From NCBI GenBank assembly GCA_008330645.1, contig VLTN01000035.1, forward strand, positions 124,001 through 188,000: 64,000 nt of DNA, given 5' to 3'. Under the pieces are notes generated by a model. It was given only the letters and a program-made list of their open reading frames with translations. It made no database searches and was not told the origin of the DNA. Each line of letters opens with the position of its first letter. Position 1 is the first letter of the stretch. The DNA comes from Cafeteria roenbergensis (lineage: Eukaryota > Sar > Bigyra > Bicosoecida > Cafeteriaceae). Position numbers and translations under genes: made by a program. Shown piece after piece: positions 1 through 64,000 of this stretch.

Positions 1-228
1 GGGCCGCCTGTGCGGGCTTTGCGTGTGGCGTGGCTTGGCAACGACGCTCGCAAACTGGCGTGCTGAACGCACCCGCGCACACTCACAGATGCAGAATTGA
101 TCATGCCGCAGAGGCCACAGCGCCAGCCAAAGCCAAGCGCACCGCGCTCGGTCGCTGGCGCGCGAGCTTGGCCACGCATGTGCTTGCGCAACCAGGCTGC
201 CCCCCTGCCGCAGCCGTCGCCGCCGCGT
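1..228. other. 3' flank, no gene seen
   Basis: This stretch lies beyond the stop codon of the CLUAP1-like gene (minus strand). Short open frames here have compositions typical of random GC-rich sequence. I see no domain, RNA gene or repeat. It probably holds the 3' untranslated region and terminator of that gene. Confidence 0.4.
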
Positions 229-2057
229 TCAAAAGTCGTCCTCAAACTCCTCGTCGTCCTCCTCGTCGCCCAAGTCGTCCTCCGACCCAAGCTCGCTCTC
301 GCCGTCAGCTGACCCGAGGTCGCTCTCGCCATCCTCGTCCACGTCGTCCTCGTCCTCGTCGTCGTCGGCATCCTCCGGCGCCCGCATGGATCCCCGCGCA
401 ACGTGCCGCTTCGGCCCGGCAGGGCGGTCCATGCGGCCCCCCGGCACAGCGGCGCCCGGTCTCTCCCCTGCTGCAGCCCTGGGCCTGGGCACGGGGACCG
501 GTGCTTCATCGCCGTCGGCCTCGCCGCCCCCCCGCCCCCCCGCTCCCTCCCGCACTGCCGCAAACGCCTTGTCGCTGACGTTCTCGTCTCCACGGTCGAA
601 CAGCACCGCCTCCTCCTCCAGCTGGGCCTGGAGGAGCTGGAGGGCCTTGTTGGAGGCGGCCGCCTTACTCTTCTCCCTCTCCTCGAGCGCGGTCAGCTCC
701 TGCTCCAGGAAGTCCAGGTTGCGGTACTTGCGCACAAACGCAGCGTACTCCTCCGCCAGCTCCGCCTCCAGCCGCTCGTACTGGTCCATGAAGGTCGGGC
801 GAACGTTCTTCACGGTCGCCAGGCGCTGCTGGGACCGCTCGAGCTCGGCCTTGGTCTTGCTCAGCCTGGCCGTGAGCGACTTCTCGTCAGCCTCCAGCTC
901 TGAGATTTGGCGCTGGAGGGCGGCCGTCTGCTCCTCCGCCTCCCTGAGCGCGTCTCTCACGCTCTTCTCAACGTATGCCTGCTCCTCCTTGTGGCCCACC
1001 TTGCTGGAGGCCGCGTCGAGGAAGCGAAGGGCCTTGGCGCGGTCCTCGCGCAGGGCCTCCTCGTCCTCAAGCAGGCCGAAGAGGGTGACCCCGCGCTCGG
1101 TGATGGCGCGGGCCTGGTCCCGAACGGCCTCCCCCCCGCTGAGCTTGGCGTCGAGATCTGAGGCGAGCGCCTCTCCGTGCTCGTCCTCCTCGGCGACCAT
1201 GCCCCAGCCCGTCTCCGCGGACGTGTGCGACCGCACGGCCTCGTAGAGCGTGCTGGCCAGCCGGAGCATCTCCCTCACGGCCCTGCCATCCGCTGCGTAG
1301 AGGTTCTTCGACTTCATGCGGATTCGCGCCTTGGAGGCCACGATGTGCGTTGCAGCCTGGAGGAATGCCACGCGGTCGTCGGGGGTCTCGATGTTGTCAG
1401 AGAGGCTGGCCAGGGGGTCGTACCTGCGGCGCGCGCGGGAGCAGGTGGGAAGGGGAAGGGGGAAAGGGGGGGGGTGGGGGGGCTTCGCGGGCGCAGTCGG
1501 GGAGCCCGGGATGCGGCTGGCAGGCGGCTCGCGGCAGGGGAGGGCGGCCTCGGACTTGGCGGCCCCCAGGAACAGCACGCGCCTCACCGAAACACGAGCC
1601 AGTACAAGATATCGGCGACAAGGGGGAAGTTGGGGCTGCGGAAGCTCTCCATCTGCGGAGGGGCGGCGGCGAAAGCAATCGGACTCCTGATCGCAGTGCT
1701 CGGCACGGCCATTCCCGCGGCACCGAGGCCAAGGCCCAGCTTCACAGTTTCCATCAGCGCGCCACGGCGCGCGGGAGTAACGAGGGGCAGCGCAGGGGTC
1801 CGGGCGGGCTCACGGACAGCTTGCGCGGGTAGCCGAGCGCCCGCATAATTTCGGTGAAGTCTGCGGGCGCGAAGGATGCGGCCAAGGGCAAGGGCAGCGC
1901 TTCCAGGTGAGGCGCAGTCGCAGTTGGTAACGCTTCGAGGCGGGGCAGCGCGCGCGGCGGTGCCGCCCGGCAGCAGGGGAGGGCGGGCTCGGGATTTGCT
2001 GGCGCGACGGTTATCTCGGAGTTGAGGCGCCTCACTGCGCAGTTCGCGGAAGCTCAT
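229..2057 (-). CDS. CLUAP1: Intraflagellar transport protein IFT38 / CLUAP1 (qilin), 4 exons
   Basis: IFT38 is a subunit of the IFT-B particle that carries cargo along the ciliary axoneme. The proposed exons are 2057-2036, 1860-1814, 1652-1588 and 1423-229. Introns are 175, 161 and 164 nt, each with a GTGAG donor and CGCAG acceptor, and joining them gives 442 residues (human CLUAP1 is about 413). The spliced N-terminus begins MSFRELRNFTEIMRALGYPR and continues FRSPNFPLVADILYWLVFRY, nearly identical to the CLUAP1 N-terminal domain. The motif VRPTFMDQYERLE sits in a long coiled coil, and the tail is very acidic and ends in DDF, as in the animal protein. Exon 1 encodes only seven residues plus one base, so a simple ORF scan misses the true start. 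The gene is divergent from the coiled-coil gene at 2298. Its presence implies a flagellum. Confidence 0.95.
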
Positions 2058-2297
2058 GGTCGCCTTGGGCGTCCCGGCAGCCGGGTGCGCGCGAAAGACC
2101 CCGCCTTGGCGGCCTGCCGCGGGCCGATCCGCGATGAAGTGGGGGCGGGCAGCGGGGGGCGGGCTGCGGACGGCAGTTGTTGTTCCTGGCCAGGGTTTTC
2201 GGCCCGTTCGTGCAGCGCGCTCTGCCGGCGGCCGGCCCGGCCTGCGGCGCGGCGCGGCGAGCGGCGCGGGAGGCGCTCACTCGCGCCGTGGCCCGGC
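2058..2297. promoter_or_regulatory. Divergent intergenic region between CLUAP1 and the coiled-coil gene
   Basis: These 240 bp separate two head-to-head start codons and presumably hold both promoters. The plus-strand frame of the downstream gene stays open back to 2022 (ATG), but that extension would overlap exon 1 of CLUAP1 and reads as low-complexity Arg/Ala/Pro. I therefore start the downstream gene at 2298. No TATA-like element is evident. Confidence 0.35.
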
Positions 2298-5200
2298 ATG
2301 GCTGCGCGTGATGGGCTCGGGCTCGTTCGCTTCACGGCGCGAGGGCTGGACGCCGTGGGGGAGGCAGTGCTTCTCGATTTGGACGGCCAGTTGCTGCACG
2401 GCTTTGTGACGGACTCGCGAGAGTCCACTGACGGGGCGCCCCCCCGGCTCGTCGTGGAGCTCGAGGACGGATCGTCTCACCTTGTTGCAGAGGGCGGCGG
2501 CAGGCTGTTCAAGGGCGACCCCGCGAAGGCGTTTGACGACGACGCGCCCGACGCGACTGGCGCGACGCTGGCGCAGCTCGAGGAGCGGCAGGCACGCGAC
2601 GAGACGTGGGCCGCAAGCCTCCCCAGGAGCCAGCAGCAGGCAGCGCGAGCGCCGGGGCCGGGAGACGACCTGGTGCTGGTGCCGCGCCCGGCGCAAGCCA
2701 GCGCCGTGCAGGCCGCGCCCGAGCCCCACGGCCCTGTCCTGCTGGCCGCCCCCGCCTCGCTCAGCCTGCGCGCGCAGTCGCTGCTCCTTCATGCGGGCGC
2801 CACCGCGCGCTGCGGCGTCGTGGGGGTCCGCCTGAGCGTGCTCTCCGCCGACTCGGCCGCCAGAGTCGCTCGGGGCAGCTCCGCAGCTGTCATGGCGAGC
2901 AGAGCTGGCAGAGCCCGGTTCCAGTCCGGGTGGGCAGCCGTGGACGGGGGCGGGGCGGCAAGCGACGGCGTCGGCAGGGTGTACCTCCCAGCGGGGGCCG
3001 CGTGCGACGTGGACGCGTCTGCCGCGGGCGCACACGGGGGGAGGGCCGGCCCCCGCGGCCCCAGCGCCGCGGTGGTGGTTACAGTACTAGGGGCCCAGGC
3101 GCAGGCCCCTGCAGGGGGGGCTCGGCAGGCAAGCGGCGCCGCCGCAGCTGCGTCGTTGAGGTCGGCGCTGGCCAGCCCGTCCTCGCCCGCCCGTGAAACC
3201 GCCACGCCGGCAGGACCCGCGCCCGGCGCCGCCACCCGGACCATAGCGGCGGCAGTGTGCAGCGTGCCGGACCTTGCCGCGCTGCTGGGCTGGCACTGGC
3301 AGCAGGAGCTGCTCGCGGCGGGGGGGTCGGCCGCCGCGTCTCCCAGGGGCGGCGGCGGCGGCGGCGGCGGTGGCGGTGGTGGTGGCGGCGGGAGCCGCAG
3401 CGGCGCAGCAGCGCCGGACGCTGTGGTGTGTGAGGCGGCAGCAGCGGTGTGGATCCCGGTGTTTTCGCCGCGCGACGCGCCGGCTGGCGTGGTGCCGGGG
3501 GAGCCGGGAAGCTGGGTGGTTGACGACCACTCAGACGCGTTCCGCGCTGGGCCGTGGCGTCTGGCAGAGCGTCCCGGCGGGGCGACAGCGATGCCGTGCG
3601 GTTTCGTGTGCGTGTCCGTTGCGTCACGGCTGGTGAAGGACGCCTCCAGGTGGTTGGGGGGCGCGGTGGAGGTCGGGTCAGCGCCGGAGAGCGTGCTTCT
3701 CCGTGCCGCGGGTCAGCGAGCAGAGGCGCAGGGGCAGCCCACGCCCGCCGGGGCGCCGGCAGGGGGCGGCGGTGGCGGCGGGAGGAACGGCCGACTGTCT
3801 TCCGGCGGCGAGGACGGCGGCGTGTGGGCGGACGGGGCCGCGAGCGAGGAGGTGATACACGGCCACGGGGAGCTTGAGGGGGGCGGGGGCGCCGGCTTTG
3901 GCGGCAGCTCTGGCGGTTTCGCGACAGGGGCATGGCCCGGCGGAGGGGCGTGGTCTCCCGGGCGCAGCGGAGCCGCCGGTGCCGGCGCGGGTGCCGGCGA
4001 GGACTCGCTGGACGTGTCGGCCGACGCCGAGGTGTCGTTTGCGGTGTCGGAGGTGGCGTTGCGAGCCGTGGAGCCGCTGTCGCAGTGGCCAGCACAGGCC
4101 TCGGCGGGCATCCCCGAGAGCGAGGGCGAGCCTGGCAGAGCGGGGGGGAGCGGCGTTGCGTCTGGCTGGCCGCGGGCTGGTGGAGGAGCCAGCGGTGGAC
4201 CCGTCACCCCTGCGGCGTCGAGCGCAAGCGCTGCTGTTGGCGGCGGTGGCGGCGGCGGCGGCGGCGGGCTCCAGACGCAGTGGGGGGAGCGCGAACGCGC
4301 TCGCTGGGACCGTGTGGCCCGGGCCGCAAGGGCGGCGGGCGAGGAGGCGGGCGCGGGGCTGCGACCGGCCGCGATCTATGCGCAGGCCGGCCGGCTTGTG
4401 ACGGAGCCTGTGGCCGTTGCCCATCGATCTGGGGGCGGGGCGGAAGACCTCGGCAGGGAGGCGCCTCCGCGCCGCGCTGTGGACCCGCGAACCCGTGCGG
4501 TGTACGCGGCCGCTGGAGGGCGGCGGGGGGGGCGGCGGCCGGGGCAGCAGCGCAGGGGCTGCGCGGTGCCGGCCAGAGCAGGCGCTGGGAACAGGAGAGC
4601 CCGGCCCGCCCAGGCAACAGCGTCTGCGGCAGGGGCAGGAGCAGGGGCAGCTGTTGCGGCAGATGCGGACGCCGCGGCCGCGGCCGCTGCCGGTCTTGAC
4701 GGGGCCGGGAGCGAGCTTCGAGAGGCTGTCGGCCGGGTTCGACGGCGCGCTGCCGAGGCCGAGGCCGCGCTGCACGCAGTCGAAGTGGCTCTGCGGCGGA
4801 CGAGGGGGGCGGCCGCATCGAACGGGGCGCTGCTGCGGCGAGCGCATCGCGGGGGGCTAGCCACCGGCGCCGGGGTCGGGACGCCGTCCGCCGGCCGGCG
4901 CGGCCTGCGGCCTGGGCACGCCGTTGCCTCGGCGAGGGTGCAGCTTCAGCTGATGGCCGGGCGGGAGGGAGGCACGGCGCTGCAAGGGGCGACGGGGGAG
5001 GAGCAGGCGCTGTGGGCGGCGCCCCGGGCGGTGCGGGACGACGCTGTCGGTCCTGGGGAGGGCGGCGGCGCGGGGGCGCTCCTGCTGCAGCGGCTGCAGC
5101 ATCGCTGCGCTGCTGCACATACGAAGCTCCAGCAGCATGCCAAGGCACGGGCAGAGGCGGCGTCCGCTTGCCTCGGGGCCATGGACGAAGTGAAGCGTCT

Positions 5201-5732
5201 GGAGGCAGAGCGGGCAGAGCTGGTCGAGGCCGTCGGAGCTGTTCGCAGGAGGCAGCTGTGGAGAGAGGCCGCGGCACGAGCCGGCGGCGGCGGCGAGGCA
5301 GACGCGAGAAGCTTCCTCGCTGCCGCGGCTTCCCGGCTCTCGGACGGTGAGCGGCGGGTGCTGCTGCGACTGCAGCGGGGTCACACGGCCGAGGCGCAGG
5401 CAAGGGCGCTGGCAGAGCTGATTCGGGAGCAAGCTGCGATCGACGAAGCGCAGGAGCGGCTGGCTGGGCTGCAGACGGAGGCGGAGGCTCTGGAGGCGCG
5501 CGCGGACACGCTGAGGCGCCGGGCGGACGCGAGGCAGGGCCGCTGGGCGGCGGAGCAGGAGGCGATCGACCAGGCGATTGGCAGAGCACGGGCTGCGGCA
5601 GAGGCATGCAGCGCCGAGGAGGGATCGCGGCGGCTGCGGGCGCTGCGGGCCGAGGCGCGCGAGCTGGAGCGGGAAACTGCGGACCTTCGGCGAAAAGTTG
5701 TGCCGTCGCGGGACGGTGGGCGGTCTGTGTGA
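2298..5732 (+). CDS. Large Gly-rich coiled-coil protein, family not recognised
   Basis: One open exon encodes 1,144 residues from the ATG at 2298 (MAARDGLGLVRFTARGLDAV). The first 60 residues look folded, with a beta-rich pattern (VLLDLDGQLLHGFV, PRLVVELEDGSSHLV). Two further ordered blocks lie around 2760-3100 and 3420-3720. Between them run poly-Gly tracts and Ala/Gly/Ser-rich disorder. The last 300 residues or so (4700-5720) form a long coiled coil of Glu/Arg/Ala heptads, for example AELIREQAAIDEAQERLAGL. Short ordered blocks followed by a long C-terminal coiled coil, beside IFT38, would suit a centriolar or axonemal structural protein, but that is inference from architecture and position only. 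A small intron could be hidden in the low-complexity middle. Confidence 0.7.
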   Translation: MAARDGLGLVRFTARGLDAVGEAVLLDLDGQLLHGFVTDSRESTDGAPPRLVVELEDGSSHLVAEGGGRLFKGDPAKAFDDDAPDATGATLAQLEERQARDETWAASLPRSQQQAARAPGPGDDLVLVPRPAQASAVQAAPEPHGPVLLAAPASLSLRAQSLLLHAGATARCGVVGVRLSVLSADSAARVARGSSAAVMASRAGRARFQSGWAAVDGGGAASDGVGRVYLPAGAACDVDASAAGAHGGRAGPRGPSAAVVVTVLGAQAQAPAGGARQASGAAAAASLRSALASPSSPARETATPAGPAPGAATRTIAAAVCSVPDLAALLGWHWQQELLAAGGSAAASPRGGGGGGGGGGGGGGGSRSGAAAPDAVVCEAAAAVWIPVFSPRDAPAGVVPGEPGSWVVDDHSDAFRAGPWRLAERPGGATAMPCGFVCVSVASRLVKDASRWLGGAVEVGSAPESVLLRAAGQRAEAQGQPTPAGAPAGGGGGGGRNGRLSSGGEDGGVWADGAASEEVIHGHGELEGGGGAGFGGSSGGFATGAWPGGGAWSPGRSGAAGAGAGAGEDSLDVSADAEVSFAVSEVALRAVEPLSQWPAQASAGIPESEGEPGRAGGSGVASGWPRAGGGASGGPVTPAASSASAAVGGGGGGGGGGLQTQWGERERARWDRVARAARAAGEEAGAGLRPAAIYAQAGRLVTEPVAVAHRSGGGAEDLGREAPPRRAVDPRTRAVYAAAGGRRGGRRPGQQRRGCAVPARAGAGNRRARPAQATASAAGAGAGAAVAADADAAAAAAAGLDGAGSELREAVGRVRRRAAEAEAALHAVEVALRRTRGAAASNGALLRRAHRGGLATGAGVGTPSAGRRGLRPGHAVASARVQLQLMAGREGGTALQGATGEEQALWAAPRAVRDDAVGPGEGGGAGALLLQRLQHRCAAAHTKLQQHAKARAEAASACLGAMDEVKRLEAERAELVEAVGAVRRRQLWREAAARAGGGGEADARSFLAAAASRLSDGERRVLLRLQRGHTAEAQARALAELIREQAAIDEAQERLAGLQTEAEALEARADTLRRRADARQGRWAAEQEAIDQAIGRARAAAEACSAEEGSRRLRALRAEARELERETADLRRKVVPSRDGGRSV
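3346..3392 (+). repeat. GGC/GGT triplet run encoding poly-Gly
   Basis: This run of GGC and GGT codons encodes about 15 consecutive glycines inside the coiled-coil gene. A second, shorter poly-Gly run sits near 4240-4268. Such tracts are prone to replication slippage and are probably flexible linkers. Confidence 0.8.
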
Positions 5733-5773
5733 AGAGGGGCGACGCGTCAGAGCCTCGCCCAGGCGGCTGCTGC

Positions 5774-5801
5774 TGCGCGATGCGCGATGCGCGATGCGCG
5801 A
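5774..5801. repeat. Four tandem copies of the 7-mer TGCGCGA
   Basis: Four perfect head-to-tail copies of a heptamer lie in the 132-bp gap between two convergent gene ends (stop at 5732 on plus, stop at 5865 on minus). The gap must hold both 3' untranslated regions. No gene is seen in it. Confidence 0.75.
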
Positions 5802-5864
5802 GCAAGTTTGTCGAGCTGCGTTGCGGCGCCGGGGCAGTGCGCAGTTTGGCGCGGCCGCTCGGGC

Positions 5865-6973
5865 TTAGTCGCGGCCGGTCGGCATAACACGCAGCTTCAG
5901 GAGGGCGGTGGGGTCGCCAACCTGGGCGATGTAGATGGCGCCTGTGGTCTCATCCACTGCCATCTCGTGAAGCTTCGCGGCCGCGGGGGGCAGCGGCAGG
6001 GCCTGCGACACTCGGCAAGCGGGGTTGGGGTCGTCGGCTGACGGCAGCGGCATGACGTACAGATAGCCGGCGGTGCCGTCGGCCACGAGCACGGTGCCCC
6101 GGACGGAGTCGATTCGAACGGACCAGGGCTGGCTGCCCGGCAGGAAGCAGCTCCACTCGAACAGGAAGGATCCGTCGCGGGCGGAGAGGACTTGGGTGCG
6201 GTTGTTCGAGCGGTCGGCCACCCACACAGCCTGCCGCCCAGCGTCCCAGGCCACGCTGTGGGGAACGTCAAAGCCACCGGGCTTGGCCGTGGGCGCGCCC
6301 CCCCGGCTCCAGAGCACCCTCCCACTGGCCCAGTCCAGGGCAAGCAGCCTGTTGTTGGGCCCGCCGTCGCCGTCAACCACGAAGAACCGTGACGCGTTGC
6401 GGGGGTCGGTCGCGACGTCGGCAACGTTTCTGCGGAGCAGGCGGGGCGCCGGGACAGGGCGGCTTGGAAGGGGTGACCGCCACAGCTGAGGGGCGCGATG
6501 CGTGTGGGGGGGGGTGGCGCGATGGAAGCGCAACTCAATCTGCGCCGTTATTTGGTGCCTCACCCGAACTGGATGGGGTCGAGGGACGTCCCCTCCTTGT
6601 GGGGCTCGCCAAACGTGCGCAGCAGTGTCCCCGACTCGAAGTCAAACACTTTGACGGTAAAGTCGCCCATGTCCGTGATAAAGAGCCGGGAGCCTTCGGG
6701 GGTGTCGCCGATGTGGGCTCCGTGAGCCGTCTCGATGACCCCCTTGCCGAACTCGAAGAGTGCCTTGCCCGTCGGCGAAAGCACATGAACAAGGGACGCG
6801 TACGGCTGGTCTGGGCCACGCTCGACCGCGAAGACCCGGCCGTTTGCGAAGGCCGCGGCGGACATGCGCTGGATCGGAGCGCCCCACTCGGGGGCAAACG
6901 CCGTGTCCAGCTCGTAGCGCGGAAGCGCCGCGCGCGCAGCAAGGGCGGCAAGCATAACGCAAAGCAGCCGCAT
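5865..6973 (-). CDS. Secreted NHL-repeat beta-propeller, PAL-like, 2 exons
   Basis: The exons are 6973-6564 and 6429-5865. A 134-nt intron (GTGAGG donor, CCGCAG acceptor) splits a Gly codon, and the product is 324 residues. It starts with a signal peptide (MRLLCVMLAALAARA), so it should be secreted or luminal. The body is a run of NHL blades: GSRLFITDMGDFTVKVFD, SRFFVVDGDG, FDVPHSVAWDAGRQAVWVAD and TGAIYIAQVG. The order resembles the lyase domain (PAL) of peptidylglycine amidating enzyme. The FSVPHSLAL...VADRE block of PAL has a clear counterpart here, and three His residues fall near the expected zinc-ligand positions (AHGAH, VPHS, LHEM). The catalytic Tyr of PAL (in the DGYCNSR region) appears to be missing, so activity is uncertain. 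Plain NHL scaffold is the alternative. Confidence 0.8.
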
Positions 6974-7273
6974 GGCCGCTCGTTGGTTCGGAAACGTAGA
7001 GTGCAGAGTGAGCGTGTGCGCACTTGGGGAGGCTGCCGGCGGTTGCGGTTGCGCCGTTTGGCTGAACGCTGGTTGCGCGGAGGGCCCGGCCGGCAGCGGA
7101 GCTGGAGGGCACCGGCTGCGAACGTCTACACCAGCACGATGGGCTCTCGTCCAGGTGTTTTTGTAGCGCCCCGGCGCTGCTTTCGCCTCGTCCAGCGAGC
7201 CGAGGGGCAGAGCTCGGGCACTTGCCCGGCGGGTGCACGGCCCCGCACTTGCCTCGAGCGCCAGCGTCCAAGC
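6974..7273. promoter_or_regulatory. Divergent intergenic region
   Basis: These 300 bp lie between the start codon of the NHL gene (minus) and the small plus-strand gene at 7274. They presumably contain both promoters. I see no RNA gene, repeat or conserved motif in them. Confidence 0.3.
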
Positions 7274-7591
7274 ATGGAGCTCGCCGGCACGCGCGCGAGC
7301 ACATACGCGGCTGACGAACTCGTGGCCGCCGTTGACCGCGTGGCCGAACAGCTACGTCGCCAAGGGGCATCCACGGCGGCTGCCGGCGGCATGGCCATCG
7401 CCGACATGGTGATCGAAGCGCTGGCGCTCGTGATCCGTGTATCCGGACGAGAGGTGCGCGAATTGCGGGCCCAGGTCTCAACGGAACTACGGAGAGCGCG
7501 GGGAGGGCGTGCAGCTGGCAGCCGCGGCGAGGAACCCGACGGCGAAGGCAGAGCGCCGCACCCAGCCGACGGCCGCGAGTGCTCCAGCTAA
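7274..7591 (+). CDS. Small Ala/Arg-rich helical protein, unknown
   Basis: This frame gives a 105-residue product starting MELAGTRASTYAADELVAAV. The first 70 residues are predicted to be mostly helical with regular hydrophobic spacing (ADELVAAVDRVAEQL, MAIADMVIEALALVIRV), and the tail is polar and disordered. The amphipathic pattern looks more protein-like than the shadow frames nearby. It ends 89 bp before the end of the convergent DPH4 gene. I recognise no family. It could also be the first exon of a longer spliced gene or a chance frame. Confidence 0.4.
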   Translation: MELAGTRASTYAADELVAAVDRVAEQLRRQGASTAAAGGMAIADMVIEALALVIRVSGREVRELRAQVSTELRRARGGRAAGSRGEEPDGEGRAPHPADGRECSS

Positions 7592-7679
7592 AGGCAGGCC
7601 CGGGTCCCGCAACGTCCAGGCCAGTGCATGCGGGGCGAGGTCGACGCGGGGGGGAAGGAAAGGGGCCTGCCCTGCCCGG

Positions 7680-8305
7680 CTACTCGCTGTCGGAGATGTG
7701 CGCTCGAAGCGAACAGTCCGTGCAGGTGACGATGAGCCCGCGAGCGCCAGCCGACTCCACGTCCACCAGGGGCACCCTGAAGCACGCTCCACACCTGCAT
7801 GGGGCAACGAGCGTCACCGAGCCGTCTTCAGCCTCGTCAATGTCGCAGTCTTCCGCTGCCAGTTGCGTGCTTGCCCGAAGCGCGGTGGAGCGCTCGTGCA
7901 GCAGCTCAGCGTCGTACTTCCGCCGGGATTCTTCGTCGCGCAGGCGCTCCCATGCCTCTTGCACAGCGTCAAACCTAGCACGCGCATGGTCCCCCTGCGC
8001 AGCCAGAAAATTGCACTCAGACCAGCACAGACACACGCGCCCGTCGAGCGCCACGCCCAGCGCGCGTGCTGGTTTCCTGGCCCTCCCGTGCCTGGCGCCA
8101 GGACCCAACGTCAACACGCACCACCGCTGCTCGCAGGGCGACACGCGGCGTGACTGTCGCTCACTGCTTTGTCCGGGTGGAGCTCGAGTGCCAGGGCTCG
8201 GTATGCGACCCTCAGTTGCTCCCCGGTCGCCTTCGGGTCGACGCCCAGTCGGTCGTAGAGGGACTGGCCGCTGCTCGCACTGGGCGCATCTGCGGCCGCC
8301 GCCAT
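7680..8305 (-). CDS. DPH4: DPH4 / DNAJC24, diphthamide biosynthesis J-protein, 2 exons
   Basis: DPH4 supports the first step of diphthamide synthesis on elongation factor 2 by acting with the Dph1-Dph3 radical enzyme. The exons are 8305-8165 and 7994-7680, with a 170-nt intron (GTGAGC donor, GCGCAG acceptor, phase 0). The product is 151 residues, the family's usual length (human 149). The J domain has LYDRLGV near residue 16, the diagnostic HPD at 43-45 and FDAVQEAWERLRD in helix III. The C-terminal DPH-type (CSL) zinc finger is complete: CRCGACF at about 113-119 and CTDCSL at about 138-143. The gene diverges from a small plus-strand gene 150 bp away. Confidence 0.93.
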
Positions 8306-8455
8306 TGAGCGAGGTCGGGGGTGGGCTTGCAGGAGCAAGCAGCGCGAGAGCTCGACAAAGAAAAGGCGCGTGCAGAGCCGCTCGCGGACTGCCAACTCCG
8401 CGGAGACGCGACAGCGGGCGCCCACCTGCCAGGCCCAGGGAGCGCAGGGAGCGCA

Positions 8456-9015
8456 ATGGCGAATGCGGACAACGACGGCGCGGCTGAGCGGGCAGTGAAG
8501 GACTACGCCTCGCTTGAGGGCCGAGTTTCCAAGGAAGCCCTCGAGCGGGCTGGCATGAAGCGGGTCGACACGTCGAAGCGCTTCATGGGGCCGAAGGATG
8601 CGAGCCGGACCAAGTAAGCACTGGCCATTACCCCTTGCGACTCGTGTTAGGGGCGCCGGCCTCTCCGTTTGGAGGCTGCGGCGGCCCGTCTGCAACTCCG
8701 GAACCGTGGGATGCGACCGCCCCACTCGCCCCTCCCGCCCCCCGCCACGTGCGCCCCCGCAGCCCGACACCATGGAGGTGCCACGACAGGCTCTCGGATG
8801 TCAGCAAAGTTGTGACCGCCCCGTTCAGCCACAGCTGGGCGGAGCACTCGCGCAGCTGGGGCCTGCTCATTGCCTGCGCTCGCTCGGAGCACGGGGCGGA
8901 GCCACAGGACGCTCGCATGGGGGCGGAGGCCCCGCTGCCCAAGGTCAACCAATACCGCCGCACAGACATGCCCGCGGCCGGGGCCGCCGCCCCCGGCAAG
9001 CAGGAGGAGAGGTGA
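8456..9015 (+). CDS. Small unknown protein, proposed 2 exons
   Basis: The first exon (8456-8613) encodes MANADNDGAAERAVKDYASL and continues into SKRFMGPKDASRT. It would stop at once (TAA at 8615) if not spliced, but the stop overlaps a good donor, GTAAGC. Joining to an acceptor ending at 8804 (GTCAG) gives exon 2 at 8805-9015, ending in KVNQYRRTDMPAAG, for a total of 122 residues. The splice is supported by donor quality and frame continuity. The acceptor lacks the usual CGCAG, so it is less certain. The short polar sequence with basic Arg/Lys/Tyr motifs resembles small axonemal microtubule-binding proteins, but this is only an impression. Confidence 0.45.
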
Positions 9016-9404
9016 TTGCCGCTTCGCCGGCCGGCGACCGGCGGCTGTTGCTCGCGCCAGGAGGGCGCTCTTGGCGCTGGCCTCGCTCGGGGGGCGGGCA
9101 GGCGGGGCTCCCGGGCACCGGGGGGGGGGGGGGGGGGGAGAGATGTTGCTGTCGGCCTCCAGTGCGAGGTGTTTGGAGCTCTGCTTGGTTGGGGTGCGGG
9201 GTTCCTTGCAGCCTATGGGCACCCCGTACTCGCCCCCCATTGCATTGAATCAGGGTTTGGGTATCCCTGGGAGTCGGTGCACTCACACACACACGCTCCC
9301 ACACGCACACACAAAGGCGCGGTCACGCACCACAACCGGCGAAGCCGCGCCACGCCACGGGACGCGATTCACAGCGCTGAGCCGGCTGCGCGCTCCAGAG
9401 CGCC
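9016..9404. other. Intergenic region with G19 tract and AC-rich microsatellite
   Basis: This 389-bp gap separates two convergent genes. It holds an uninterrupted run of 19 G at 9120-9138 and a CA-rich simple repeat at about 9281-9315. Both are slippage-prone and probably vary in length between isolates. No coding or RNA gene is supported here. Confidence 0.7.
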
Positions 9405-11539
9405 TCAGCTCAACGGGTTCATGCTGTCGAAGGCGTGCCGGTCGAGCCTCTTGGCGGCCACGGCCACAGAGGAGATGCCAGCCTCGCGGAATGACTGAGC
9501 CCAAGGGGCGAGCCACATCCTGCCGCCGGCGCTGGACATGGCGGCGCGGGGCGGAGCCGGGTCCGACCGCAGCTCCAGTCCGAGGAGGGGGAGGCGGGAG
9601 TCGGGGTGGGTGTCGAAGGCTTCGGGCTCGTGGTGGACTGCCAGGGCGGCGATGGCGGTCAGGTGCGACACGGGGCTGAAGAGGTGCGTCACAGTGCGGC
9701 CGGAGGGCAAGGTGAGCTCCACCTCCACGGGGAAGCCGCCGCCTGGGGCCTCCGTCCCGGGGGCCAGGGACGGCGGCGGGGGCAACGACTCCAGCACGGA
9801 GGGAACTCGGGCGGCGGGGACGGGGCCGCGCGAGGAGTTGCGAAAGGTGCTGCGACCGGGGGCGGCGGCGGCACTGCGCGGCGGGGAGTCGACCTCGGGC
9901 CGGCCGGCCATGCGGGCACGCTGGGGCGGCGGGGGCAGCCCGGAGCTGCCCGGGCTGCCGGTGGCGGGGGCGCGGGCCTCGGATGCCGATGCCGCCCGCG
10001 ACACCATTGCTATGGCGACTGCAACATGTCTGGCGCAGGCCTCATGACTAGGGTCCTCTGGGAGGGGGATGCTGTTGTCTCGGCACATGGCACGCAGATC
10101 CTGCGGGTCCCAGGCGAGGAACTCCTCGTAGAGGCGCTGCGCCTCCGCAGCATCGGGCCCGGCAGCGTCCGGGGGGGGCGCGCAGGGCACGGCCCCAGCG
10201 GGAGCCGCCGCACCCGCCGCCGCCGAGTCAGCGCTGCTGCGGGAGGCGAGAGCGCGATCTACGCGGCGGGCCTCCTCCACAGAAGCGCGGATGGCGGCGC
10301 GGCGCTGCGCAGCAGCGCTGGGATCGTCGTCGTCGTCGTCCTCGTCGAGCGCGACGACCTCCCAGTCGTCATCGTCGTCGTCGTCCTCCTCCTCAGGGCC
10401 GGCGGCGCCAGCGGCCGAGGGGGCAGGGGCCGACGGCGCTGGCGGAGCCACCGCTGCGGCGGCGGCGGAGGATGATGATGATGATGAGGATGGCGCTGCC
10501 GCTGGTCGGGCTGCCGGCGCGTCGCGCATCGAAGCCTCAATTGCGGCTCGAAGGTCGGCCTCCTCGCGCTCCGCCGGTGAGGGCGCCGCGGCGCGCTCCC
10601 TTTCGTCCTGGAGGGACGCGCGCATTGCCATGCGGAGCTGCTCGTCCTCCATGTCGGCGGCAGAGCGCTCGTTGCGGTGGGACCGCGGCGGCGCGCGACT
10701 GCTCGGCTCGTCGGGCGCGCCCGCACCACCAGCGCGGTCCCCGTCTGCAAACGCCCCCGTGACGGTCTCAGGAATTACCTCTCGGCACGTCGGGCACGTG
10801 TTGTGGTCCTTGAGCCAAGGCTCGAGGCACTCCTTGTGGAAGAAATGCTTGCAACTGAGCTTGCAGGCCGACTCTCCGGCCGCAAAGTCGTCCTGGCACA
10901 CAGGGCACGACAGCACAGCACCGCCAGGGTCCTTGACGGAGTCGGCAGTGAACGTTTCCACGGGAATCGCGTCCACGGAAGCCTTGCTCACACCCTGCGA
11001 AGCGCAATCGAACGTCGTCAAGAACTTGCCAGCCCCCCGCCATCGCCTTGCGCCTCCGGGGCACTCAGCCAGCCAAGGCCCGGGAAGCTCCGCTAGGCGC
11101 CGCCGTGACTCACAGTTGTCCTGGCTGCGTGACTCGCATCGAACAGCCTCGCAGCTATGGCCTCGAGCTGAGCATCAGAGGTGGCCGCCGTGTGCCCCAT
11201 GCCAGGGTGCCCCATTGCGGGGTGGCCTGGAGCAAAGGCGATGCCAGGCATGCCGCCGTGGCCAAGCGACCGCATCATCATGTTCATCATGGCAGCGTGG
11301 TGCCGCGCCGCAGCGTCCGCTTGCCCGCTTGAGCCAGACGTTCGGAACATCACTCCGCCCCCGGGCGCCACGCTGATGCTGAAGCCGCCGCCGAAGCTGC
11401 CAGTGGCGCGGCGGGGCTGGCCTCGCATGAAGGGCGGCACGTTGTTGGGGTCCATGCCCCCAAAGCCGAAGGGGCCTCCGTTGAACTCTCGGCCAGCCAT
11501 CTGGGAGGCGCAAGTGCCGCCACTTGCGCGTCGGGCCAT
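9405..11539 (-). CDS. RING-H2 E3 ligase with ubiquitin-interacting motifs and UBX-like C-terminus, 2 exons
   Basis: The exons are 11539-11114 and 10994-9405. The 119-nt intron has a GTGAGT donor and TCGCAG acceptor (phase 0), and the product is 671 residues. Residues 1-142 are Gly/Met/His-rich and flexible. A complete RING-H2 finger (C3H2C3) spans about 172-212 (CPVCQDDFA, CKHFFHKEC, CPTC) and is closest to the RNF115/RNF126 type. Two good UIMs follow: EDEQLRMAMRASLQ (about 258-271) and EEADLRAAIEASM (about 286-298). A third, weaker one is RAAIRASVEEARR. Acidic poly-Asp and Ala-rich linkers come next. The last 107 residues look like a ubiquitin fold of UBX type (VEVELTLPSGRTVTHLF). It should be an E3 that also binds ubiquitin and perhaps p97/Cdc48. 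The start Met is uncertain, since another upstream exon could exist. Confidence 0.85.
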
Positions 11540-11819
11540 GTGTTCGGAACTCGCTCTGCAGCCAGAGTTGCAGCGAGGCGAACTCTGAGCCTGCGTCCTT
11601 GCGCATCACGTGCGGCACGCGCGTACCGCATTCACCTGCCGCGCGCGAACCGTCCGCGCGCGCCAGCCAGCCCTCGGCGAGCTGTCCAAGCCGTGGCTCT
11701 GAGGCCGGCGTGCGTCTCTCCTGGGCAAGCGCGCGCGACTCACCTCCAACGGGCTCGCCGAGGCAGGGGGCTAAAACGTCGGTCGTTTGCGCGCCGGCCG
11801 TCGGAGCCGAGGCCTGGGC
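11540..11819. promoter_or_regulatory. Divergent intergenic region, RING gene / CCP5 gene
   Basis: These 280 bp lie between two head-to-head start codons and presumably form a bidirectional promoter. An undetected 5' exon of the RING gene could lie here, because the minus-strand frame stays open to 11909, although that extension has no recognisable domain. Confidence 0.3.
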
Positions 11820-14800
11820 ATGGCGACCGAGGCCGGCGATGCAGCCGCCACTCCGGCGGGCGACTCTGCAGTCGGCGGCGGGGAGCCTTCCGAGGTGCGG
11901 CGGTTCCAAGTCAAGCGACTGACATTTTGCGGCGATTTCGATGGGGCAAACATCGCCCTTGCACGGGCTTCAATCGATGCCGACGGGATAACAGAGGTCT
12001 ACGAGGTCCACGTCGCCCCAGACTGCAGCGGTAAGCTGGTGGGGCAGCGCTGGGTCGATAGGTCGCCGCATGCGCAGGGCCGCCGTTTGCAGCCCGGTGC
12101 GTGCAACTGTGCTTCCCCCAGGTGCCCCCCTTCCCGTTGTGCGCCGCACAGGGACCAAGCACGAAGCAGAGTACAAGATGTGGTACCACTTTTCGGTGGA
12201 GGGCGGTCGTCCCGGACAGCGAGCTCGAATCGCAGTGGCAAACCTGAATCCCATGGCAAAAGTCTACGCGCAGGACTTGCGCCCTCTCGTGCGGGTCCCG
12301 TCGCTCAGCCCTTCCTGGGAGCGGTGAGGTCTGGCGCACACGGCCTGCTCCGCCAAGCGAGGGCAGTTGTTCCGGCGCAGTGGCGCTGCCTGCCCCATTC
12401 AAATGGCTTCGTTGCCGGACCCGCTTGCTGCGACAACGCCACCAGCAGCCGCTGCGCATCCAGCAACTGCTGCGCCCGGCGCGCCCTGAGCCGCTTTGCG
12501 TCAACCAATTGCGCACCGCTCCTCTCCTCTGCCGCCCCTCCACCTCGCCTCGCGGGCGCAGCCTTGCGGAGCCAAGCAGCTTCGAGATCAGCGGGCCGCG
12601 ATTGCGCCTCACGTTCGCCTACACCTTCGGCTCCGCACAGCCCGTGCACTTCGCTCTGTACTTTCCCTTTGCATACAGCGACTGCCAGCGCCTCCTCCGC
12701 AACATCGACTTCGCCCTTGGCTCCGAGCCGTCCACCGCTGCCGCCGCGAGCCGCATCCGCTCCGGCGCCGCGCCGCCCGGAAGAGGCCCAAGCGGCCGGT
12801 CCCGCCTTCGCGCCCGCCTCCGGAACACAGGGGACCCGTCTGCCGACATCTACTACCACCGGGAGCTGCTGGCGCTGAGCCCGGAGGGGCGCCGGGTCGA
12901 GCTGCTCACGGTGTCTAGCTGCCTCGGCAGGCTGGCAGAGCGGCTCCCCCACATCGACGGCCTCTTCCCGGAGCGGGGCCCACGGCCGCACCGCTTCAAG
13001 GCCAAACCCGTCGTCTACATCGGAGCGCGCGTCCACCCGGGGGAGACCGCGGCCTCGTACATGCTTCACGGCATGCTCGCGTTCCTCCTCCAGCCCAGGA
13101 ACCCCTACGCCCGCGCGCTGCGAAACCGCTTCGTGTTCCAGGTGGTGCCCATGGTGAACCCCGACGGCGTGGCCAGGGGACACTTCCGCGCGGACATTTA
13201 CGGCGGAAACCTGAACAGACAGTACGCGAACCCCAGCCCGACCAAGCAGCCAGCCATCTTTGCCATTCGCGCGGTGCTCAAGCAGGCGTGCGCTCACTTT
13301 AGCCCCGTGCCGCTGGAGGGCGGGGCGCGCGGCGGGGGCACCCCCGTGTTCGCATATATCGACCTTCACGGTTTCACCGCCCGGCACGGCTGCTATGTGA
13401 TCGGCAACGCGCTGCCCCCGCACAGAGAGAGCCGCTCGCTGATGCTGGCGCAGCTGCTCCAGCTCTATGCGCCGCAGTTCAACGCCAACGCGTGCGCCTT
13501 TGGGCGCGGAAAGCGAGGCCAGGGCCCCAAGAGGGCCCTCTACGGGACCCCCTTCGGGCAGCTTGTGCCGTCGACGCTGACGCCGGCGGCGGGGCAGAGT
13601 GACGGGGGGGGGCGCACATCGGCGGCCGGCGCGCCCGCGGCAGGGGCGGCGACTGCTGGTGCCGGCGAAGGCACGGAGGCCGGCGGGGAGGACGGCGGCG
13701 CCACTGCCGGCGACGAAGACGGGGACGGGGACGGGGACGGGGACGAGGACGAGGAGGACGGCGCCGACGCCGCGGCCACGCACCGGTCAGAGGCCGAGGA
13801 CGATGAGGACGCGGCAGCTCTCGCAGACGCAGCGCGACGGGAGGGACGCTCCTCCCCGCCGCTGGTGGACGGCCGGTGGCTGGAGCACGAGTGCTACCCC
13901 GGCGAGCTGGCGCGGCTCCACGACCCGTTCTCCACCCCTCCCAACGTGCTGCAGCCGGGGGAGCTGGCGGGCCCGGCCTCCGCTCGCCTCTCGGAGGCGG
14001 AGGCCGGGCGCGTGTCGCGGGACTGGTCCGCGATGAAGGCTCGCATCACGGGCAAGACCGAGGGCACCAAGGACGGCACGGGCCGCGTGTGCGCGATGCG
14101 TGACTTTGGTGTCCAGCACTGCTACACAGTGGAGTGCAGCTGCAACCTGCTCCCGCACCGGCGAGTCTACGACCGCATCTACGCCGCGTCGCACCTCCAC
14201 CACTGCACCGACGACGGGCACCACGCCTCGGCGCACGGGGAGATCGACCCAGACGCGCTGGCCGCCAGGCCGCCGTCGCCCCCCGCCGGGGCTGGCCGCC
14301 CGGCCGCCGCCCCGGAGCCCGTTCCGCCGAGCCGGATTGCGCGCGTCAGGAGCCGCACGGTGGTCACCTGCGCGCGCTGCGAGGCGCCGCTCGCTTCGCA
14401 GCTGGGGCCGGAGCGCGCGAGGCAGCTCCGGGACGCGCTGGCGTCGGGGGACGAGGCCGCAGCCGAGCGGCTGCTGCTCCGCCCCGTCGCCGGCTACTCG
14501 GGGCGACACCCCTACTCGTGCCAGGTGGACTCCCTGCAGCCGCCCCCCGGGTGCAAGGACTACCTGCCGCCATTCGGCTTTCCTGTCAAGCCATCGCGGG
14601 CGGGGGAGTTTGCCTGCCCGTGGGGCACCTGCAGCGCGGACCCGCCCTCGGTGTTCGCAGCAGTGGGCCGAGGGCTCGCCTTCGCTCTGCTGGACATCAG
14701 CGGCGGGGAGAGGGGCGTCTTCTCCCGAGTGACGCACAGCCAGTGGGGCAGCCACGACGCGCTGCAGCGCTGGAGCCGCAAGTGCGCGGCAGCTGCGTAC

Positions 14801-17407
14801 GGCATCGCAGAGGCGGGCTCGGGCCCGCGGTTCGGCGCGCGAGCGGCTCTCGCGCAGACGGCAGAGGCAGCAACGGAGGCAGCGGCGGGAGCAGCGGCAG
14901 CGGCGGCAGCCGCCATCGCGTCCGGATGCGTGGCATCGTCGCCCCCGACTGCCCGCCGAAGCAAGAAGCCTGCCCACTCCGAGGCAGCGGGCCGCTCAGC
15001 CGAGCAAGCCAGGCAGGGCAGGCCGCACCCCCTCTCCCCTCCAAGCCCTCGCCCGCTCCGCGACCCGCACTCGGGAAGCGCGAGCTCTGCCCAGTCGCCA
15101 GTCTCAGCGGCGGCCACGCTGCCGGACAGTACAGGCGCGCTCGCATCCCCCCGAGGCCCAGTCGGCGCAGCGGCCAGGGGGACGGCAGGGGATGGCTCAC
15201 CGCGCCGCGGCCCGCCCGCTGGCTGCGGCCAACCCGAGCTCCACGCGCGCCCGCGCCAGCAGACACACGATCACCACGATCGGGAGCAGCAGCAGCAGCA
15301 GCAGCGGCGGCACGTCTTCGGCCTCAGCGGAGGGCGGCGGGCGCACTCGGACAGCCCGTCATCGGCCGCGGTGGTTTCCTTGCCCGCCCCTCTGGTGGCC
15401 GGCCCGCCCGTGAGCGCGAGGCAACAGCTCCCTGGCGCCCTGCCTGCCCGGCAGCGGGCACCCGCGGGCGGCGTCTTGATGTTTCGGAGCGCGGCACACA
15501 CCGGGCCGGGGCAGGCATCGGGCATCGCGCGACCCCACCTGGGGGCAGCCAGCCGGGCTGCAGCGGGGCTTGCTCTTCCCACTGTGCTCCAGGGGGTGTC
15601 TGCCGCCGGAGCGGACCGAGTCCCCGTGCTACTGACAGCGCGATCGCTGGACGCAGCGGGGGCGGCGGAGTCGTTTGCCGTGCCGTCGGCCTCGCCCACC
15701 CCGGCGACCGCTCGCGCAACAGCGTTCCGACCTCCGCAGCAGCGGTCGGCCGGCGCAGGAGGCCATGCTCCATGGATGGGTCTGCCGAGCGCGCTGGGCG
15801 CGGCGGCCCGTGCCTCTCAGCCGCCGGGCGCGGCCTCTGACGGGCCAGCCCTCAGGCCAGCGGCGCCCACTGAGGCAATCAGCGCACCCGCATCCAGGCC
15901 AGCGTCGGCGGGCGGGGCGCCGTCGCTCAACACAGCTGGGGCGCCGTCTGCATGGACCACTCCTCGCCAGCCCGCCGGCACGGGGGAGCAGGAGGCCGGT
16001 GCGGGGCGCGACGGAGCAGGTGCGGGCTACTTGCGCCTCGTCGTCGCTCCATCAAACGGATCGGCACAGGCACGGGCACAGGCGCCGGCGCCGGCGCGTG
16101 CTGACCGTACACCGTTGGGGGCCCACACCGACGCGGCGCGTCAAGAAGGGGGCGGGGCTGGAGGGCAGGCGTCTCCGTCGCCCCCGCGCGCGTCGGACCC
16201 GCCCACGCCGCCCCCGCCCATCGTCGGCGGACCAAGGGTCGAGCGGGCCGCGCCGGCGCAGCGTGCCGGCCGGCGGGCGCTCGGGGACGGCATTCGCCCC
16301 AGCCTGTCCCTCAATGACGTGTCAGGGGCGGCCGCGCGCGCCGGCCTGACGTCCGTGCTCGACGTGTCGCCGCACCGGCCGCCGGGAGCGAAGCCTGCGC
16401 TTGCGAGCTCAGCCGCGCCAAGCGCCTCGGCAGTGCCTCGCGTCGGCAGAACCGGATCCGCGCCCCCCGCAACGGCGGACGAGGGTGCAACCACTGGGGC
16501 CCACGTCGGGCCCACGCGGCTTGGAGGCGGGCAGCGGCTCGGCGCTCTGCCGGTACATCGCTTGCCCGTGGCCAGCAGGGGACAGCACGAGACAGGCAAG
16601 CGTTCAAGCGGAACCGCGCTGCGGCGGGCGGGCCAGGCCAGCATGCGCGATGGGCGAGTGAGCAAGACTGCGGGCGGCGCCAGGCAGCCTCAAGGCGCTG
16701 CGCTGGCCACGGGTTCGGATTCTGGGGCGGGGGCGGGGGTGCCGAAGCGCAGCAACGACAGGACCGGGCTGGGCGGGCGGCGCGGCAACAGCAGCGGGGC
16801 GGGGCGGGACGCTGGCGCCGAGGGAGGCAGCAGGGCCATCCAGCGGTTCCTCCGCGAGCTTGCGGCGCTCGAGGCCGCAGTGGAGGGAGTCGGCGGCACA
16901 TCGGAGAGCACGCAGTCGTCGGCCGACCAAGGCTGGCTGCCGTCTGGCAAAGCCGCCACTGCTCAGCGCGTCCGGGCGGCGAGTGGGGCGAGCGCGGTGG
17001 GCGCGGAGCGCCGTGCTTCGACGAGGGCGCCCGGCCCAAGGTCGGTCGCCGGCCGAGCTCACGCCGGGAGCGCTTCGTCGCAGGGAAGCAGCGGCGGCAG
17101 CGCAGGGATGATTGCAGCGGCTGCAAGGCGGCAGCGACTGGCTGGTGCGGGCGCGGGGCTGCGGCACCCGGCGCGGCCTCCTCTTGGAGTTGGAACGGGG
17201 TCGTCTGTGGCCATCGGAGCCGGCTTGAGCGAAGCGACGGACGCTGGCGGCGCCACGCGCCAGGCATCGCGAGCTGGGACGCGGGCCCGCCTGGCTGCCG
17301 CGCGCCGTATCGCGCGCAGTTCACGGCGCTCGAGCGGGCCGAGACCGGGAGACGCCTCTGGCGGGAGGGTTTCCGCGGCGGCGAGCCAGTGGAAGCCACG
17401 CGCGTAG
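11820..17407 (+). CDS. AGBL5: Cytosolic carboxypeptidase 5-type tubulin deglutamylase (M14), 3 exons
   Basis: CCP5 removes branch-point glutamates from polyglutamylated tubulin. The exons are 11820-12030, 12152-12323 and 12562-17407, with introns of 121 and 238 nt (GTAAGC...CACAG and GTGAGG...CGCAG). The product is 1,742 residues. Exons 1-2 encode the CCP N-terminal beta domain (FCGDFDGANIALARA, MWYHFSVEGG, SPSWER). Exon 3 holds the peptidase: the zinc motif HPGE (H286, E289), NPDGVARGHFR, GGNLNRQY, the second zinc His in DLHGFTARHGCYVIGN (H397) and the catalytic Glu in YTVECSCN (about E652). An acidic insert of about 150 residues lies between the last two motifs. After about residue 880 come some 860 residues of Ala/Gly/Pro/Ser-rich disorder, so the protein is twice the size of human CCP5 (886). 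The symbol is by family resemblance. Confidence 0.93.
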
Positions 17408-17641
17408 AGGCGCCGCGGCAGCGCCCCTCTCGCGCTTCTTCAGGCAGACCGGGCTTGGCGTGTTGCGGTGTGCGTGTGGGAGCCGTACCGAGTCGGGCCA
17501 GAGCGCTGTGCAAACAACACTGCGGCAGAGCGCCCCGCCCCAAAATTCAACAACAACTCCGACGCTGAATCGGCAGCCCGCGACACCACTCCTCCCCGAG
17601 CGCCTTGCCCTGCGGGCCATTGGCTTGCCCCAGCCGCACCC

Positions 17642-18256
17642 ATGGCAGCAGCTGCCAGCGACAAGTCTGGAGGCTCTGGTGATGCCGCCAGGGAAGCCGC
17701 TCTGAGCGAGCGCAAGACAGCAGTGACCGCGGCCATTCGCTCGGGCAACTCGCTCCTGGCGGTGCGAACGGCCCTGGACAGCCCTCCCTTTGGGACCAAG
17801 AACAAAGACCTCAAGGTGAGCGCGGCATCGTCGGCAGGCAGGAGTCCAGCTGGCGCGCCTCCTCCTGCTCGTGCTGGCCGGGGGGGACGGGAACGGGGGC
17901 AGGAGAGGGGAGAGAGCCTCGCAGGGATCACAGCGCGTTTCCGTCGGCGCCCCGGTCTGCATGCCTTGGGCGCGACACGCCTTGCCTGGCATGCCCCGAC
18001 TGCCTCTTCCTCGCAGACGATGAACTTTGACGTGGTGACTGCGGCGATGCTCAGCGCGCGGACCGACGATGCCATCAGCAAGGTGGTGGACGAGCTCACA
18101 ATGGAGGAGTGCGATTTGCTCATGAAGTTTATTTACCGCGGGCTGTCCAAGGGCGACCAAACCTTGCAGTTCTTGAAGTGGCATGCGACGACGCTGGCCA
18201 AGGCTGGGCCGAGCAGCATTGTGCGCGTCATCACCGACAAGCGCAGGGTTGTCTGA
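17642..18256 (+). CDS. ARPC5: Arp2/3 complex 16-kDa subunit ARPC5, 2 exons
   Basis: ARPC5 is the smallest subunit of the Arp2/3 complex, which nucleates branched actin filaments. The exons are 17642-17815 and 18017-18256, with a 201-nt intron (GTGAGC donor, TCGCAG acceptor). The product is 137 residues (human 151). The intron happens to be an open frame with no stop, so an unspliced reading gives a misleading longer protein. Diagnostic C-terminal sequence is clear: DLLMKFIYRGLSKGD, LKWHATTLAKAGPSSIVRVI. The helical N-terminal half (KTAVTAAIRSGNSLLAVRTA) matches the family pattern. The gene is followed by the convergent PDCD4-like gene. Confidence 0.95.
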   Translation: MAAAASDKSGGSGDAAREAALSERKTAVTAAIRSGNSLLAVRTALDSPPFGTKNKDLKVSAASSAGRSPAGAPPPARAGRGGRERGQERGESLAGITARFRRRPGLHALGATRLAWHAPTASSSQTMNFDVVTAAMLSARTDDAISKVVDELTMEECDLLMKFIYRGLSKGDQTLQFLKWHATTLAKAGPSSIVRVITDKRRVV

Positions 18257-18478
18257 GACCGTGAGTGGATTTGGGAGCGCACCGCGCCCGCTTTAAGCAC
18301 CTGCATCGGACAGTCTCGCTCGCACGTTGAACAGCCAAACTCTGACATACACAAACACATTTGCACTCCGGACCCAAGGCCAAACCGGAAGCGGAGCGCG
18401 CAGTTGAGCGTCGGCGCCTGGCCTGCCCTGTTGAAGAAGCGCCGCTGCGTTGCGGGGTCGGGTTGGGGAGCAGGGTGC
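18257..18478. other. Convergent intergenic region
   Basis: The 222 bp between the ARPC5 stop and the PDCD4-like stop must contain both 3' ends. Nothing else is recognisable. Confidence 0.3.
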
Positions 18479-19990
18479 CTAAGCCGAGTGCTCCGCTGTG
18501 GCAGCAGCCGCGGACGCGCCGGCCGGCGCGTCCGCCGCAGGGGCGGCGAGGCCGGCAGCGGTGGCAGCGGCCACCAGCTCGTCGACGAGCGCGGGCGCTG
18601 CGGGCGTGTCCAGCGCGAGGTCCGCCTTCTGGGCCAGCACGCGGCGGATGCCGCGCTCGCCCTGAGTCTCGCTGATGAGGCCGACGCCGGCAGGGCCGAG
18701 GTGCTTGAGGGCTTCGGCGGCGAGGCGCCTCTCGCGGTCCTCCCGACCGACCGCGACCACGATTGCCCGCTTGACAACCTCGTGGTGGAAGGACGGCGAA
18801 GCCAGGTCCCGGACGCAGCGTTCGAACTCCACCACGGACCCCGTGTCGAAGAGCTCCTCCACGGCGAGGTGCACCTGCTCCTTCAGCTCGATGACGCTCG
18901 CGGCAGCCGCGGCGCCCCAGACGTGCTCCATGCGAGCGGCGGCGTGCGGCGCGGACAGGAGGGACCGGGCCTCCTCAACTACGGGCCCGCCTGCGGCCTC
19001 GACGTCCGGGTCCATGAGGAAGGCCGGCGGCAAGACCTCGTCCACCACGGCGCGCGCGAGGAAGCGAGCAAGAGTGCGGATGGCGTCAGGGCTGTCCTTC
19101 TCCATGTCCGAGCCCAGCTCGAAGAGCATGTTGAAGCCCTTCGAGATGTGCAGCATCGTGAGCACCTCGCCGTAGCAGGCGGACAGCAGCCGCGATGCCA
19201 GTTCGCGGTCCGTGTCGGAGCGGTCCAGCGACAACAGCAAGATGCGCTTAGCAATCTCGGGCCGTAGCGCGGGCGGGTGCAGGGCCCGCAGTGATGCAAC
19301 GGTGTCGTCGATGTCGTGCGAAACGAAAAATTCGGTCAAGATGTCCTCCACGCGGCGCTTGAACTGCGCGAGCTCCTCGGCGCGGCAGGCTGCCGCCTCC
19401 GCCCGAGCCAGCCGCTGCTCGTCGCTCGGGCTCATACCCCCCGCAGCGCCTCCCGAATCAAGAGCTTCATCGTACAGCGGATCGTCTGCATCGGCGGGGC
19501 GGCGGCGTGGCGGGACACGGCACAGGGGCGAGGGTCGCTGACAGGTGGCACTCCGCGTGTTCGCTCTCGAACGCGCGCCGGCCGCTGCATGCGTCGGTCA
19601 GCGCAGTGAACACTGGAGCACCTGCGCAGCAGCTGGGGCTCCACAGCGAAGTGCTGGCACGTCGGCCACGCCCGCAGGCGCGCAGCTCGCGGGCAGCGGC
19701 CGGTGCAGTTCCCGCTCACCCTCGGAGGGCTTGATTCGGCCGCTTGTGGCCGCCATCATGTCCCCGCCCTTGCGTGCGCCAGGCAGAGACGCGAGGCCCT
19801 TGGCTCGGATCGCGGCCTTGCGATCCCTCTTGGCCTGGAGCTCGGCATCACTCTCGGCTTGCAGAACTGCAGCCCGCGCCGCGACCGCAGTTTCCGCCGC
19901 CTTGACAATCTCCTCGGCGTTGACATCGCTGTCCTCCTCCGGGCGCTTCGCGCCCTTCTTTCCGTGCTTGCCCTTGTGCGCGTGCGCCAT
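18479..19990 (-). CDS. PDCD4-like translation inhibitor with two MA3 domains, 2 exons
   Basis: PDCD4 proteins bind the helicase eIF4A through MA3 domains and restrain cap-dependent translation. The exons are 19990-19720 and 19485-18479. The 234-nt intron (GTGAGC donor, ATGCAG acceptor) splits an Asp codon, and the product is 425 residues. The splice restores the acidic linker DDPLYDEALD, like the DPNYD segment before MA3-1 in other PDCD4 proteins, which rules out a start at the in-frame ATG at 19435. MA3-1 (about 132-250) has EDILTEFFVSHDIDDTVASL, DRELASRLLSACYGEV and LARAVVDEVLPPAFL. MA3-2 (about 290-405) has VHLAVEELF, FHHEVVKRAIVVAV and LALDTPAAPALVDELV. The basic N-terminus (KGKHGKKGAKR) is probably RNA-binding. 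Plant homologues have four MA3 domains; this one has two, as in animals. Confidence 0.9.
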
Positions 19991-20236
19991 TCCGTGCGAT
20001 TCCTCAACCGCAGAGTGCGGCCGCTAACACCTGGAATGTTTTTTTCTTCTCGTGGATCCCGCCAGCGCTTGAGAGCCGTCTCCCGGCAGAGCCGGCTGAC
20101 ACTGCCCCGTCCGTCGCGCCCAAGCGGCACTGGCAGGCCGACCGGCGCAAGCGTCCCCCAGGACGCCGTCATTGGCCTATTGCAGGAGAGCTGCTGCGGC
20201 GGCGGGGCAGCGAGGCGCTGAGTTGGAGGGTGCCGG
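19991..20236. promoter_or_regulatory. Divergent intergenic region, PDCD4-like / pseudouridine synthase
   Basis: The 246 bp between head-to-head start codons include a pyrimidine-rich stretch (a T6 run at 20038-20044) that is unusual in this GC-rich window. This is probably a shared promoter. Confidence 0.3.
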
Positions 20237-22039
20237 ATGCAGTGCGTCAGCCGGGCTGCCAGCCGCTCCGCGCTCTGGGCGGCCCCCCGGGGAGCAGTTG
20301 CCCTGCACGCCCGACCCGGCTTGGCGCTTGTAGCCAGGGAATGCGCCGGGGAGGTGGAGCCGCCACGGGCGCTTGAGCCGCGGCGCTGCAGCCGAGCGCG
20401 CCTGTCGGTCGTCGCAGCTCCGCCGGCACAGGCCGACGGCCGCGAGTTTGGGCAGCGCGCTGGCGTGGAGCTCCTGACCTGCGTGTCGTTCGAGGACGGC
20501 CGACGGCCAGCAGCCAAGTGGGTCTCGCAGCGGCTGACGCTGGACGCTGAGCGGGTGGGCGCGGGCGCAGCTCATCGCTTGTGCCGCACCGGGGCGCTGT
20601 GGGAGGGGCGCACGGAGCCCGGTGGCGGGTACTTGTGGCGCAGGCTGCGGCCCAACGCCCGTCTGGAGGCCGGAAGCCTCGTAGGCGTGCGCCGGCGGGC
20701 ATCACGCATGGCGGTGGGGCTGGTGTCCGCGGGCGCAGGCTCTGGCACTGCTCGTTTCGAGCCGAGGGAAGACGGCAGCCAGCCGCGGAGCAGTGTCCTG
20801 CACCGGATTGGGGCCAGCGAGCTGTCAGCCGCCGCCGCCACCACCACCAAATCCGCCGCCGCCACCAAGGCCGCGGCCGCCGCCGCCGCCAAGGCCGCGT
20901 CTTGGGTGCGCATTCTGCACGCGACCCCTGACGTCGTCTTCGTCCATAAGGCAGCGGGCACGCCTGCTCACAGCGCTCCTCCGACGCGCGGCCCGGGTCC
21001 CGGCCCGATGTCTGTGGTCGAGGCAACAGCGCGGCTGCTAGCGGCGCGCTATGGGGCCCAGACCGCCCCGCCCCCTCCTTCTGCCGGCGAGAGCCGCGCG
21101 CCCCGGCTCGTGCATCGACTGGACACGGACACGGCAGGCGTCATGGTTCTGGCCAGACACAGGCCCGCCGCGGTGGCGCTGAGCGACGCGTTCAAGGCGG
21201 GGACGGCTGGAAAGGCGTACCTGGCGGAGACGGGCGCGCCGGCGAACCCGGCCATTCCGGCGGGCCTGCTGGCTCCTGCCGTGCCGCCAAGCGGCTGCCG
21301 AGCACAGCCCTGCACGTGCGGTGCGGCCGTTGTCGCAGCGCCGCTGCCCAGAGACCCCCTGCTCGTATGCCAGTCGGGGTCCAGGGCGGGGCTGGGCGCG
21401 GCGCAGTCTGTGGCCGCCTTCTCCCATGCGGCCGCTCGCGCGACTCCGCTCTCGGGCTCCCGGGACTGGGTGAAGGCTGTCTCCGGGGCAACGCGGACTC
21501 TGGGCTTGCCGCCGTCGGCCGCGAGGCAGCTGGCCGCTGACTGGGCGGGGACGGTGGCGCGCGACGCCAATTCCACCATCGCGCCGGCTGGCTGGCGTGA
21601 TGCCGCCCCGCCCGGCTGCTGGATGCTCCGCCAGTCGGCCGGAGGTTCCTCAGGGAGCGAAGGCTCTGACCCTGCCGCGTCTGCGCTCGCGCGCGCGTCG
21701 GCGCTCGCGGCCGCCCTCTCAGCCACACGCCGCGCGTCGGCAGCCGCGCCACACTGCTCTTCTTGGCTCTGCCAGCCCCGCTCAGGGCGGAAGCACCAGG
21801 TGCGACTGCACGTGCTGCTGCGCACCGGAGCGCCCCTCGTGGGCGACCGACGCTACGGTCACGCGGGCGACCAGGCGAGCGACCAGGGAGCCAGCCGCGG
21901 CGGCGACGGCAAGGTGGCCCTAGGCCTCGTATCGGCAGCACTCGCGCTGCCTCCCCTGCCGGGCTGGGCGCAGGCGGCTGGCAACGAGGCGTCCTCGCGA
22001 TTGCCTCTGGCGGCAACCGCTGACCTTGACCTTCTGTGA
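20237..22039 (+). CDS. RluA-family pseudouridine synthase, probably organellar
   Basis: This enzyme class converts uridine to pseudouridine in rRNA or tRNA. One exon encodes 600 residues. The catalytic motif HRLDTDTAGVMVLAR carries the nucleophilic Asp, preceded by VVFVHKAAGTPAH (the usual 'NKPAG' region). The C-terminal RluA motif PRSGRKHQVRLHVLLRTGAPLVGDRRYG is clear. The Arg-rich N-terminus with few acidic residues (MQCVSRAASRSALWAAPRGA) looks like a mitochondrial or plastid targeting peptide. A weak S4-like RNA-binding segment may lie at about 75-140 (RLCRTGALW...LEAGSLVGV). Two low-complexity inserts are present: Ala/Lys/Thr-rich near 20830-20900 and a longer one near 21260-21680 between catalytic and C-terminal motifs. 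The substrate cannot be told from sequence. Confidence 0.88.
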   Translation: MQCVSRAASRSALWAAPRGAVALHARPGLALVARECAGEVEPPRALEPRRCSRARLSVVAAPPAQADGREFGQRAGVELLTCVSFEDGRRPAAKWVSQRLTLDAERVGAGAAHRLCRTGALWEGRTEPGGGYLWRRLRPNARLEAGSLVGVRRRASRMAVGLVSAGAGSGTARFEPREDGSQPRSSVLHRIGASELSAAAATTTKSAAATKAAAAAAAKAASWVRILHATPDVVFVHKAAGTPAHSAPPTRGPGPGPMSVVEATARLLAARYGAQTAPPPPSAGESRAPRLVHRLDTDTAGVMVLARHRPAAVALSDAFKAGTAGKAYLAETGAPANPAIPAGLLAPAVPPSGCRAQPCTCGAAVVAAPLPRDPLLVCQSGSRAGLGAAQSVAAFSHAAARATPLSGSRDWVKAVSGATRTLGLPPSAARQLAADWAGTVARDANSTIAPAGWRDAAPPGCWMLRQSAGGSSGSEGSDPAASALARASALAAALSATRRASAAAPHCSSWLCQPRSGRKHQVRLHVLLRTGAPLVGDRRYGHAGDQASDQGASRGGDGKVALGLVSAALALPPLPGWAQAAGNEASSRLPLAATADLDLL

Positions 22040-22510
22040 AGGCGAGCGGGGCGCGCGGATGGAAATGCGCTGCTCATAGCGCGCTCGCGAGGCTCGACAA
22101 GTTGTGTGGTGACGCATTGCACGAGTTGTCGCCGGCTCTCGAACCAGCGCCGCGAATGGCCCGGTTGCCCATGCACGCCCCCCCCCCCCCCCCACCATGC
22201 TGCTTTTCCGCTGGCTGCTGCCGAAGCGCGAGCCCCTGGCACTCCCCGCGGCCGGCAAGTGGCGCGCATGCTCCCGCCGGGCTATGCTCCAAAGGGGCGG
22301 TTGCCGCGGCGTCGCTGCGAGGGGCCGCGGGCTGCTCTGCCGAGCGACCACCTGGACGGCCAGAGTTCGACGGCCCCACTGCCTCGTGCGCAATCGCAGC
22401 GCGTCGGTCCGGGGCCAACAGCCTGCCGGCGGCTCCGAAGGCGCTTGCAACGCCGCCAAGCCGAGGTCGTGGACGGCCTTGGCCGGCCTGGTCCGGAGCG
22501 CGGCACCGAA
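22040..22510. promoter_or_regulatory. 471-bp upstream region of the giant surface-protein gene
   Basis: It holds the 3' end of the pseudouridine synthase gene and the promoter/5'UTR of the giant gene. A C16 homopolymer lies at 22178-22193. Open frames run through it but show no recognisable domain. No RNA gene is seen. Confidence 0.35.
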
Positions 22511-25500
22511 ATGCTGGCATTTCGGTGCTCGCTCGCGCTCGCGCTGCTGGCGGCGGCAATGCAGACGGTCACAGCGGCCGTCGTAGCCGTCGCGCCAAAT
22601 GCCACTGTGTACCTCGAGGTCTCACCCGCCGGGGCGCTGGCGTGGTGGCCCACGAGCCCGCTGTGCAGCCAGCCAGCGGGAGACAACGCCACGATTCGTC
22701 TCTCGGCTGAACTCACCAACGTGTCCAGCAACGACGCTGGCGACCTCAGGAACGGCCTCCGCATTGTGGGAAACCTATCAACGCACGAGGAGACGCTGCA
22801 GGGAGACGGCTTGGCTATCTTCGGCTCCCTGCTGCGCGGGACGGGCTCGGCCACTCTCGCAATTCGGTGCCTCCCTGAGTCCGGAAGCGAGGCGCAGCAA
22901 ACAGTGCATGTCACAGCCCTGATTAGAAGTGAGATCATGCGTACCCGTCGTCCACGCCGGCCCTTGCCCTCACGTCGAGCCCCGTTGGCATGCTGCGGCG
23001 CGCTCCCGTGCGAGCAGAGCCGGCAGCTCTCATTTCGGCTTCCTCGCTCGAGCCTTTGCCGCGCCCACCCGCAGGCCGCCCGCTGGTCAGTTTTGTCAAT
23101 GTGGCATCGCTAGCACCTATCCGAACCGTCACAACGGACTTTCACGTCCAGGTACTGCTCAGTTTCGGCGCGCCAGTGAGCCTGCACGCCGACCAGCTCG
23201 TGATTTCTGGCGCCGAGCTGACAGGTCTTGCCGGGCGCGCTGCGGTCCTTGTGCCCCAACTCAGCGGGATGTACAACGTGTGGACTGCAAACTTGACGCG
23301 GTTTGGGAACGTTTCAACCGTCTCAGTCACCCTGAATGGCTGCAACGACACCCAGTTCGCCGGAGGCAACTGCAACGACGCGACAGGCTACATTGCCCCC
23401 GCACAGCCCGCCACCCTGCGCGTTGCCAGCCATGTCAAGACTGTGAAGCTCTACCACTCCAGCGGCGGCTCGCTGACGGAGCTGACAGGGAACGTCACCT
23501 CGGAAAGCGAGAATTTCGTGGCGGAGCTGACATTCCCGCCGGAGCTTGTCAACGGGCCTGTGGGCATCAGGACGCACCATTTTTCCCTTTACGGCCTTCG
23601 GTGCGTGGAGGGCGAGCGGGCGCTGGGCGATGGGAAGTCCAGCGATGACTGCGACCCGCCCACAGCCAGCAACGCCGGTCGTACGTGGCGCCTGCGCGTT
23701 CGACTGGACAGCGCGCTCCCCTCCGGATCTATCCGAGTAGCCGCCACGCAGGGGACGGGCTCCAGCCCTCCGATCGTGCCCCAAGCCCCCGCTGTGGAGC
23801 TGGAGTTTCAGGCAGTCTGCACGAGCTTGGAGATTGTCACCGCAGGCACAAGCGTTCCGGCGCCGACCGTGAACCAGTCAGGAGCAGCCGTGCTTGCAGC
23901 CAGCAGGGTCGATGTCCTGGCTCGCTTCCGCACTCCAGTGGGCAACCTCACATTCGCCGACCTGCGGTTGGCAGGCCAGCTCCAGGCGGTGGCGGCCGGG
24001 GCAGCCACCCCGGCGGGTGTGGTGCAGGACGGTCCGTACCCCGCCAGCACGGCCTGGCGCTTCCCTCTCAAGGTTTCCATCGAGAATGCAAGCGCTGTGC
24101 CCGAGGTGGGGGGCCAGCAGTTCGCCGCCAGCCTGCGGCTGCTGGACGCCGGCTTTGCCGTGCCGCGCCTCGGCAGCCAGCCTGCTGCGTCCGAGAACCG
24201 GGCCTACAGGCCGGTTGCGCCCTTTTCGGTCGAGCTCCACTCCGTGGCGGACTCGTTCAGCGGCTCGCTGCTGTCAGGGTCGTACACCACGCGCCTGAGC
24301 CTGGTTGCAGTCGTCTCGTTCCAGCTCCCCGTCAACATTGTGAACAGCTCTAACTTGCTTGTGTCCGGTGCAAGCCTCGCGGACCCCCAGCCCGTGGGTA
24401 TCCAGCCAATGCTCCCGGATGCGTTATTCCGCCCCTCGTTCGGGTCTGCTGCCGGCGTGGCCGTTGGCTCGTCGATTGGCCTGCCCGGCCTGGACGTGAC
24501 GTCGTCACCAGGGCTCACGGGAGGGAGCAACGTGTGGGCAGTGCGCCTGGACGTCCTTGACCGGGCCACCGCCGTGTCGGTTGCTACGCAGTTTGCGGGC
24601 GCGTGCATCCAGACCAGCGCTGGGTGCATCGAGCAGCAGCCGTTGGTCGGCTCCAGCGCGACTGCCTCGATCGGCCTGCGGAGAGTCGCTCAGTCGATGG
24701 AGTTGTTCCCAGACATCAACGGTGATGGCATCGTAGGGCCAGCAGACTTTGCAGGCGCTGTGAACGAGAGCGACCTCGTCATCGCCAGGGGCAAGGCGAC
24801 CAGCCATCGCTGCATCATTGCGCGCGTATCGTTCTCGCGAGGGCTGGCGTCGTTCTCCGTTGGCGACTTGACGCTCTCAGGCGCAACCGCACAGGTGTGC
24901 AGCGGCGGAGGCGCGTCAGTGCCATTCGAGCCCGCGGATGCGGTGCCCAGCAACCAGGGCCGTGTGTGGGATGTGCCCCTTCTCGTGGACACATCGGTAG
25001 ATGCCTTCAATGTCACGGTGGGGGTGGTTGCTGGTGGAGCCTCACAGCCGCTCGTTGAGGTGGACCCCGCGCTGAACCTGACCACCTGGTTCGAGTACCA
25101 CAGCCCTGTCAAGACGGTCAGCATCCACGAGGTACCTGGGTCCGTTGGGTCGACGCTGTCGATCGGCTCCGTGCCCGGTGTGCTGGTGTCTGCCCTGGGC
25201 GGAAGCCCGAGCAGGGTGACGTCGGCGACGGAGCTGGACGTGGTGGTCACGTTCGAGTCTCCGGTTCGCCGCTTCTTCGCAGCGCGAGACCTGCAGCTGA
25301 CGGGCGCCACGGTGGTGAGCCAGATGCCGCCACCGAGCCTGACAAGCACCAGCTACAACACCACGTGGACGATGCGCGTCCGTCCAACCGGGTCGACGCA
25401 CGAGATCATCGCACAGATCGTGCCGTTCCGGTCGGACCTGTGCAACTCGGACACCGCGCTGGTGTTCACGGACCCAAGCTGGACACTGGGCGACGCGCTG

Positions 25501-28500
25501 TCGTTGTGCTCGACGACGCTGCCCCGGATCGCGGTGTGGCCGAGCTCGGTGTACACGGCGAACACGACGGTGTACACGGTTCCGCTGTCGACAGAGTTCC
25601 GCACGGCGGCGACTTCGGCGTCGGAGCTGATCGTGCCCGGGCAGAGCGTGACGCTGCTGACGGAGGTGTGGGCAACGGTGCGGTACTCGCTTCCGGTGCG
25701 GAACGTGCCGACGCAGGCGTTCACGGGCCTGCAGGGCTTGACGAAGCTGGAGGGCCAGCTGCCGGTGGCGGTGGAGGCGGGGGACAACCTGACGGACAGT
25801 GGCGGGTGCTCGCGCGTGTGGGCGATGCGGATGCAGGTGATCGAGAGCCAGCCGACGCTTGCTTTCGAGGCTGCTGCGGTGGCCACGTGTGCGGACGCGG
25901 GCGGGGACTGCGGGCTGGTCCCGGAGCCGCCCATGCAGCTGGACCCGCGGGGCGGCGGCTCCCGTCCTAGCTCGTCGCTCACGTTCTGGGCGACGCTGGA
26001 GCGCCTGGAGCTGATCGAGGACGCGAACGCCGACGGCTCGGTGCAGTCGGGGGAGCGGAGCGTTCCGCACGGGATGGCCACGTCGTACCGATGCCTGATC
26101 GCGCGCGCGCACTTCAACCGGGGCGTGACGGGGGTGCTGGCGTCGCACTTCGTGCTGTCGGGTCTGCGGAACGTGGTCTGCGGCAGCGAGGCGGCGAGTG
26201 CGCCGTTCCGCGCGTTCCCCGGGTCCGAGACGCCGGACAGGGTGTGGGACCTTGCGGTGGAGCGCATTGCAAACGTTGACTCTTTGGACAACACGCTGTC
26301 GATTCAGCCGTCTCTGGCTTTCACGAATACGAGCCTGCTTTCCTCCGGCACCTCGTTCCACCAAGTGTCGTATCACAGCCGGCTGACGTCGCTGAGCATC
26401 CACGAGGTACCTGGGTCCGTTGGGTCGACGCTGTTGAACGGCTCCGTGCCCGGTGTGCTGGTGTCTGCCCTGGGCGGAAGCCCGAGCAGGGTGACGTCGG
26501 CGACGGAGCTGGACGTGGTGGTCACGTTCGAGTCTCCGGTTCGCCGCTTCTTCGCAGCGCGAGGCCTGCAGCTGACGGGCGCCACGGTGGTGAGCCAGAT
26601 GCCGCCACCGAGCCTGACAAGCACCAGCTACAACACCACGTGGACGATGCGCGTCCGTCCAACCGGGTCGACGCACGAGATCATCGCACAGATCGTGCCG
26701 TTCCGGTCGGACCTGTGCAACTCGGACACCGCGCTGGTGTTCACGGACCCAAGCTGGACACTGGGCGACGCGCTGTCGTTGTGCTCGACGACGCTGCCCC
26801 GGATCGCGGTGTGGCCGAGCTCGGTGTACACGGCGAACACGACGGTGTACACGGTTCCGCTGTCGACAGAGTTCCGCACGGCGGCGACTTCGGCGTCGGA
26901 GCTGATCGTGCCCGGGCAGAGCGTGACGCTGCTGACGGAGGTGTGGGCAACGGTGCGGTACTCGCTTCCGGTGCGGAACGTGCCGACGCAGGCGTTCACG
27001 GGCCTGCAGGGCTTGACGAAGCTGGAGGGCCAGCTGCCGGTGGCGGTGGAGGCGGGGGACAACCTGACGGACAGCGGCGGGTGCTCGCGCGCGTGTGGGC
27101 GATGCGGATGCAGGTGATCGAGAGCCAGCCGACGCTTGCTTTCGAGGCTGCTGCGGTGGCCACGTGTGCGGACGCGGGCGGGGACTGCGGGCTGGTCCCG
27201 GAGCCGCCCATGCAGCTGGACCCGCGGGGCGGCGGCTCCCGTCCTAGCTCGTCGCTCACGTTCTGGGCGACGCTGGAGCGCCTGGAGCTGATCGAGGACG
27301 CGAACGCCGACGGCTCGGTGCAGTCGGGGGAGCGGAGCGTTCCGCACGGGATGGCCACGTCGTACCGATGCCTGATCGCGCGCGCGCACTTCAACCGGGG
27401 CGTGACGGGGGTGCTGGCGTCGCACTTCGTGCTGTCGGGTCTGCGGAACGTGGTCTGCGGCAGCGAGGCGGCGAGTGCGCCGTTCCGCGCGTTCCCCGGG
27501 TCCGAGACGCCGGACAGGGTGTGGGACCTTGCGGTGGAGCGCATTGCAAACGTTGACTCTTTGGACAACACGCTGTCGATTCAGCCGTCTCTGGCTTTCA
27601 CGAATACGAGCCTGCTTTCCTCCGGCACCTCGTTCCACCAAGTGTCGTATCACAGCCGGCTGACGTCGCTGAGCATCCACGAGGTACCTGGGTCCGTTGG
27701 GTCGACGCTGTCGATCGGCTCCGTGCCCGGTGTGCTGGTGTCTGCCCTGGGCGGAAGCCCGAGCAGGGTGACGTCGGCGACGGAGCTGGACGTGGTGGTC
27801 ACGTTCGAGTCTCCGGTTCGCCGCTTCTTCGCAGCGCGAGACCTGCAGCTGACGGGCGCCACGGTGGTGAGCCAGATGCCGCCACCGAGCCTGACAAGCA
27901 CCAGCTACAACACCACGTGGACGATGCGCGTCCGTCCAACCGGGTCGACGCACGAGATCATCGCACAGATCGTGCCGTTCCGGTCGGACCTGTGCAACTC
28001 GGACACCGCGCTGGTGTTCACGGACCCAAGCTGGACACTGGGCGACGCGCTGTCGTTGTGCTCGACGACGCTGCCCCGGATCGCGGTGTGGCCGAGCTCG
28101 GTGTACACGGCGAACACGACGGTGTACACGGTTCCGCTGTCGACAGAGTTCCGCACGGCGGCGACTTCGGCGTCGGAGCTGATCGTGCCCGGGCAGAGCG
28201 TGACGCTGCTGACGGAGGTGTGGGCAACGGTGCGGTACTCGCTTCCGGTGCGGAACGTGCCGACGCAGGCGTTCACGGGACTGCAGGGCTTGACGAAGCT
28301 GGAGGGCCAGCTGCCGGTGGCGGTGGAGGCGGGGGACAACCTGACGGACAGCGGCGGGTGCTCGCGCGTGTGGGCGATGCGGATGCAGGTGATCGAGAGC
28401 CAGCCGACGCTTGCTTTCGAGGCTGCTGCGGTGGCCACGTGTGCGGACGCGGGCGGGGACTGCGGGCTGGTCCCGGAGCCGCCCATGCAGCTGGACCCGC

Positions 28501-31500
28501 GGGGCGGCGGCTCCCGTCCTAGCTCGTCGCTCACGTTCTGGGCGACGCTGGAGCGCCTGGAGCTGATCGAAGACGCGAACGCCGACGGCTCGGTGCAGTC
28601 GGGGGAGCGGAGCGTTCCGCACGGGATGGCCACGTCGTACCGATGCCTGATCGCGCGCGCGCACTTCAACCGGGGCGTGACGGGGGTGCTGGCGTCGCAC
28701 TTCGTGCTGTCGGGTCTGCGGAACGTGGTCTGCGGCAGCGAGGCGGCGAGTGCGCCGTTCCGCGCGTTCCCCGGGTCCGAGACGCCGGACAGGGTGTGGG
28801 ACCTTGCGGTGGAGATCACGGAGCTGGACAACGGGTTGTCTCGTTCGATGACGATGCTTCCTGGGCCACATGGGGGCGGCGGCGTGGTGACATCCGCGAA
28901 CTTCACGGTGGCGGCGCAGACAGCGGTCGTCGACTTTCACGTGGACCTTCTCGACATCGGCTTGTATGAGGTGCCGGGTGCCATTGGGGCCCGTCCGCTC
29001 CGCGTCAACGAGTCTGCACCTCAGCCAGTGTTTGACATGGAGCTGGGTCCACGCGTTGACTCAACCGAAACATCGGCCACGTTGCTTGTTGCCAAGTTCG
29101 AGTTCGACGCTCCGGTCATCGGCTTCGAGCCTTCCAGGGACTTCGTCGCGCACGGAGCAGACTTCGTTCAGATTTGCCCAAACTTGCTGACTCACAGTTT
29201 GCGGGTCAACGCCGTTGCAGTTCCAAACTGCACAAGCAGCGTGCCGTCAGTTTGGCCAGCATACGGCCAGTTTCACCGGACCTGGCTGGTCCTTCTGCAA
29301 GTTGCAGCCCCGGCCGCGGGTGATGTCCGAATTGTCGTGCGGCCATTCTCGCAGCAAAACTGCGCAGTCTCGGCGCTCGACGGCAGCTTAGTGGACCAGG
29401 CATGGGCGGGACCTGACGCCGCGTCCCGCTGCTCCATGGCGAGCCCCCACGTATTTGCCAACTCAACGGTACGCTGGGCAATGAACACGACGGTGTACAC
29501 GGTTCCGCTGTCGACAGAGTTCCGCACGGCGGCGACTTCGGCGTCGGAGCTGATCGTGCCCGGGCAGAGCGTGACGCTGCTGACGGAGGTGTGGGCAACG
29601 GTGCGGTACTCGCTTCCGGTGCGGAACGTGCCGACGCAGGCGTTCACGGGCCTGCAGGGCTTGACGAAGCTGGAGGGCCAGCTGCCGGTGGCGGTGGAGG
29701 CGGGGGACAACCTGACGGACAGCGGCGGGTGCTCGCGCGTGTGGGCGATGCGGATGCAGGTGATCGAGAGCCAGCCGACGCTTGCTTTCGAGGCTGCTGC
29801 GGTGGCCACGTGTGCGGACGCGGGCGGGGACTGCGGGCTGGTCCCGGAGCCGCCCATGCAGCTGGACCCGCGGGGCGGCGGCTCCCGTCCTAGCTCGTCG
29901 CTCACGTTCTGGGCGACGCTGGAGCGCCTGGAGCTGATCGAAGACGCGAACGCCGACGGCTCGGTGCAGTCGGGGGAGCGGAGCGTTCCGCACGGGATGG
30001 CCACGTCGTACCGATGCCTGATCGCGCGCGCGCACTTCAACCGGGGCGTGACGGGGGTGCTGGCGTCGCACTTCGTGCTGTCGGGTCTGCGGAACGTGGT
30101 CTGCGGCAGCGAGGCGGCGAGTGCGCCGTTCCGCGCGTTCCCCGGGTCCGAGACGCCGGACAGGGTGTGGGACCTTGCGGTGGAGATCACGGAGCTGGAC
30201 AATGGGTTGTCTCGTTCGATTACAATGCTTCCTGGGCCACGTGGGGGCGGCGGCGTGGTGACATCCGCGAACTTCACTGTGGCGGCGCAGACTGCAGTTG
30301 CTCAATACAGGCCGATTGTATCCAGCATGTCTATATTCGAGAACCGCCTGTCTGAAGGTGCGGCTCCGTACTCAGTGGACACCGCACCAGTGCAAAACTG
30401 CTCCACTGTCAACGTCACGACTGTGGGAGTCAGCGGCAACGGGTCGCTTGTGAACGGCTCTGCGGCCAACACGACGACAGTCACCCAGCAGACAATTTGC
30501 TACGGGAACATCACCAGCACCGAGGTGGCCCGGCCTGGTGCGAATGTCTCCTTTGGTGCCACTTCCGCGTCGCAGCTTTTCGTGACTGTCCGATTTGAGG
30601 CACCGGTCAGCCACTTCGACGCTCGGCGAGACTTGGCGGTCAGCGGCCTTCGGCTTGTTTCACAGGAGGCCACGACGAAGCAGGTTGACCCGAACCCCCC
30701 TCCAACTGACTGTGGCGCCGTCATCAGCGCGATCAATGCGCAGCTCCCGACGGCGAACCGAACCACTATGCAGCTGAACCAAGCGCGGTTCAATGCCACT
30801 CCGCCAGAGTGCATCAGCACGCAGAAGGCACTTCTGCAAGACTCCCCGCTGTCTCTCTCGCCGGCGAGCACGTCCTACACTCTGGGACTTCAGGACAAGG
30901 ACTTGCGCCCCACTGGCGTGGCCCTTGTGTTCCACGACGCTGCCACAGTGCAGCCCGACTCCATTGCTCGGTCGGCAGATGTGGACGTGAACTTGTTCTG
31001 TGAGACGGCAGCCTTCTCGGAGCTGCACATCGATGAGAACATCACGCTCTACAACGCCACGGTCTTGGTCCACAAGCATGCCGTGACCATGGCATCAAAC
31101 ACAACGGCCGGCTATCTCGAGAGTGTGACAACCGTCTCCTTCAACTCCACTTGTAACTCCTCGTGCTACGCCATGGCATGCAACGTCACGGCAAATCGGA
31201 CATGCCTGACGGCGTGCTTGGCCGCTTGCAACGGTACTAACACGTCAACGGTCAATGTCACTCGATTCCCGACGTACGCGGCGGCAAACCTGACCCTGAG
31301 CCTCAACGGCAACTTTTCACTTTACCCTGTGAATTGCACGCCAGCGCCCATCCCCCCAGCGCCAACTCCGTTGGCGAACCTGACTGTGGCTCTTTGGCGG
31401 AGAGAATGGACGGCATTGTTCAACGTGACCGGATCGACGGAGTCTGTCGGGGCCGTGCTCGTGCCATACCAGCCCGACCTGTGCATGGATTCCGATGCCA

Positions 31501-34500
31501 TCGATGGGCTAGGGCTCACCCCTAGTGCCTCGAAGTTGGTTGCTGACCTCGTCGACGCGGGGAACATTGGCCAGGCTGTGCTGGAGATTGCCAACGCTGC
31601 AAACAGGCTCAACACCACAGCGATCGATGTGCCATGGACCACCAACTCGGCGACGACGCTGTGTTCCCAGACTCTTCCTCGGATTGCGTCGTCGCCACGG
31701 TCGCAGGCGTCGGTGAGCGTCACCGCGTTCGCAGCGCCGATGCACCTGGAGTTCCGATCTGGCCCATCGCTCGCTCCCTCGACACTCATCGCGAATGGAT
31801 CCTTCACACTGCTGCAGCATCTCTGGGCCTTTCAGACCTTTTCCGTGCCCGTGTCGCGCCTACCGCTCGCGGCGTTTGCGCTCTCGGGGCTTCAGCGCGT
31901 CCCGAACCTCACGGCCTCTCCCTTCGGAACCACAGAGAATGTGACCGATGCTGGCGGCGCATCTCGCGTCTGGGCGGTGCAGCTGTCTGTCATTGAGGCT
32001 GCGGCCAAGCTCACTGTGCTGGAGCACCCAGTTGCTTTGTGCGCCGACTTCCCCAGTTCTGACCTGGGGGCTAATGGTTCGTGCTCTTCGCTGTTGCCCG
32101 TTCCGAGGCTTCGCCACAATCCCTCGAATGCTTTCCAGGTCGCGACTTCAGTGGAGTTCCGAACCTCTGTGGTGCGGCTTCGGCTATACGAAATGGACGA
32201 AGCTGGAAACTTTTCTGCACTCCCGACGACGCACGCAGTGACGTCCCGTCGGTGCCTGCGAGCCCGAGTGGAGTTCGACCGCTCGCTGATTGCGCTTGAA
32301 ACGAGCCACTTTGTGCTCCAAGGCCTGGTGGCGCGGCAGTGCACGGGCGCAACTGCAGCGAACCCCTACGCAGCAGTCCCTGACCCTTCGGTGCCAGCGC
32401 TCGCGCCACCTGCAGAGCGCATTCCAGGAGGTGAACTGCGCGTATGGGACCTGATGGTCGAGGTGCTGGACCCCTCCGATGGAACGTTTTCGTTCACCAT
32501 GGTTCCCGATGCGACGGCCACTGGTCGTCGGACGGCCCCTGCCTTTTCGCCTACGTCCTTGTCGCGCGGAGGGGAGTATCGTGCAGCCCCGGCGCTCGTG
32601 GGCCTGATCGAGAGCAGGTGGCTGCCCGTTCGGTTCTCTTCGGACGAGTACTTTCCTGCCAGCTTCAATACTTCGGAGCCCATCGTTGCGAGCCCGCGCG
32701 CGATTGGCACCACGCAATCCCCGAGCCTCATGCGGGAGCCTTTGGGGGTCACCTCGTGGCCGTGGCTCTTCGTCAACGTGACGTTCGAAGCTGCTGTCTC
32801 AAGGCTGGAGGCTGAGGCGGACGTTGAGTTGAGCAATGCGCGTCCGGTTCCGGGGAGCGTTGCCGTTCCGGGTGGCCCTTTGGTCAACAACGCTTCAACA
32901 CTCGACACGCTCAAGCCAGTGGCGGAGGCAGAGGCGCTGCTTGGGCGGCCGCTGAACCAGAGCCGTTGCATTGGCCCGGCCGGTACGCTCATCGACGGGG
33001 TGCCAAGAACTCTCGAGCAGGGGACCGCCTGCGCGCTGTTCCCGGTATGCGTAAACGAATCCACGGGAGCTCTGGCGATCGGCCATCGCATTCCAGGGGC
33101 TTGGCCTGAGCTTCGCTGCGACCCGCAGGCTACAGCCGTGGTCTGGCCCCAAGCCAACTACACGCAGTACGCGCGCAGCTGGCTGTTCGAGATCGAGGCG
33201 CTTGGTGGGGCTGACAGCGTCGGTGCGTACGTGCTGCCTTTCCGGGAGGAGGTTTGTGCGCTGGGCGCTTCCATCGGGAACGCGACCTCCCGCCCGCTCG
33301 CTGTGCCTGCAGCATCCCAGCGCTGCTCCGGCGCAGTGCCCAGAATCGGGAGGGCCTTCCGGGCGCCAAGCTCCGCGGTGGCGAACCTGACCGCGTACCC
33401 TGTAGAGTCAAGGTTCTACGAGTCGAACCACGGAGAGGTTGGCGGCCGGCTTGATGCCAAGGGCACCACCATCAGCAGCTTGCTCTGGGCAGCCATCACG
33501 TTCAGTGTTCCTGTCGCGAGGGTGCCCCCTGAGGCCTTTGTCCTGCTGGGCGGCATCGAATTTGCTGGAGGGCCGCCCGTTGCGTTTCACGGAAATGGCA
33601 CGTCTGGCTTGGGTTCCCGCACGTGGGGCATGCTGGTTCGCGTTCTGGCCAACTCTTCGAGGCTCGCATTCCGGCCCAACAACATCTCCAGCTGCCGCTC
33701 GCTCTTGGTTGCGAGAGGCTTGGCCAACGCCACCTCGCCAGCAGAGTGCGCTCAGGGCGTGATGCCCTCTCCGCCAATCGATATCGACGCCGTCTCGGGG
33801 CGCTTGCCTGTGGGCGTGGTGGAGGCGCTCGCCGTGCCCACGTCAATGGCGGCGTTTGAGGATCTCAACGGCGACGGTCTGGTTGCCGCCTCAGAGCGGC
33901 AGCTTGTGTCCGGCCAGGCCACGTTTGAGCGGTGCTTGATTCTCCGCGTTACCTTCCCCACCGGGGTGACGATGCTGCACGCCTCCAACTTTAAGCTGCA
34001 AAACATGCGGCCTGCAGCCTGCGGCGCCCCCAACGTGACCGTACAGCCGCGGATGCCCTTCGGCGGCACTGAAATGAGCTCCGAGACCTGGGATTTGTCC
34101 GTTGTGGTCGCGGATGGGCACGACGGCAACCTCACAGCGACCTTGGTTCCCGGCCAGTTTGCCAGGCAGACAACCGTCGTCACCACCGTCAACGGCACAT
34201 CGAACTCGACTGTCGTTGAAACGACGTTTTCGGCGAGCCCCGAGCTTCAAGTGCCGGCCTCGTTCGGGCTGGAGCTCTTCTTCCAGACATCAGTGTCGAA
34301 CTTTTCCGTGTCCCAGGTTCCTGGTGTGGTGGGCGCAGTTTCGCAGGGCAAAATGCAGCTGGACAAGGGCGTGGAGCTTGACCTTGCGGCCTCGGCCCGT
34401 TTGGCGGCCTCTTATGCGGCCAGTGTGGCCCGGGCTGTTGCCACCACGGCAGGCTCTGCTTGGGAATCCGGGATAACCGCGTCGACGTTTGCGAGCGTGA

Positions 34501-37500
34501 CCGTGACCTACGAAGCTCTCGTGCGCTGGTTCGATGTGCACCGAGACATGCGGTTCTCGTCGGCGACTGCCCTCGGCCAGCCTGTCAGCGAGGACGTGCT
34601 CCAGGCAGTCATCGTCACCGCAAACGACCCGACTTCGTGGCCTTTCAACTACTCCTTGTGCTGGACCAACGCGACTCGCCCCGGCCCCCCGGTTTACAAC
34701 TGCACCCTCGACTGCGCGTCGGTGCCGACGCTGACCACCAACGCGAGCGTCGCCCAGGCGTTTGCGACGCCCGCAAACTACGCCAAGTTCTGCGCCCCAG
34801 CATCGCTCATCGCCGCCAACGCGCCGTCCGGCGCTGTGGACGCATTCCCAATGTCCGAAACTCTCATCGCCAGGCGGGCACCGCTGCTATCCAACGCTTC
34901 CCTCGCCCTGAACACGTACTCCAAGGACAAGGAGTTTCAGGTGCGACTGCTGGGCTTGGACCGCAGCGCGGAGGCCAAGGCGCTTCCATTCATGTCCAAG
35001 AACTGCGTGGAGTTTCCCAGCGCCAACGCCAGTGAAGCTGTGCGGCTTTTGCCGGACGTCCTGCCGTTTGCCTCTTGCTCGCGCATGCAGCCCAAGTTGA
35101 GCGCCGACCCGTCGCAGACCTGGTTCGTCCGGTTCGAGCAGCGAGCAATGGTCCTCGACACCGACTTCGTGACACGTCTCAGCTCGGCTGCAGCGGCTGT
35201 GGTTGCCCCGTTGTCGTACACGAACCTGACCACCGTGTTCTTCCGGGTGCGGCTGTCGCTGCCGGTTGCCAACCTGACGTGGCACTCGCTGTACCTCAAG
35301 GGTGTCGAGGCCAACCTTGAGCCGGCGTGGCACGCCGACGACTTCACCGTGTATTTCTTCAACTTGACGGTGCTGGACAACCAGCTGGTGCTCTCGGCCA
35401 GGCCCCGCGCGCTGCGGCAGTGCACGGCGGCGCAGGCGGCCACTGGCTGCACACTGCCGGTGCCCCTGCTGCATTGGGCGTCCGAGGCCGAGCGGTTCGA
35501 TCGGGCGCTCTTCTTCGAGGCAGAAACAACTGCCAGTCTGAGGGCGTACATCCCGATCCCGACCCCGTCTTCGTCGCCGTCGCCATCCACCACGCCCACG
35601 CACACTCCTTCGGGATCCTCGACATCGACGGCATCGGCTTTGCCTTCCACCACTGCCTCAACGACGGCCTCCGTGTCTCCCTCGGCCGCGACTGCAGGCG
35701 GCCGCCTCCTGGCCGCATGGGGCAGCAGCGACGCCGGCCCGCAGGCCGAGACCGATAACTGGCAGAGCCAACTGAGCCAGGCTGCCCACGGCGTGGCTAG
35801 GCTCCTCGGGCTGGAGCCCCAAGGGCGCGCTCCTGGAAGCCCGGCTGTCAAGCCGGCCCTCGTGCCCAGCATGGGCGCTGTGCCGAGTGCTCGAGTGCGC
35901 TCGTGGGGCGGACCGCTGCTCCCCCTGCCCGCTCGCTCTGCGGGGGAAGTGGGCGCCGGATGGTCTGGCTTCCGCATGCTTGCCGAGGCCTTCCCGTCAG
36001 CTGGTCCGGAGTCCAGCGTGTCTGGCTTCCTTGACCTTTCGGCTCGAGCGGCCGCGAACGGGTCGTCCACTGTTGTGCTGGTTGCCCAGTTTTCGCGGCT
36101 CGTGCCCAACATCACTCGTTGCTACTTCGACATTGGAGGCACGCTGCAGTTCATCCCTGGCGTGAACCCCGTGCAGGACTCCCGCTTCCCTTCGACCTCG
36201 TGGGCGCTCACGGTCGCGAACACTCAGCCTGGCGGGGGCACGATCTCGTACCGCCTGAGCACCACGGGCACGGCCGACAGATGCACCGATGCGGAGAAGC
36301 TGGCCGCTCAAAACGCCGCTGCCGGAACGGTGCCGCGCCTGGTGCAGGCCTCGTCCGTCGCGCCCCCTGTGCTTCTGTGCACGGGGAACACCATCCCAGC
36401 TGGCAACAACACGCGCTGTGACCCGTGCCCGGCCGGGTCCATTCCCGAGGTCGCCACCGGCCGCACGACTTGCCAAAAGTGCGCTGCGGGCAAGGTTCTG
36501 ACACTGTTCAGCGACAGCACGAGCCTCTCTTCCGCGGTTGCAGCCACCTATCGCTGCGAAGACTGCCCGGCAGGAACGTTCTCGTCGGCCGAGGGCGCGC
36601 TGGCCGGAGCGTGCCAGGTTTGCCCCGCCGGGCGCTTCGCAGACAACCCCGGTGCCTCGAAGTGTGAGATTTGCCCCCAAGGCTCAACCACGCGACTGGA
36701 TGAGGTGGTGCGGCAGCGCACCTGCAGCCAGCCGTGGGCGCCCCCCAACTGCGCGGACACGTTCGTCGTGACGGCGGCGAACCGCACTCTCTGCGAGGCG
36801 TGCCTCGCTTCGGAGCTGTGGATCGGGGGCACCGGGCTTTGCATCGCCTGTCGGGACGATGAGGTCGTTGTCGGCGAGACTTGCCAAGCCTGCGAGCCAG
36901 GGACATTCAAGCCCCAGGGCGCATCCGTTTGCTCTCCGTGCCAGGCTGGCCGCTTCCGATCCACGACCAGGCAGCCGAGCAACGTCGACTGCTTGCCCTG
37001 TCCAGGAGGCACCTCGTCACTGGCCAACGCGGTGGGCTGCTCGCTGTGCAAGGTAGGCACTTTCGCTCCGGCCCTCCTTCCCCAGGCTGCAGACGGCTTG
37101 ACGGAGTGCACTCCCGCCAGCCCCGGCTTTTTCCAGCCGATTAAGCCTTCGGAGGAAGCGCGGGCGATTCTGGAGCGAGTCCAGAACGTGACGTACGCGC
37201 AAGAAATGCACGATGCCATCGCGGCGGAGCCCAGGTACGCCGAGCTGTTCCCGTTGCAGAACCTCCCTTGCCCCAAAGGGAGCTTCCGGACGACTGCGGG
37301 CAACGCCTCTTGCGAGCTCTGTGCGCCGGGCCGAGTCGCTCCTGTTGAAGGGTCGTCAGCCTGCACAGCCTGCACACGCGGAAGGGTGCAGCCATTGCGC
37401 GGGCAGACCGAGTGCAACGACTGCGCGCCGGGCGAGTTCCAGGACGACGAGGAGGGGACCGTGTGCAAGGCCTGCAGCGCCGGGCGGTCAGCGAGCGACA

Positions 37501-40500
37501 TAGCCAGAATCACCAGCTGCGTCGACTGCCCCGTCGGCCGGTACCAGCCCTTGCCCGGGTCCACCAACTGCTCAGACTGCGGGAAGGGCCTCTACACAAA
37601 CCTGCAAGGCAGCACGACTTGCGAGCGCTGTCCGGTCGGCGAGTTTCAGGCCGCCGAGGGCCAGGCCAACTGCCAGGCTTGCGCAGCAGGGACCTACCAG
37701 AACGAGCTCGGCCAGAGCGGTTGCAAGCTCTGCCCCGTGGGCACGGCAAACGATAAGACGCGTCAGGAGTTCTGCCAGCCGTGCTTCGGCTCCAACTACG
37801 AGTCAGAGGTCGGGTCAACCGCGTGCACCGCGTGCACCTCTTCTCTTGTGAACCGAAACGGCGTGTGGCGCTCGGCCAGAGTCAGCACGCCAGACCACTC
37901 CAGCGGGCTCACGAATTGCACTGCGTGCGTGACGGGCACCAACTGCAGCGGCTCCGTCGGGACGGGCGACTTTGCAGTGTCGTCAGACGGCTTCTTCTGG
38001 TGGCCGTACGTGGAAATCCGCACCCTGGACGACTTCGTGGACGCGATGGGAATCGCGACGCCGAACAGGCCGGATCCGGCGTCGGAGAGCCGTGACGTCC
38101 GCATCCACGAGTGCCCCAAGCCAGGGGCTTGCCAGACGGTGTTCGTCGGCCAGGGCCTCCCGAACCAGTCCACGACGTCTGCTCGGGCTTTGGCCGAGCT
38201 TGACGACGCAGAGCTCAGGCTCCTGCAGATGGGCTCGGACGACCTGGACGGCTGCCAGGAGACTCCCAAGCGGCTTTCGGACCAGTCGCTCACGCACGAC
38301 TTTTCGCCCGTCCCAGCAGGCTGCCCGCCTGCCGACAATGCCAGGAGGGTATGGGTGAACTGCACGGAAGGCTTCGAGGGCGTGCTGTGCTCCCGCTGCC
38401 GGTTCGGATACTTTTCAGCGGGTGAGGCGTGCAGCAAATGCGAGCCGTGGATGACGGGCGCCGGGTGGGTGATGACCTTCCTGGGCATGTTCGCGTTTTG
38501 CGGTTACTCGTGGACGCTCTTCAGCCGCGAGCTGGCTCAGGCCAAGGGTCCCGAAAAGAAGGACAGCTTCGCAGCGATCCTCAAGGTGATCATCAACTTC
38601 ATCACGATCACGACGGCGCTTGGCGAGTTTGCGAGCCGAGGTGCCGCCCTCTCGCGGGAGGTGCTGGAAAGCCTCAGCGTGCTGAACAGCGTGTCGGACG
38701 CGCCGGCGGGCGCTGGTGCGTCCACGTCCTCGCCGCTCGAGTGTGCCTTTGGCCTTCGGTTCTACACAACGTTTTACCTGTGGTTCGCGGCCCCGGGCAT
38801 CGTCGGGCTGCTCATCACCATCACCTTCATGGCGCGGTGGGCATTCAACCGGTTCTGGGTCTACCGTGACACGGTCAAGTACGACTGGAACTCGGACGAC
38901 GTGCCTCTCGAGTTCCGGCAGGGCATCTGCACCTCCTTCGTGAACAACGTGTCCAAGGCCATCAACGTGTTCGTTGTGGCATACTTCCTCATCTACATCA
39001 ACATCAGCACGAACATGCTTGCCAGCCAGCAGCTCACCTCCAACATTGACGGCTTCAAGTACGTGGTCACCGACTACTCCATCGTGGCGTTCAGGCCGGA
39101 CGCTCAGCGGCTGCCTGTCATCCCCACGGAGGAGTACGACGTGATGAACACCGTGTTCCTCCTGGGAATCGCGCTGTGGGTCACGGGCATCCCGCTCATC
39201 CTGTGCTTGTACTTGGGCTGCCTGAAGAACCGGCTCCTGGAGCCCGAGCAAGTCAGCAAGTGGCTCTTCTTGTACGACGGGTACGACCTGGGCCTTCAGT
39301 ACGGCACGTACGACGAGAAGCTCATGAACTCCGGCGTGTCCATCGCCCAGGGAATGATGATCAAGCTTGCCAAGCACACCAGCCTGGACAAGCAGCGTCG
39401 CTGGCGCCGCTCGTACGAAGTGGCGTCGAGCATGCGGCTGGCTGGCCTGGAGCCAGCTGTGGGGGGCACGGCGGCCGCGCCCGGCAAGGCCAAGTCCGCG
39501 GGCGCGCAGGCGGACAAGCGCAATGCCGTGGGCGCAGGTGGCGCTGGCAGCGACGGCGCGGCCAAGGCTGGCCACAGCGAGGCGGAATCGGGCAACACCG
39601 GGTGGTGGTGGCAGCGCGAGTCGCCCACGGATGCTGCGATCGACGATGTGTCGTGTCTCTCCTCTGGAAAGGTGGCCGAGTCTCGCGTGGACGAGGAGGT
39701 CATTCGTCGCTCCATCGCCCGGTCTCACTACCAGCTGGCCAAGTACGCCGAAAAGTACCGGGGACGCAACTTTTACTACTGGGAGTTCACGGTGCTGGCT
39801 CGAAAGATCATCGTGCTGCTCGTGTCCCAGGCCGGGTCCGGGCCCACGCAGTCCCTCATCAACTGCCTGGTGATGCTCCTCTTCCTCGTCACGCACGTGA
39901 TCGCCTCTCCGTACGACAGCGCCGACACTGACTTTGCCGAGTTCTTTGCCCTGGCGACGCTGGTGGTGCAGCAGTTCGGATCCCTCGCCCTGTACACGTT
40001 CGACGCCGAGAACGCTGCCCCCATCTTCCTGGGGATGAACGCCAGCACGATCCAAACCGTCGTCATCTTCTTCCTTATGGCCATCACGGCCTTGTGCTTC
40101 CTCCTCCTCCTGGTCATGGGCCTCTTCCACTTCCTTGTGGGCATGATCGCGCCCGTGAGAGCGCTCGCCGCGTCGGGCGGCGCGGGAGGGATCCCCAAGT
40201 CCTGCGCGTGGCCCTGCCTCGCTGCCCTGTGCTGTGAGGACCGCCGTGACCTTGCTCAGCGGATGAAGCACGACGAGGAGCGCATCCGGGTGTCCATCTT
40301 TTCGTCCTCGCGTCTTTGCTGTCGCTGCGACAACACGCCTCAGTGCCCGGCGTGGTGCCGGCTCTTCCACGCGTTCGACTTCTTCGGCTGCTGCCGCGTG
40401 TCCGTGGCCCAGGCCAAGTCTCGCTACGCCTCTCACGCCCCCGGGTCGAACGACCCCATGGCCAAGGTGTCGCTGCCGCTCTCCGCCTTCTCGCTGATGT

Positions 40501-41648
40501 TGGCGGAGTACATTCTGGACACGTCCTCGCCAGAGAAGTGGAGCAACAGCACGCGCAAGCACCGGATGAACATGCAGCAGCGGCTGCTGCGGCAGGTGGA
40601 CAACGAGCTCGAGGTGCTCGCTCGGAAGCTCAAGCCTCCGGCCGTCTTCGAGTTCAGCTCCACCGAGCTGCTGGACCGCCGCCGGCGCGCCTTTGAGATG
40701 ATCGCGCCGGACCACATTCCGCTGGCGGAGATGGACGACGAGGGCGCGCCAAGCAGCGACGAGGAGGGGGATGACGAGGGGGCCTCGGCTGCCAAGCCAA
40801 GCGGCGGCGCGGAGGCAGATGAGCGGGGCAAGGGCCACAAGAAGGCGGGCTCCAGCTGGACGCTTGCGAACTGGGGCAGGAGGGGCAACAAGGACAGCAA
40901 GGCCGACCCGACCGCGGCAGCGGCGGCGGCAGCGGCCGGCAGCTCTGCCGCTGCGGCTGCTGCGGCGGCTGCTGCTGTTGCGGCGGATGAACTGGCCGCC
41001 GAGAAGGCGGCGGGCCTGAGAAGGCTGGCAATGTCCACCAGCGAGGAGTCGGGCGATGAGGAGACGGACGTGCCCGCAGCTGCCGCAGGAGCGGGCCGGC
41101 GCTCTCACGGGTCGCGGCTGCGGAGCTCGCACGCGGCGGAGGCCGCCGGAGTTGGAGGCGACTGGGGCGATGCCGCGTGGCGGGTCGCGACGCCACGTGC
41201 TGCGGACAGGGCAGGCCCGGGTGAGGCCGCTGCCGCCATCGCCGTGCGACCCGCTGGCAGGCATGGCGGCCGCGGTGCCCCCGCGACTGCAACCGCGCCC
41301 GCGGCTCCGTCCGAGGCGGCGCCAGCTCCCCAGGCCCAGCCTGCAGTTTCGATCGCCGACGTGCAGGCCGAGTTCGCGATGCTGCAGGCCCAGCTCCGCA
41401 GTGACGACGCCAGCGAGGTCGGGCCGTCGGACAGGAGCGAGCGAGGATTCAGCACGTCGGCGCGGATGCCGCGGAGCGGCGGCAGAGGCGCCAGGGGCTC
41501 CAGGGTGCGAGCGCCTGCTGCGCCGGCCGGGGGGGGCGAGCTGGGCGACGCCCTCGCGGAAATGCGCGCGGCCATGGCCAAGCTCAAGCCAGCGGCGCCG
41601 CAGCCGCCCAGCGTCTCCGTGAGCGAGTCGGACAGCGACTCCGATTGA
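22511..41648 (+). CDS. Giant modular cell-surface protein with multi-pass membrane domain, 2 exons, one frameshift
   Basis: Exon 1 (22511-22928) encodes a signal peptide (MLAFRCSLALALLAAAMQTV) and 139 residues. A 146-nt intron (GTGAGA donor, CCGCAG acceptor) leads to exon 2 (23075-41648). A 2-bp excess at 27086-27093 shifts the frame; discounting it, the length is a whole number of codons, 6,329 residues. From N to C: many bacterial-Ig-like modules (motif like LDVVVTFESPVRRFFAARDL) with Ca-binding-type loops DxNxDGxV (24715, 26020, 28570, 29945, 33863) and many N-glycosylation sequons; a Ser/Thr/Pro mucin-like stretch (about 35550-35690); ten or so Cys-rich GCC2/GCC3 (ephrin-receptor-like) units (about 36370-38440); eight or nine membrane segments (38458-40150); and a cytoplasmic Ala/Ser-rich tail. 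It is probably a surface adhesion or sensory receptor; the ligand is unknown. Confidence 0.85.
25120..26394 (+). repeat. Giant-gene repeat unit 1 (1,275 bp, 425 codons)
   Basis: This is the first of three near-identical direct repeats inside the giant gene, beginning at the sequence for SIHEVPGSVGSTL. The unit includes an Ig-like module, the segment for NTTVYTVPLSTEFRTAA and a Ca-loop (EDANADGSVQSGE). It differs from unit 2 at only a few bases, for example the codons for SIG versus NG near 25158/26433 and D versus G near 25290/26565. Confidence 0.92.
26395..27671 (+). repeat. Giant-gene repeat unit 2 (1,277 bp, carries +2 bp)
   Basis: This unit is nearly identical to unit 1 over its full length, including silent sites. 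Its length is 1,277 rather than 1,275 because of one extra CG dinucleotide at 27086-27093. That difference breaks the reading frame of the gene. Confidence 0.92.
27086..27093 (+). other. Frameshift: (CG)4 where other repeat copies have (CG)3
   Basis: Units 1, 3 and 4 read ...GTGCTCGCGCGTGTGGG here, while unit 2 has an additional CG. Upstream the coding frame starts at positions equal to 1 modulo 3; downstream it is 0 modulo 3. As written, translation would terminate at 27115-27117 and give a secreted fragment of about 1,486 residues lacking the membrane domain. Confidence 0.9.
27672..28812 (+). repeat. Giant-gene repeat unit 3 (partial, about 1,141 bp)
   Basis: It matches units 1 and 2 from its start to the sequence for DRVWDLAVE, then switches to a different tail (ITELDNGLSRS...) instead of the RIANVDSLDN tail of units 1 and 2. 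The end of identity is sharp, as expected from recombination or gene conversion. Confidence 0.9.
28813..28930 (+). repeat. Alternative tail module, copy A
   Basis: About 118 bp encoding ITELDNGLSRSMTMLPGP and following residues. A second copy with a few substitutions lies at 30184-30299 behind unit 4. Confidence 0.85.
29482..30183 (+). repeat. Giant-gene repeat unit 4 (3' part only, about 700 bp)
   Basis: After about 550 bp of unique sequence (28931-29481), the last 700 bp of the repeat unit reappear, starting at the sequence for NTTVYTVPLSTEF. They are almost base-identical to unit 3, including the GAA codon in EDANADG shared with unit 3 rather than the GAG of units 1 and 2. Confidence 0.9.
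30184..30299 (+). repeat. Alternative tail module, copy B
   Basis: This is the second copy of the ITELDNGLSRS tail, following repeat unit 4. Beyond it the protein sequence becomes unique, with only distantly related modules to about 35550. Confidence 0.85.
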
Positions 41649-41897
41649 CGCGCGCCCACCCCGCTGGACGCGTAGCCAATGTCTGGACTTTGCAGCGCGC
41701 CTGCGCGCGTGCATGCGTGGGTGTTGCTTGTAGCATCGTTGTAGAACCTGCATGTGGCTTGCCTGGATGCGCGCGCAAGCGATGCCCGGCCGGGAAGCCT
41801 CCGCTGCGTCAACAAACGAAATTTGGCCCTTGGCGCTGCCGCCTCTGCACGCTCGCGGGGAACGAACACTCCCCGAGTCGCCGGGCGTGCCGCTGGC

Positions 41898-44800
41898 ATG
41901 GCCGATGCCTTGCCGTCCATGCACGGGTCCGACCCCGCGTTCGACCCGTCGATGGACTGGTGCCTGGTGCTCGTCGTTTGCGCCCTTGGAATCGCGCTTC
42001 TCGGAATTGCAGCGCTGGCAGCGGCGGCAGTCTACCGCACGGCTGTCCTGCCTGCCGTTGCGTTCGCCGGCGCGGTCCACGCAGCCATTGTGCACGGTGA
42101 CACGGATCAGCTTGCTGCTGTCATGACCTTGCTGGTGCTGGTGGGCGCTGTGTCGTGGGGGGCCTGGAAGCTTGCGCAGAGGTGCAGCTGGGATGACCCC
42201 GCCAAGGGCACCGCCGCGTCCTCTTGGTTCCCAGTTGCGCCGTTCTCTCAATTCAGGGAGTCTCCGCCGGCGCAGCCGGGGATCGTGGGGCTCACAAACC
42301 TGGGGAACACGTGCTACTTGAACGCCATTCTGCAAGTGAGTGGCCGGCTGCTTCCTTTGCTCCCGCCGGGCGCTGCAAGGCCGCTCCGCGCGCGGCGAGC
42401 AAGCCCAGTGGGCGGTCGGGCTAGCCCCGCCCAGCCGCCCAACCCTGCCGGGGCGCCCAGGCAAGCGAGGCCGCGCGGCCGCGGTGGCCGGGTGCGCGGG
42501 ATCTGGCCGGGGAGTGCTGCGAACGAACCGCAGCAGCATTGGCAGCCTGCCCGCAGCTCTCGGCTGCGCCGCGGCGACAGTGCCCCGCCTCACGCCCATC
42601 CGGTCGCATCGATGCCCGAGCCGCTGCGCTCCGACTGGCCTTGGTTCGCAGTGTGTCGCGCAAGAGCCGGGGCTGGTGAGGCTGCTGCTCGACGACGACT
42701 TGGAATCCCAGGTCAACGCTTCCAACCCGCTGGGGTGCCAGGGCGAGGTGGCTGCGGCCCTTGGCGGCCTGTTTCGCGAGTCGTGGTCGGGGAAGAGGAG
42801 CGTGGTGGACACGCGCGGGTTCCGCGACCGCGCCGGAAGATTCCGGCGCCAGCTCATGCTGCGCGAGCAGCAGGACTGCCACGAGCTGCTGCACTGGCTC
42901 CTGGACGCGGTGCACGAGGACCTCAACCGGGGAGACAACGTGCCGGGCGCCGCAGACGCTGAGTCCTTCTCCATGCGCTCGCGCAGCCCCGCGCTGACAA
43001 CCGGGCCCCTGCGAGCCGCTCGCTCGGGCCGGGCGGGCGCCGAAGCCGCGATTGCCAAGGCCCGCCGCGCGTGGGAGCAGCACCAGCGCGCAGACCGCTC
43101 CCCTGTCATGGACAGGTGGTGGTCCATGCTCGCGAACAGACTGCAATGCAAGGAGTGCGACGGCCTGTCGCTCTCCTTCGAGTCCTCCCTCTGCCACCCC
43201 GTGACTGTGCCTCCGGCCTTCCAGTCCGTCTTCGCCACCGTCATCAAGGAGGTCCGCCCCGCCGACGCCCTCCTCGCCCTTGCTCCCTGGTGGAAGGACC
43301 TGCTCGGAGAGGAGGACGCCGCCCGGGCGGCTCTGCCGTCCGTTGAGCGGGCCTCTCCCCCCGCCGGCCACCCCGCCTGCGCCGCAGCGGGAGTCTCCCC
43401 CGTCCACGTCGTCCACCTGCGGCTACCAGTGCGCGCCACGGTGGGGCAGGCGGTGCAGCAGCTGCGGTCCAGACTGGGGTTGCCCGAGCGGTCAGTTCGC
43501 CTGCTCGCCTGGCGGCGTCGGCCCTCGGGCAACCCCACTGCGGTTCAGGGCCAGGCCCTTGTGAGGGACGTGCCCGACATCATCGTGTCGGCGCACGCGC
43601 GCTGGCCCCGGCCCCGCTCGCCGGCCGGGCTGGCGTGGCAAGCCGCCAGGAAGGAGGCGGCCGCAGCTGCCGCCGCAGCTGATTCCGAGGGTGCTTCCGA
43701 GGGTGCTTCCGAGGGCGAGGTAGCCAGCAGCGGTGCTGCAGCTGCGGGCGCGCCTTGCGCCGCTGCTGGCGGGGACGCGGGCGCGACAAGCAGATTTGAC
43801 GTTGCCAGCGCAGACGATGAGCAGGCCGGGGCAGTGCTCTGGGTCCAGTCGCTGCGTCCGCGCATCGTGCCCCGCATGGACGTTCACGCGGCGGTGGAGC
43901 GCTGCTTTGCGGCGGAACGGGAGGCCACGTTCGATGACGTGTACCGGCTGGAGGAGGTGCTCGACGGCCTGCCGCTGCCGGTGTTCTGCCCGCTTGCGGC
44001 CACGCACGCAAGCTTCTTCTTCGTTGCGCTGGCATGGGCTCGCATGTGCTACGCTGCTAGGCCCAGCGAGGAGGCGGCGTCAGCGGCCCGCCCCGGCTGG
44101 CCGGTGTCCTTGCGGGGCGTTCCCATCGCAGCAGGCCCAGGCCCAGACGCGGCGCTGGCGCTCCCGGCGCGGCTGCCCACCCCCGTCACCCTCAACTCAA
44201 AGTGCCAGGAGGTCGGCCCTCTTGAGCCAGACTCAAGCCGGCCCGTGCTGGAGGTAGCTGACGGAGAGCTGCGCGCGAAGATGAGCGGCGCGGACTTGCG
44301 ATGGCTCGTGCCGCTGTGGACGGACGACGCGTCGGACGACGAGGCAATGGACGAGGCCGCCTGGACAGCCAGTGTTCGCGCCAAGGCTGAAGCAAGAATC
44401 GCCGAGGCTGCGATCGAGGTGGCGCGCGCTCACAGAGACGTCGGACTCGCCGCCCAGCAGTGGAAGCGTGCCCTGGACTCTGCAGAGGACACCTCCTCCC
44501 GTGCCCGTTCCGCTGCCTCTGCGCTTGCCGACGACGAGACGGCGACCGCGGCTGCCAAGGACAAGGCACTGGTGGCGCTGGACGCTGCCCACGAGGCCCT
44601 GGCCGCCATCCGTTCCCGGCCCATCACGGCGCCCGACCCGCGCAGGCTGCCTCACCTTCACGCCGACGCTCTGGTGAGGGACCCGCCCGTGTGCGCTCCC
44701 GGGCCCGAGATCGCGCTCACGCCCCCATTTGAGCTCGTGGAGCCCTCGCGCGAAGACAGCGAGGGCGAGGCGCGCCAACGCGGCTTCGAGAGCTCTGCCG

Positions 44801-45624
44801 CTATGCAGGAGTGGGAGGCGGCCGACGGGTCGAGGCCGGACCGCAGGGTGCCGCTGGAGTGCTGCCTGCGGCTGCTCACCACCCCCGAGACGCTGCCCCT
44901 CAGCCTGCAGTGGCGCTGCGAGGGGTGCAAGGCCCCTCGAGAGGCCACCAAGAGCCAGGCGTGGTGGAGCCTGCCCGACGTCCTGGTCCTGCCCCTGCAG
45001 CGATTCGAGCACCTGCCGACCGGGTTCATGCAGAAGAACAACACACCCATCGCCTACCCGCTCGCGCTGGATATGGCACCCTTCCTGGACCCAGACTCTC
45101 CCGACGCCGACAGCCCGGCTCGCTGCGAGTTCAGCCTCTTCGCCGTGGCATGTCACGCTGGCAGGCTGGGCAGCGGCCACTACACCGCGCTCGTGCGGTC
45201 GGCTCTCAACGGGTCGTGGTGGCGCGCCGATGACGGGAGCGTGATGGAGCTCAAGACCCTCGCGCAACACCACGGCCGCACGCCGGCCGCAGCCGCCAGA
45301 AGGGGGTCCGGCGGCCAAGCCGGGGAGCGGGACGGCGAGGAGGGCGAGCTCGCCCTCCTGGAGCTGGAGGAGCTTGTGCAGTCGCCCAGCGCCTACGTGC
45401 TCTTCTACTTGCGCACATCGGAACTCCCCAAGGCGAGCGAGGCCCTCCGCGCCAAGCTGGCAGAGATGGGCGTACAGAAGCTCACCGAGGCCCCGGTGCC
45501 CGCGGCGTCGCAGGAGCCGGAGGCCGAGCCGGGGTCGAAGGTGACCTCCCGACGCGCAGCGGGCCGGAGGCAGGGCGCCGCGCGAGCTGCGGCTGCGGTC
45601 GGGGGCGCGGAGGCCACTGCCTAG
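41898..45624 (+). CDS. Membrane-anchored ubiquitin-specific protease (USP, C19), 2 exons
   Basis: USPs cleave ubiquitin from proteins. The exons are 41898-42335 and 42652-45624. The 316-nt intron (GTGAGT donor, TCGCAG acceptor) falls inside the Cys box, and the product is 1,136 residues. Two or three hydrophobic segments occupy about residues 20-100 (WCLVLVVCALGIALLGIAAL; AAVMTLLVLVGAVSWGAW), so the enzyme should be membrane-anchored. The Cys box is GLTNLGNTCYLNAILQ (Cys139). Other catalytic-core features are QQDCHELLHWLLD, a zinc-finger pair (CKECDG and CEGCKAPREATK) and the His box GSGHYTALVR (His989) followed by WWRADDGSV. A ubiquitin-like insert (VHVVHLRLPVRATVGQAVQQ) and an Ala-rich coiled coil split the catalytic core, as in the USP4/11/15 group. 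The membrane anchor recalls USP30, but overall the core looks nearer USP4/15. Confidence 0.92.
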
Positions 45625-45644
45625 TGCGGCCTGCCTGCAACCGT

Positions 45645-45647
<3 letters not shown>

Positions 45648-45734
<87 letters not shown>
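45648..45734 (+). repeat. (CTG)29 trinucleotide repeat
   Basis: Twenty-nine uninterrupted CTG units begin 23 bp after the USP stop codon, placing them in the probable 3' untranslated region (CAG on the other strand). Perfect triplet runs of this length are hairpin-forming and unstable. The poly-Leu and poly-Ser frames that cross it are not genes. Confidence 0.95.
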
Positions 45735-46219
<485 letters not shown>

Positions 46220-48007
46220 TCACTCGTCTCCAGAGATGGCCACCGCGGCGCTGCGGATACGCGCCAGGAGCTCCGACTCGTCGCCCGAGGCCCCGAACGC
46301 CCGCACCGCCTCCCGCACCAGTGGGTGCGTGTCGAAGGCCACCATCTTGGCAGCGGTGACCTGGCGGTCGGAGAGCAGGGAGGCCGCGGACAGCTTCGCA
46401 ATGGCTGCGAGGGCGTGCGCGATAACGGTAAAGTCTGAGAGGGCGCATCTGCTGCCGGCAGAGCCGCGAGGTCCAGCTGCAGTGGAGGGGCGGCCTGGAG
46501 CGCTGCTGGCGGCGGCGGCGGCGGAGGCGTCGGTGGAGGCGTCGGTGGAGGATGCCCCAGCTCGGGCCGCGGCCGCAGCCTCTGCAAAGGCCCTCGCCGG
46601 GCTCTCTCGCGCCCTAGCGCCGCCGCGGCGGCGGGAGCTGGAGAAGCGCCCGGCTGCGCGCCGTGCGGGGCTGCGGCCCGCTGGGAGCGAGGCCTCCTTG
46701 GTCTCCTCCTCGGGCTCCGCCAGCCTGGGACGGCGTGCCAGCGGTTGCGACTCGCTGGGGGTTCTCGCGAGCGGCGCGGCGCGGGACGCGGGCGCGGGGA
46801 GGGCCCCGCCAGCCAGCATCACGAACTCGGACGAGGCCCCGGCGCGGGGCGCAGCTGCGCTGGCCAGGGCCTGCGCGAGGGCGTCGGCTCCGGCGCCGGA
46901 GTCAGCGTCGGCGTCGGCCATCTGCGGGCGCTTGCGGCGAGGCTGCGCCGCCAGGGGGGGGCTGCAGACCGTGGCGGTGCGGGCGGGCTCGTCCTTCCAG
47001 ATGGCCCGGAGCTCCTCCTCCGACGAGTGCGGAGCGGCGGTCCAGACGGAGGGAGCTGCGGCCGCGGCGCCATCCCTCGCTCGCCCGCTGGCGTCGGACG
47101 CGGCGGCAGCCGCGCAGGCCGCCGCCTCGAGAAGCGTGCGGCGGGCGGCCTCTTGCATGGCTGCGATGGTCGCTTCGTCTCCCGGACTGGCGATGTCTGC
47201 GAAGCACCAGGCGCGCTCGGGGGAGGCTTCGGCCGCGGCAAGAGCAGACGTGTCCGCCTCGCTCGAGGCCGAGGCATCGGCGGGGTCGGATCCCGCCGCG
47301 TGGTGGCCGCTGCCGTTGTCGAACGAGCCCCCTGCCGCGCCAGACGCACCCGCGCGGCGCCGCCGAAACAGGCGCGCCCGCGAGTGTGCCTCATCCGCGG
47401 GCGGCGCGTCCGACTCGATGAACGCAAGCAGCCGCTCATAGGAGATGAGGCCCTCCCTCGTGGCAAGCGCCCCCTCGAGCGTCTGCAGGTCCGAGTGCGT
47501 GAGGTTCATGCCGCTCCGCCGCAGCGCAGCGCCGAATTGGTCCATGGAGAGGTGGCCAGTGTGATCTTCGTCCATCGCGTGAAAGAGCTTGCGCAGCGAC
47601 ACCCCCAGGCTCCGCTGCTCGCGGAAGTGGGAGCGCAGGCTGCCGGACACCTCCTCGGAAGGCCGCTGCTCGTCGCGGGGCTTCTTCGCCGGCGTGGGGT
47701 CGCGGTCATCGAGCTGTCCGTGGCCGCGCTTCGCAGAGGGCCGCGCCCAGCCGGCACCAATCTCGGCAGCCGCCGCTCGAGCGCTGCTCGGGGACGGGGA
47801 TCGCTGCGGGAAGGGATGAAGAGGGGTAGAGTGGTGGCGGTGGCAAGTGGCTCGGCGAGCGGCCTCGGGCCCGCGGCAATGCCCCTGCTCCATGGAACTG
47901 CGCGCGGCTGACCGTGCGCGCGGGCTGACGCGGGGCGCGAACCTGCTCGGGGTGCGCGCGGCACTCCCCAGGACGGCCCCACTCACCCGATCGAAGCCAG
48001 ATGCCAT
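46220..48007 (-). CDS. EF-hand protein with long disordered tail, 2 exons
   Basis: The first exon (48007-47987) encodes only MASGFDR. A 183-nt intron (GTGAGT donor, CCGCAG acceptor, phase 0) leads to exon 2 (47803-46220), total 534 residues. An EF-hand pair lies at about 65-140: SLRKLFHAMDEDHTGHLSMD has a full Ca-loop (D85, D87, T89), and its partner ALATREGLISYERLLAFIES is degenerate. A basic KKPRDE stretch just before could be a nuclear signal. Most of the rest is Ala/Ser/Arg-rich disorder. A conserved-looking helical block closes the protein (ALAAIAKLSAASLLSDRQVT, THPLVREAVRAFGA). I recognise no specific family. Confidence 0.72.
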   Translation of the reverse strand: MASGFDRVSGAVLGSAARTPSRFAPRVSPRARSAARSSMEQGHCRGPEAARRATCHRHHSTPLHPFPQRSPSPSSARAAAAEIGAGWARPSAKRGHGQLDDRDPTPAKKPRDEQRPSEEVSGSLRSHFREQRSLGVSLRKLFHAMDEDHTGHLSMDQFGAALRRSGMNLTHSDLQTLEGALATREGLISYERLLAFIESDAPPADEAHSRARLFRRRRAGASGAAGGSFDNGSGHHAAGSDPADASASSEADTSALAAAEASPERAWCFADIASPGDEATIAAMQEAARRTLLEAAACAAAAASDASGRARDGAAAAAPSVWTAAPHSSEEELRAIWKDEPARTATVCSPPLAAQPRRKRPQMADADADSGAGADALAQALASAAAPRAGASSEFVMLAGGALPAPASRAAPLARTPSESQPLARRPRLAEPEEETKEASLPAGRSPARRAAGRFSSSRRRGGARARESPARAFAEAAAAARAGASSTDASTDASAAAAASSAPGRPSTAAGPRGSAGSRCALSDFTVIAHALAAIAKLSAASLLSDRQVTAAKMVAFDTHPLVREAVRAFGASGDESELLARIRSAAVAISGDE

Positions 48008-48416
48008 CACGTCCCGTCGGACGTCTGTGCGGGAGAAGCGCCGCCGATTGATTCTGCGCCGTGGTGCTGCTCGGCTGCGCTGCGAGGCAGAGCCCGCTGC
48101 GGCGCCGACCCCGGCAAGCTTGACGCCGCGGCGACCACAGAAGGGCCCGCGCGTCGGCGCACGACCCTCCCCCCAACTGTGACCTGCAGCGGAACCAGCG
48201 AGGCCGGCGCGCAGTTCTGGGGGCAGTTGGGTGCACGCCTGGGCAGCAGCCATTCGCTCGGAGTGGAGCTTGTCATCCGGCGCTTGGCCGTTCCGCGGTG
48301 CTGCCACAGCTGAGGTGCTAGGGGGCTCGAGGCATTTGGGTTGTCGAGCCACTCCTGCCTGCGTCGTGAGGGGAAAGGAGTTGCGCGCCCGTTATGGAGG
48401 GGCTGCTCCCAACGTC
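48008..48416. promoter_or_regulatory. Divergent intergenic region, EF-hand gene / small TM gene
   Basis: These 409 bp separate the two start codons and presumably contain both promoters and 5' UTRs. The plus-strand frame is open back to 48231 but no domain is evident. No repeat or RNA gene is seen. Confidence 0.3.
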
Positions 48417-49080
48417 ATGGACAAACGTTTCCTCCTGGCCCGGCGCACTCCTCTCTGTGTCGGAGGACCCCGACACCGCGAATGTGAGACAGGAGCGCAT
48501 CCTAGCCTTGCCGGTGATCGGCGCGCACGGGCCTGCCGCGAAGCCGCCGACGCCGCGTTCGCCAACGCGCTCCCTCCGCGACCGCGTCCGTCGTCCGGGG
48601 GAACACAACCGCTCGCGCAGTGGCAGCTGGCGGCCATCATGCTGATTGCGTCGGCCCTGCTGTGGGTGGCTACTGAGTGTGTGATATCGTGCAACCGCGA
48701 CTTCCTCGGCCGGGTCTTGTCGCGGGCCGACCAAGGTGAGCACTGCCGGCGGTCCGATGCCGCTTCACGGACGGCGATGGCGCGTGTGGGCGGCTGCTTG
48801 AACTGCATGAAAAATGCGTAGCCCGCGCTGGAAGTGGCGTCGCTGGGCAGCCGGCATCGCTTCGCGACGGCGCCCGCGCGCTTGCATCGCCGAGTGCTCC
48901 TTGAGCAGCAAGTCGACGCTGCCCCACCGGCACCGCGAGACAACGCAGCCCCACCGGCGTCGCACCATCACGCTGGGAATGTGGCAGTCGCGCCCGTCCC
49001 CTTGCTCGCCGCGCGCAGTGCAACAGCGCGCGGAGGAGGAGCGCCACGCTGCCGAGGGCGCCAAGGAGCACCAGGACTAG
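48417..49080 (+). CDS. Small single-pass membrane protein, proposed 2 exons
   Basis: Proposed exons are 48417-48735 and 49019-49080, joined across a 283-nt intron (GTGAGC donor, CGCGCAG acceptor) that completes a Val codon. The product is 126 residues. A clear transmembrane helix (WQLAAIMLIASALLWVATEC) lies at about residue 72-92, followed by FLGRVLSRADQ and a charged helical tail ending EEERHAAEGAKEHQD. The splice turns a frame that would otherwise run into random sequence into a compact helical tail. The start codon is the weakest point, because the 70 residues before the TM segment look poorly conserved. The family is unknown. Confidence 0.45.
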
Positions 49081-49282
49081 GGCCGCCGCCGCTTGCCGGC
49101 TGGCGCCACCAGCATGCCCAGACGGGGCCCAAAGCAAGTTATTTTGGCGCGTGGACCACTGGGTTTTGCTCTTTCTGTGGGGTGCGACCAGCGAGCTTCC
49201 AATTCGCCATGTTTGAGCCTCGAGCAGAGGCTCGAGCGCCCGCGACAGCGTCGCTGCCGGAACACACACACTCTTGTGAACG

Positions 49283-50963
49283 ATGGGCATCGTGCAAAGC
49301 GCTCCGGTCCCTGCAGATGTGGACCTCCTTCCGCCGCGATTCGACTCTCCCCCGCCCAACCTCGCTCGTGAGCTCCGGGCGGCGCGCCGCCCGGCTCGGC
49401 TCGGCTCGGCTCGGCTCGGGTCGTCCCTGTGCTTGTGCGCTCGCCGGGCGCTGATGCACGGTGCTCGCGTCTGCGCTCGATGCGCCCGTTGTGCCCGCAG
49501 GAGTGACGGCCTCTCCGTTCGAGTACATGTTCGGGGCGTCGGCGAGGCACGCGCTGTTCAGCAATTTCTTTGCGGAAGACCGAGCACGAATCCGCGTCCA
49601 CCTTGCGCCGCCCAACGACGACCGCATTCGCGTTGCGGCCGACGTGCAAGAGCGCGATGGCATGCTCAAGTCCGCGTCGATGGGCGTCTCGATGGTGGAG
49701 GCCACGCCGGCCGGGCAAATCGTGGAGGCGTGCGCGACTGTGGGCGCGGACGAGCCCTTCACGCTGCGCGCAACGGGCATGGACCCCAAGCTTGGCCTTG
49801 CCGCGTACGCCCGTGTCCCTGTGTCGGACTCCCTGAGCCGCCGCGTGCGTAAGGTGGACGCCGGCCGCGCGGGAGAGGCCGCGTCCCCAGACTCGCGCTC
49901 AGCAGCCGCGCGCGGCTCTCCGTCGCTGCTGGTCGGGCGCCCCTCCAATGCGTACCACGTGGTGTCCGGCGACCTGAGCGGGCTTGCCCCCAAGGACGCG
50001 TCGGCCGCGCGGCGAGAGGGGGCGGAGGACCCGTCGGACGCTCCCGCCCGGGCCTCGGAGTGGCCCGAGTTCGGGTTCGTGTGGGCAGGCCGGTCCGGCG
50101 CCGGCGCCGGGGCCCACGTCGGCGCGGGGCCTGGCAGACCCGCCAAGGCGTGGACTGTGATGCGGCACGGGGGCCTCTCTGCGGGGGTGCAGGCCTCCCT
50201 GTTCCTGGATCGCGCTGTCGAGGCCGTGACCTCTGGAAAGGGCGCCGTGATCGACGGCCTCAGCGGTAGCTTCAAGCTCCCGGGCAGCTCCGCAGGGGCG
50301 CCAAGGGTGCCTGTGCACGTGGACGCTGCCCTCTCGCTCAGCATGCCCCCGGTGTACGACGCCGCGCTGGTGCTGGACGCGGCTCGCCGGGACGTGGTGC
50401 TCAGCTACATGCACCACACGACGCTGCGCCGGGACGTTCGGAACGTGTTCGAGGACAGCCACGTGAAGGGGATCTTCAACTACGTCGACTTTGGCGTGGA
50501 GTTCCGCCAGCCCCTCGAGCGCGAGCGGCCGTTCGGCATGACGCTCGCCGCAGCCTGGCAGCTCAACTCCAAGCTCCTGGCCAAGGCGCGGGCAGGCACG
50601 AGCGGCGCGGCCGTGTCGCTCGCGTTCCGCTCCTGGACGCAGCCGGACGTTGCGCTGACCGTGTCTGGGGGCCTGCGGCCCGCCGGCGGCGCCGGCGCGT
50701 CACTCTTCACCAGCCCGGGAGTGCCCTACACGGGCGTGTTCCTCTCCCTCGGAAACGCGGCCGCGCCCCCCACCTACCGCAAGATGCTGCGCTCGGAGGC
50801 GCGCGAAGCGCCCATCCGCCGGTTCGTCGCCGACCCCTCGCTCAACGCGGAGCGCTCCTCCGTGGTGGAGCAGTCCTCGACTCGCATCGGCACGATGACA
50901 GCTCGCAGGCCGCAGGCGGGCGGGTTCGATGACATCATCCCGGGAGTGGGCCAGCGCCGCTGA
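49283..50963 (+). CDS. Putative outer-membrane beta-barrel protein, N-myristoylation motif, 2 exons
   Basis: The exons are 49283-49367 and 49501-50963. The 133-nt intron (GTGAGC donor, CCGCAG acceptor) splits an Arg codon, and the product is 515 residues. The N-terminus MGIVQSAP fits the N-myristoylation consensus (Gly2, Ser6). After SPFEYMFGASARHALFSNFF the sequence shows alternating hydrophobic/polar strands typical of beta-barrels (IRVAADVQERD, FTLRATGMD, ALSLSMPPVYDAALVLDAA, GVEFRQPLE, GMTLAAAWQL, AVSLAFRSW, VALTVSGGL). This pattern resembles mitochondrial porin-type proteins (VDAC/Tom40 fold) and plant outer-membrane barrels, but I cannot place it in a named family. An Ala/Gly-rich insert lies near 49850-50130. 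Confidence 0.65.
49393..49417 (+). repeat. (GGCTC)5 pentanucleotide repeat
   Basis: Five perfect copies of GGCTC lie inside the intron of the putative beta-barrel gene. Confidence 0.85.
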
Positions 50964-51072
50964 GCAGGCGGGCGGGTGCGAATCGTTGTGCGTTGCCCTG
51001 GCCCCTGCCCAGCCTTTCCGCGGCGCGAAGTTGCTCGGTTTCGTGACATTCGCGCGGCGAGCACGCAGCTGA

Positions 51073-52488
51073 TCAATGCCACGCACCCCGCCACGGCGCG
51101 AGCAGCAGGCTGTGAGGTCTAGCCCGCGCGGCTGCCCACGCTGCAATCGCCGTGTCCGCCTTGCCAGCGGCGGCGCGAATGGCGACGATATCCTCCACGT
51201 TTCCGTGGCGCGGAAACGTTGCCGCGGCCACGCAGCCGTGCCCGGGCAAGCTGAGCAGGCTGATGCCTGGCCCTCCCATGAGCCGTAAGTACCAGTTTGA
51301 CCGGCAAAGCCCCATTCCAAAGCCTGAAAACGCCGCGCCAAACGACCGCGAGTACCTCCAGTCCTCCCCCTCTGGTGCGGAAGCGGCCCTGCCTCCGCTG
51401 GCGCTCGTTGGCGCGTCATCAGCGCAGGGCGCTCGCTTTGCGGAAGCCGACGAAAACATGTCCAGTGCAGCCCCAGGGTGCGCGCAGCCCCCGCCGTGGT
51501 CCGTCACTCGCCACCCCGCTTGCGCGCCGTGCGCGCTCACGTCGATCGTGATGGAGGGCAGCTCGTCGTCGTCCACGTCGAGGGCCCCGAACCTTCTCAC
51601 GTGTGCGCCCATGCTGTTCTTCAACACCTCAATCAAAGCGTACTCGGTGTGTGCCAGCGCCACGACAGCCGACGCCGCGCCGCACGGAGTCAGAACGTTC
51701 CGGGTCTGGCGGTCAGGGTCGGGCCTCCACTCCTCAAAGTGGCCCTTCTCCCCCGGCACCCTGACGCGAACCTGCGGGGCCGCGCCATACTTTTCCGCGC
51801 AAAAGGCCGAAGCGTCCTCCGCCGCCACCTGCGCCAGCTCCTCCAAGCTGTACCACCCCACAACGGTGCCGGCCTCCAGTCGCTCCTTGAGGCTCTGCCC
51901 GTCGGCAGACGCGCTCTCCCGCTCGCTTGCGTGCGTCGCGACGGCTCGCGTCACCGCAGCCCACTGCCGCGCAAGATGCCCGCTGGACACGTCCAGAGAC
52001 ACAAGCGTCTCCGTCAGAGCCTCGATCGCATGCCCAACCAGCCTGCCGGGTCCAGCCGGCGCGTCGCGAGCCCGCACGACCGCGTCGCGCTGCTGGTCGA
52101 TGAACCGGTGGCCAGAGGCCACAATGTCGTCTGCCACGCTCTGGGCGCCGCCGCTGAATCCCCCCAGGCCCTCACTCGCGCTGAGCAGGGACCGGGTCGA
52201 GGCTGGTGTGTTCCCGCAGTACGTGGCGCAAGCTTGGGCGGCCCGGCGTCGGCTGTCCACGAACTCGTCGACCCCTCGCACCTCAGCCTTGAGGCTCGCC
52301 GGGAGAGCCTCCAGCACACGCAACTGGGCATCGACGCGGTCCTTCACAGAGTCGTGCGAGTACACCCCTGCCTTGTGCGCCAGCGCGAGGGCGCCGTCCT
52401 CCCCTGCTCGAATCGCCGACTGCATGAACGCGAGGTGCTGGCGCATCGAAATCCCCTTGACGCGCGCCACGGCGGACGACACGCGCAT
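51073..52488 (-). CDS. Mitochondrial PDK/BCKDK-type protein kinase (GHKL fold)
   Basis: These kinases phosphorylate the E1 subunit of pyruvate or branched-chain ketoacid dehydrogenase and switch it off. A helical N-terminal domain (ISMRQHLAFMQSAIRAG, LRVLEALPASLKAEV) precedes a GHKL ATPase domain. Its N-box is EVLKNSMGAH (Glu and Asn conserved), the G1 box VTDHGGG and the G2 region SGFGMGLCRSNWYLRLMGG, followed by SLPGHGCVAAATFPR. I start at Met 52488 (MRVSSAVARVKGISMRQ, a plausible targeting sequence), giving 471 residues. The frame stays open to an ATG at 52668, but that start would overlap the divergent TBCA start codon. A bulky insert (about 51340-51460) separates G1 and G2. Substrate choice between PDH and BCKDH cannot be settled by eye. 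Confidence 0.85.
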   Translation of the reverse strand: MRVSSAVARVKGISMRQHLAFMQSAIRAGEDGALALAHKAGVYSHDSVKDRVDAQLRVLEALPASLKAEVRGVDEFVDSRRRAAQACATYCGNTPASTRSLLSASEGLGGFSGGAQSVADDIVASGHRFIDQQRDAVVRARDAPAGPGRLVGHAIEALTETLVSLDVSSGHLARQWAAVTRAVATHASERESASADGQSLKERLEAGTVVGWYSLEELAQVAAEDASAFCAEKYGAAPQVRVRVPGEKGHFEEWRPDPDRQTRNVLTPCGAASAVVALAHTEYALIEVLKNSMGAHVRRFGALDVDDDELPSITIDVSAHGAQAGWRVTDHGGGCAHPGAALDMFSSASAKRAPCADDAPTSASGGRAASAPEGEDWRYSRSFGAAFSGFGMGLCRSNWYLRLMGGPGISLLSLPGHGCVAAATFPRHGNVEDIVAIRAAAGKADTAIAAWAAARARPHSLLLAPWRGAWH

Positions 52489-52652
52489 GGAGCCCGCTCC
52501 CGCCCGGGGCTGACGCGCGAAACCCTTGTGGCCCCGCTCCGTGGCCAGGCGCAAGCGCTGCGCGCGCCCGCCGCGCTGCGCCGGCTCTGTCAGCTCCGGC
52601 CCAGTGCGGAGCGAGTTTTCGCTGCCGCGGCCGCCCACACAGGAGCTGAGAC
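52489..52652. promoter_or_regulatory. Divergent promoter region, kinase / TBCA
   Basis: These 164 bp lie between the chosen kinase start and the TBCA start. The region is presumably a shared promoter. The open minus-strand frame across it is Arg/Gly-rich without a recognisable domain. Confidence 0.3.
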
Positions 52653-53442
52653 ATGGCGGCTGCAGCACGTCGCGCCGGCGCTCGGGGCAAGTCCACGATG
52701 ACTCCGGAGCGGCAGCTGCAGATCAAGATCGGTGTCCTCAAGCGGTGAGGCCACAGCAGGCAGGCGCGTGTTGGCGGGCGTTCGCAAGTTGCAAGCCTCG
52801 CTGGTGGCATGGGGCAGCACGCGGGTGGCACCTGGCGCACCTCAGGTTGACTGCACTTTGGATCGGTATCGCTCGGGGGTGTTGGGTGGGGCGGGGGGGG
52901 AAGAAAGGGTGTGCCATCTGAGGCGGGGGGGGGGGGGGGCGTGCCGCAACGGCGGCCAGCAACGCCACCGCTCGCGCGCCCCTCGGAGTCGCACCCGCAG
53001 GACGTCCAAGGACCTGACCGCGTACCAAAAGGAGGTGGAGACGGAGCGTGCGCGCCTGGACAAGCTTGTCACCAGCGGCGCTGACGAGAGCGACCAGACA
53101 CACCAGCACGCCGTCATCGAGGAGGCCGCTTCCATGATTCCCGACACCCTCGGCCGCATCGAGGCTGCCGCGTCGGACCTTGAGGCGTTTTTGGTGAGCC
53201 AGGCCATGTGATGTCGCCCGCATGCCGTGAGGCGTCGGTGTTCGACTCTCGACGCGCTGCGACGGGGGGTGGCGATCGCTTGCTTGCGTTGCATTTCGCA
53301 GGACGCGCACCGCACGGACGAAGGCATCGCCGGTTCGGCTGCCTTGAAGGAGGCCACGGAGCTCATCCACGCACTGCGTGACGACCTGGAGGAGGAAGAG
53401 GGCGAGGACGCAGGCGACGGCGCTGACGAGATGGAGGACTAA
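52653..53442 (+). CDS. TBCA: Tubulin-binding cofactor A (TBCA), 3 exons
   Basis: TBCA captures beta-tubulin released from chaperonin CCT during tubulin folding. The exons are 52653-52744, 53001-53193 and 53302-53442, with introns of 256 and 108 nt (GTGAGG...CGCAG and GTGAGC...CGCAG). The product is 141 residues (human 108). The diagnostic N-terminus is clear (QLQIKIGVLKR), followed across the splice by TSKDLTAYQKEVETERARLD, then EEAASMIPDTLGRIEAAASD, matching the three-helix bundle. The C-terminus is longer and more acidic than usual (EEEEGEDAGDGADEMED). Confidence 0.95.
52925..52939 (+). repeat. G15 homopolymer in TBCA intron 1
   Basis: An uninterrupted run of 15 G in the first intron, flanked by further G-rich sequence, could form a G-quadruplex in the pre-mRNA. 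Confidence 0.85.
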
Positions 53443-53700
53443 TCTGGGGCCAGCGCGCGCGCGCGCCATCGTGCGTGTGTTTGTGTGTGCGCGCGCCTTT
53501 CGTTTGCGTGGCGGCGCAGCAAGTGGCGAGCACGCTTCGCGGACGCCCTCCGCTGCGACCACGCCCCGCAAAAGGGACATACGAGCCCGCGCTTGCTTGA
53601 CGTTGGACGCGCGCAGGCACGCGGAATGCCACGCGGTCGCACGTACCCAGCGAAGCGCCATGGGCCCAACCGACCGGACAGGTGCACGGCGAAGGCGCAC
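53443..53700. other. Convergent intergenic region, TBCA / glycosyltransferase
   Basis: These 258 bp hold both 3' ends. They include alternating purine-pyrimidine stretches (GC and GT runs at about 53454-53495), a composition able to adopt Z-DNA. No gene is seen. Confidence 0.5.
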
Positions 53701-56700
53701 TCACAGCAGCCCGTCGGCTTGCCAACGCTGCAGCATCGTCCTGGCCGCGGCCTCCCACGTCAGCGACTCCGCCGCGCGCTTACGGAGCTGCCGCCGAATC
53801 GCATCCATCTGCGGCGAAGCCTCGCTCCGCAGCGAGCGGATGACAGCGTCCCCAAAGGCGGCCGAAAAGTTAAACGACTCAAAGTACGGCGGCCCGACCG
53901 CGCTCCACGCAGCGGCGGCCTCGGGCTCCGGCCGCACGGCGCCCCCAGCGTCCACGAGAGTCGCAAGGTGCGCGGGCAGGGGCGGCCCGAGGTCGACGTC
54001 GCCCACCAGCTCCGGAAGCACCGACTCCGGGAAGCGGCTCGTGATGGGCAGCGCGCCCAGCGCCATGGCCTTGACAAGAGCGATGCACCCCGTCTCCCGA
54101 AAGGCCGTGGGGTAGGCAAAGAAGGACGCTCGCCTGTAGGCCGTTGCGAGATCGGCAGAGCTGACCATGCCGCGGAGCGTGATGCCGGGCTGGTCGAGCA
54201 TCTGCTTGGTCTGCGCGATCCACTGGCCCGCCGCCTCCTCCCCCATCAGGGCCTGGATGTACGCGTGGAAGCCCCGCGTGAAGCCGTAGAACACCTCGAG
54301 GCGCGCGTGCGGGATGGCAGCGCGGATGCGCGGCCACTGGTGGAGCAGCACGCGCAGCCCGCGGTTGGGCGCTGAGGCGTAGATGACGAGACCGGGCTCC
54401 CGCCGCACTGGCTCCGCAGGGTTCTCCAGGGTCGTCGCTGCCCCGTTGCGCACCACTTGGAACATGTCCGGGATCGCCGTCTCGCCGCCCGACGTCGAGC
54501 TGTGATACGACGAGATTGCAAACACGCCCGTGAACAGAGCGCACGCCTGACGCGCCAAGACGGCCTGGGCAGGAGCCAGCGAGTCGTGGAGCCAGGCATA
54601 CACCCCGCCAAGGCGACCGCCCGTCGCGGCCGCCAGGGCAGCAGCTCGGTCACCCCCGGTCGTGCTAGCAAGCTCGCCGTGAGTTTGCGCAAGGCGCCGA
54701 GCAGCGTCCCGCACCTGAGCTGGCCCAACCAGCATGCCCACGCTCACGGGGTACCGCCACAACACGGCGATGGTCCGGCCGCGCCCGCCAGGGGGCCACT
54801 CCTGCTGCGGGTCGAGCCACGCGGTGGGGTACCACACCGCCCCCGCACTGGCTCGCCCTCGGTGCTCGGGCGGCACCACCGCCTTGTACACCTCTACGTG
54901 AACGCACATGCGGTCTCCGTGCCGCCGGCAGAGCGCCTCCAGGGCGACAATGACCTGCGAGGCTGCCTCCTCGCTGCCCCCCACCGGCTGGTCGAACCAG
55001 GGCCCCCAGTTCTCGAACCAGCCCTGCCCGAACTCCTCAGCGACAAGCACGACCGTGGGGCGGTCGGTGGGGCGAGGCACGAACCGCCGGTCGGCGAGGG
55101 GCACCACCGCGTCGTCGCCCTTGAGCGCCGAGGCCTGGGCGCCCCGCCAGTACCCCACGGCCACAGCCTGCATCAGTCGGGCGTATGTTGCTGCGGAAAC
55201 CCAGTCCACTTCGCCGCTGGCGCCCTTGTACCGCGACCGCCACGCAACCGTCAGCGATGCTTCCAGGCTGTTGGCCGCGTAGAGTAGCTTCGTCGGGCCG
55301 GTCAGCGCCAGCTCGGCGCTGACTCCCCTGTCGGTCACGCCCGGCGCGACCGCCTGCACTGTCGATGGCGACAGAGCTGCCAGCGCCAGGCCTGCCTGGA
55401 CTTGACAGAGCACGGCTGCGGCGGTGGCCTGGGCCACCCGGTGTTGGTCCTGCGCGACCCTGGCCAGCACCAGCTCCGAGAGCGAGCTCAGGAGCTCCAG
55501 AAGCGACACTGCGGTCACGCGCACGTCCTCGCTACGCGCCAGCTCGGAAAGGGCGCTGCGCACCTCCCTTGCAGTGGGGGCCAGCAGCCCTGCGCCCTGC
55601 TCTGCGACGCGCGCTGCAAGCGTCGCCGTGACAACGGCAACGGCCTCGGCGTCCAGGTCCGCGGCCGACAGGAGCGCTCGCGAAGCCAGCCCGTCGCGCG
55701 CAGGAGCGACGAAGAGCACCCCCATCCCCGAGAGCTTGCGCTGAACGCCTGCGAGCTGGCGGCTTGACCCCCCGGCCGCCGACGCGGGATCCCCCGACTG
55801 CGCCAGGTCTTGCTCCAGCACCTGGCGGCGCATCGCGTCGGCCGCCCGCGCGATCACATCGGCAGCGCGACGGCTGTCCACCAGGCTGCCCGCAACCTGG
55901 AGCGCCGACAGCGCGCAGTGGGCCGCGGAGGGGTGCTCCGCCTCCTGCGACACGACAAGCACTGCCGGCCGCTCGTCCAGCTGCATCTGCGCGTCGGCGA
56001 GTGCTTTCGCTGCCAAGTCCCGCAGCTTGCGGGTGCCTTGTGCCAGCCAAGTCAGCGCCGAGGCGCGCAGGGCGGCGTGCTCGGCCTGCAGCATGGCAAG
56101 CGTCACCCGCCAGCCGGTGCGCGTCCCGCTGGGCGGCTGCGGCGCAAACGCGTGCTCGCCGCAGCCGCTGCTGCTGCAGGGAACCCAAGCGCTGGACCCA
56201 GCTGCGGAGGAGCCCTTGTGCGCGCCCATGACAGCCCTTACGCCTGGGAGCAGTGGCTTGCCGCCGTGCTCCTCCGCCGCCGCTCGCTCGGGGTCCTCCA
56301 CGTTGCTCAATACCGCGGCCGTGTCCCACAGCCCCACGCCCACGTCCCGCACCCAGAATTGCGCCGCGCCTTCGCGGCCCGGCGCTGCGGGGCCCCCAGC
56401 GCCGTCGGGTGCAGAGAGACGCACCTGCAGCGCGCTGCAAGTCAGGCACCTGCTGATAGCCTCCAACTGGCCTCCGTCGGCGGCACCGGCGGGCGATGTC
56501 CAGACGTCCCCAGCGCTCCGCACCAGCCGCTCCGGGTCGAGCAGCGTCACGATGAGGGCCGACGCGCTGCTCGACCGCAGCTGCGCCTCCCACCGGTGCG
56601 GACCCCCAGCCGCGGTGGTGTCCCCCGCCGCAAAGACGCCAGCCGCTGACGGCGCCTGCTCTGCCCCGTCCCACGATGCCGCGACTAGCGTCGCCGCCCG

Positions 56701-59700
56701 CCGCGTGTGCCACAGCTCCGCCGCTGCCCAGACGACTCCGTGGAGCCAGGAGCTCAGCGCATGGCGGATCGGGGCGGCGGCTGCCGAGATGGCCCAGCGG
56801 TTGACGAGCGAGCGAGCGGCCTCGATGTTGTAGCTTGCCCCCCCCCTCATGCTGTCGCCGGCAACGGGAGGCACGCTGCAGGGGGCTGCCGGGACGCTTC
56901 CAGGGTCGCGAAGCCCCAGACGCTCGCCCCGCAGCGCCGCGGCAAGAAACCTTGAAGCAGCGTTGGAGGCCGACGCCACAGGCACCCGAATCGGCCCCGC
57001 GATGCCGGAGCTGGCGGACCCCATGGGTGCGGGGGAGCCAACTCTGTGGGCCATCTCCGCCGCGTCGCACTCCATCGACCAGCCGATCGCGTGCCGGTAG
57101 GCCGCCCGCGCCAACAGCGAGACTCTGTCCAGACCCGCGGCGTGCTGCTGGGCGTCGGCCTCTCGGCCGCGCAGCGGCGGGAGCACGATGTGGAACGGGA
57201 GCCAGCCGCCTGGCTGCACTGAAGCTGCAGGCGCCACTGTCCTAGGCCCCGCGCCGGTTGCCGATGCAGCGGGCGGGGCACTCACGCGGCCGCATGCGGG
57301 CGCGACGGCGCGGCGAGAGTGGGATCCGAACGCCCCGCGCACTTGAGCGCGCCGCACGTCCGTGGCTGCGCGGTACCCGCGCTCGATGGCTTGCGTGGTC
57401 CCGGACGAATCGTGCAGCGGTGAGTACGCGGACGCGCGTGCAAGCCTCCGGCGGAGCTGCCACAGGGACTCGGGCCGAGCGACCAGCCGGGTCACAGCCT
57501 CCTGCATTGCACGCGCCGAGTCGTGCACGAGCGTGGCAGACACGGTCTCCAGCAGCGTTTCGCCAAAGCTGGACGGCATGCCACTGGCCGCGGCGCGCAG
57601 GAGCGACGCGCCAACTCTGGCCTCGAACCGCTGGCCTCGCGTCGTGGCGATGGGAATGCCCACAGCGAGCACCTCGGCGGCCGTGGAGTGCGCGTTGTAG
57701 CTGCTGGAGTCCAGCACCAGGTCCAGCATGCCCACGCGAGAGACGTGGGCGGCCCGCGCGGCGCCCGGGACGCACAGCACTCGCCAAGGCGGCACACCTT
57801 GCGCCCCCATCACGGCACGCACAGCCTTGCAGCGCTGGGAGCCAACGCTGCATCCGAGCACGGCCAGCCTCGAGTCGGGCCGAGACCGACGAAGCACGCC
57901 CGCCCACGCCTGAAGGTCGGTGAGGAGCGTGCGGGCAGAGGACCCGATTGTGCCCAGGATGACGCCGTCCTCCGGCACGCCCCAGTGCCTGCGCAGCCAT
58001 CGCACGCAAGGGCCGTTGCGAACAAGGCACGCCGCCACGGAGAGCGGTTTCTCGTGGACCTGGTACACGTGCGGGAGGACGATCAGGCCCTCAGTGGCCA
58101 CGTTTGCAGGGTGCGGGACGCTGGACCATCGCCCCATTGTCTGGCCTGCGGCGGGAAGCGACTCCATGGCCTTGCTTGCCCACACTAGCTGCGCGGCGGG
58201 CCTTGCGGCAGCAGACGCCCGAATGCTTGCGGCACTGCGGCGGGCCTCCTCCAGCCTGGCGGCGCAGCCGGGCGGCAGCAGCTGCTCCAGCGCCGCAGAG
58301 CCGTTGCAGTGGCGAAGGGCCGTTGCCAGTGGGTAGTCAGCACGGAGAAGTGCAGAGGCTCGCAGCAACGCCGCCGGCTTCCCGCTGGCACACGCCTCCC
58401 GCACAGCCCTGGCGCCGGCCCGTGCTGAGGCGTGCATGTAGAGGCGCTCGGGGGGCAGCACCACGGTGTCTGACACCATGTAGTCGCTGTAGGCCGTGCC
58501 GGTCGTGCCCGGGAACCCAAGGTACTGCACGTTGACCGGCGCAGGCCGCTGCTTGCGCAGCTCGTTCCGGACCTCCGTCGTGTAGCCCATGAGGTCAACG
58601 AACACCTCCGACCCAGCCGCGGCAACGGTGCGCAGTGCAGCCTGGGCCTGGGCCCCCGGGAGCCCTGCCGCCGGACCCACGCTGAGGCCGCCGCTAGCTG
58701 GCTTGCCGAGCGCCTCCACCACCGCGTCGTCCGACACAGTTGCCGGCATGACGTGAGTCGGCGGGGAAGAGGCGTCCACAGGGTCGCCCGCGAATGTGAG
58801 CTCCGTGGAGCCGAACTTGGCCCCGCTCGCCTCGCAAGACGGCGCCGCCTCCCAGCTCCAGGCCAGCAGGGTGGACGACAGCGACCCCTTCGCCATGCCC
58901 TCGTGACCCTTGTGGCCTATGAGCGCGGAGAAGGGGCAATAGTCAGGCTGCGGCGCCGCCAGGTTCGGATAGGGCTTGTCCATTGTCACAGCGCCCGTCT
59001 GCTCCGTCGCGGCGCCAGCGACTTGCAGGGCAGCATCCCCAGGAGGCGGAGCCGGGAGCGCCCTCTCGTGGCGCAGCGGCGCCCTGAACTCAGCCGCCAG
59101 CACAATCTCCTCCGCCCCGTGGTCGACTGGCTCGGCCATGACGACGCCGCGCGAGGCAGGCGCGTGCACCAAGGAGTCGGTGCAGCGCGCTCCCACGCCC
59201 GTGGTGGTCACCCAAGGCTTGCCCCGGTCCATTGCGCACTGCTCTTCCATCGAGCTTGTTGGGCTGCGGCCGGACCCGCGAGCAGCCAAACCGAATCGCG
59301 TCGCCAGGCTTGCTCGCCAGCGCCTGGCCGCCGCCATCGTGCTGCCTTCGAGCCCCTGGCTCCAGCTGGCCGGCTCCCCGTTGCTAACCCCGGCGCTCTG
59401 CAGCCTGGCAGCAGCGCCAAGCAGAGACAGCTCCGTGCCCAGGCCAGGCACGATCGCGTCGAAGCTTGCGTTTTGCCGGCACGCTCTGCGGCGATCTTCC
59501 AGCAGCTGCATGAGGCGGTGCGTCAAGCCCCCCCTCCAATCGGCCAGCGACCCTGGTGCAGCCGCAAAATACCCGCCGATCCTGGCGAACGGGCTGCCTC
59601 CCATGCTCAGCTGGCCGGTCGAAGTCTCCGTCTCCGTGCCAGCCCGAGAAGTCTGCCACGGCAGCACGCCGTTCGAGGTCATCCCCCACCTCATCGGTGC

Positions 59701-61125
59701 GTTTGGGGGCCCGTAGAACACCACGATCGCCTCCACCCGGTCCCTCCGATGCGCTGCTGTGACCGCCGCCGTCATGAACCCCATCGGGTGCTGCCGGAGG
59801 TCGTAGGTGGCGTAGGCCACTCGCAGAGGGCTGTCTGGCCCCGCTGTCGCTCCCGATGTCGTGGATCGCAACCCGGGCCCACGTGAGTGCAAGCCCCGGG
59901 TGGCTTGCCTCAGGGATGGCGGCGCATCGGGTTGCCGCTGCCGCGCAACGGGAAAGCGCGTTCGAACGTCCCGGCGCTCGAGGGAAAAGCCACCTGAGAT
60001 GAGCAGTCGGAGCTGCTCGGCCGAGAGCACCGGGCCAAGCATCATGGAGTCGAACGTGATGATACCGGTCAAACCGGCCAGCATCTCAAGCGGGCCCCAC
60101 TCTCGGCCCTTGGCATTCGCGAGCAGCTCCGAAGCCGCATGCTGGGACACGGCAGGAGCGTCCCCGGTCGCCAGAGCCTTCTGCCACAAGCGGGCCACGT
60201 GCGCAGAGTGCTCGTCCTCTAGAGCCACACGGCCCAGGCTGAGCTGGTTGCGCAAGAACCGAGCCAGCAGGTTTGAGCGGGTGAGCGACAAGGGCTCTGC
60301 TCGCGCCTCCTTCTCTGCAAAGGCCACGGCCAAGTCCGCAAGCTCGGGTGACGATGCCGCCAACGCAAAGAGGGCAAGCATGTTGCGCCTGGCAGCCGTG
60401 TAGTCGGCCGGGTGAGGGTTTGGCATGGCGAGAATTCGGTCGAGCTGCTCCTTGGCCTCGTTCAGCCGGCCCACGTTCAGCAGCGCGATGGACAAGTCGC
60501 ACGCGAGCGTGCTTGAGTCGGGCCACTGCGCGACGGCACCCTGCAGCACCCTGGCAGCGCGGTCCCACTGCTGGCGGTTCAGCAGCGACTTGGCCAGCGC
60601 GACCCGCGCGCTGAGGCTATCTGGCATCAGCGCAACCGCCTCTTCGCACTCCGCGATGGCGCGAGCGGCGTCGGCGGTTGTTGCATCCGTCGCGTCCTGG
60701 CAGACAAACACGCAGTGGAACGTCAGAGCGACCCCAAGCCCCGTGCTTGAGCGCGGGCTCGCCGCGCGCTCAAGCATCACACCCTCGGCGAGCAGGCGCC
60801 CCTTCTCGGAGTCAACGAGCTCGCCTTGCCCAGCGTCTGCGAGGAACCCCGCCAGCGCAAGCCGGGCGGGGTACATGCGCGGCATCTGGCGGAGCACGCG
60901 CCACAGGCCGGCCGAGCGCGCTGGCGATGCCTTGTCCAGCACAACCGCCGCGTTGTACACCGTGGCCGCAGCATGCGCTCCCGGGAGGTCTTTCCACCAG
61001 TCCATGGACCCGTCATCAAACAGCGCTGCGCCGCTCGTGCTTGCCGCGCACGCAAGTATCGCAAGCCACAGGCGAGAAACAACGCCCGACCCCAAACGAG
61101 CCGCTGCCCGACGCTGACTGGGCAT
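53701..61125 (-). CDS. Secretory TPR + GT41 (OGT-like) + GT4-like double glycosyltransferase
   Basis: One exon encodes 2,474 residues from the Met at 61125, which opens a signal peptide or anchor (GSGVVSRLWLAILACAASTS). The frame is open to 61281, but that extension is Arg-rich and would mask the signal. TPR-like helices cover about 70-340 (LSARVALAKSLLNRQQWDRA). A GT41 domain follows at about 430-1260: LRVAYATYDLRQHP, VFVDLMGYTTEVRNELRKQR, VQYLGFPGTTGTAYSDY and YNAHSTAAEVLAVGIPIATT, the blocks that define O-GlcNAc transferase/SPINDLY enzymes. After about 700 residues of Ala-rich sequence comes a GT4-type GT-B domain (about 2020-2474): GGSEEAASQVIVALEAL, YASAPNRGLRVLLHQWPRI, YPTAFRETGCIALVKAMALG and PITSRFPESVLPELVG. 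Known OGT/SPINDLY enzymes act in cytosol and nucleus, so the signal peptide is odd. It probably glycosylates secretory-pathway proteins. Confidence 0.88.
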   Translation of the reverse strand: MPSQRRAAARLGSGVVSRLWLAILACAASTSGAALFDDGSMDWWKDLPGAHAAATVYNAAVVLDKASPARSAGLWRVLRQMPRMYPARLALAGFLADAGQGELVDSEKGRLLAEGVMLERAASPRSSTGLGVALTFHCVFVCQDATDATTADAARAIAECEEAVALMPDSLSARVALAKSLLNRQQWDRAARVLQGAVAQWPDSSTLACDLSIALLNVGRLNEAKEQLDRILAMPNPHPADYTAARRNMLALFALAASSPELADLAVAFAEKEARAEPLSLTRSNLLARFLRNQLSLGRVALEDEHSAHVARLWQKALATGDAPAVSQHAASELLANAKGREWGPLEMLAGLTGIITFDSMMLGPVLSAEQLRLLISGGFSLERRDVRTRFPVARQRQPDAPPSLRQATRGLHSRGPGLRSTTSGATAGPDSPLRVAYATYDLRQHPMGFMTAAVTAAHRRDRVEAIVVFYGPPNAPMRWGMTSNGVLPWQTSRAGTETETSTGQLSMGGSPFARIGGYFAAAPGSLADWRGGLTHRLMQLLEDRRRACRQNASFDAIVPGLGTELSLLGAAARLQSAGVSNGEPASWSQGLEGSTMAAARRWRASLATRFGLAARGSGRSPTSSMEEQCAMDRGKPWVTTTGVGARCTDSLVHAPASRGVVMAEPVDHGAEEIVLAAEFRAPLRHERALPAPPPGDAALQVAGAATEQTGAVTMDKPYPNLAAPQPDYCPFSALIGHKGHEGMAKGSLSSTLLAWSWEAAPSCEASGAKFGSTELTFAGDPVDASSPPTHVMPATVSDDAVVEALGKPASGGLSVGPAAGLPGAQAQAALRTVAAAGSEVFVDLMGYTTEVRNELRKQRPAPVNVQYLGFPGTTGTAYSDYMVSDTVVLPPERLYMHASARAGARAVREACASGKPAALLRASALLRADYPLATALRHCNGSAALEQLLPPGCAARLEEARRSAASIRASAAARPAAQLVWASKAMESLPAAGQTMGRWSSVPHPANVATEGLIVLPHVYQVHEKPLSVAACLVRNGPCVRWLRRHWGVPEDGVILGTIGSSARTLLTDLQAWAGVLRRSRPDSRLAVLGCSVGSQRCKAVRAVMGAQGVPPWRVLCVPGAARAAHVSRVGMLDLVLDSSSYNAHSTAAEVLAVGIPIATTRGQRFEARVGASLLRAAASGMPSSFGETLLETVSATLVHDSARAMQEAVTRLVARPESLWQLRRRLARASAYSPLHDSSGTTQAIERGYRAATDVRRAQVRGAFGSHSRRAVAPACGRVSAPPAASATGAGPRTVAPAASVQPGGWLPFHIVLPPLRGREADAQQHAAGLDRVSLLARAAYRHAIGWSMECDAAEMAHRVGSPAPMGSASSGIAGPIRVPVASASNAASRFLAAALRGERLGLRDPGSVPAAPCSVPPVAGDSMRGGASYNIEAARSLVNRWAISAAAAPIRHALSSWLHGVVWAAAELWHTRRAATLVAASWDGAEQAPSAAGVFAAGDTTAAGGPHRWEAQLRSSSASALIVTLLDPERLVRSAGDVWTSPAGAADGGQLEAISRCLTCSALQVRLSAPDGAGGPAAPGREGAAQFWVRDVGVGLWDTAAVLSNVEDPERAAAEEHGGKPLLPGVRAVMGAHKGSSAAGSSAWVPCSSSGCGEHAFAPQPPSGTRTGWRVTLAMLQAEHAALRASALTWLAQGTRKLRDLAAKALADAQMQLDERPAVLVVSQEAEHPSAAHCALSALQVAGSLVDSRRAADVIARAADAMRRQVLEQDLAQSGDPASAAGGSSRQLAGVQRKLSGMGVLFVAPARDGLASRALLSAADLDAEAVAVVTATLAARVAEQGAGLLAPTAREVRSALSELARSEDVRVTAVSLLELLSSLSELVLARVAQDQHRVAQATAAAVLCQVQAGLALAALSPSTVQAVAPGVTDRGVSAELALTGPTKLLYAANSLEASLTVAWRSRYKGASGEVDWVSAATYARLMQAVAVGYWRGAQASALKGDDAVVPLADRRFVPRPTDRPTVVLVAEEFGQGWFENWGPWFDQPVGGSEEAASQVIVALEALCRRHGDRMCVHVEVYKAVVPPEHRGRASAGAVWYPTAWLDPQQEWPPGGRGRTIAVLWRYPVSVGMLVGPAQVRDAARRLAQTHGELASTTGGDRAAALAAATGGRLGGVYAWLHDSLAPAQAVLARQACALFTGVFAISSYHSSTSGGETAIPDMFQVVRNGAATTLENPAEPVRREPGLVIYASAPNRGLRVLLHQWPRIRAAIPHARLEVFYGFTRGFHAYIQALMGEEAAGQWIAQTKQMLDQPGITLRGMVSSADLATAYRRASFFAYPTAFRETGCIALVKAMALGALPITSRFPESVLPELVGDVDLGPPLPAHLATLVDAGGAVRPEPEAAAAWSAVGPPYFESFNFSAAFGDAVIRSLRSEASPQMDAIRRQLRKRAAESLTWEAAARTMLQRWQADGLL

Positions 61126-61490
61126 CCCTGGCCCTTCCCCCCTCCGCCGCCTCCGCCGCCTGGCTGGGCGAGCGCGGCAGCTTGCGCTGGATGGCAGTGC
61201 GCCCGCATGCCGCTCAGCAAGCGGCCCCCAGCGCCGGCAGAGCCGCACGGCCCAACGCAGCAAAATGCCGCCAGCGCGCACGGCTCTCTGGGGCGGAGAG
61301 GGATCCGCTGGTATCCATTTGGGGCATATCAGCCCCTCCCCCGCCTTGCGCGTGGGCGCGGCCGGGCGGCTCTGGCAGACTGGCTTTCCGTGCTTTGGGT
61401 CATTGCGGCACCTCTCTCAATAGCGGGTCACACGAATCGCGGTCCTTCACATCGGCAGCGGCGGAGGCGGGCGCGGGTGCAGGCTCGCTG
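61126..61490. other. 365-bp intergenic region
   Basis: It contains the promoter of the glycosyltransferase gene and the 3' end of the EF-hand gene upstream (both on the minus strand, tandem). A T/A-containing stretch near 61395-61450 is less GC-rich than its surroundings. No gene or RNA is seen. Confidence 0.35.
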
Positions 61491-63242
61491 CTACGTAGCG
61501 GTTGCAATCGGAGGGGGGCGCTTGCCAACCCCTGTTCCGGGCCGCCGGGCTCCTTTCACGGCGGGCAATGCTCCCGCCTTGGAAGCAGCCGAGCAGGAGG
61601 TCGCTTTCTCCGCCTCCAGCTCAGCCTTGCGCTTGCGCCACTCTGCGGCCCGAGCAAAAACGGCGTCGCGCTTCGCACGTCGCCTCTTCTCCTCCTTGTG
61701 CATGGCCTTGGTCCACTCGAGTGGCAGGTGGGAGTCCTTGCTCAGCAGCATCTGCTCCAGGTGAATGTTGTTCTTCTGCAGCACCGACGCTGTCGCTGAA
61801 ACCTCGACGTTCGCCCTCCCAAACAGCCCTCCAACGTTTGTGGTGTCCGGGTGCTCTTGCAGGAACTTGACGATGCGGTTGCGGTCGAGGTGGCCCTCGT
61901 GGTCAGGGTCGATCTCGGAGAGCACCCGCGACACAAAGTACTTGCAAATGTCTTTGAAGTAGTCGCTTGCGGTCTCGTCGGTGAGGCGCATGGAGGCGAG
62001 GAAGTAGTGCATCATCTCCTCGTCTTCGATTGTCCCGCCGCCGTCGTCGTCGTACACGTCGAAGAGGAAGCTTGCACGGGTCATGGGAGTGCCATGCTCG
62101 AGTTTGGTCAGCGCCAGGAGGAACTCCTGCCACTCAATGATGCCCGACCCGTCCTCGTCGAGCAGCGAGAAGACGCGCTCCACAAACTCTCGGTCCTCCA
62201 TACTGAGCATCGGGATGCCGCGCAAGAACGCAGTCTTGTCAACGCCTTCGATCGAGTGAGACATCGCGACGAGCGCCTTGAACTGCATGAACATGGCATA
62301 CAGCTCGCGTCGCGAAAAGCCGGTTTCCCTGATCAAATTGACAACGTAGTTCTCGTCAGGGTGCTTGGGGTCCGTGCCGAACAAGAGGGCGCCATGAATG
62401 CCCGACACAGCGACGGCGCGGTGGAATTGCCTGTCGCCGGCTCCTCCCCTCCGTTGGCTGGCTTTGGTCTGCTTGACGACGCTCACCGCCTCGGCTGCCG
62501 CATGCTGTCGCGACCGCGCCGTTGCCACGGAGGCGCGCGCTGTGCCCCTGGCCGTGGTCGCCGAGCCAGAGTCCGCCCGCGCAGTCAGCGGCGCTCCAGG
62601 CCTGGCGGAGGAATGGGATGTGGACGGCAAGCGGGGTGCCGCCGCTGCTGCTGCTCGTAGGCTCCTTGTTGGAAGCCATGGTGGGCTGCCTCCGGGCGCA
62701 GAGCACTCCCTGGAGTGCGCTGACAGCGGGGCGTCATCAGCCCTGCTGGAGGCCGCCTGGCTGCCTGGGCCAAGGTTCGTCGTTGTCAGGGCCGCCAGCT
62801 GCACGATGGAACGGCGCCGCCCTCGAGCAAACTGCTTCATGGACTCGATGGAGCCTCCCCCGTCTTGGCCTTTGCGGCGACGCCGTCCGGTTCGAGATGC
62901 TGCTTGCTGCCGCATGGCCGAGAGCGCCTTTTCAGTGGCCTCTGGGCTTCCCCAGCGCGCGTGCAGCCTCGATCTGATCCGCTTAGCAGCCCCCTCGGGG
63001 CGGGGCGGCGACGGGCTGCGGGAGTACGCCGCTCCCCGTCCCGCGCCTCCAGCTGAAACCCGTGGCAGCTCGGCCGGGAGTCCAGCCGCATCCGCGCTCG
63101 CGCCACCGCCGAGCGGCCGCGCACTCAGACTCCCAGCCGACCGCGAAGTTGGAAGGGGCGCCCGCGGGGGGCGCGGTGCTCCGCTGGCCGACTGAGTGTG
63201 GCGAGAGCCAGTCCCCCACCCCCTGGAGCGCCCCTGCGCCAT
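61491..63242 (-). CDS. EF-hand calcium-binding protein with disordered N-terminus
   Basis: From the Met at 63242 the product is 583 residues; the start is uncertain. The C-terminal half is well ordered and resembles EFCAB/calcineurin-B-like proteins: RETGFSRRELYAMFMQFKAL, then three EF loops, DEDGSGIIEWQEF (about 360), DDDGGGTIEDEEM (about 394) and DPDHEGHLDRNRI (about 442). The first two loops have standard Ca ligands. A charged helical tail (MHKEEKRRRAKRDAVFARAA) follows. The N-terminal 300 residues are Ala/Arg/Ser/Pro-rich disorder. The frame stays open upstream to ATG codons at 63602/63605 and beyond, but those overlap the plus-strand exon at 63567, and a CCGCAG acceptor-like site (about 63591-63596) hints at an upstream spliced exon instead. 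The role is probably Ca sensing; partner unknown. Confidence 0.78.
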   Translation of the reverse strand: MAQGRSRGWGTGSRHTQSASGAPRPPRAPLPTSRSAGSLSARPLGGGASADAAGLPAELPRVSAGGAGRGAAYSRSPSPPRPEGAAKRIRSRLHARWGSPEATEKALSAMRQQAASRTGRRRRKGQDGGGSIESMKQFARGRRRSIVQLAALTTTNLGPGSQAASSRADDAPLSAHSRECSAPGGSPPWLPTRSLRAAAAAAPRLPSTSHSSARPGAPLTARADSGSATTARGTARASVATARSRQHAAAEAVSVVKQTKASQRRGGAGDRQFHRAVAVSGIHGALLFGTDPKHPDENYVVNLIRETGFSRRELYAMFMQFKALVAMSHSIEGVDKTAFLRGIPMLSMEDREFVERVFSLLDEDGSGIIEWQEFLLALTKLEHGTPMTRASFLFDVYDDDGGGTIEDEEMMHYFLASMRLTDETASDYFKDICKYFVSRVLSEIDPDHEGHLDRNRIVKFLQEHPDTTNVGGLFGRANVEVSATASVLQKNNIHLEQMLLSKDSHLPLEWTKAMHKEEKRRRAKRDAVFARAAEWRKRKAELEAEKATSCSAASKAGALPAVKGARRPGTGVGKRPPPIATAT

Positions 63243-63566
63243 TCGCGGCGGGGAGTGCGCCGCACCAGCAGCCGCTGGCGCCCGGGGCTGGGCAGCGGCG
63301 CACGCAGCTTGCCTCACTTTCGGGCGGCTGGCCCTGGCCTGGTCGGGCGAGGGGGGCGTGGCTTCCCGCGCGGCACCGGTCCACGGAGTGCGCAACCGCG
63401 CGGTCGCTGCTGGCTGTGTGGCTGGCCGGCGAGGCAGAGCCGCAACGGCCCGGTGGGTCGCGCTGCCGGCGGCTGACTCGCCCACCGGGCGGCCGCCGCA
63501 GGCCCCTTCCGAGAGCACCGGCGCCGGAAACGGCACTGGCGTGGCTGCGGTGCTGCGGACGGCGGC

Positions 63567-63718
63567 ATGGACCAGCAGCGAGTGCCGCCCCTGCGGATTC
63601 ATCATATGCACGCGTCGGGGATGTCCGCAGCCGACGGCTCCGAGTCCCCGGCGCTGTGGCTGCCCAGCAACGTGCCCCGGAAGGACCTGCTGCGAGACAA
63701 GATCCGGGCCAAGCTGCG
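63567..63718 (+). CDS. Partial gene: first exon running off the window
   Basis: This ATG-led exon (MDQQRVPPLRIHHMHASGMS, ending SNVPRKDLLRDKIRAKLR) runs 50 codons plus two bases to a good donor, GTGAGC at 63719. That fits the habit here of a short first exon followed by a GTGAG intron. Downstream exons lie outside or near the window edge; none is recognisable by 64000. Alternative starts are the internal ATGs at about 63606 and 63621. I recognise no family. It overlaps a possible 5' extension of the minus-strand EF-hand gene, and only one of the two can be right. Confidence 0.45.
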
Positions 63719-64000
63719 GTGAGCGCGTGCTGCGATGGTCTGGCCTTTGCCCAGCGCGGGCGGCTTGGCCCGCAAGCCAACGCCTCCGCGACATTCCCGG
63801 CGCCCAGTGCCAACCCGCACGACGCATGCTGTCGCGGCCCGAACCGACAACACGCAGAGCGGTTGACGAAGCCGTGCTGCGGGACACAGCGGCTCGGCGG
63901 GCGGCCAGACGGCGCAAGGCCAACGGCCGAACAGCTGCCAGCTTGCCAGCAAGCCCTCCAAGGCAAGGGGCAGCAGCCAGCGGTGCTCACCCCGAGCTCC

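Follow-up and report, generated by a model that had tools for sequence, protein, structure and literature searches.

A Predicted Secretory-Pathway Protein of Cafeteria roenbergensis with a TPR-GT41 Region and a GT4-Type Domain in One Open Frame

Organisation of the Locus

Cafeteria roenbergensis is a marine flagellate that feeds on bacteria. The window (the whole stretch of 64,000 nucleotides that was analysed, with a GC content of about 70%) contains one very long open frame on its reverse strand. The frame encodes, behind a signal-like N-terminus, a TPR region, a GT41 domain that is interrupted by two inserts, a long middle region and a C-terminal GT4-type domain. In each of the two glycosyltransferase domains, a key residue is changed. 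The positions of these features are listed in Table 1.

An EF-hand protein (window positions 61491-63923, reverse strand) lies directly upstream on the same strand. Elsewhere in the window, a frame of 5,002 codons (26640-41648, forward strand) carries five Ephrin_rec_like stretches and perhaps encodes a giant surface protein, and a Peptidase_M14 (zinc carboxypeptidase) domain is found in a frame of 1,675 residues (12380-17407, forward strand).

Table 1. Features of the two-glycosyltransferase frame, in window coordinates.
Feature	Position	Strand	Residues and remarks
Whole open frame	53701..61125	-	2,474 codons and a stop; first in-frame ATG at 61125
Signal-peptide-like N-terminus	61027..61125	-	about 1-33; scored against null methionines
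TPR region	60328..60681	-	about 149-266; Pfam
GT41 piece 1	59701..59886	-	414-475; holds HP-loop His446
Insert 1 in GT41	58654..59700	-	476-824, 349 residues
GT41 piece 2	58444..58653	-	825-894
Insert 2 in GT41	58117..58443	-	895-1003, about 110 residues
GT41 piece 3, nucleotide-binding lobe	57364..58116	-	1004-1254
Arg1065 at the catalytic Lys position	57931..57933	-	alignments
Middle region	55099..57345	-	1261-2009; coding by codon usage
GT4-type domain	53704..55098	-	2010-2474, 465 residues
EX7E position	54070..54096	-	Glu2344 retained; second Glu replaced by Lys2352

The Open Frame and Its Coding Signal

A scan of the frame revealed no stop within its 7.4 kb. The remaining five frames across the same positions contain between 18 and 43 stops each, and the longest opening among them is 569 codons. 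The coding signal was then compared by codon log-odds, with other long frames of the C. roenbergensis genome (36,303,456 bases in 167 contigs) as the training set. From residue 21 to the C-terminus, the frame was the best of the six in 47 of 48 scan windows, including every one between the GT41 and GT4 domains, although the scan is a guide rather than proof, since the training frames are unannotated and some of them are GT41 paralogues. The sole scan window in which another frame scored higher covers residues 571-670. Together with the lack of stops, this bears out an earlier sequence-only reading of the window, which had described one unbroken frame of 2,474 residues.

The same reading had named an upstream start, which would remove the signal peptide, as an outcome that would refute it. 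It was found that ATG 61125 is the first in-frame ATG past the preceding stop and that the log-odds are negative in both scan windows beginning upstream of it. An exon upstream of this ATG may exist.

The TPR Region and the GT41 Domain

The TPR region was recognised by TPR_19 (PF14559) at 5e-10, and the GT41 domain by PF13844 at 6.4e-26 (91.1 bits against a cut-off of 25, in two stretches). Both profiles score above their Pfam cut-offs, and the TPR and GT41 core that had been proposed from the letters of the window was thereby confirmed. The best match by sequence to a solved structure was Drosophila OGT (5a01, 1.8e-23), while SPINDLY matched more weakly, at about 3e-9. The PHROGs profiles gave no match for the GT41 region. 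A purpose-built profile of five GT41 sequences was used to lay out the domain in its three pieces.

The coding signal is low around residues 521-670, so that an in-frame intron is possible in the first insert. The UCH domain of a neighbouring frame (window 42340-45624, forward strand) is spread over about 920 residues, much like the GT41 domain. It may be that the genome often carries big inserts within conserved domains, or that these are in-frame introns. Another explanation is that the frame holds in-frame introns or two neighbouring genes, and that the protein is shorter or split; this is considered rather improbable. The genes of C. roenbergensis have 1.67-1.89 introns on average, according to excerpts of PMC6972860, and the dispersed UCH domain is in line with such an explanation, as is the weak coding signal near residues 321-470, 521-670 and 1221-1320. 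However, codon usage favours the frame almost throughout, including the whole stretch between the two glycosyltransferase domains, and the lack of a stop argues for a single chain as well.

The residues of the active site were compared by aligning 13 GT41 sequences. The HP-loop His, which we take to be His498 of human OGT and His495 of SPINDLY, was invariant in all 13 and corresponds to His446 in this protein. The active-site His of the C-lobe is also retained (His1146), and the loop that follows it is changed conservatively, from Thr to Ser and from Asp to Glu. The catalytic Lys, presumably Lys842 of human OGT, is found in all 12 other sequences and is replaced by Arg1065 here. The number 842 agrees with the offset that places human Cys917 (named in PMC9715652) on Tyr1143. 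In a wider set of 19 sequences, Lys was found in 17, the exceptions being this protein and a poorly aligned paralogue on contig 20. Loss of the catalytic Lys is therefore nearly private to this protein among the GT41 set examined. According to excerpts of PMC9715652, SPINDLY loses its activity when Lys665 is mutated, and His495 mutants are inactive. The natural exchange of the catalytic Lys is well suited to a clean test of which residues a GT41 enzyme cannot do without.

The Middle Region and the GT4-Type Domain

No profile of Pfam or NCBIfam matched the middle region, and a search of the genome found no further copy of it; the idea of a third enzyme in this region was dropped on that account. 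For the C-terminal 465 residues, PF13692 scored above its cut-off (34.5 bits against 27, 2.9e-8) and PF00534 below it (19.9 bits against 26.4, 5.6e-4). The second domain had been called GT4-type in the sequence-only reading, and the PF13692 match agrees with this. A profile of 42 GT4 sequences (this protein and 41 relatives) matched D-inositol 3-phosphate glycosyltransferase, PimA and glycogen synthases including GlgA; the match is by sequence only, and the matched solved enzymes are retaining and of the GT-B type. Single-sequence searches with the domain found no relative among solved structures, where just a chance antibody match appeared, and no relative in the viral contigs. One weak glycosyltransferase match (1e-4) was obtained from PHROGs.

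The EX7E motif is a hallmark of the GT4 family. Of 97 frames of relatives, 74 have a readable motif, and 58 of these carry Lys in place of its second Glu, a count in which one of the two search patterns required Lys. The 14 motif-readable frames that came from the pattern without this requirement alone, some of which are near-duplicates, comprise eight with Lys, three with Glu and three with Asp. The frequency of Lys among the relatives makes EX7K a trait of a GT4 subfamily. EX7K had also been considered as a sign of decay of the GT4 domain, which was dropped because the motif is common to the relatives.

The sequence-only reading had further held that both sets of motifs are intact. This is contradicted by Arg1065 in the GT41 domain and by Lys2352 in the GT4 domain, and with a key residue altered in each, one or both domains may no longer work. 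The loss of the catalytic Lys also raises a serious rival, in which the GT41 domain is a pseudoenzyme, the TPR and GT41 regions form a lumenal scaffold that binds acceptors, and the GT4 domain alone transfers sugar. This is a possibility to be kept in mind, though an unlikely one. The interruption of the GT41 core by two large inserts fits such a scaffold, and the GT4 domain may still work, since EX7K is common in its relatives. On the other hand, the charge is retained in the change from Lys to Arg, as are both active-site His positions, and the loop after His1146 is changed conservatively.

Relatives of the GT4-Type Domain

The relatives of the GT4 domain came from 10 plasmid records, 16 phage records, 77 IMG/VR loci and five bacterial genome loci. 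The phage record MW202524, for example, shows 35.6% identity to the domain over 41% of the query. Eight large relatives were scanned for other domains: all eight gave a GT4-type match, six a GT2 match, six TPRs and five a methyltransferase. A GT41 domain was absent from all eight. In two of three plasmid GT4 frames scanned, a GT17 domain was found in the same frame.

The neighbourhoods of these genes were also compared. In nine of the ten plasmid records, the GT4 relative and a TPR-GT41 gene are no more than about 6 kb apart; the Streptosporangium record has none within 6 kb on either side. All nine paired records belong to Azospirillaceae (Azospirillum and Niveispirillum) and hence represent few independent events. 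Among nine viral GT41 loci, one has a GT4 relative adjoining GT41. The flanks examined around the 77 viral and five genome GT4 loci contained no GT41. The adjacency in Azospirillaceae lends some indirect support to the idea of a first sugar followed by its extension, whereas the viral and genome loci do not.

On the plasmid of Azospirillum ramasamyi, positions 71594-95941 hold a cluster of a TPR-GT41 gene, two GT4 genes, GDP-fucose synthase, GDP-mannose dehydratases and type I secretion genes. This region looks like a glycosylation island.

The N-Terminus and the GT41-like Paralogues

The N-terminus consists of a basic n-region, a hydrophobic core starting at residue 19 and then small residues. 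It was scored by a simple hydrophobicity measure, with 308 internal methionines from long frames of the genome as the null. Only six of the 308 equalled or beat the score of the core (residues 19-27). The proposal that a signal peptide precedes the TPR-GT41 part is supported in so far as the N-terminus is signal-like, and the protein probably enters the secretory pathway.

The GT41 profile gave 12 matches at eight loci of the genome. A signal-like N-terminus was found at seven of the eight, this protein included, with between 2 and 25 of the 308 null methionines reaching the same score or a better one. In six of the seven, scoring began at the frame's first ATG; in the frame on contig 11, it began at the third. 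The combined p for the seven is 5.9e-6 and rises to 0.0016 when the choice of start is penalised threefold; it treats the paralogues as independent, which may not hold. The canonical OGT on contig 24 is without a signal-like N-terminus, although the start used there is possibly not the true one.

The six further frames with signal-like N-termini, on contigs 6, 11, 16, 35, 47 and 20, are divergent and GT41-like. Three of them (contig 16, contig 20 and the frame at 116 kb of contig 35) have GT41 scores near the Pfam cut-off, which they passed in one scan and missed in another. In a GT41 tree, the divergent frames of contigs 16, 35, 47 and 20 form one group with a support of 100; support is weak (56-73) where the two-glycosyltransferase protein joins, and the tree was used solely to see how the remaining divergent frames group.

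The six other divergent frames have no PF00534 or PF13692 match among those listed, and a second copy of the GT4 domain was not found in the genome. Among the GT41 loci found, the fusion is therefore a single case. Other large GT4 frames were considered as GT41 fusions, and none was seen in the four that were tested of 19 PF00534 matches. One of these four, which was examined with roughly a hundred residues missing from its start, resembles starch synthases.

A cytosolic enzyme without a signal peptide is the explanation to which the least weight is given, and it seems quite improbable. In Ala-rich proteins, hydrophobic stretches are common, as the six internal methionines illustrate. The OGT and SPINDLY of eukaryotes are moreover nucleocytoplasmic, as stated in excerpts of PMC9715652. 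Against this stand the recurrence of a signal-like N-terminus in all seven divergent GT41-like frames, this one included, and a coding signal that begins at ATG 61125.

The sequence-only reading had gone further and described the known GT41 enzymes of eukaryotes as cytosolic or nuclear. This holds for OGT and SPINDLY, but as a general rule it goes too far, since predicted secreted GT41s have been tabulated in oomycetes and in Guillardia theta. The oomycete table, in the available part of PMC4316629, gives three for Saprolegnia parasitica, two for Achlya hypogyna and one each for Phytophthora ramorum and P. sojae, and none for the remaining seven species. In the corresponding part of PMC6260743, eight of 60 GT41s of G. 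theta are marked as secreted, compared with none of 88 in Goniomonas avonlea. Brown algae possess about ten GT41 genes on average (excerpt of PMC11468063), and O-GlcNAc was reported on secreted odorant-binding proteins of the pig (PMC4257092). Among the open-licence papers listed, no title or abstract describes a GT41 enzyme that is secreted or a fusion of GT41 with GT4. A term search in the text of two papers on flagellate gene expression (PMC10268365 and PMC7852580) returned nothing on GT41.

Interpretation

Taken together, these results are best explained by one very large protein of the secretory pathway, in which the TPR-GT41 part would, if active, glycosylate protein acceptors and the GT4-type domain would add further sugar. 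A probability of roughly 0.4 is assigned to this explanation. The N-terminal signal would direct the protein of 2,474 residues into the ER. There, the TPRs and the OGT-like GT41 domain would bind protein acceptors and, if the domain is active, glycosylate them. The C-terminal domain, which is related to the C-terminal domains of modular glycosyltransferases of bacteria and phages, may transfer an additional sugar, either to that glycoprotein or to a different acceptor. It is plausible that GT41 adds the first sugar and GT4 extends it. This two-step glycan mechanism is the best-supported reading, although we infer entry into the ER, both activities, the donors and which of the two transfers comes first.

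A more specific version is that a lumenal GT41 family in this free-living stramenopile starts a protein-linked glycan, and that in the present member this glycan is extended, within the same chain, by a GT4 domain that resembles those of phages or bacteria and was perhaps acquired horizontally. This version is regarded as doubtful. If the lumenal site and the activity are true, OGT-type chemistry would extend beyond the cytosol and nucleus, and GT41 would be another route by which protists make glycans on surface or secreted proteins.

Comparison with Known Systems

Like OGT and SPINDLY (CAZy GT41), the protein has TPRs ahead of its GT41 catalytic domain and retains the His of the HP loop and that of the C-lobe. 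It differs from them in its signal-like N-terminus, the two large inserts, the GT4-type domain and the Arg in place of the catalytic Lys. Tyr1143 stands at the position of human Cys917, which resembles Tyr744 of SPINDLY.

The modular GT2-TPR-(methyltransferase)-GT4 proteins of bacteria and phages carry, at their C-terminus or close to it, a GT4 domain that belongs to the same subfamily, often with EX7K. However, these proteins are of prokaryotic or viral-contig origin, and those scanned carry GT2 in six of eight cases instead of GT41. The Azospirillum and Niveispirillum plasmids hold the same two families as close neighbours, yet as separate genes. LARGE and EXT1/EXT2 are lumenal eukaryotic proteins with two glycosyltransferase domains, which belong to other CAZy families and are not known to have TPRs. 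They can be likened to the present protein in that two glycosyltransferase domains are combined in one chain of the secretory pathway.
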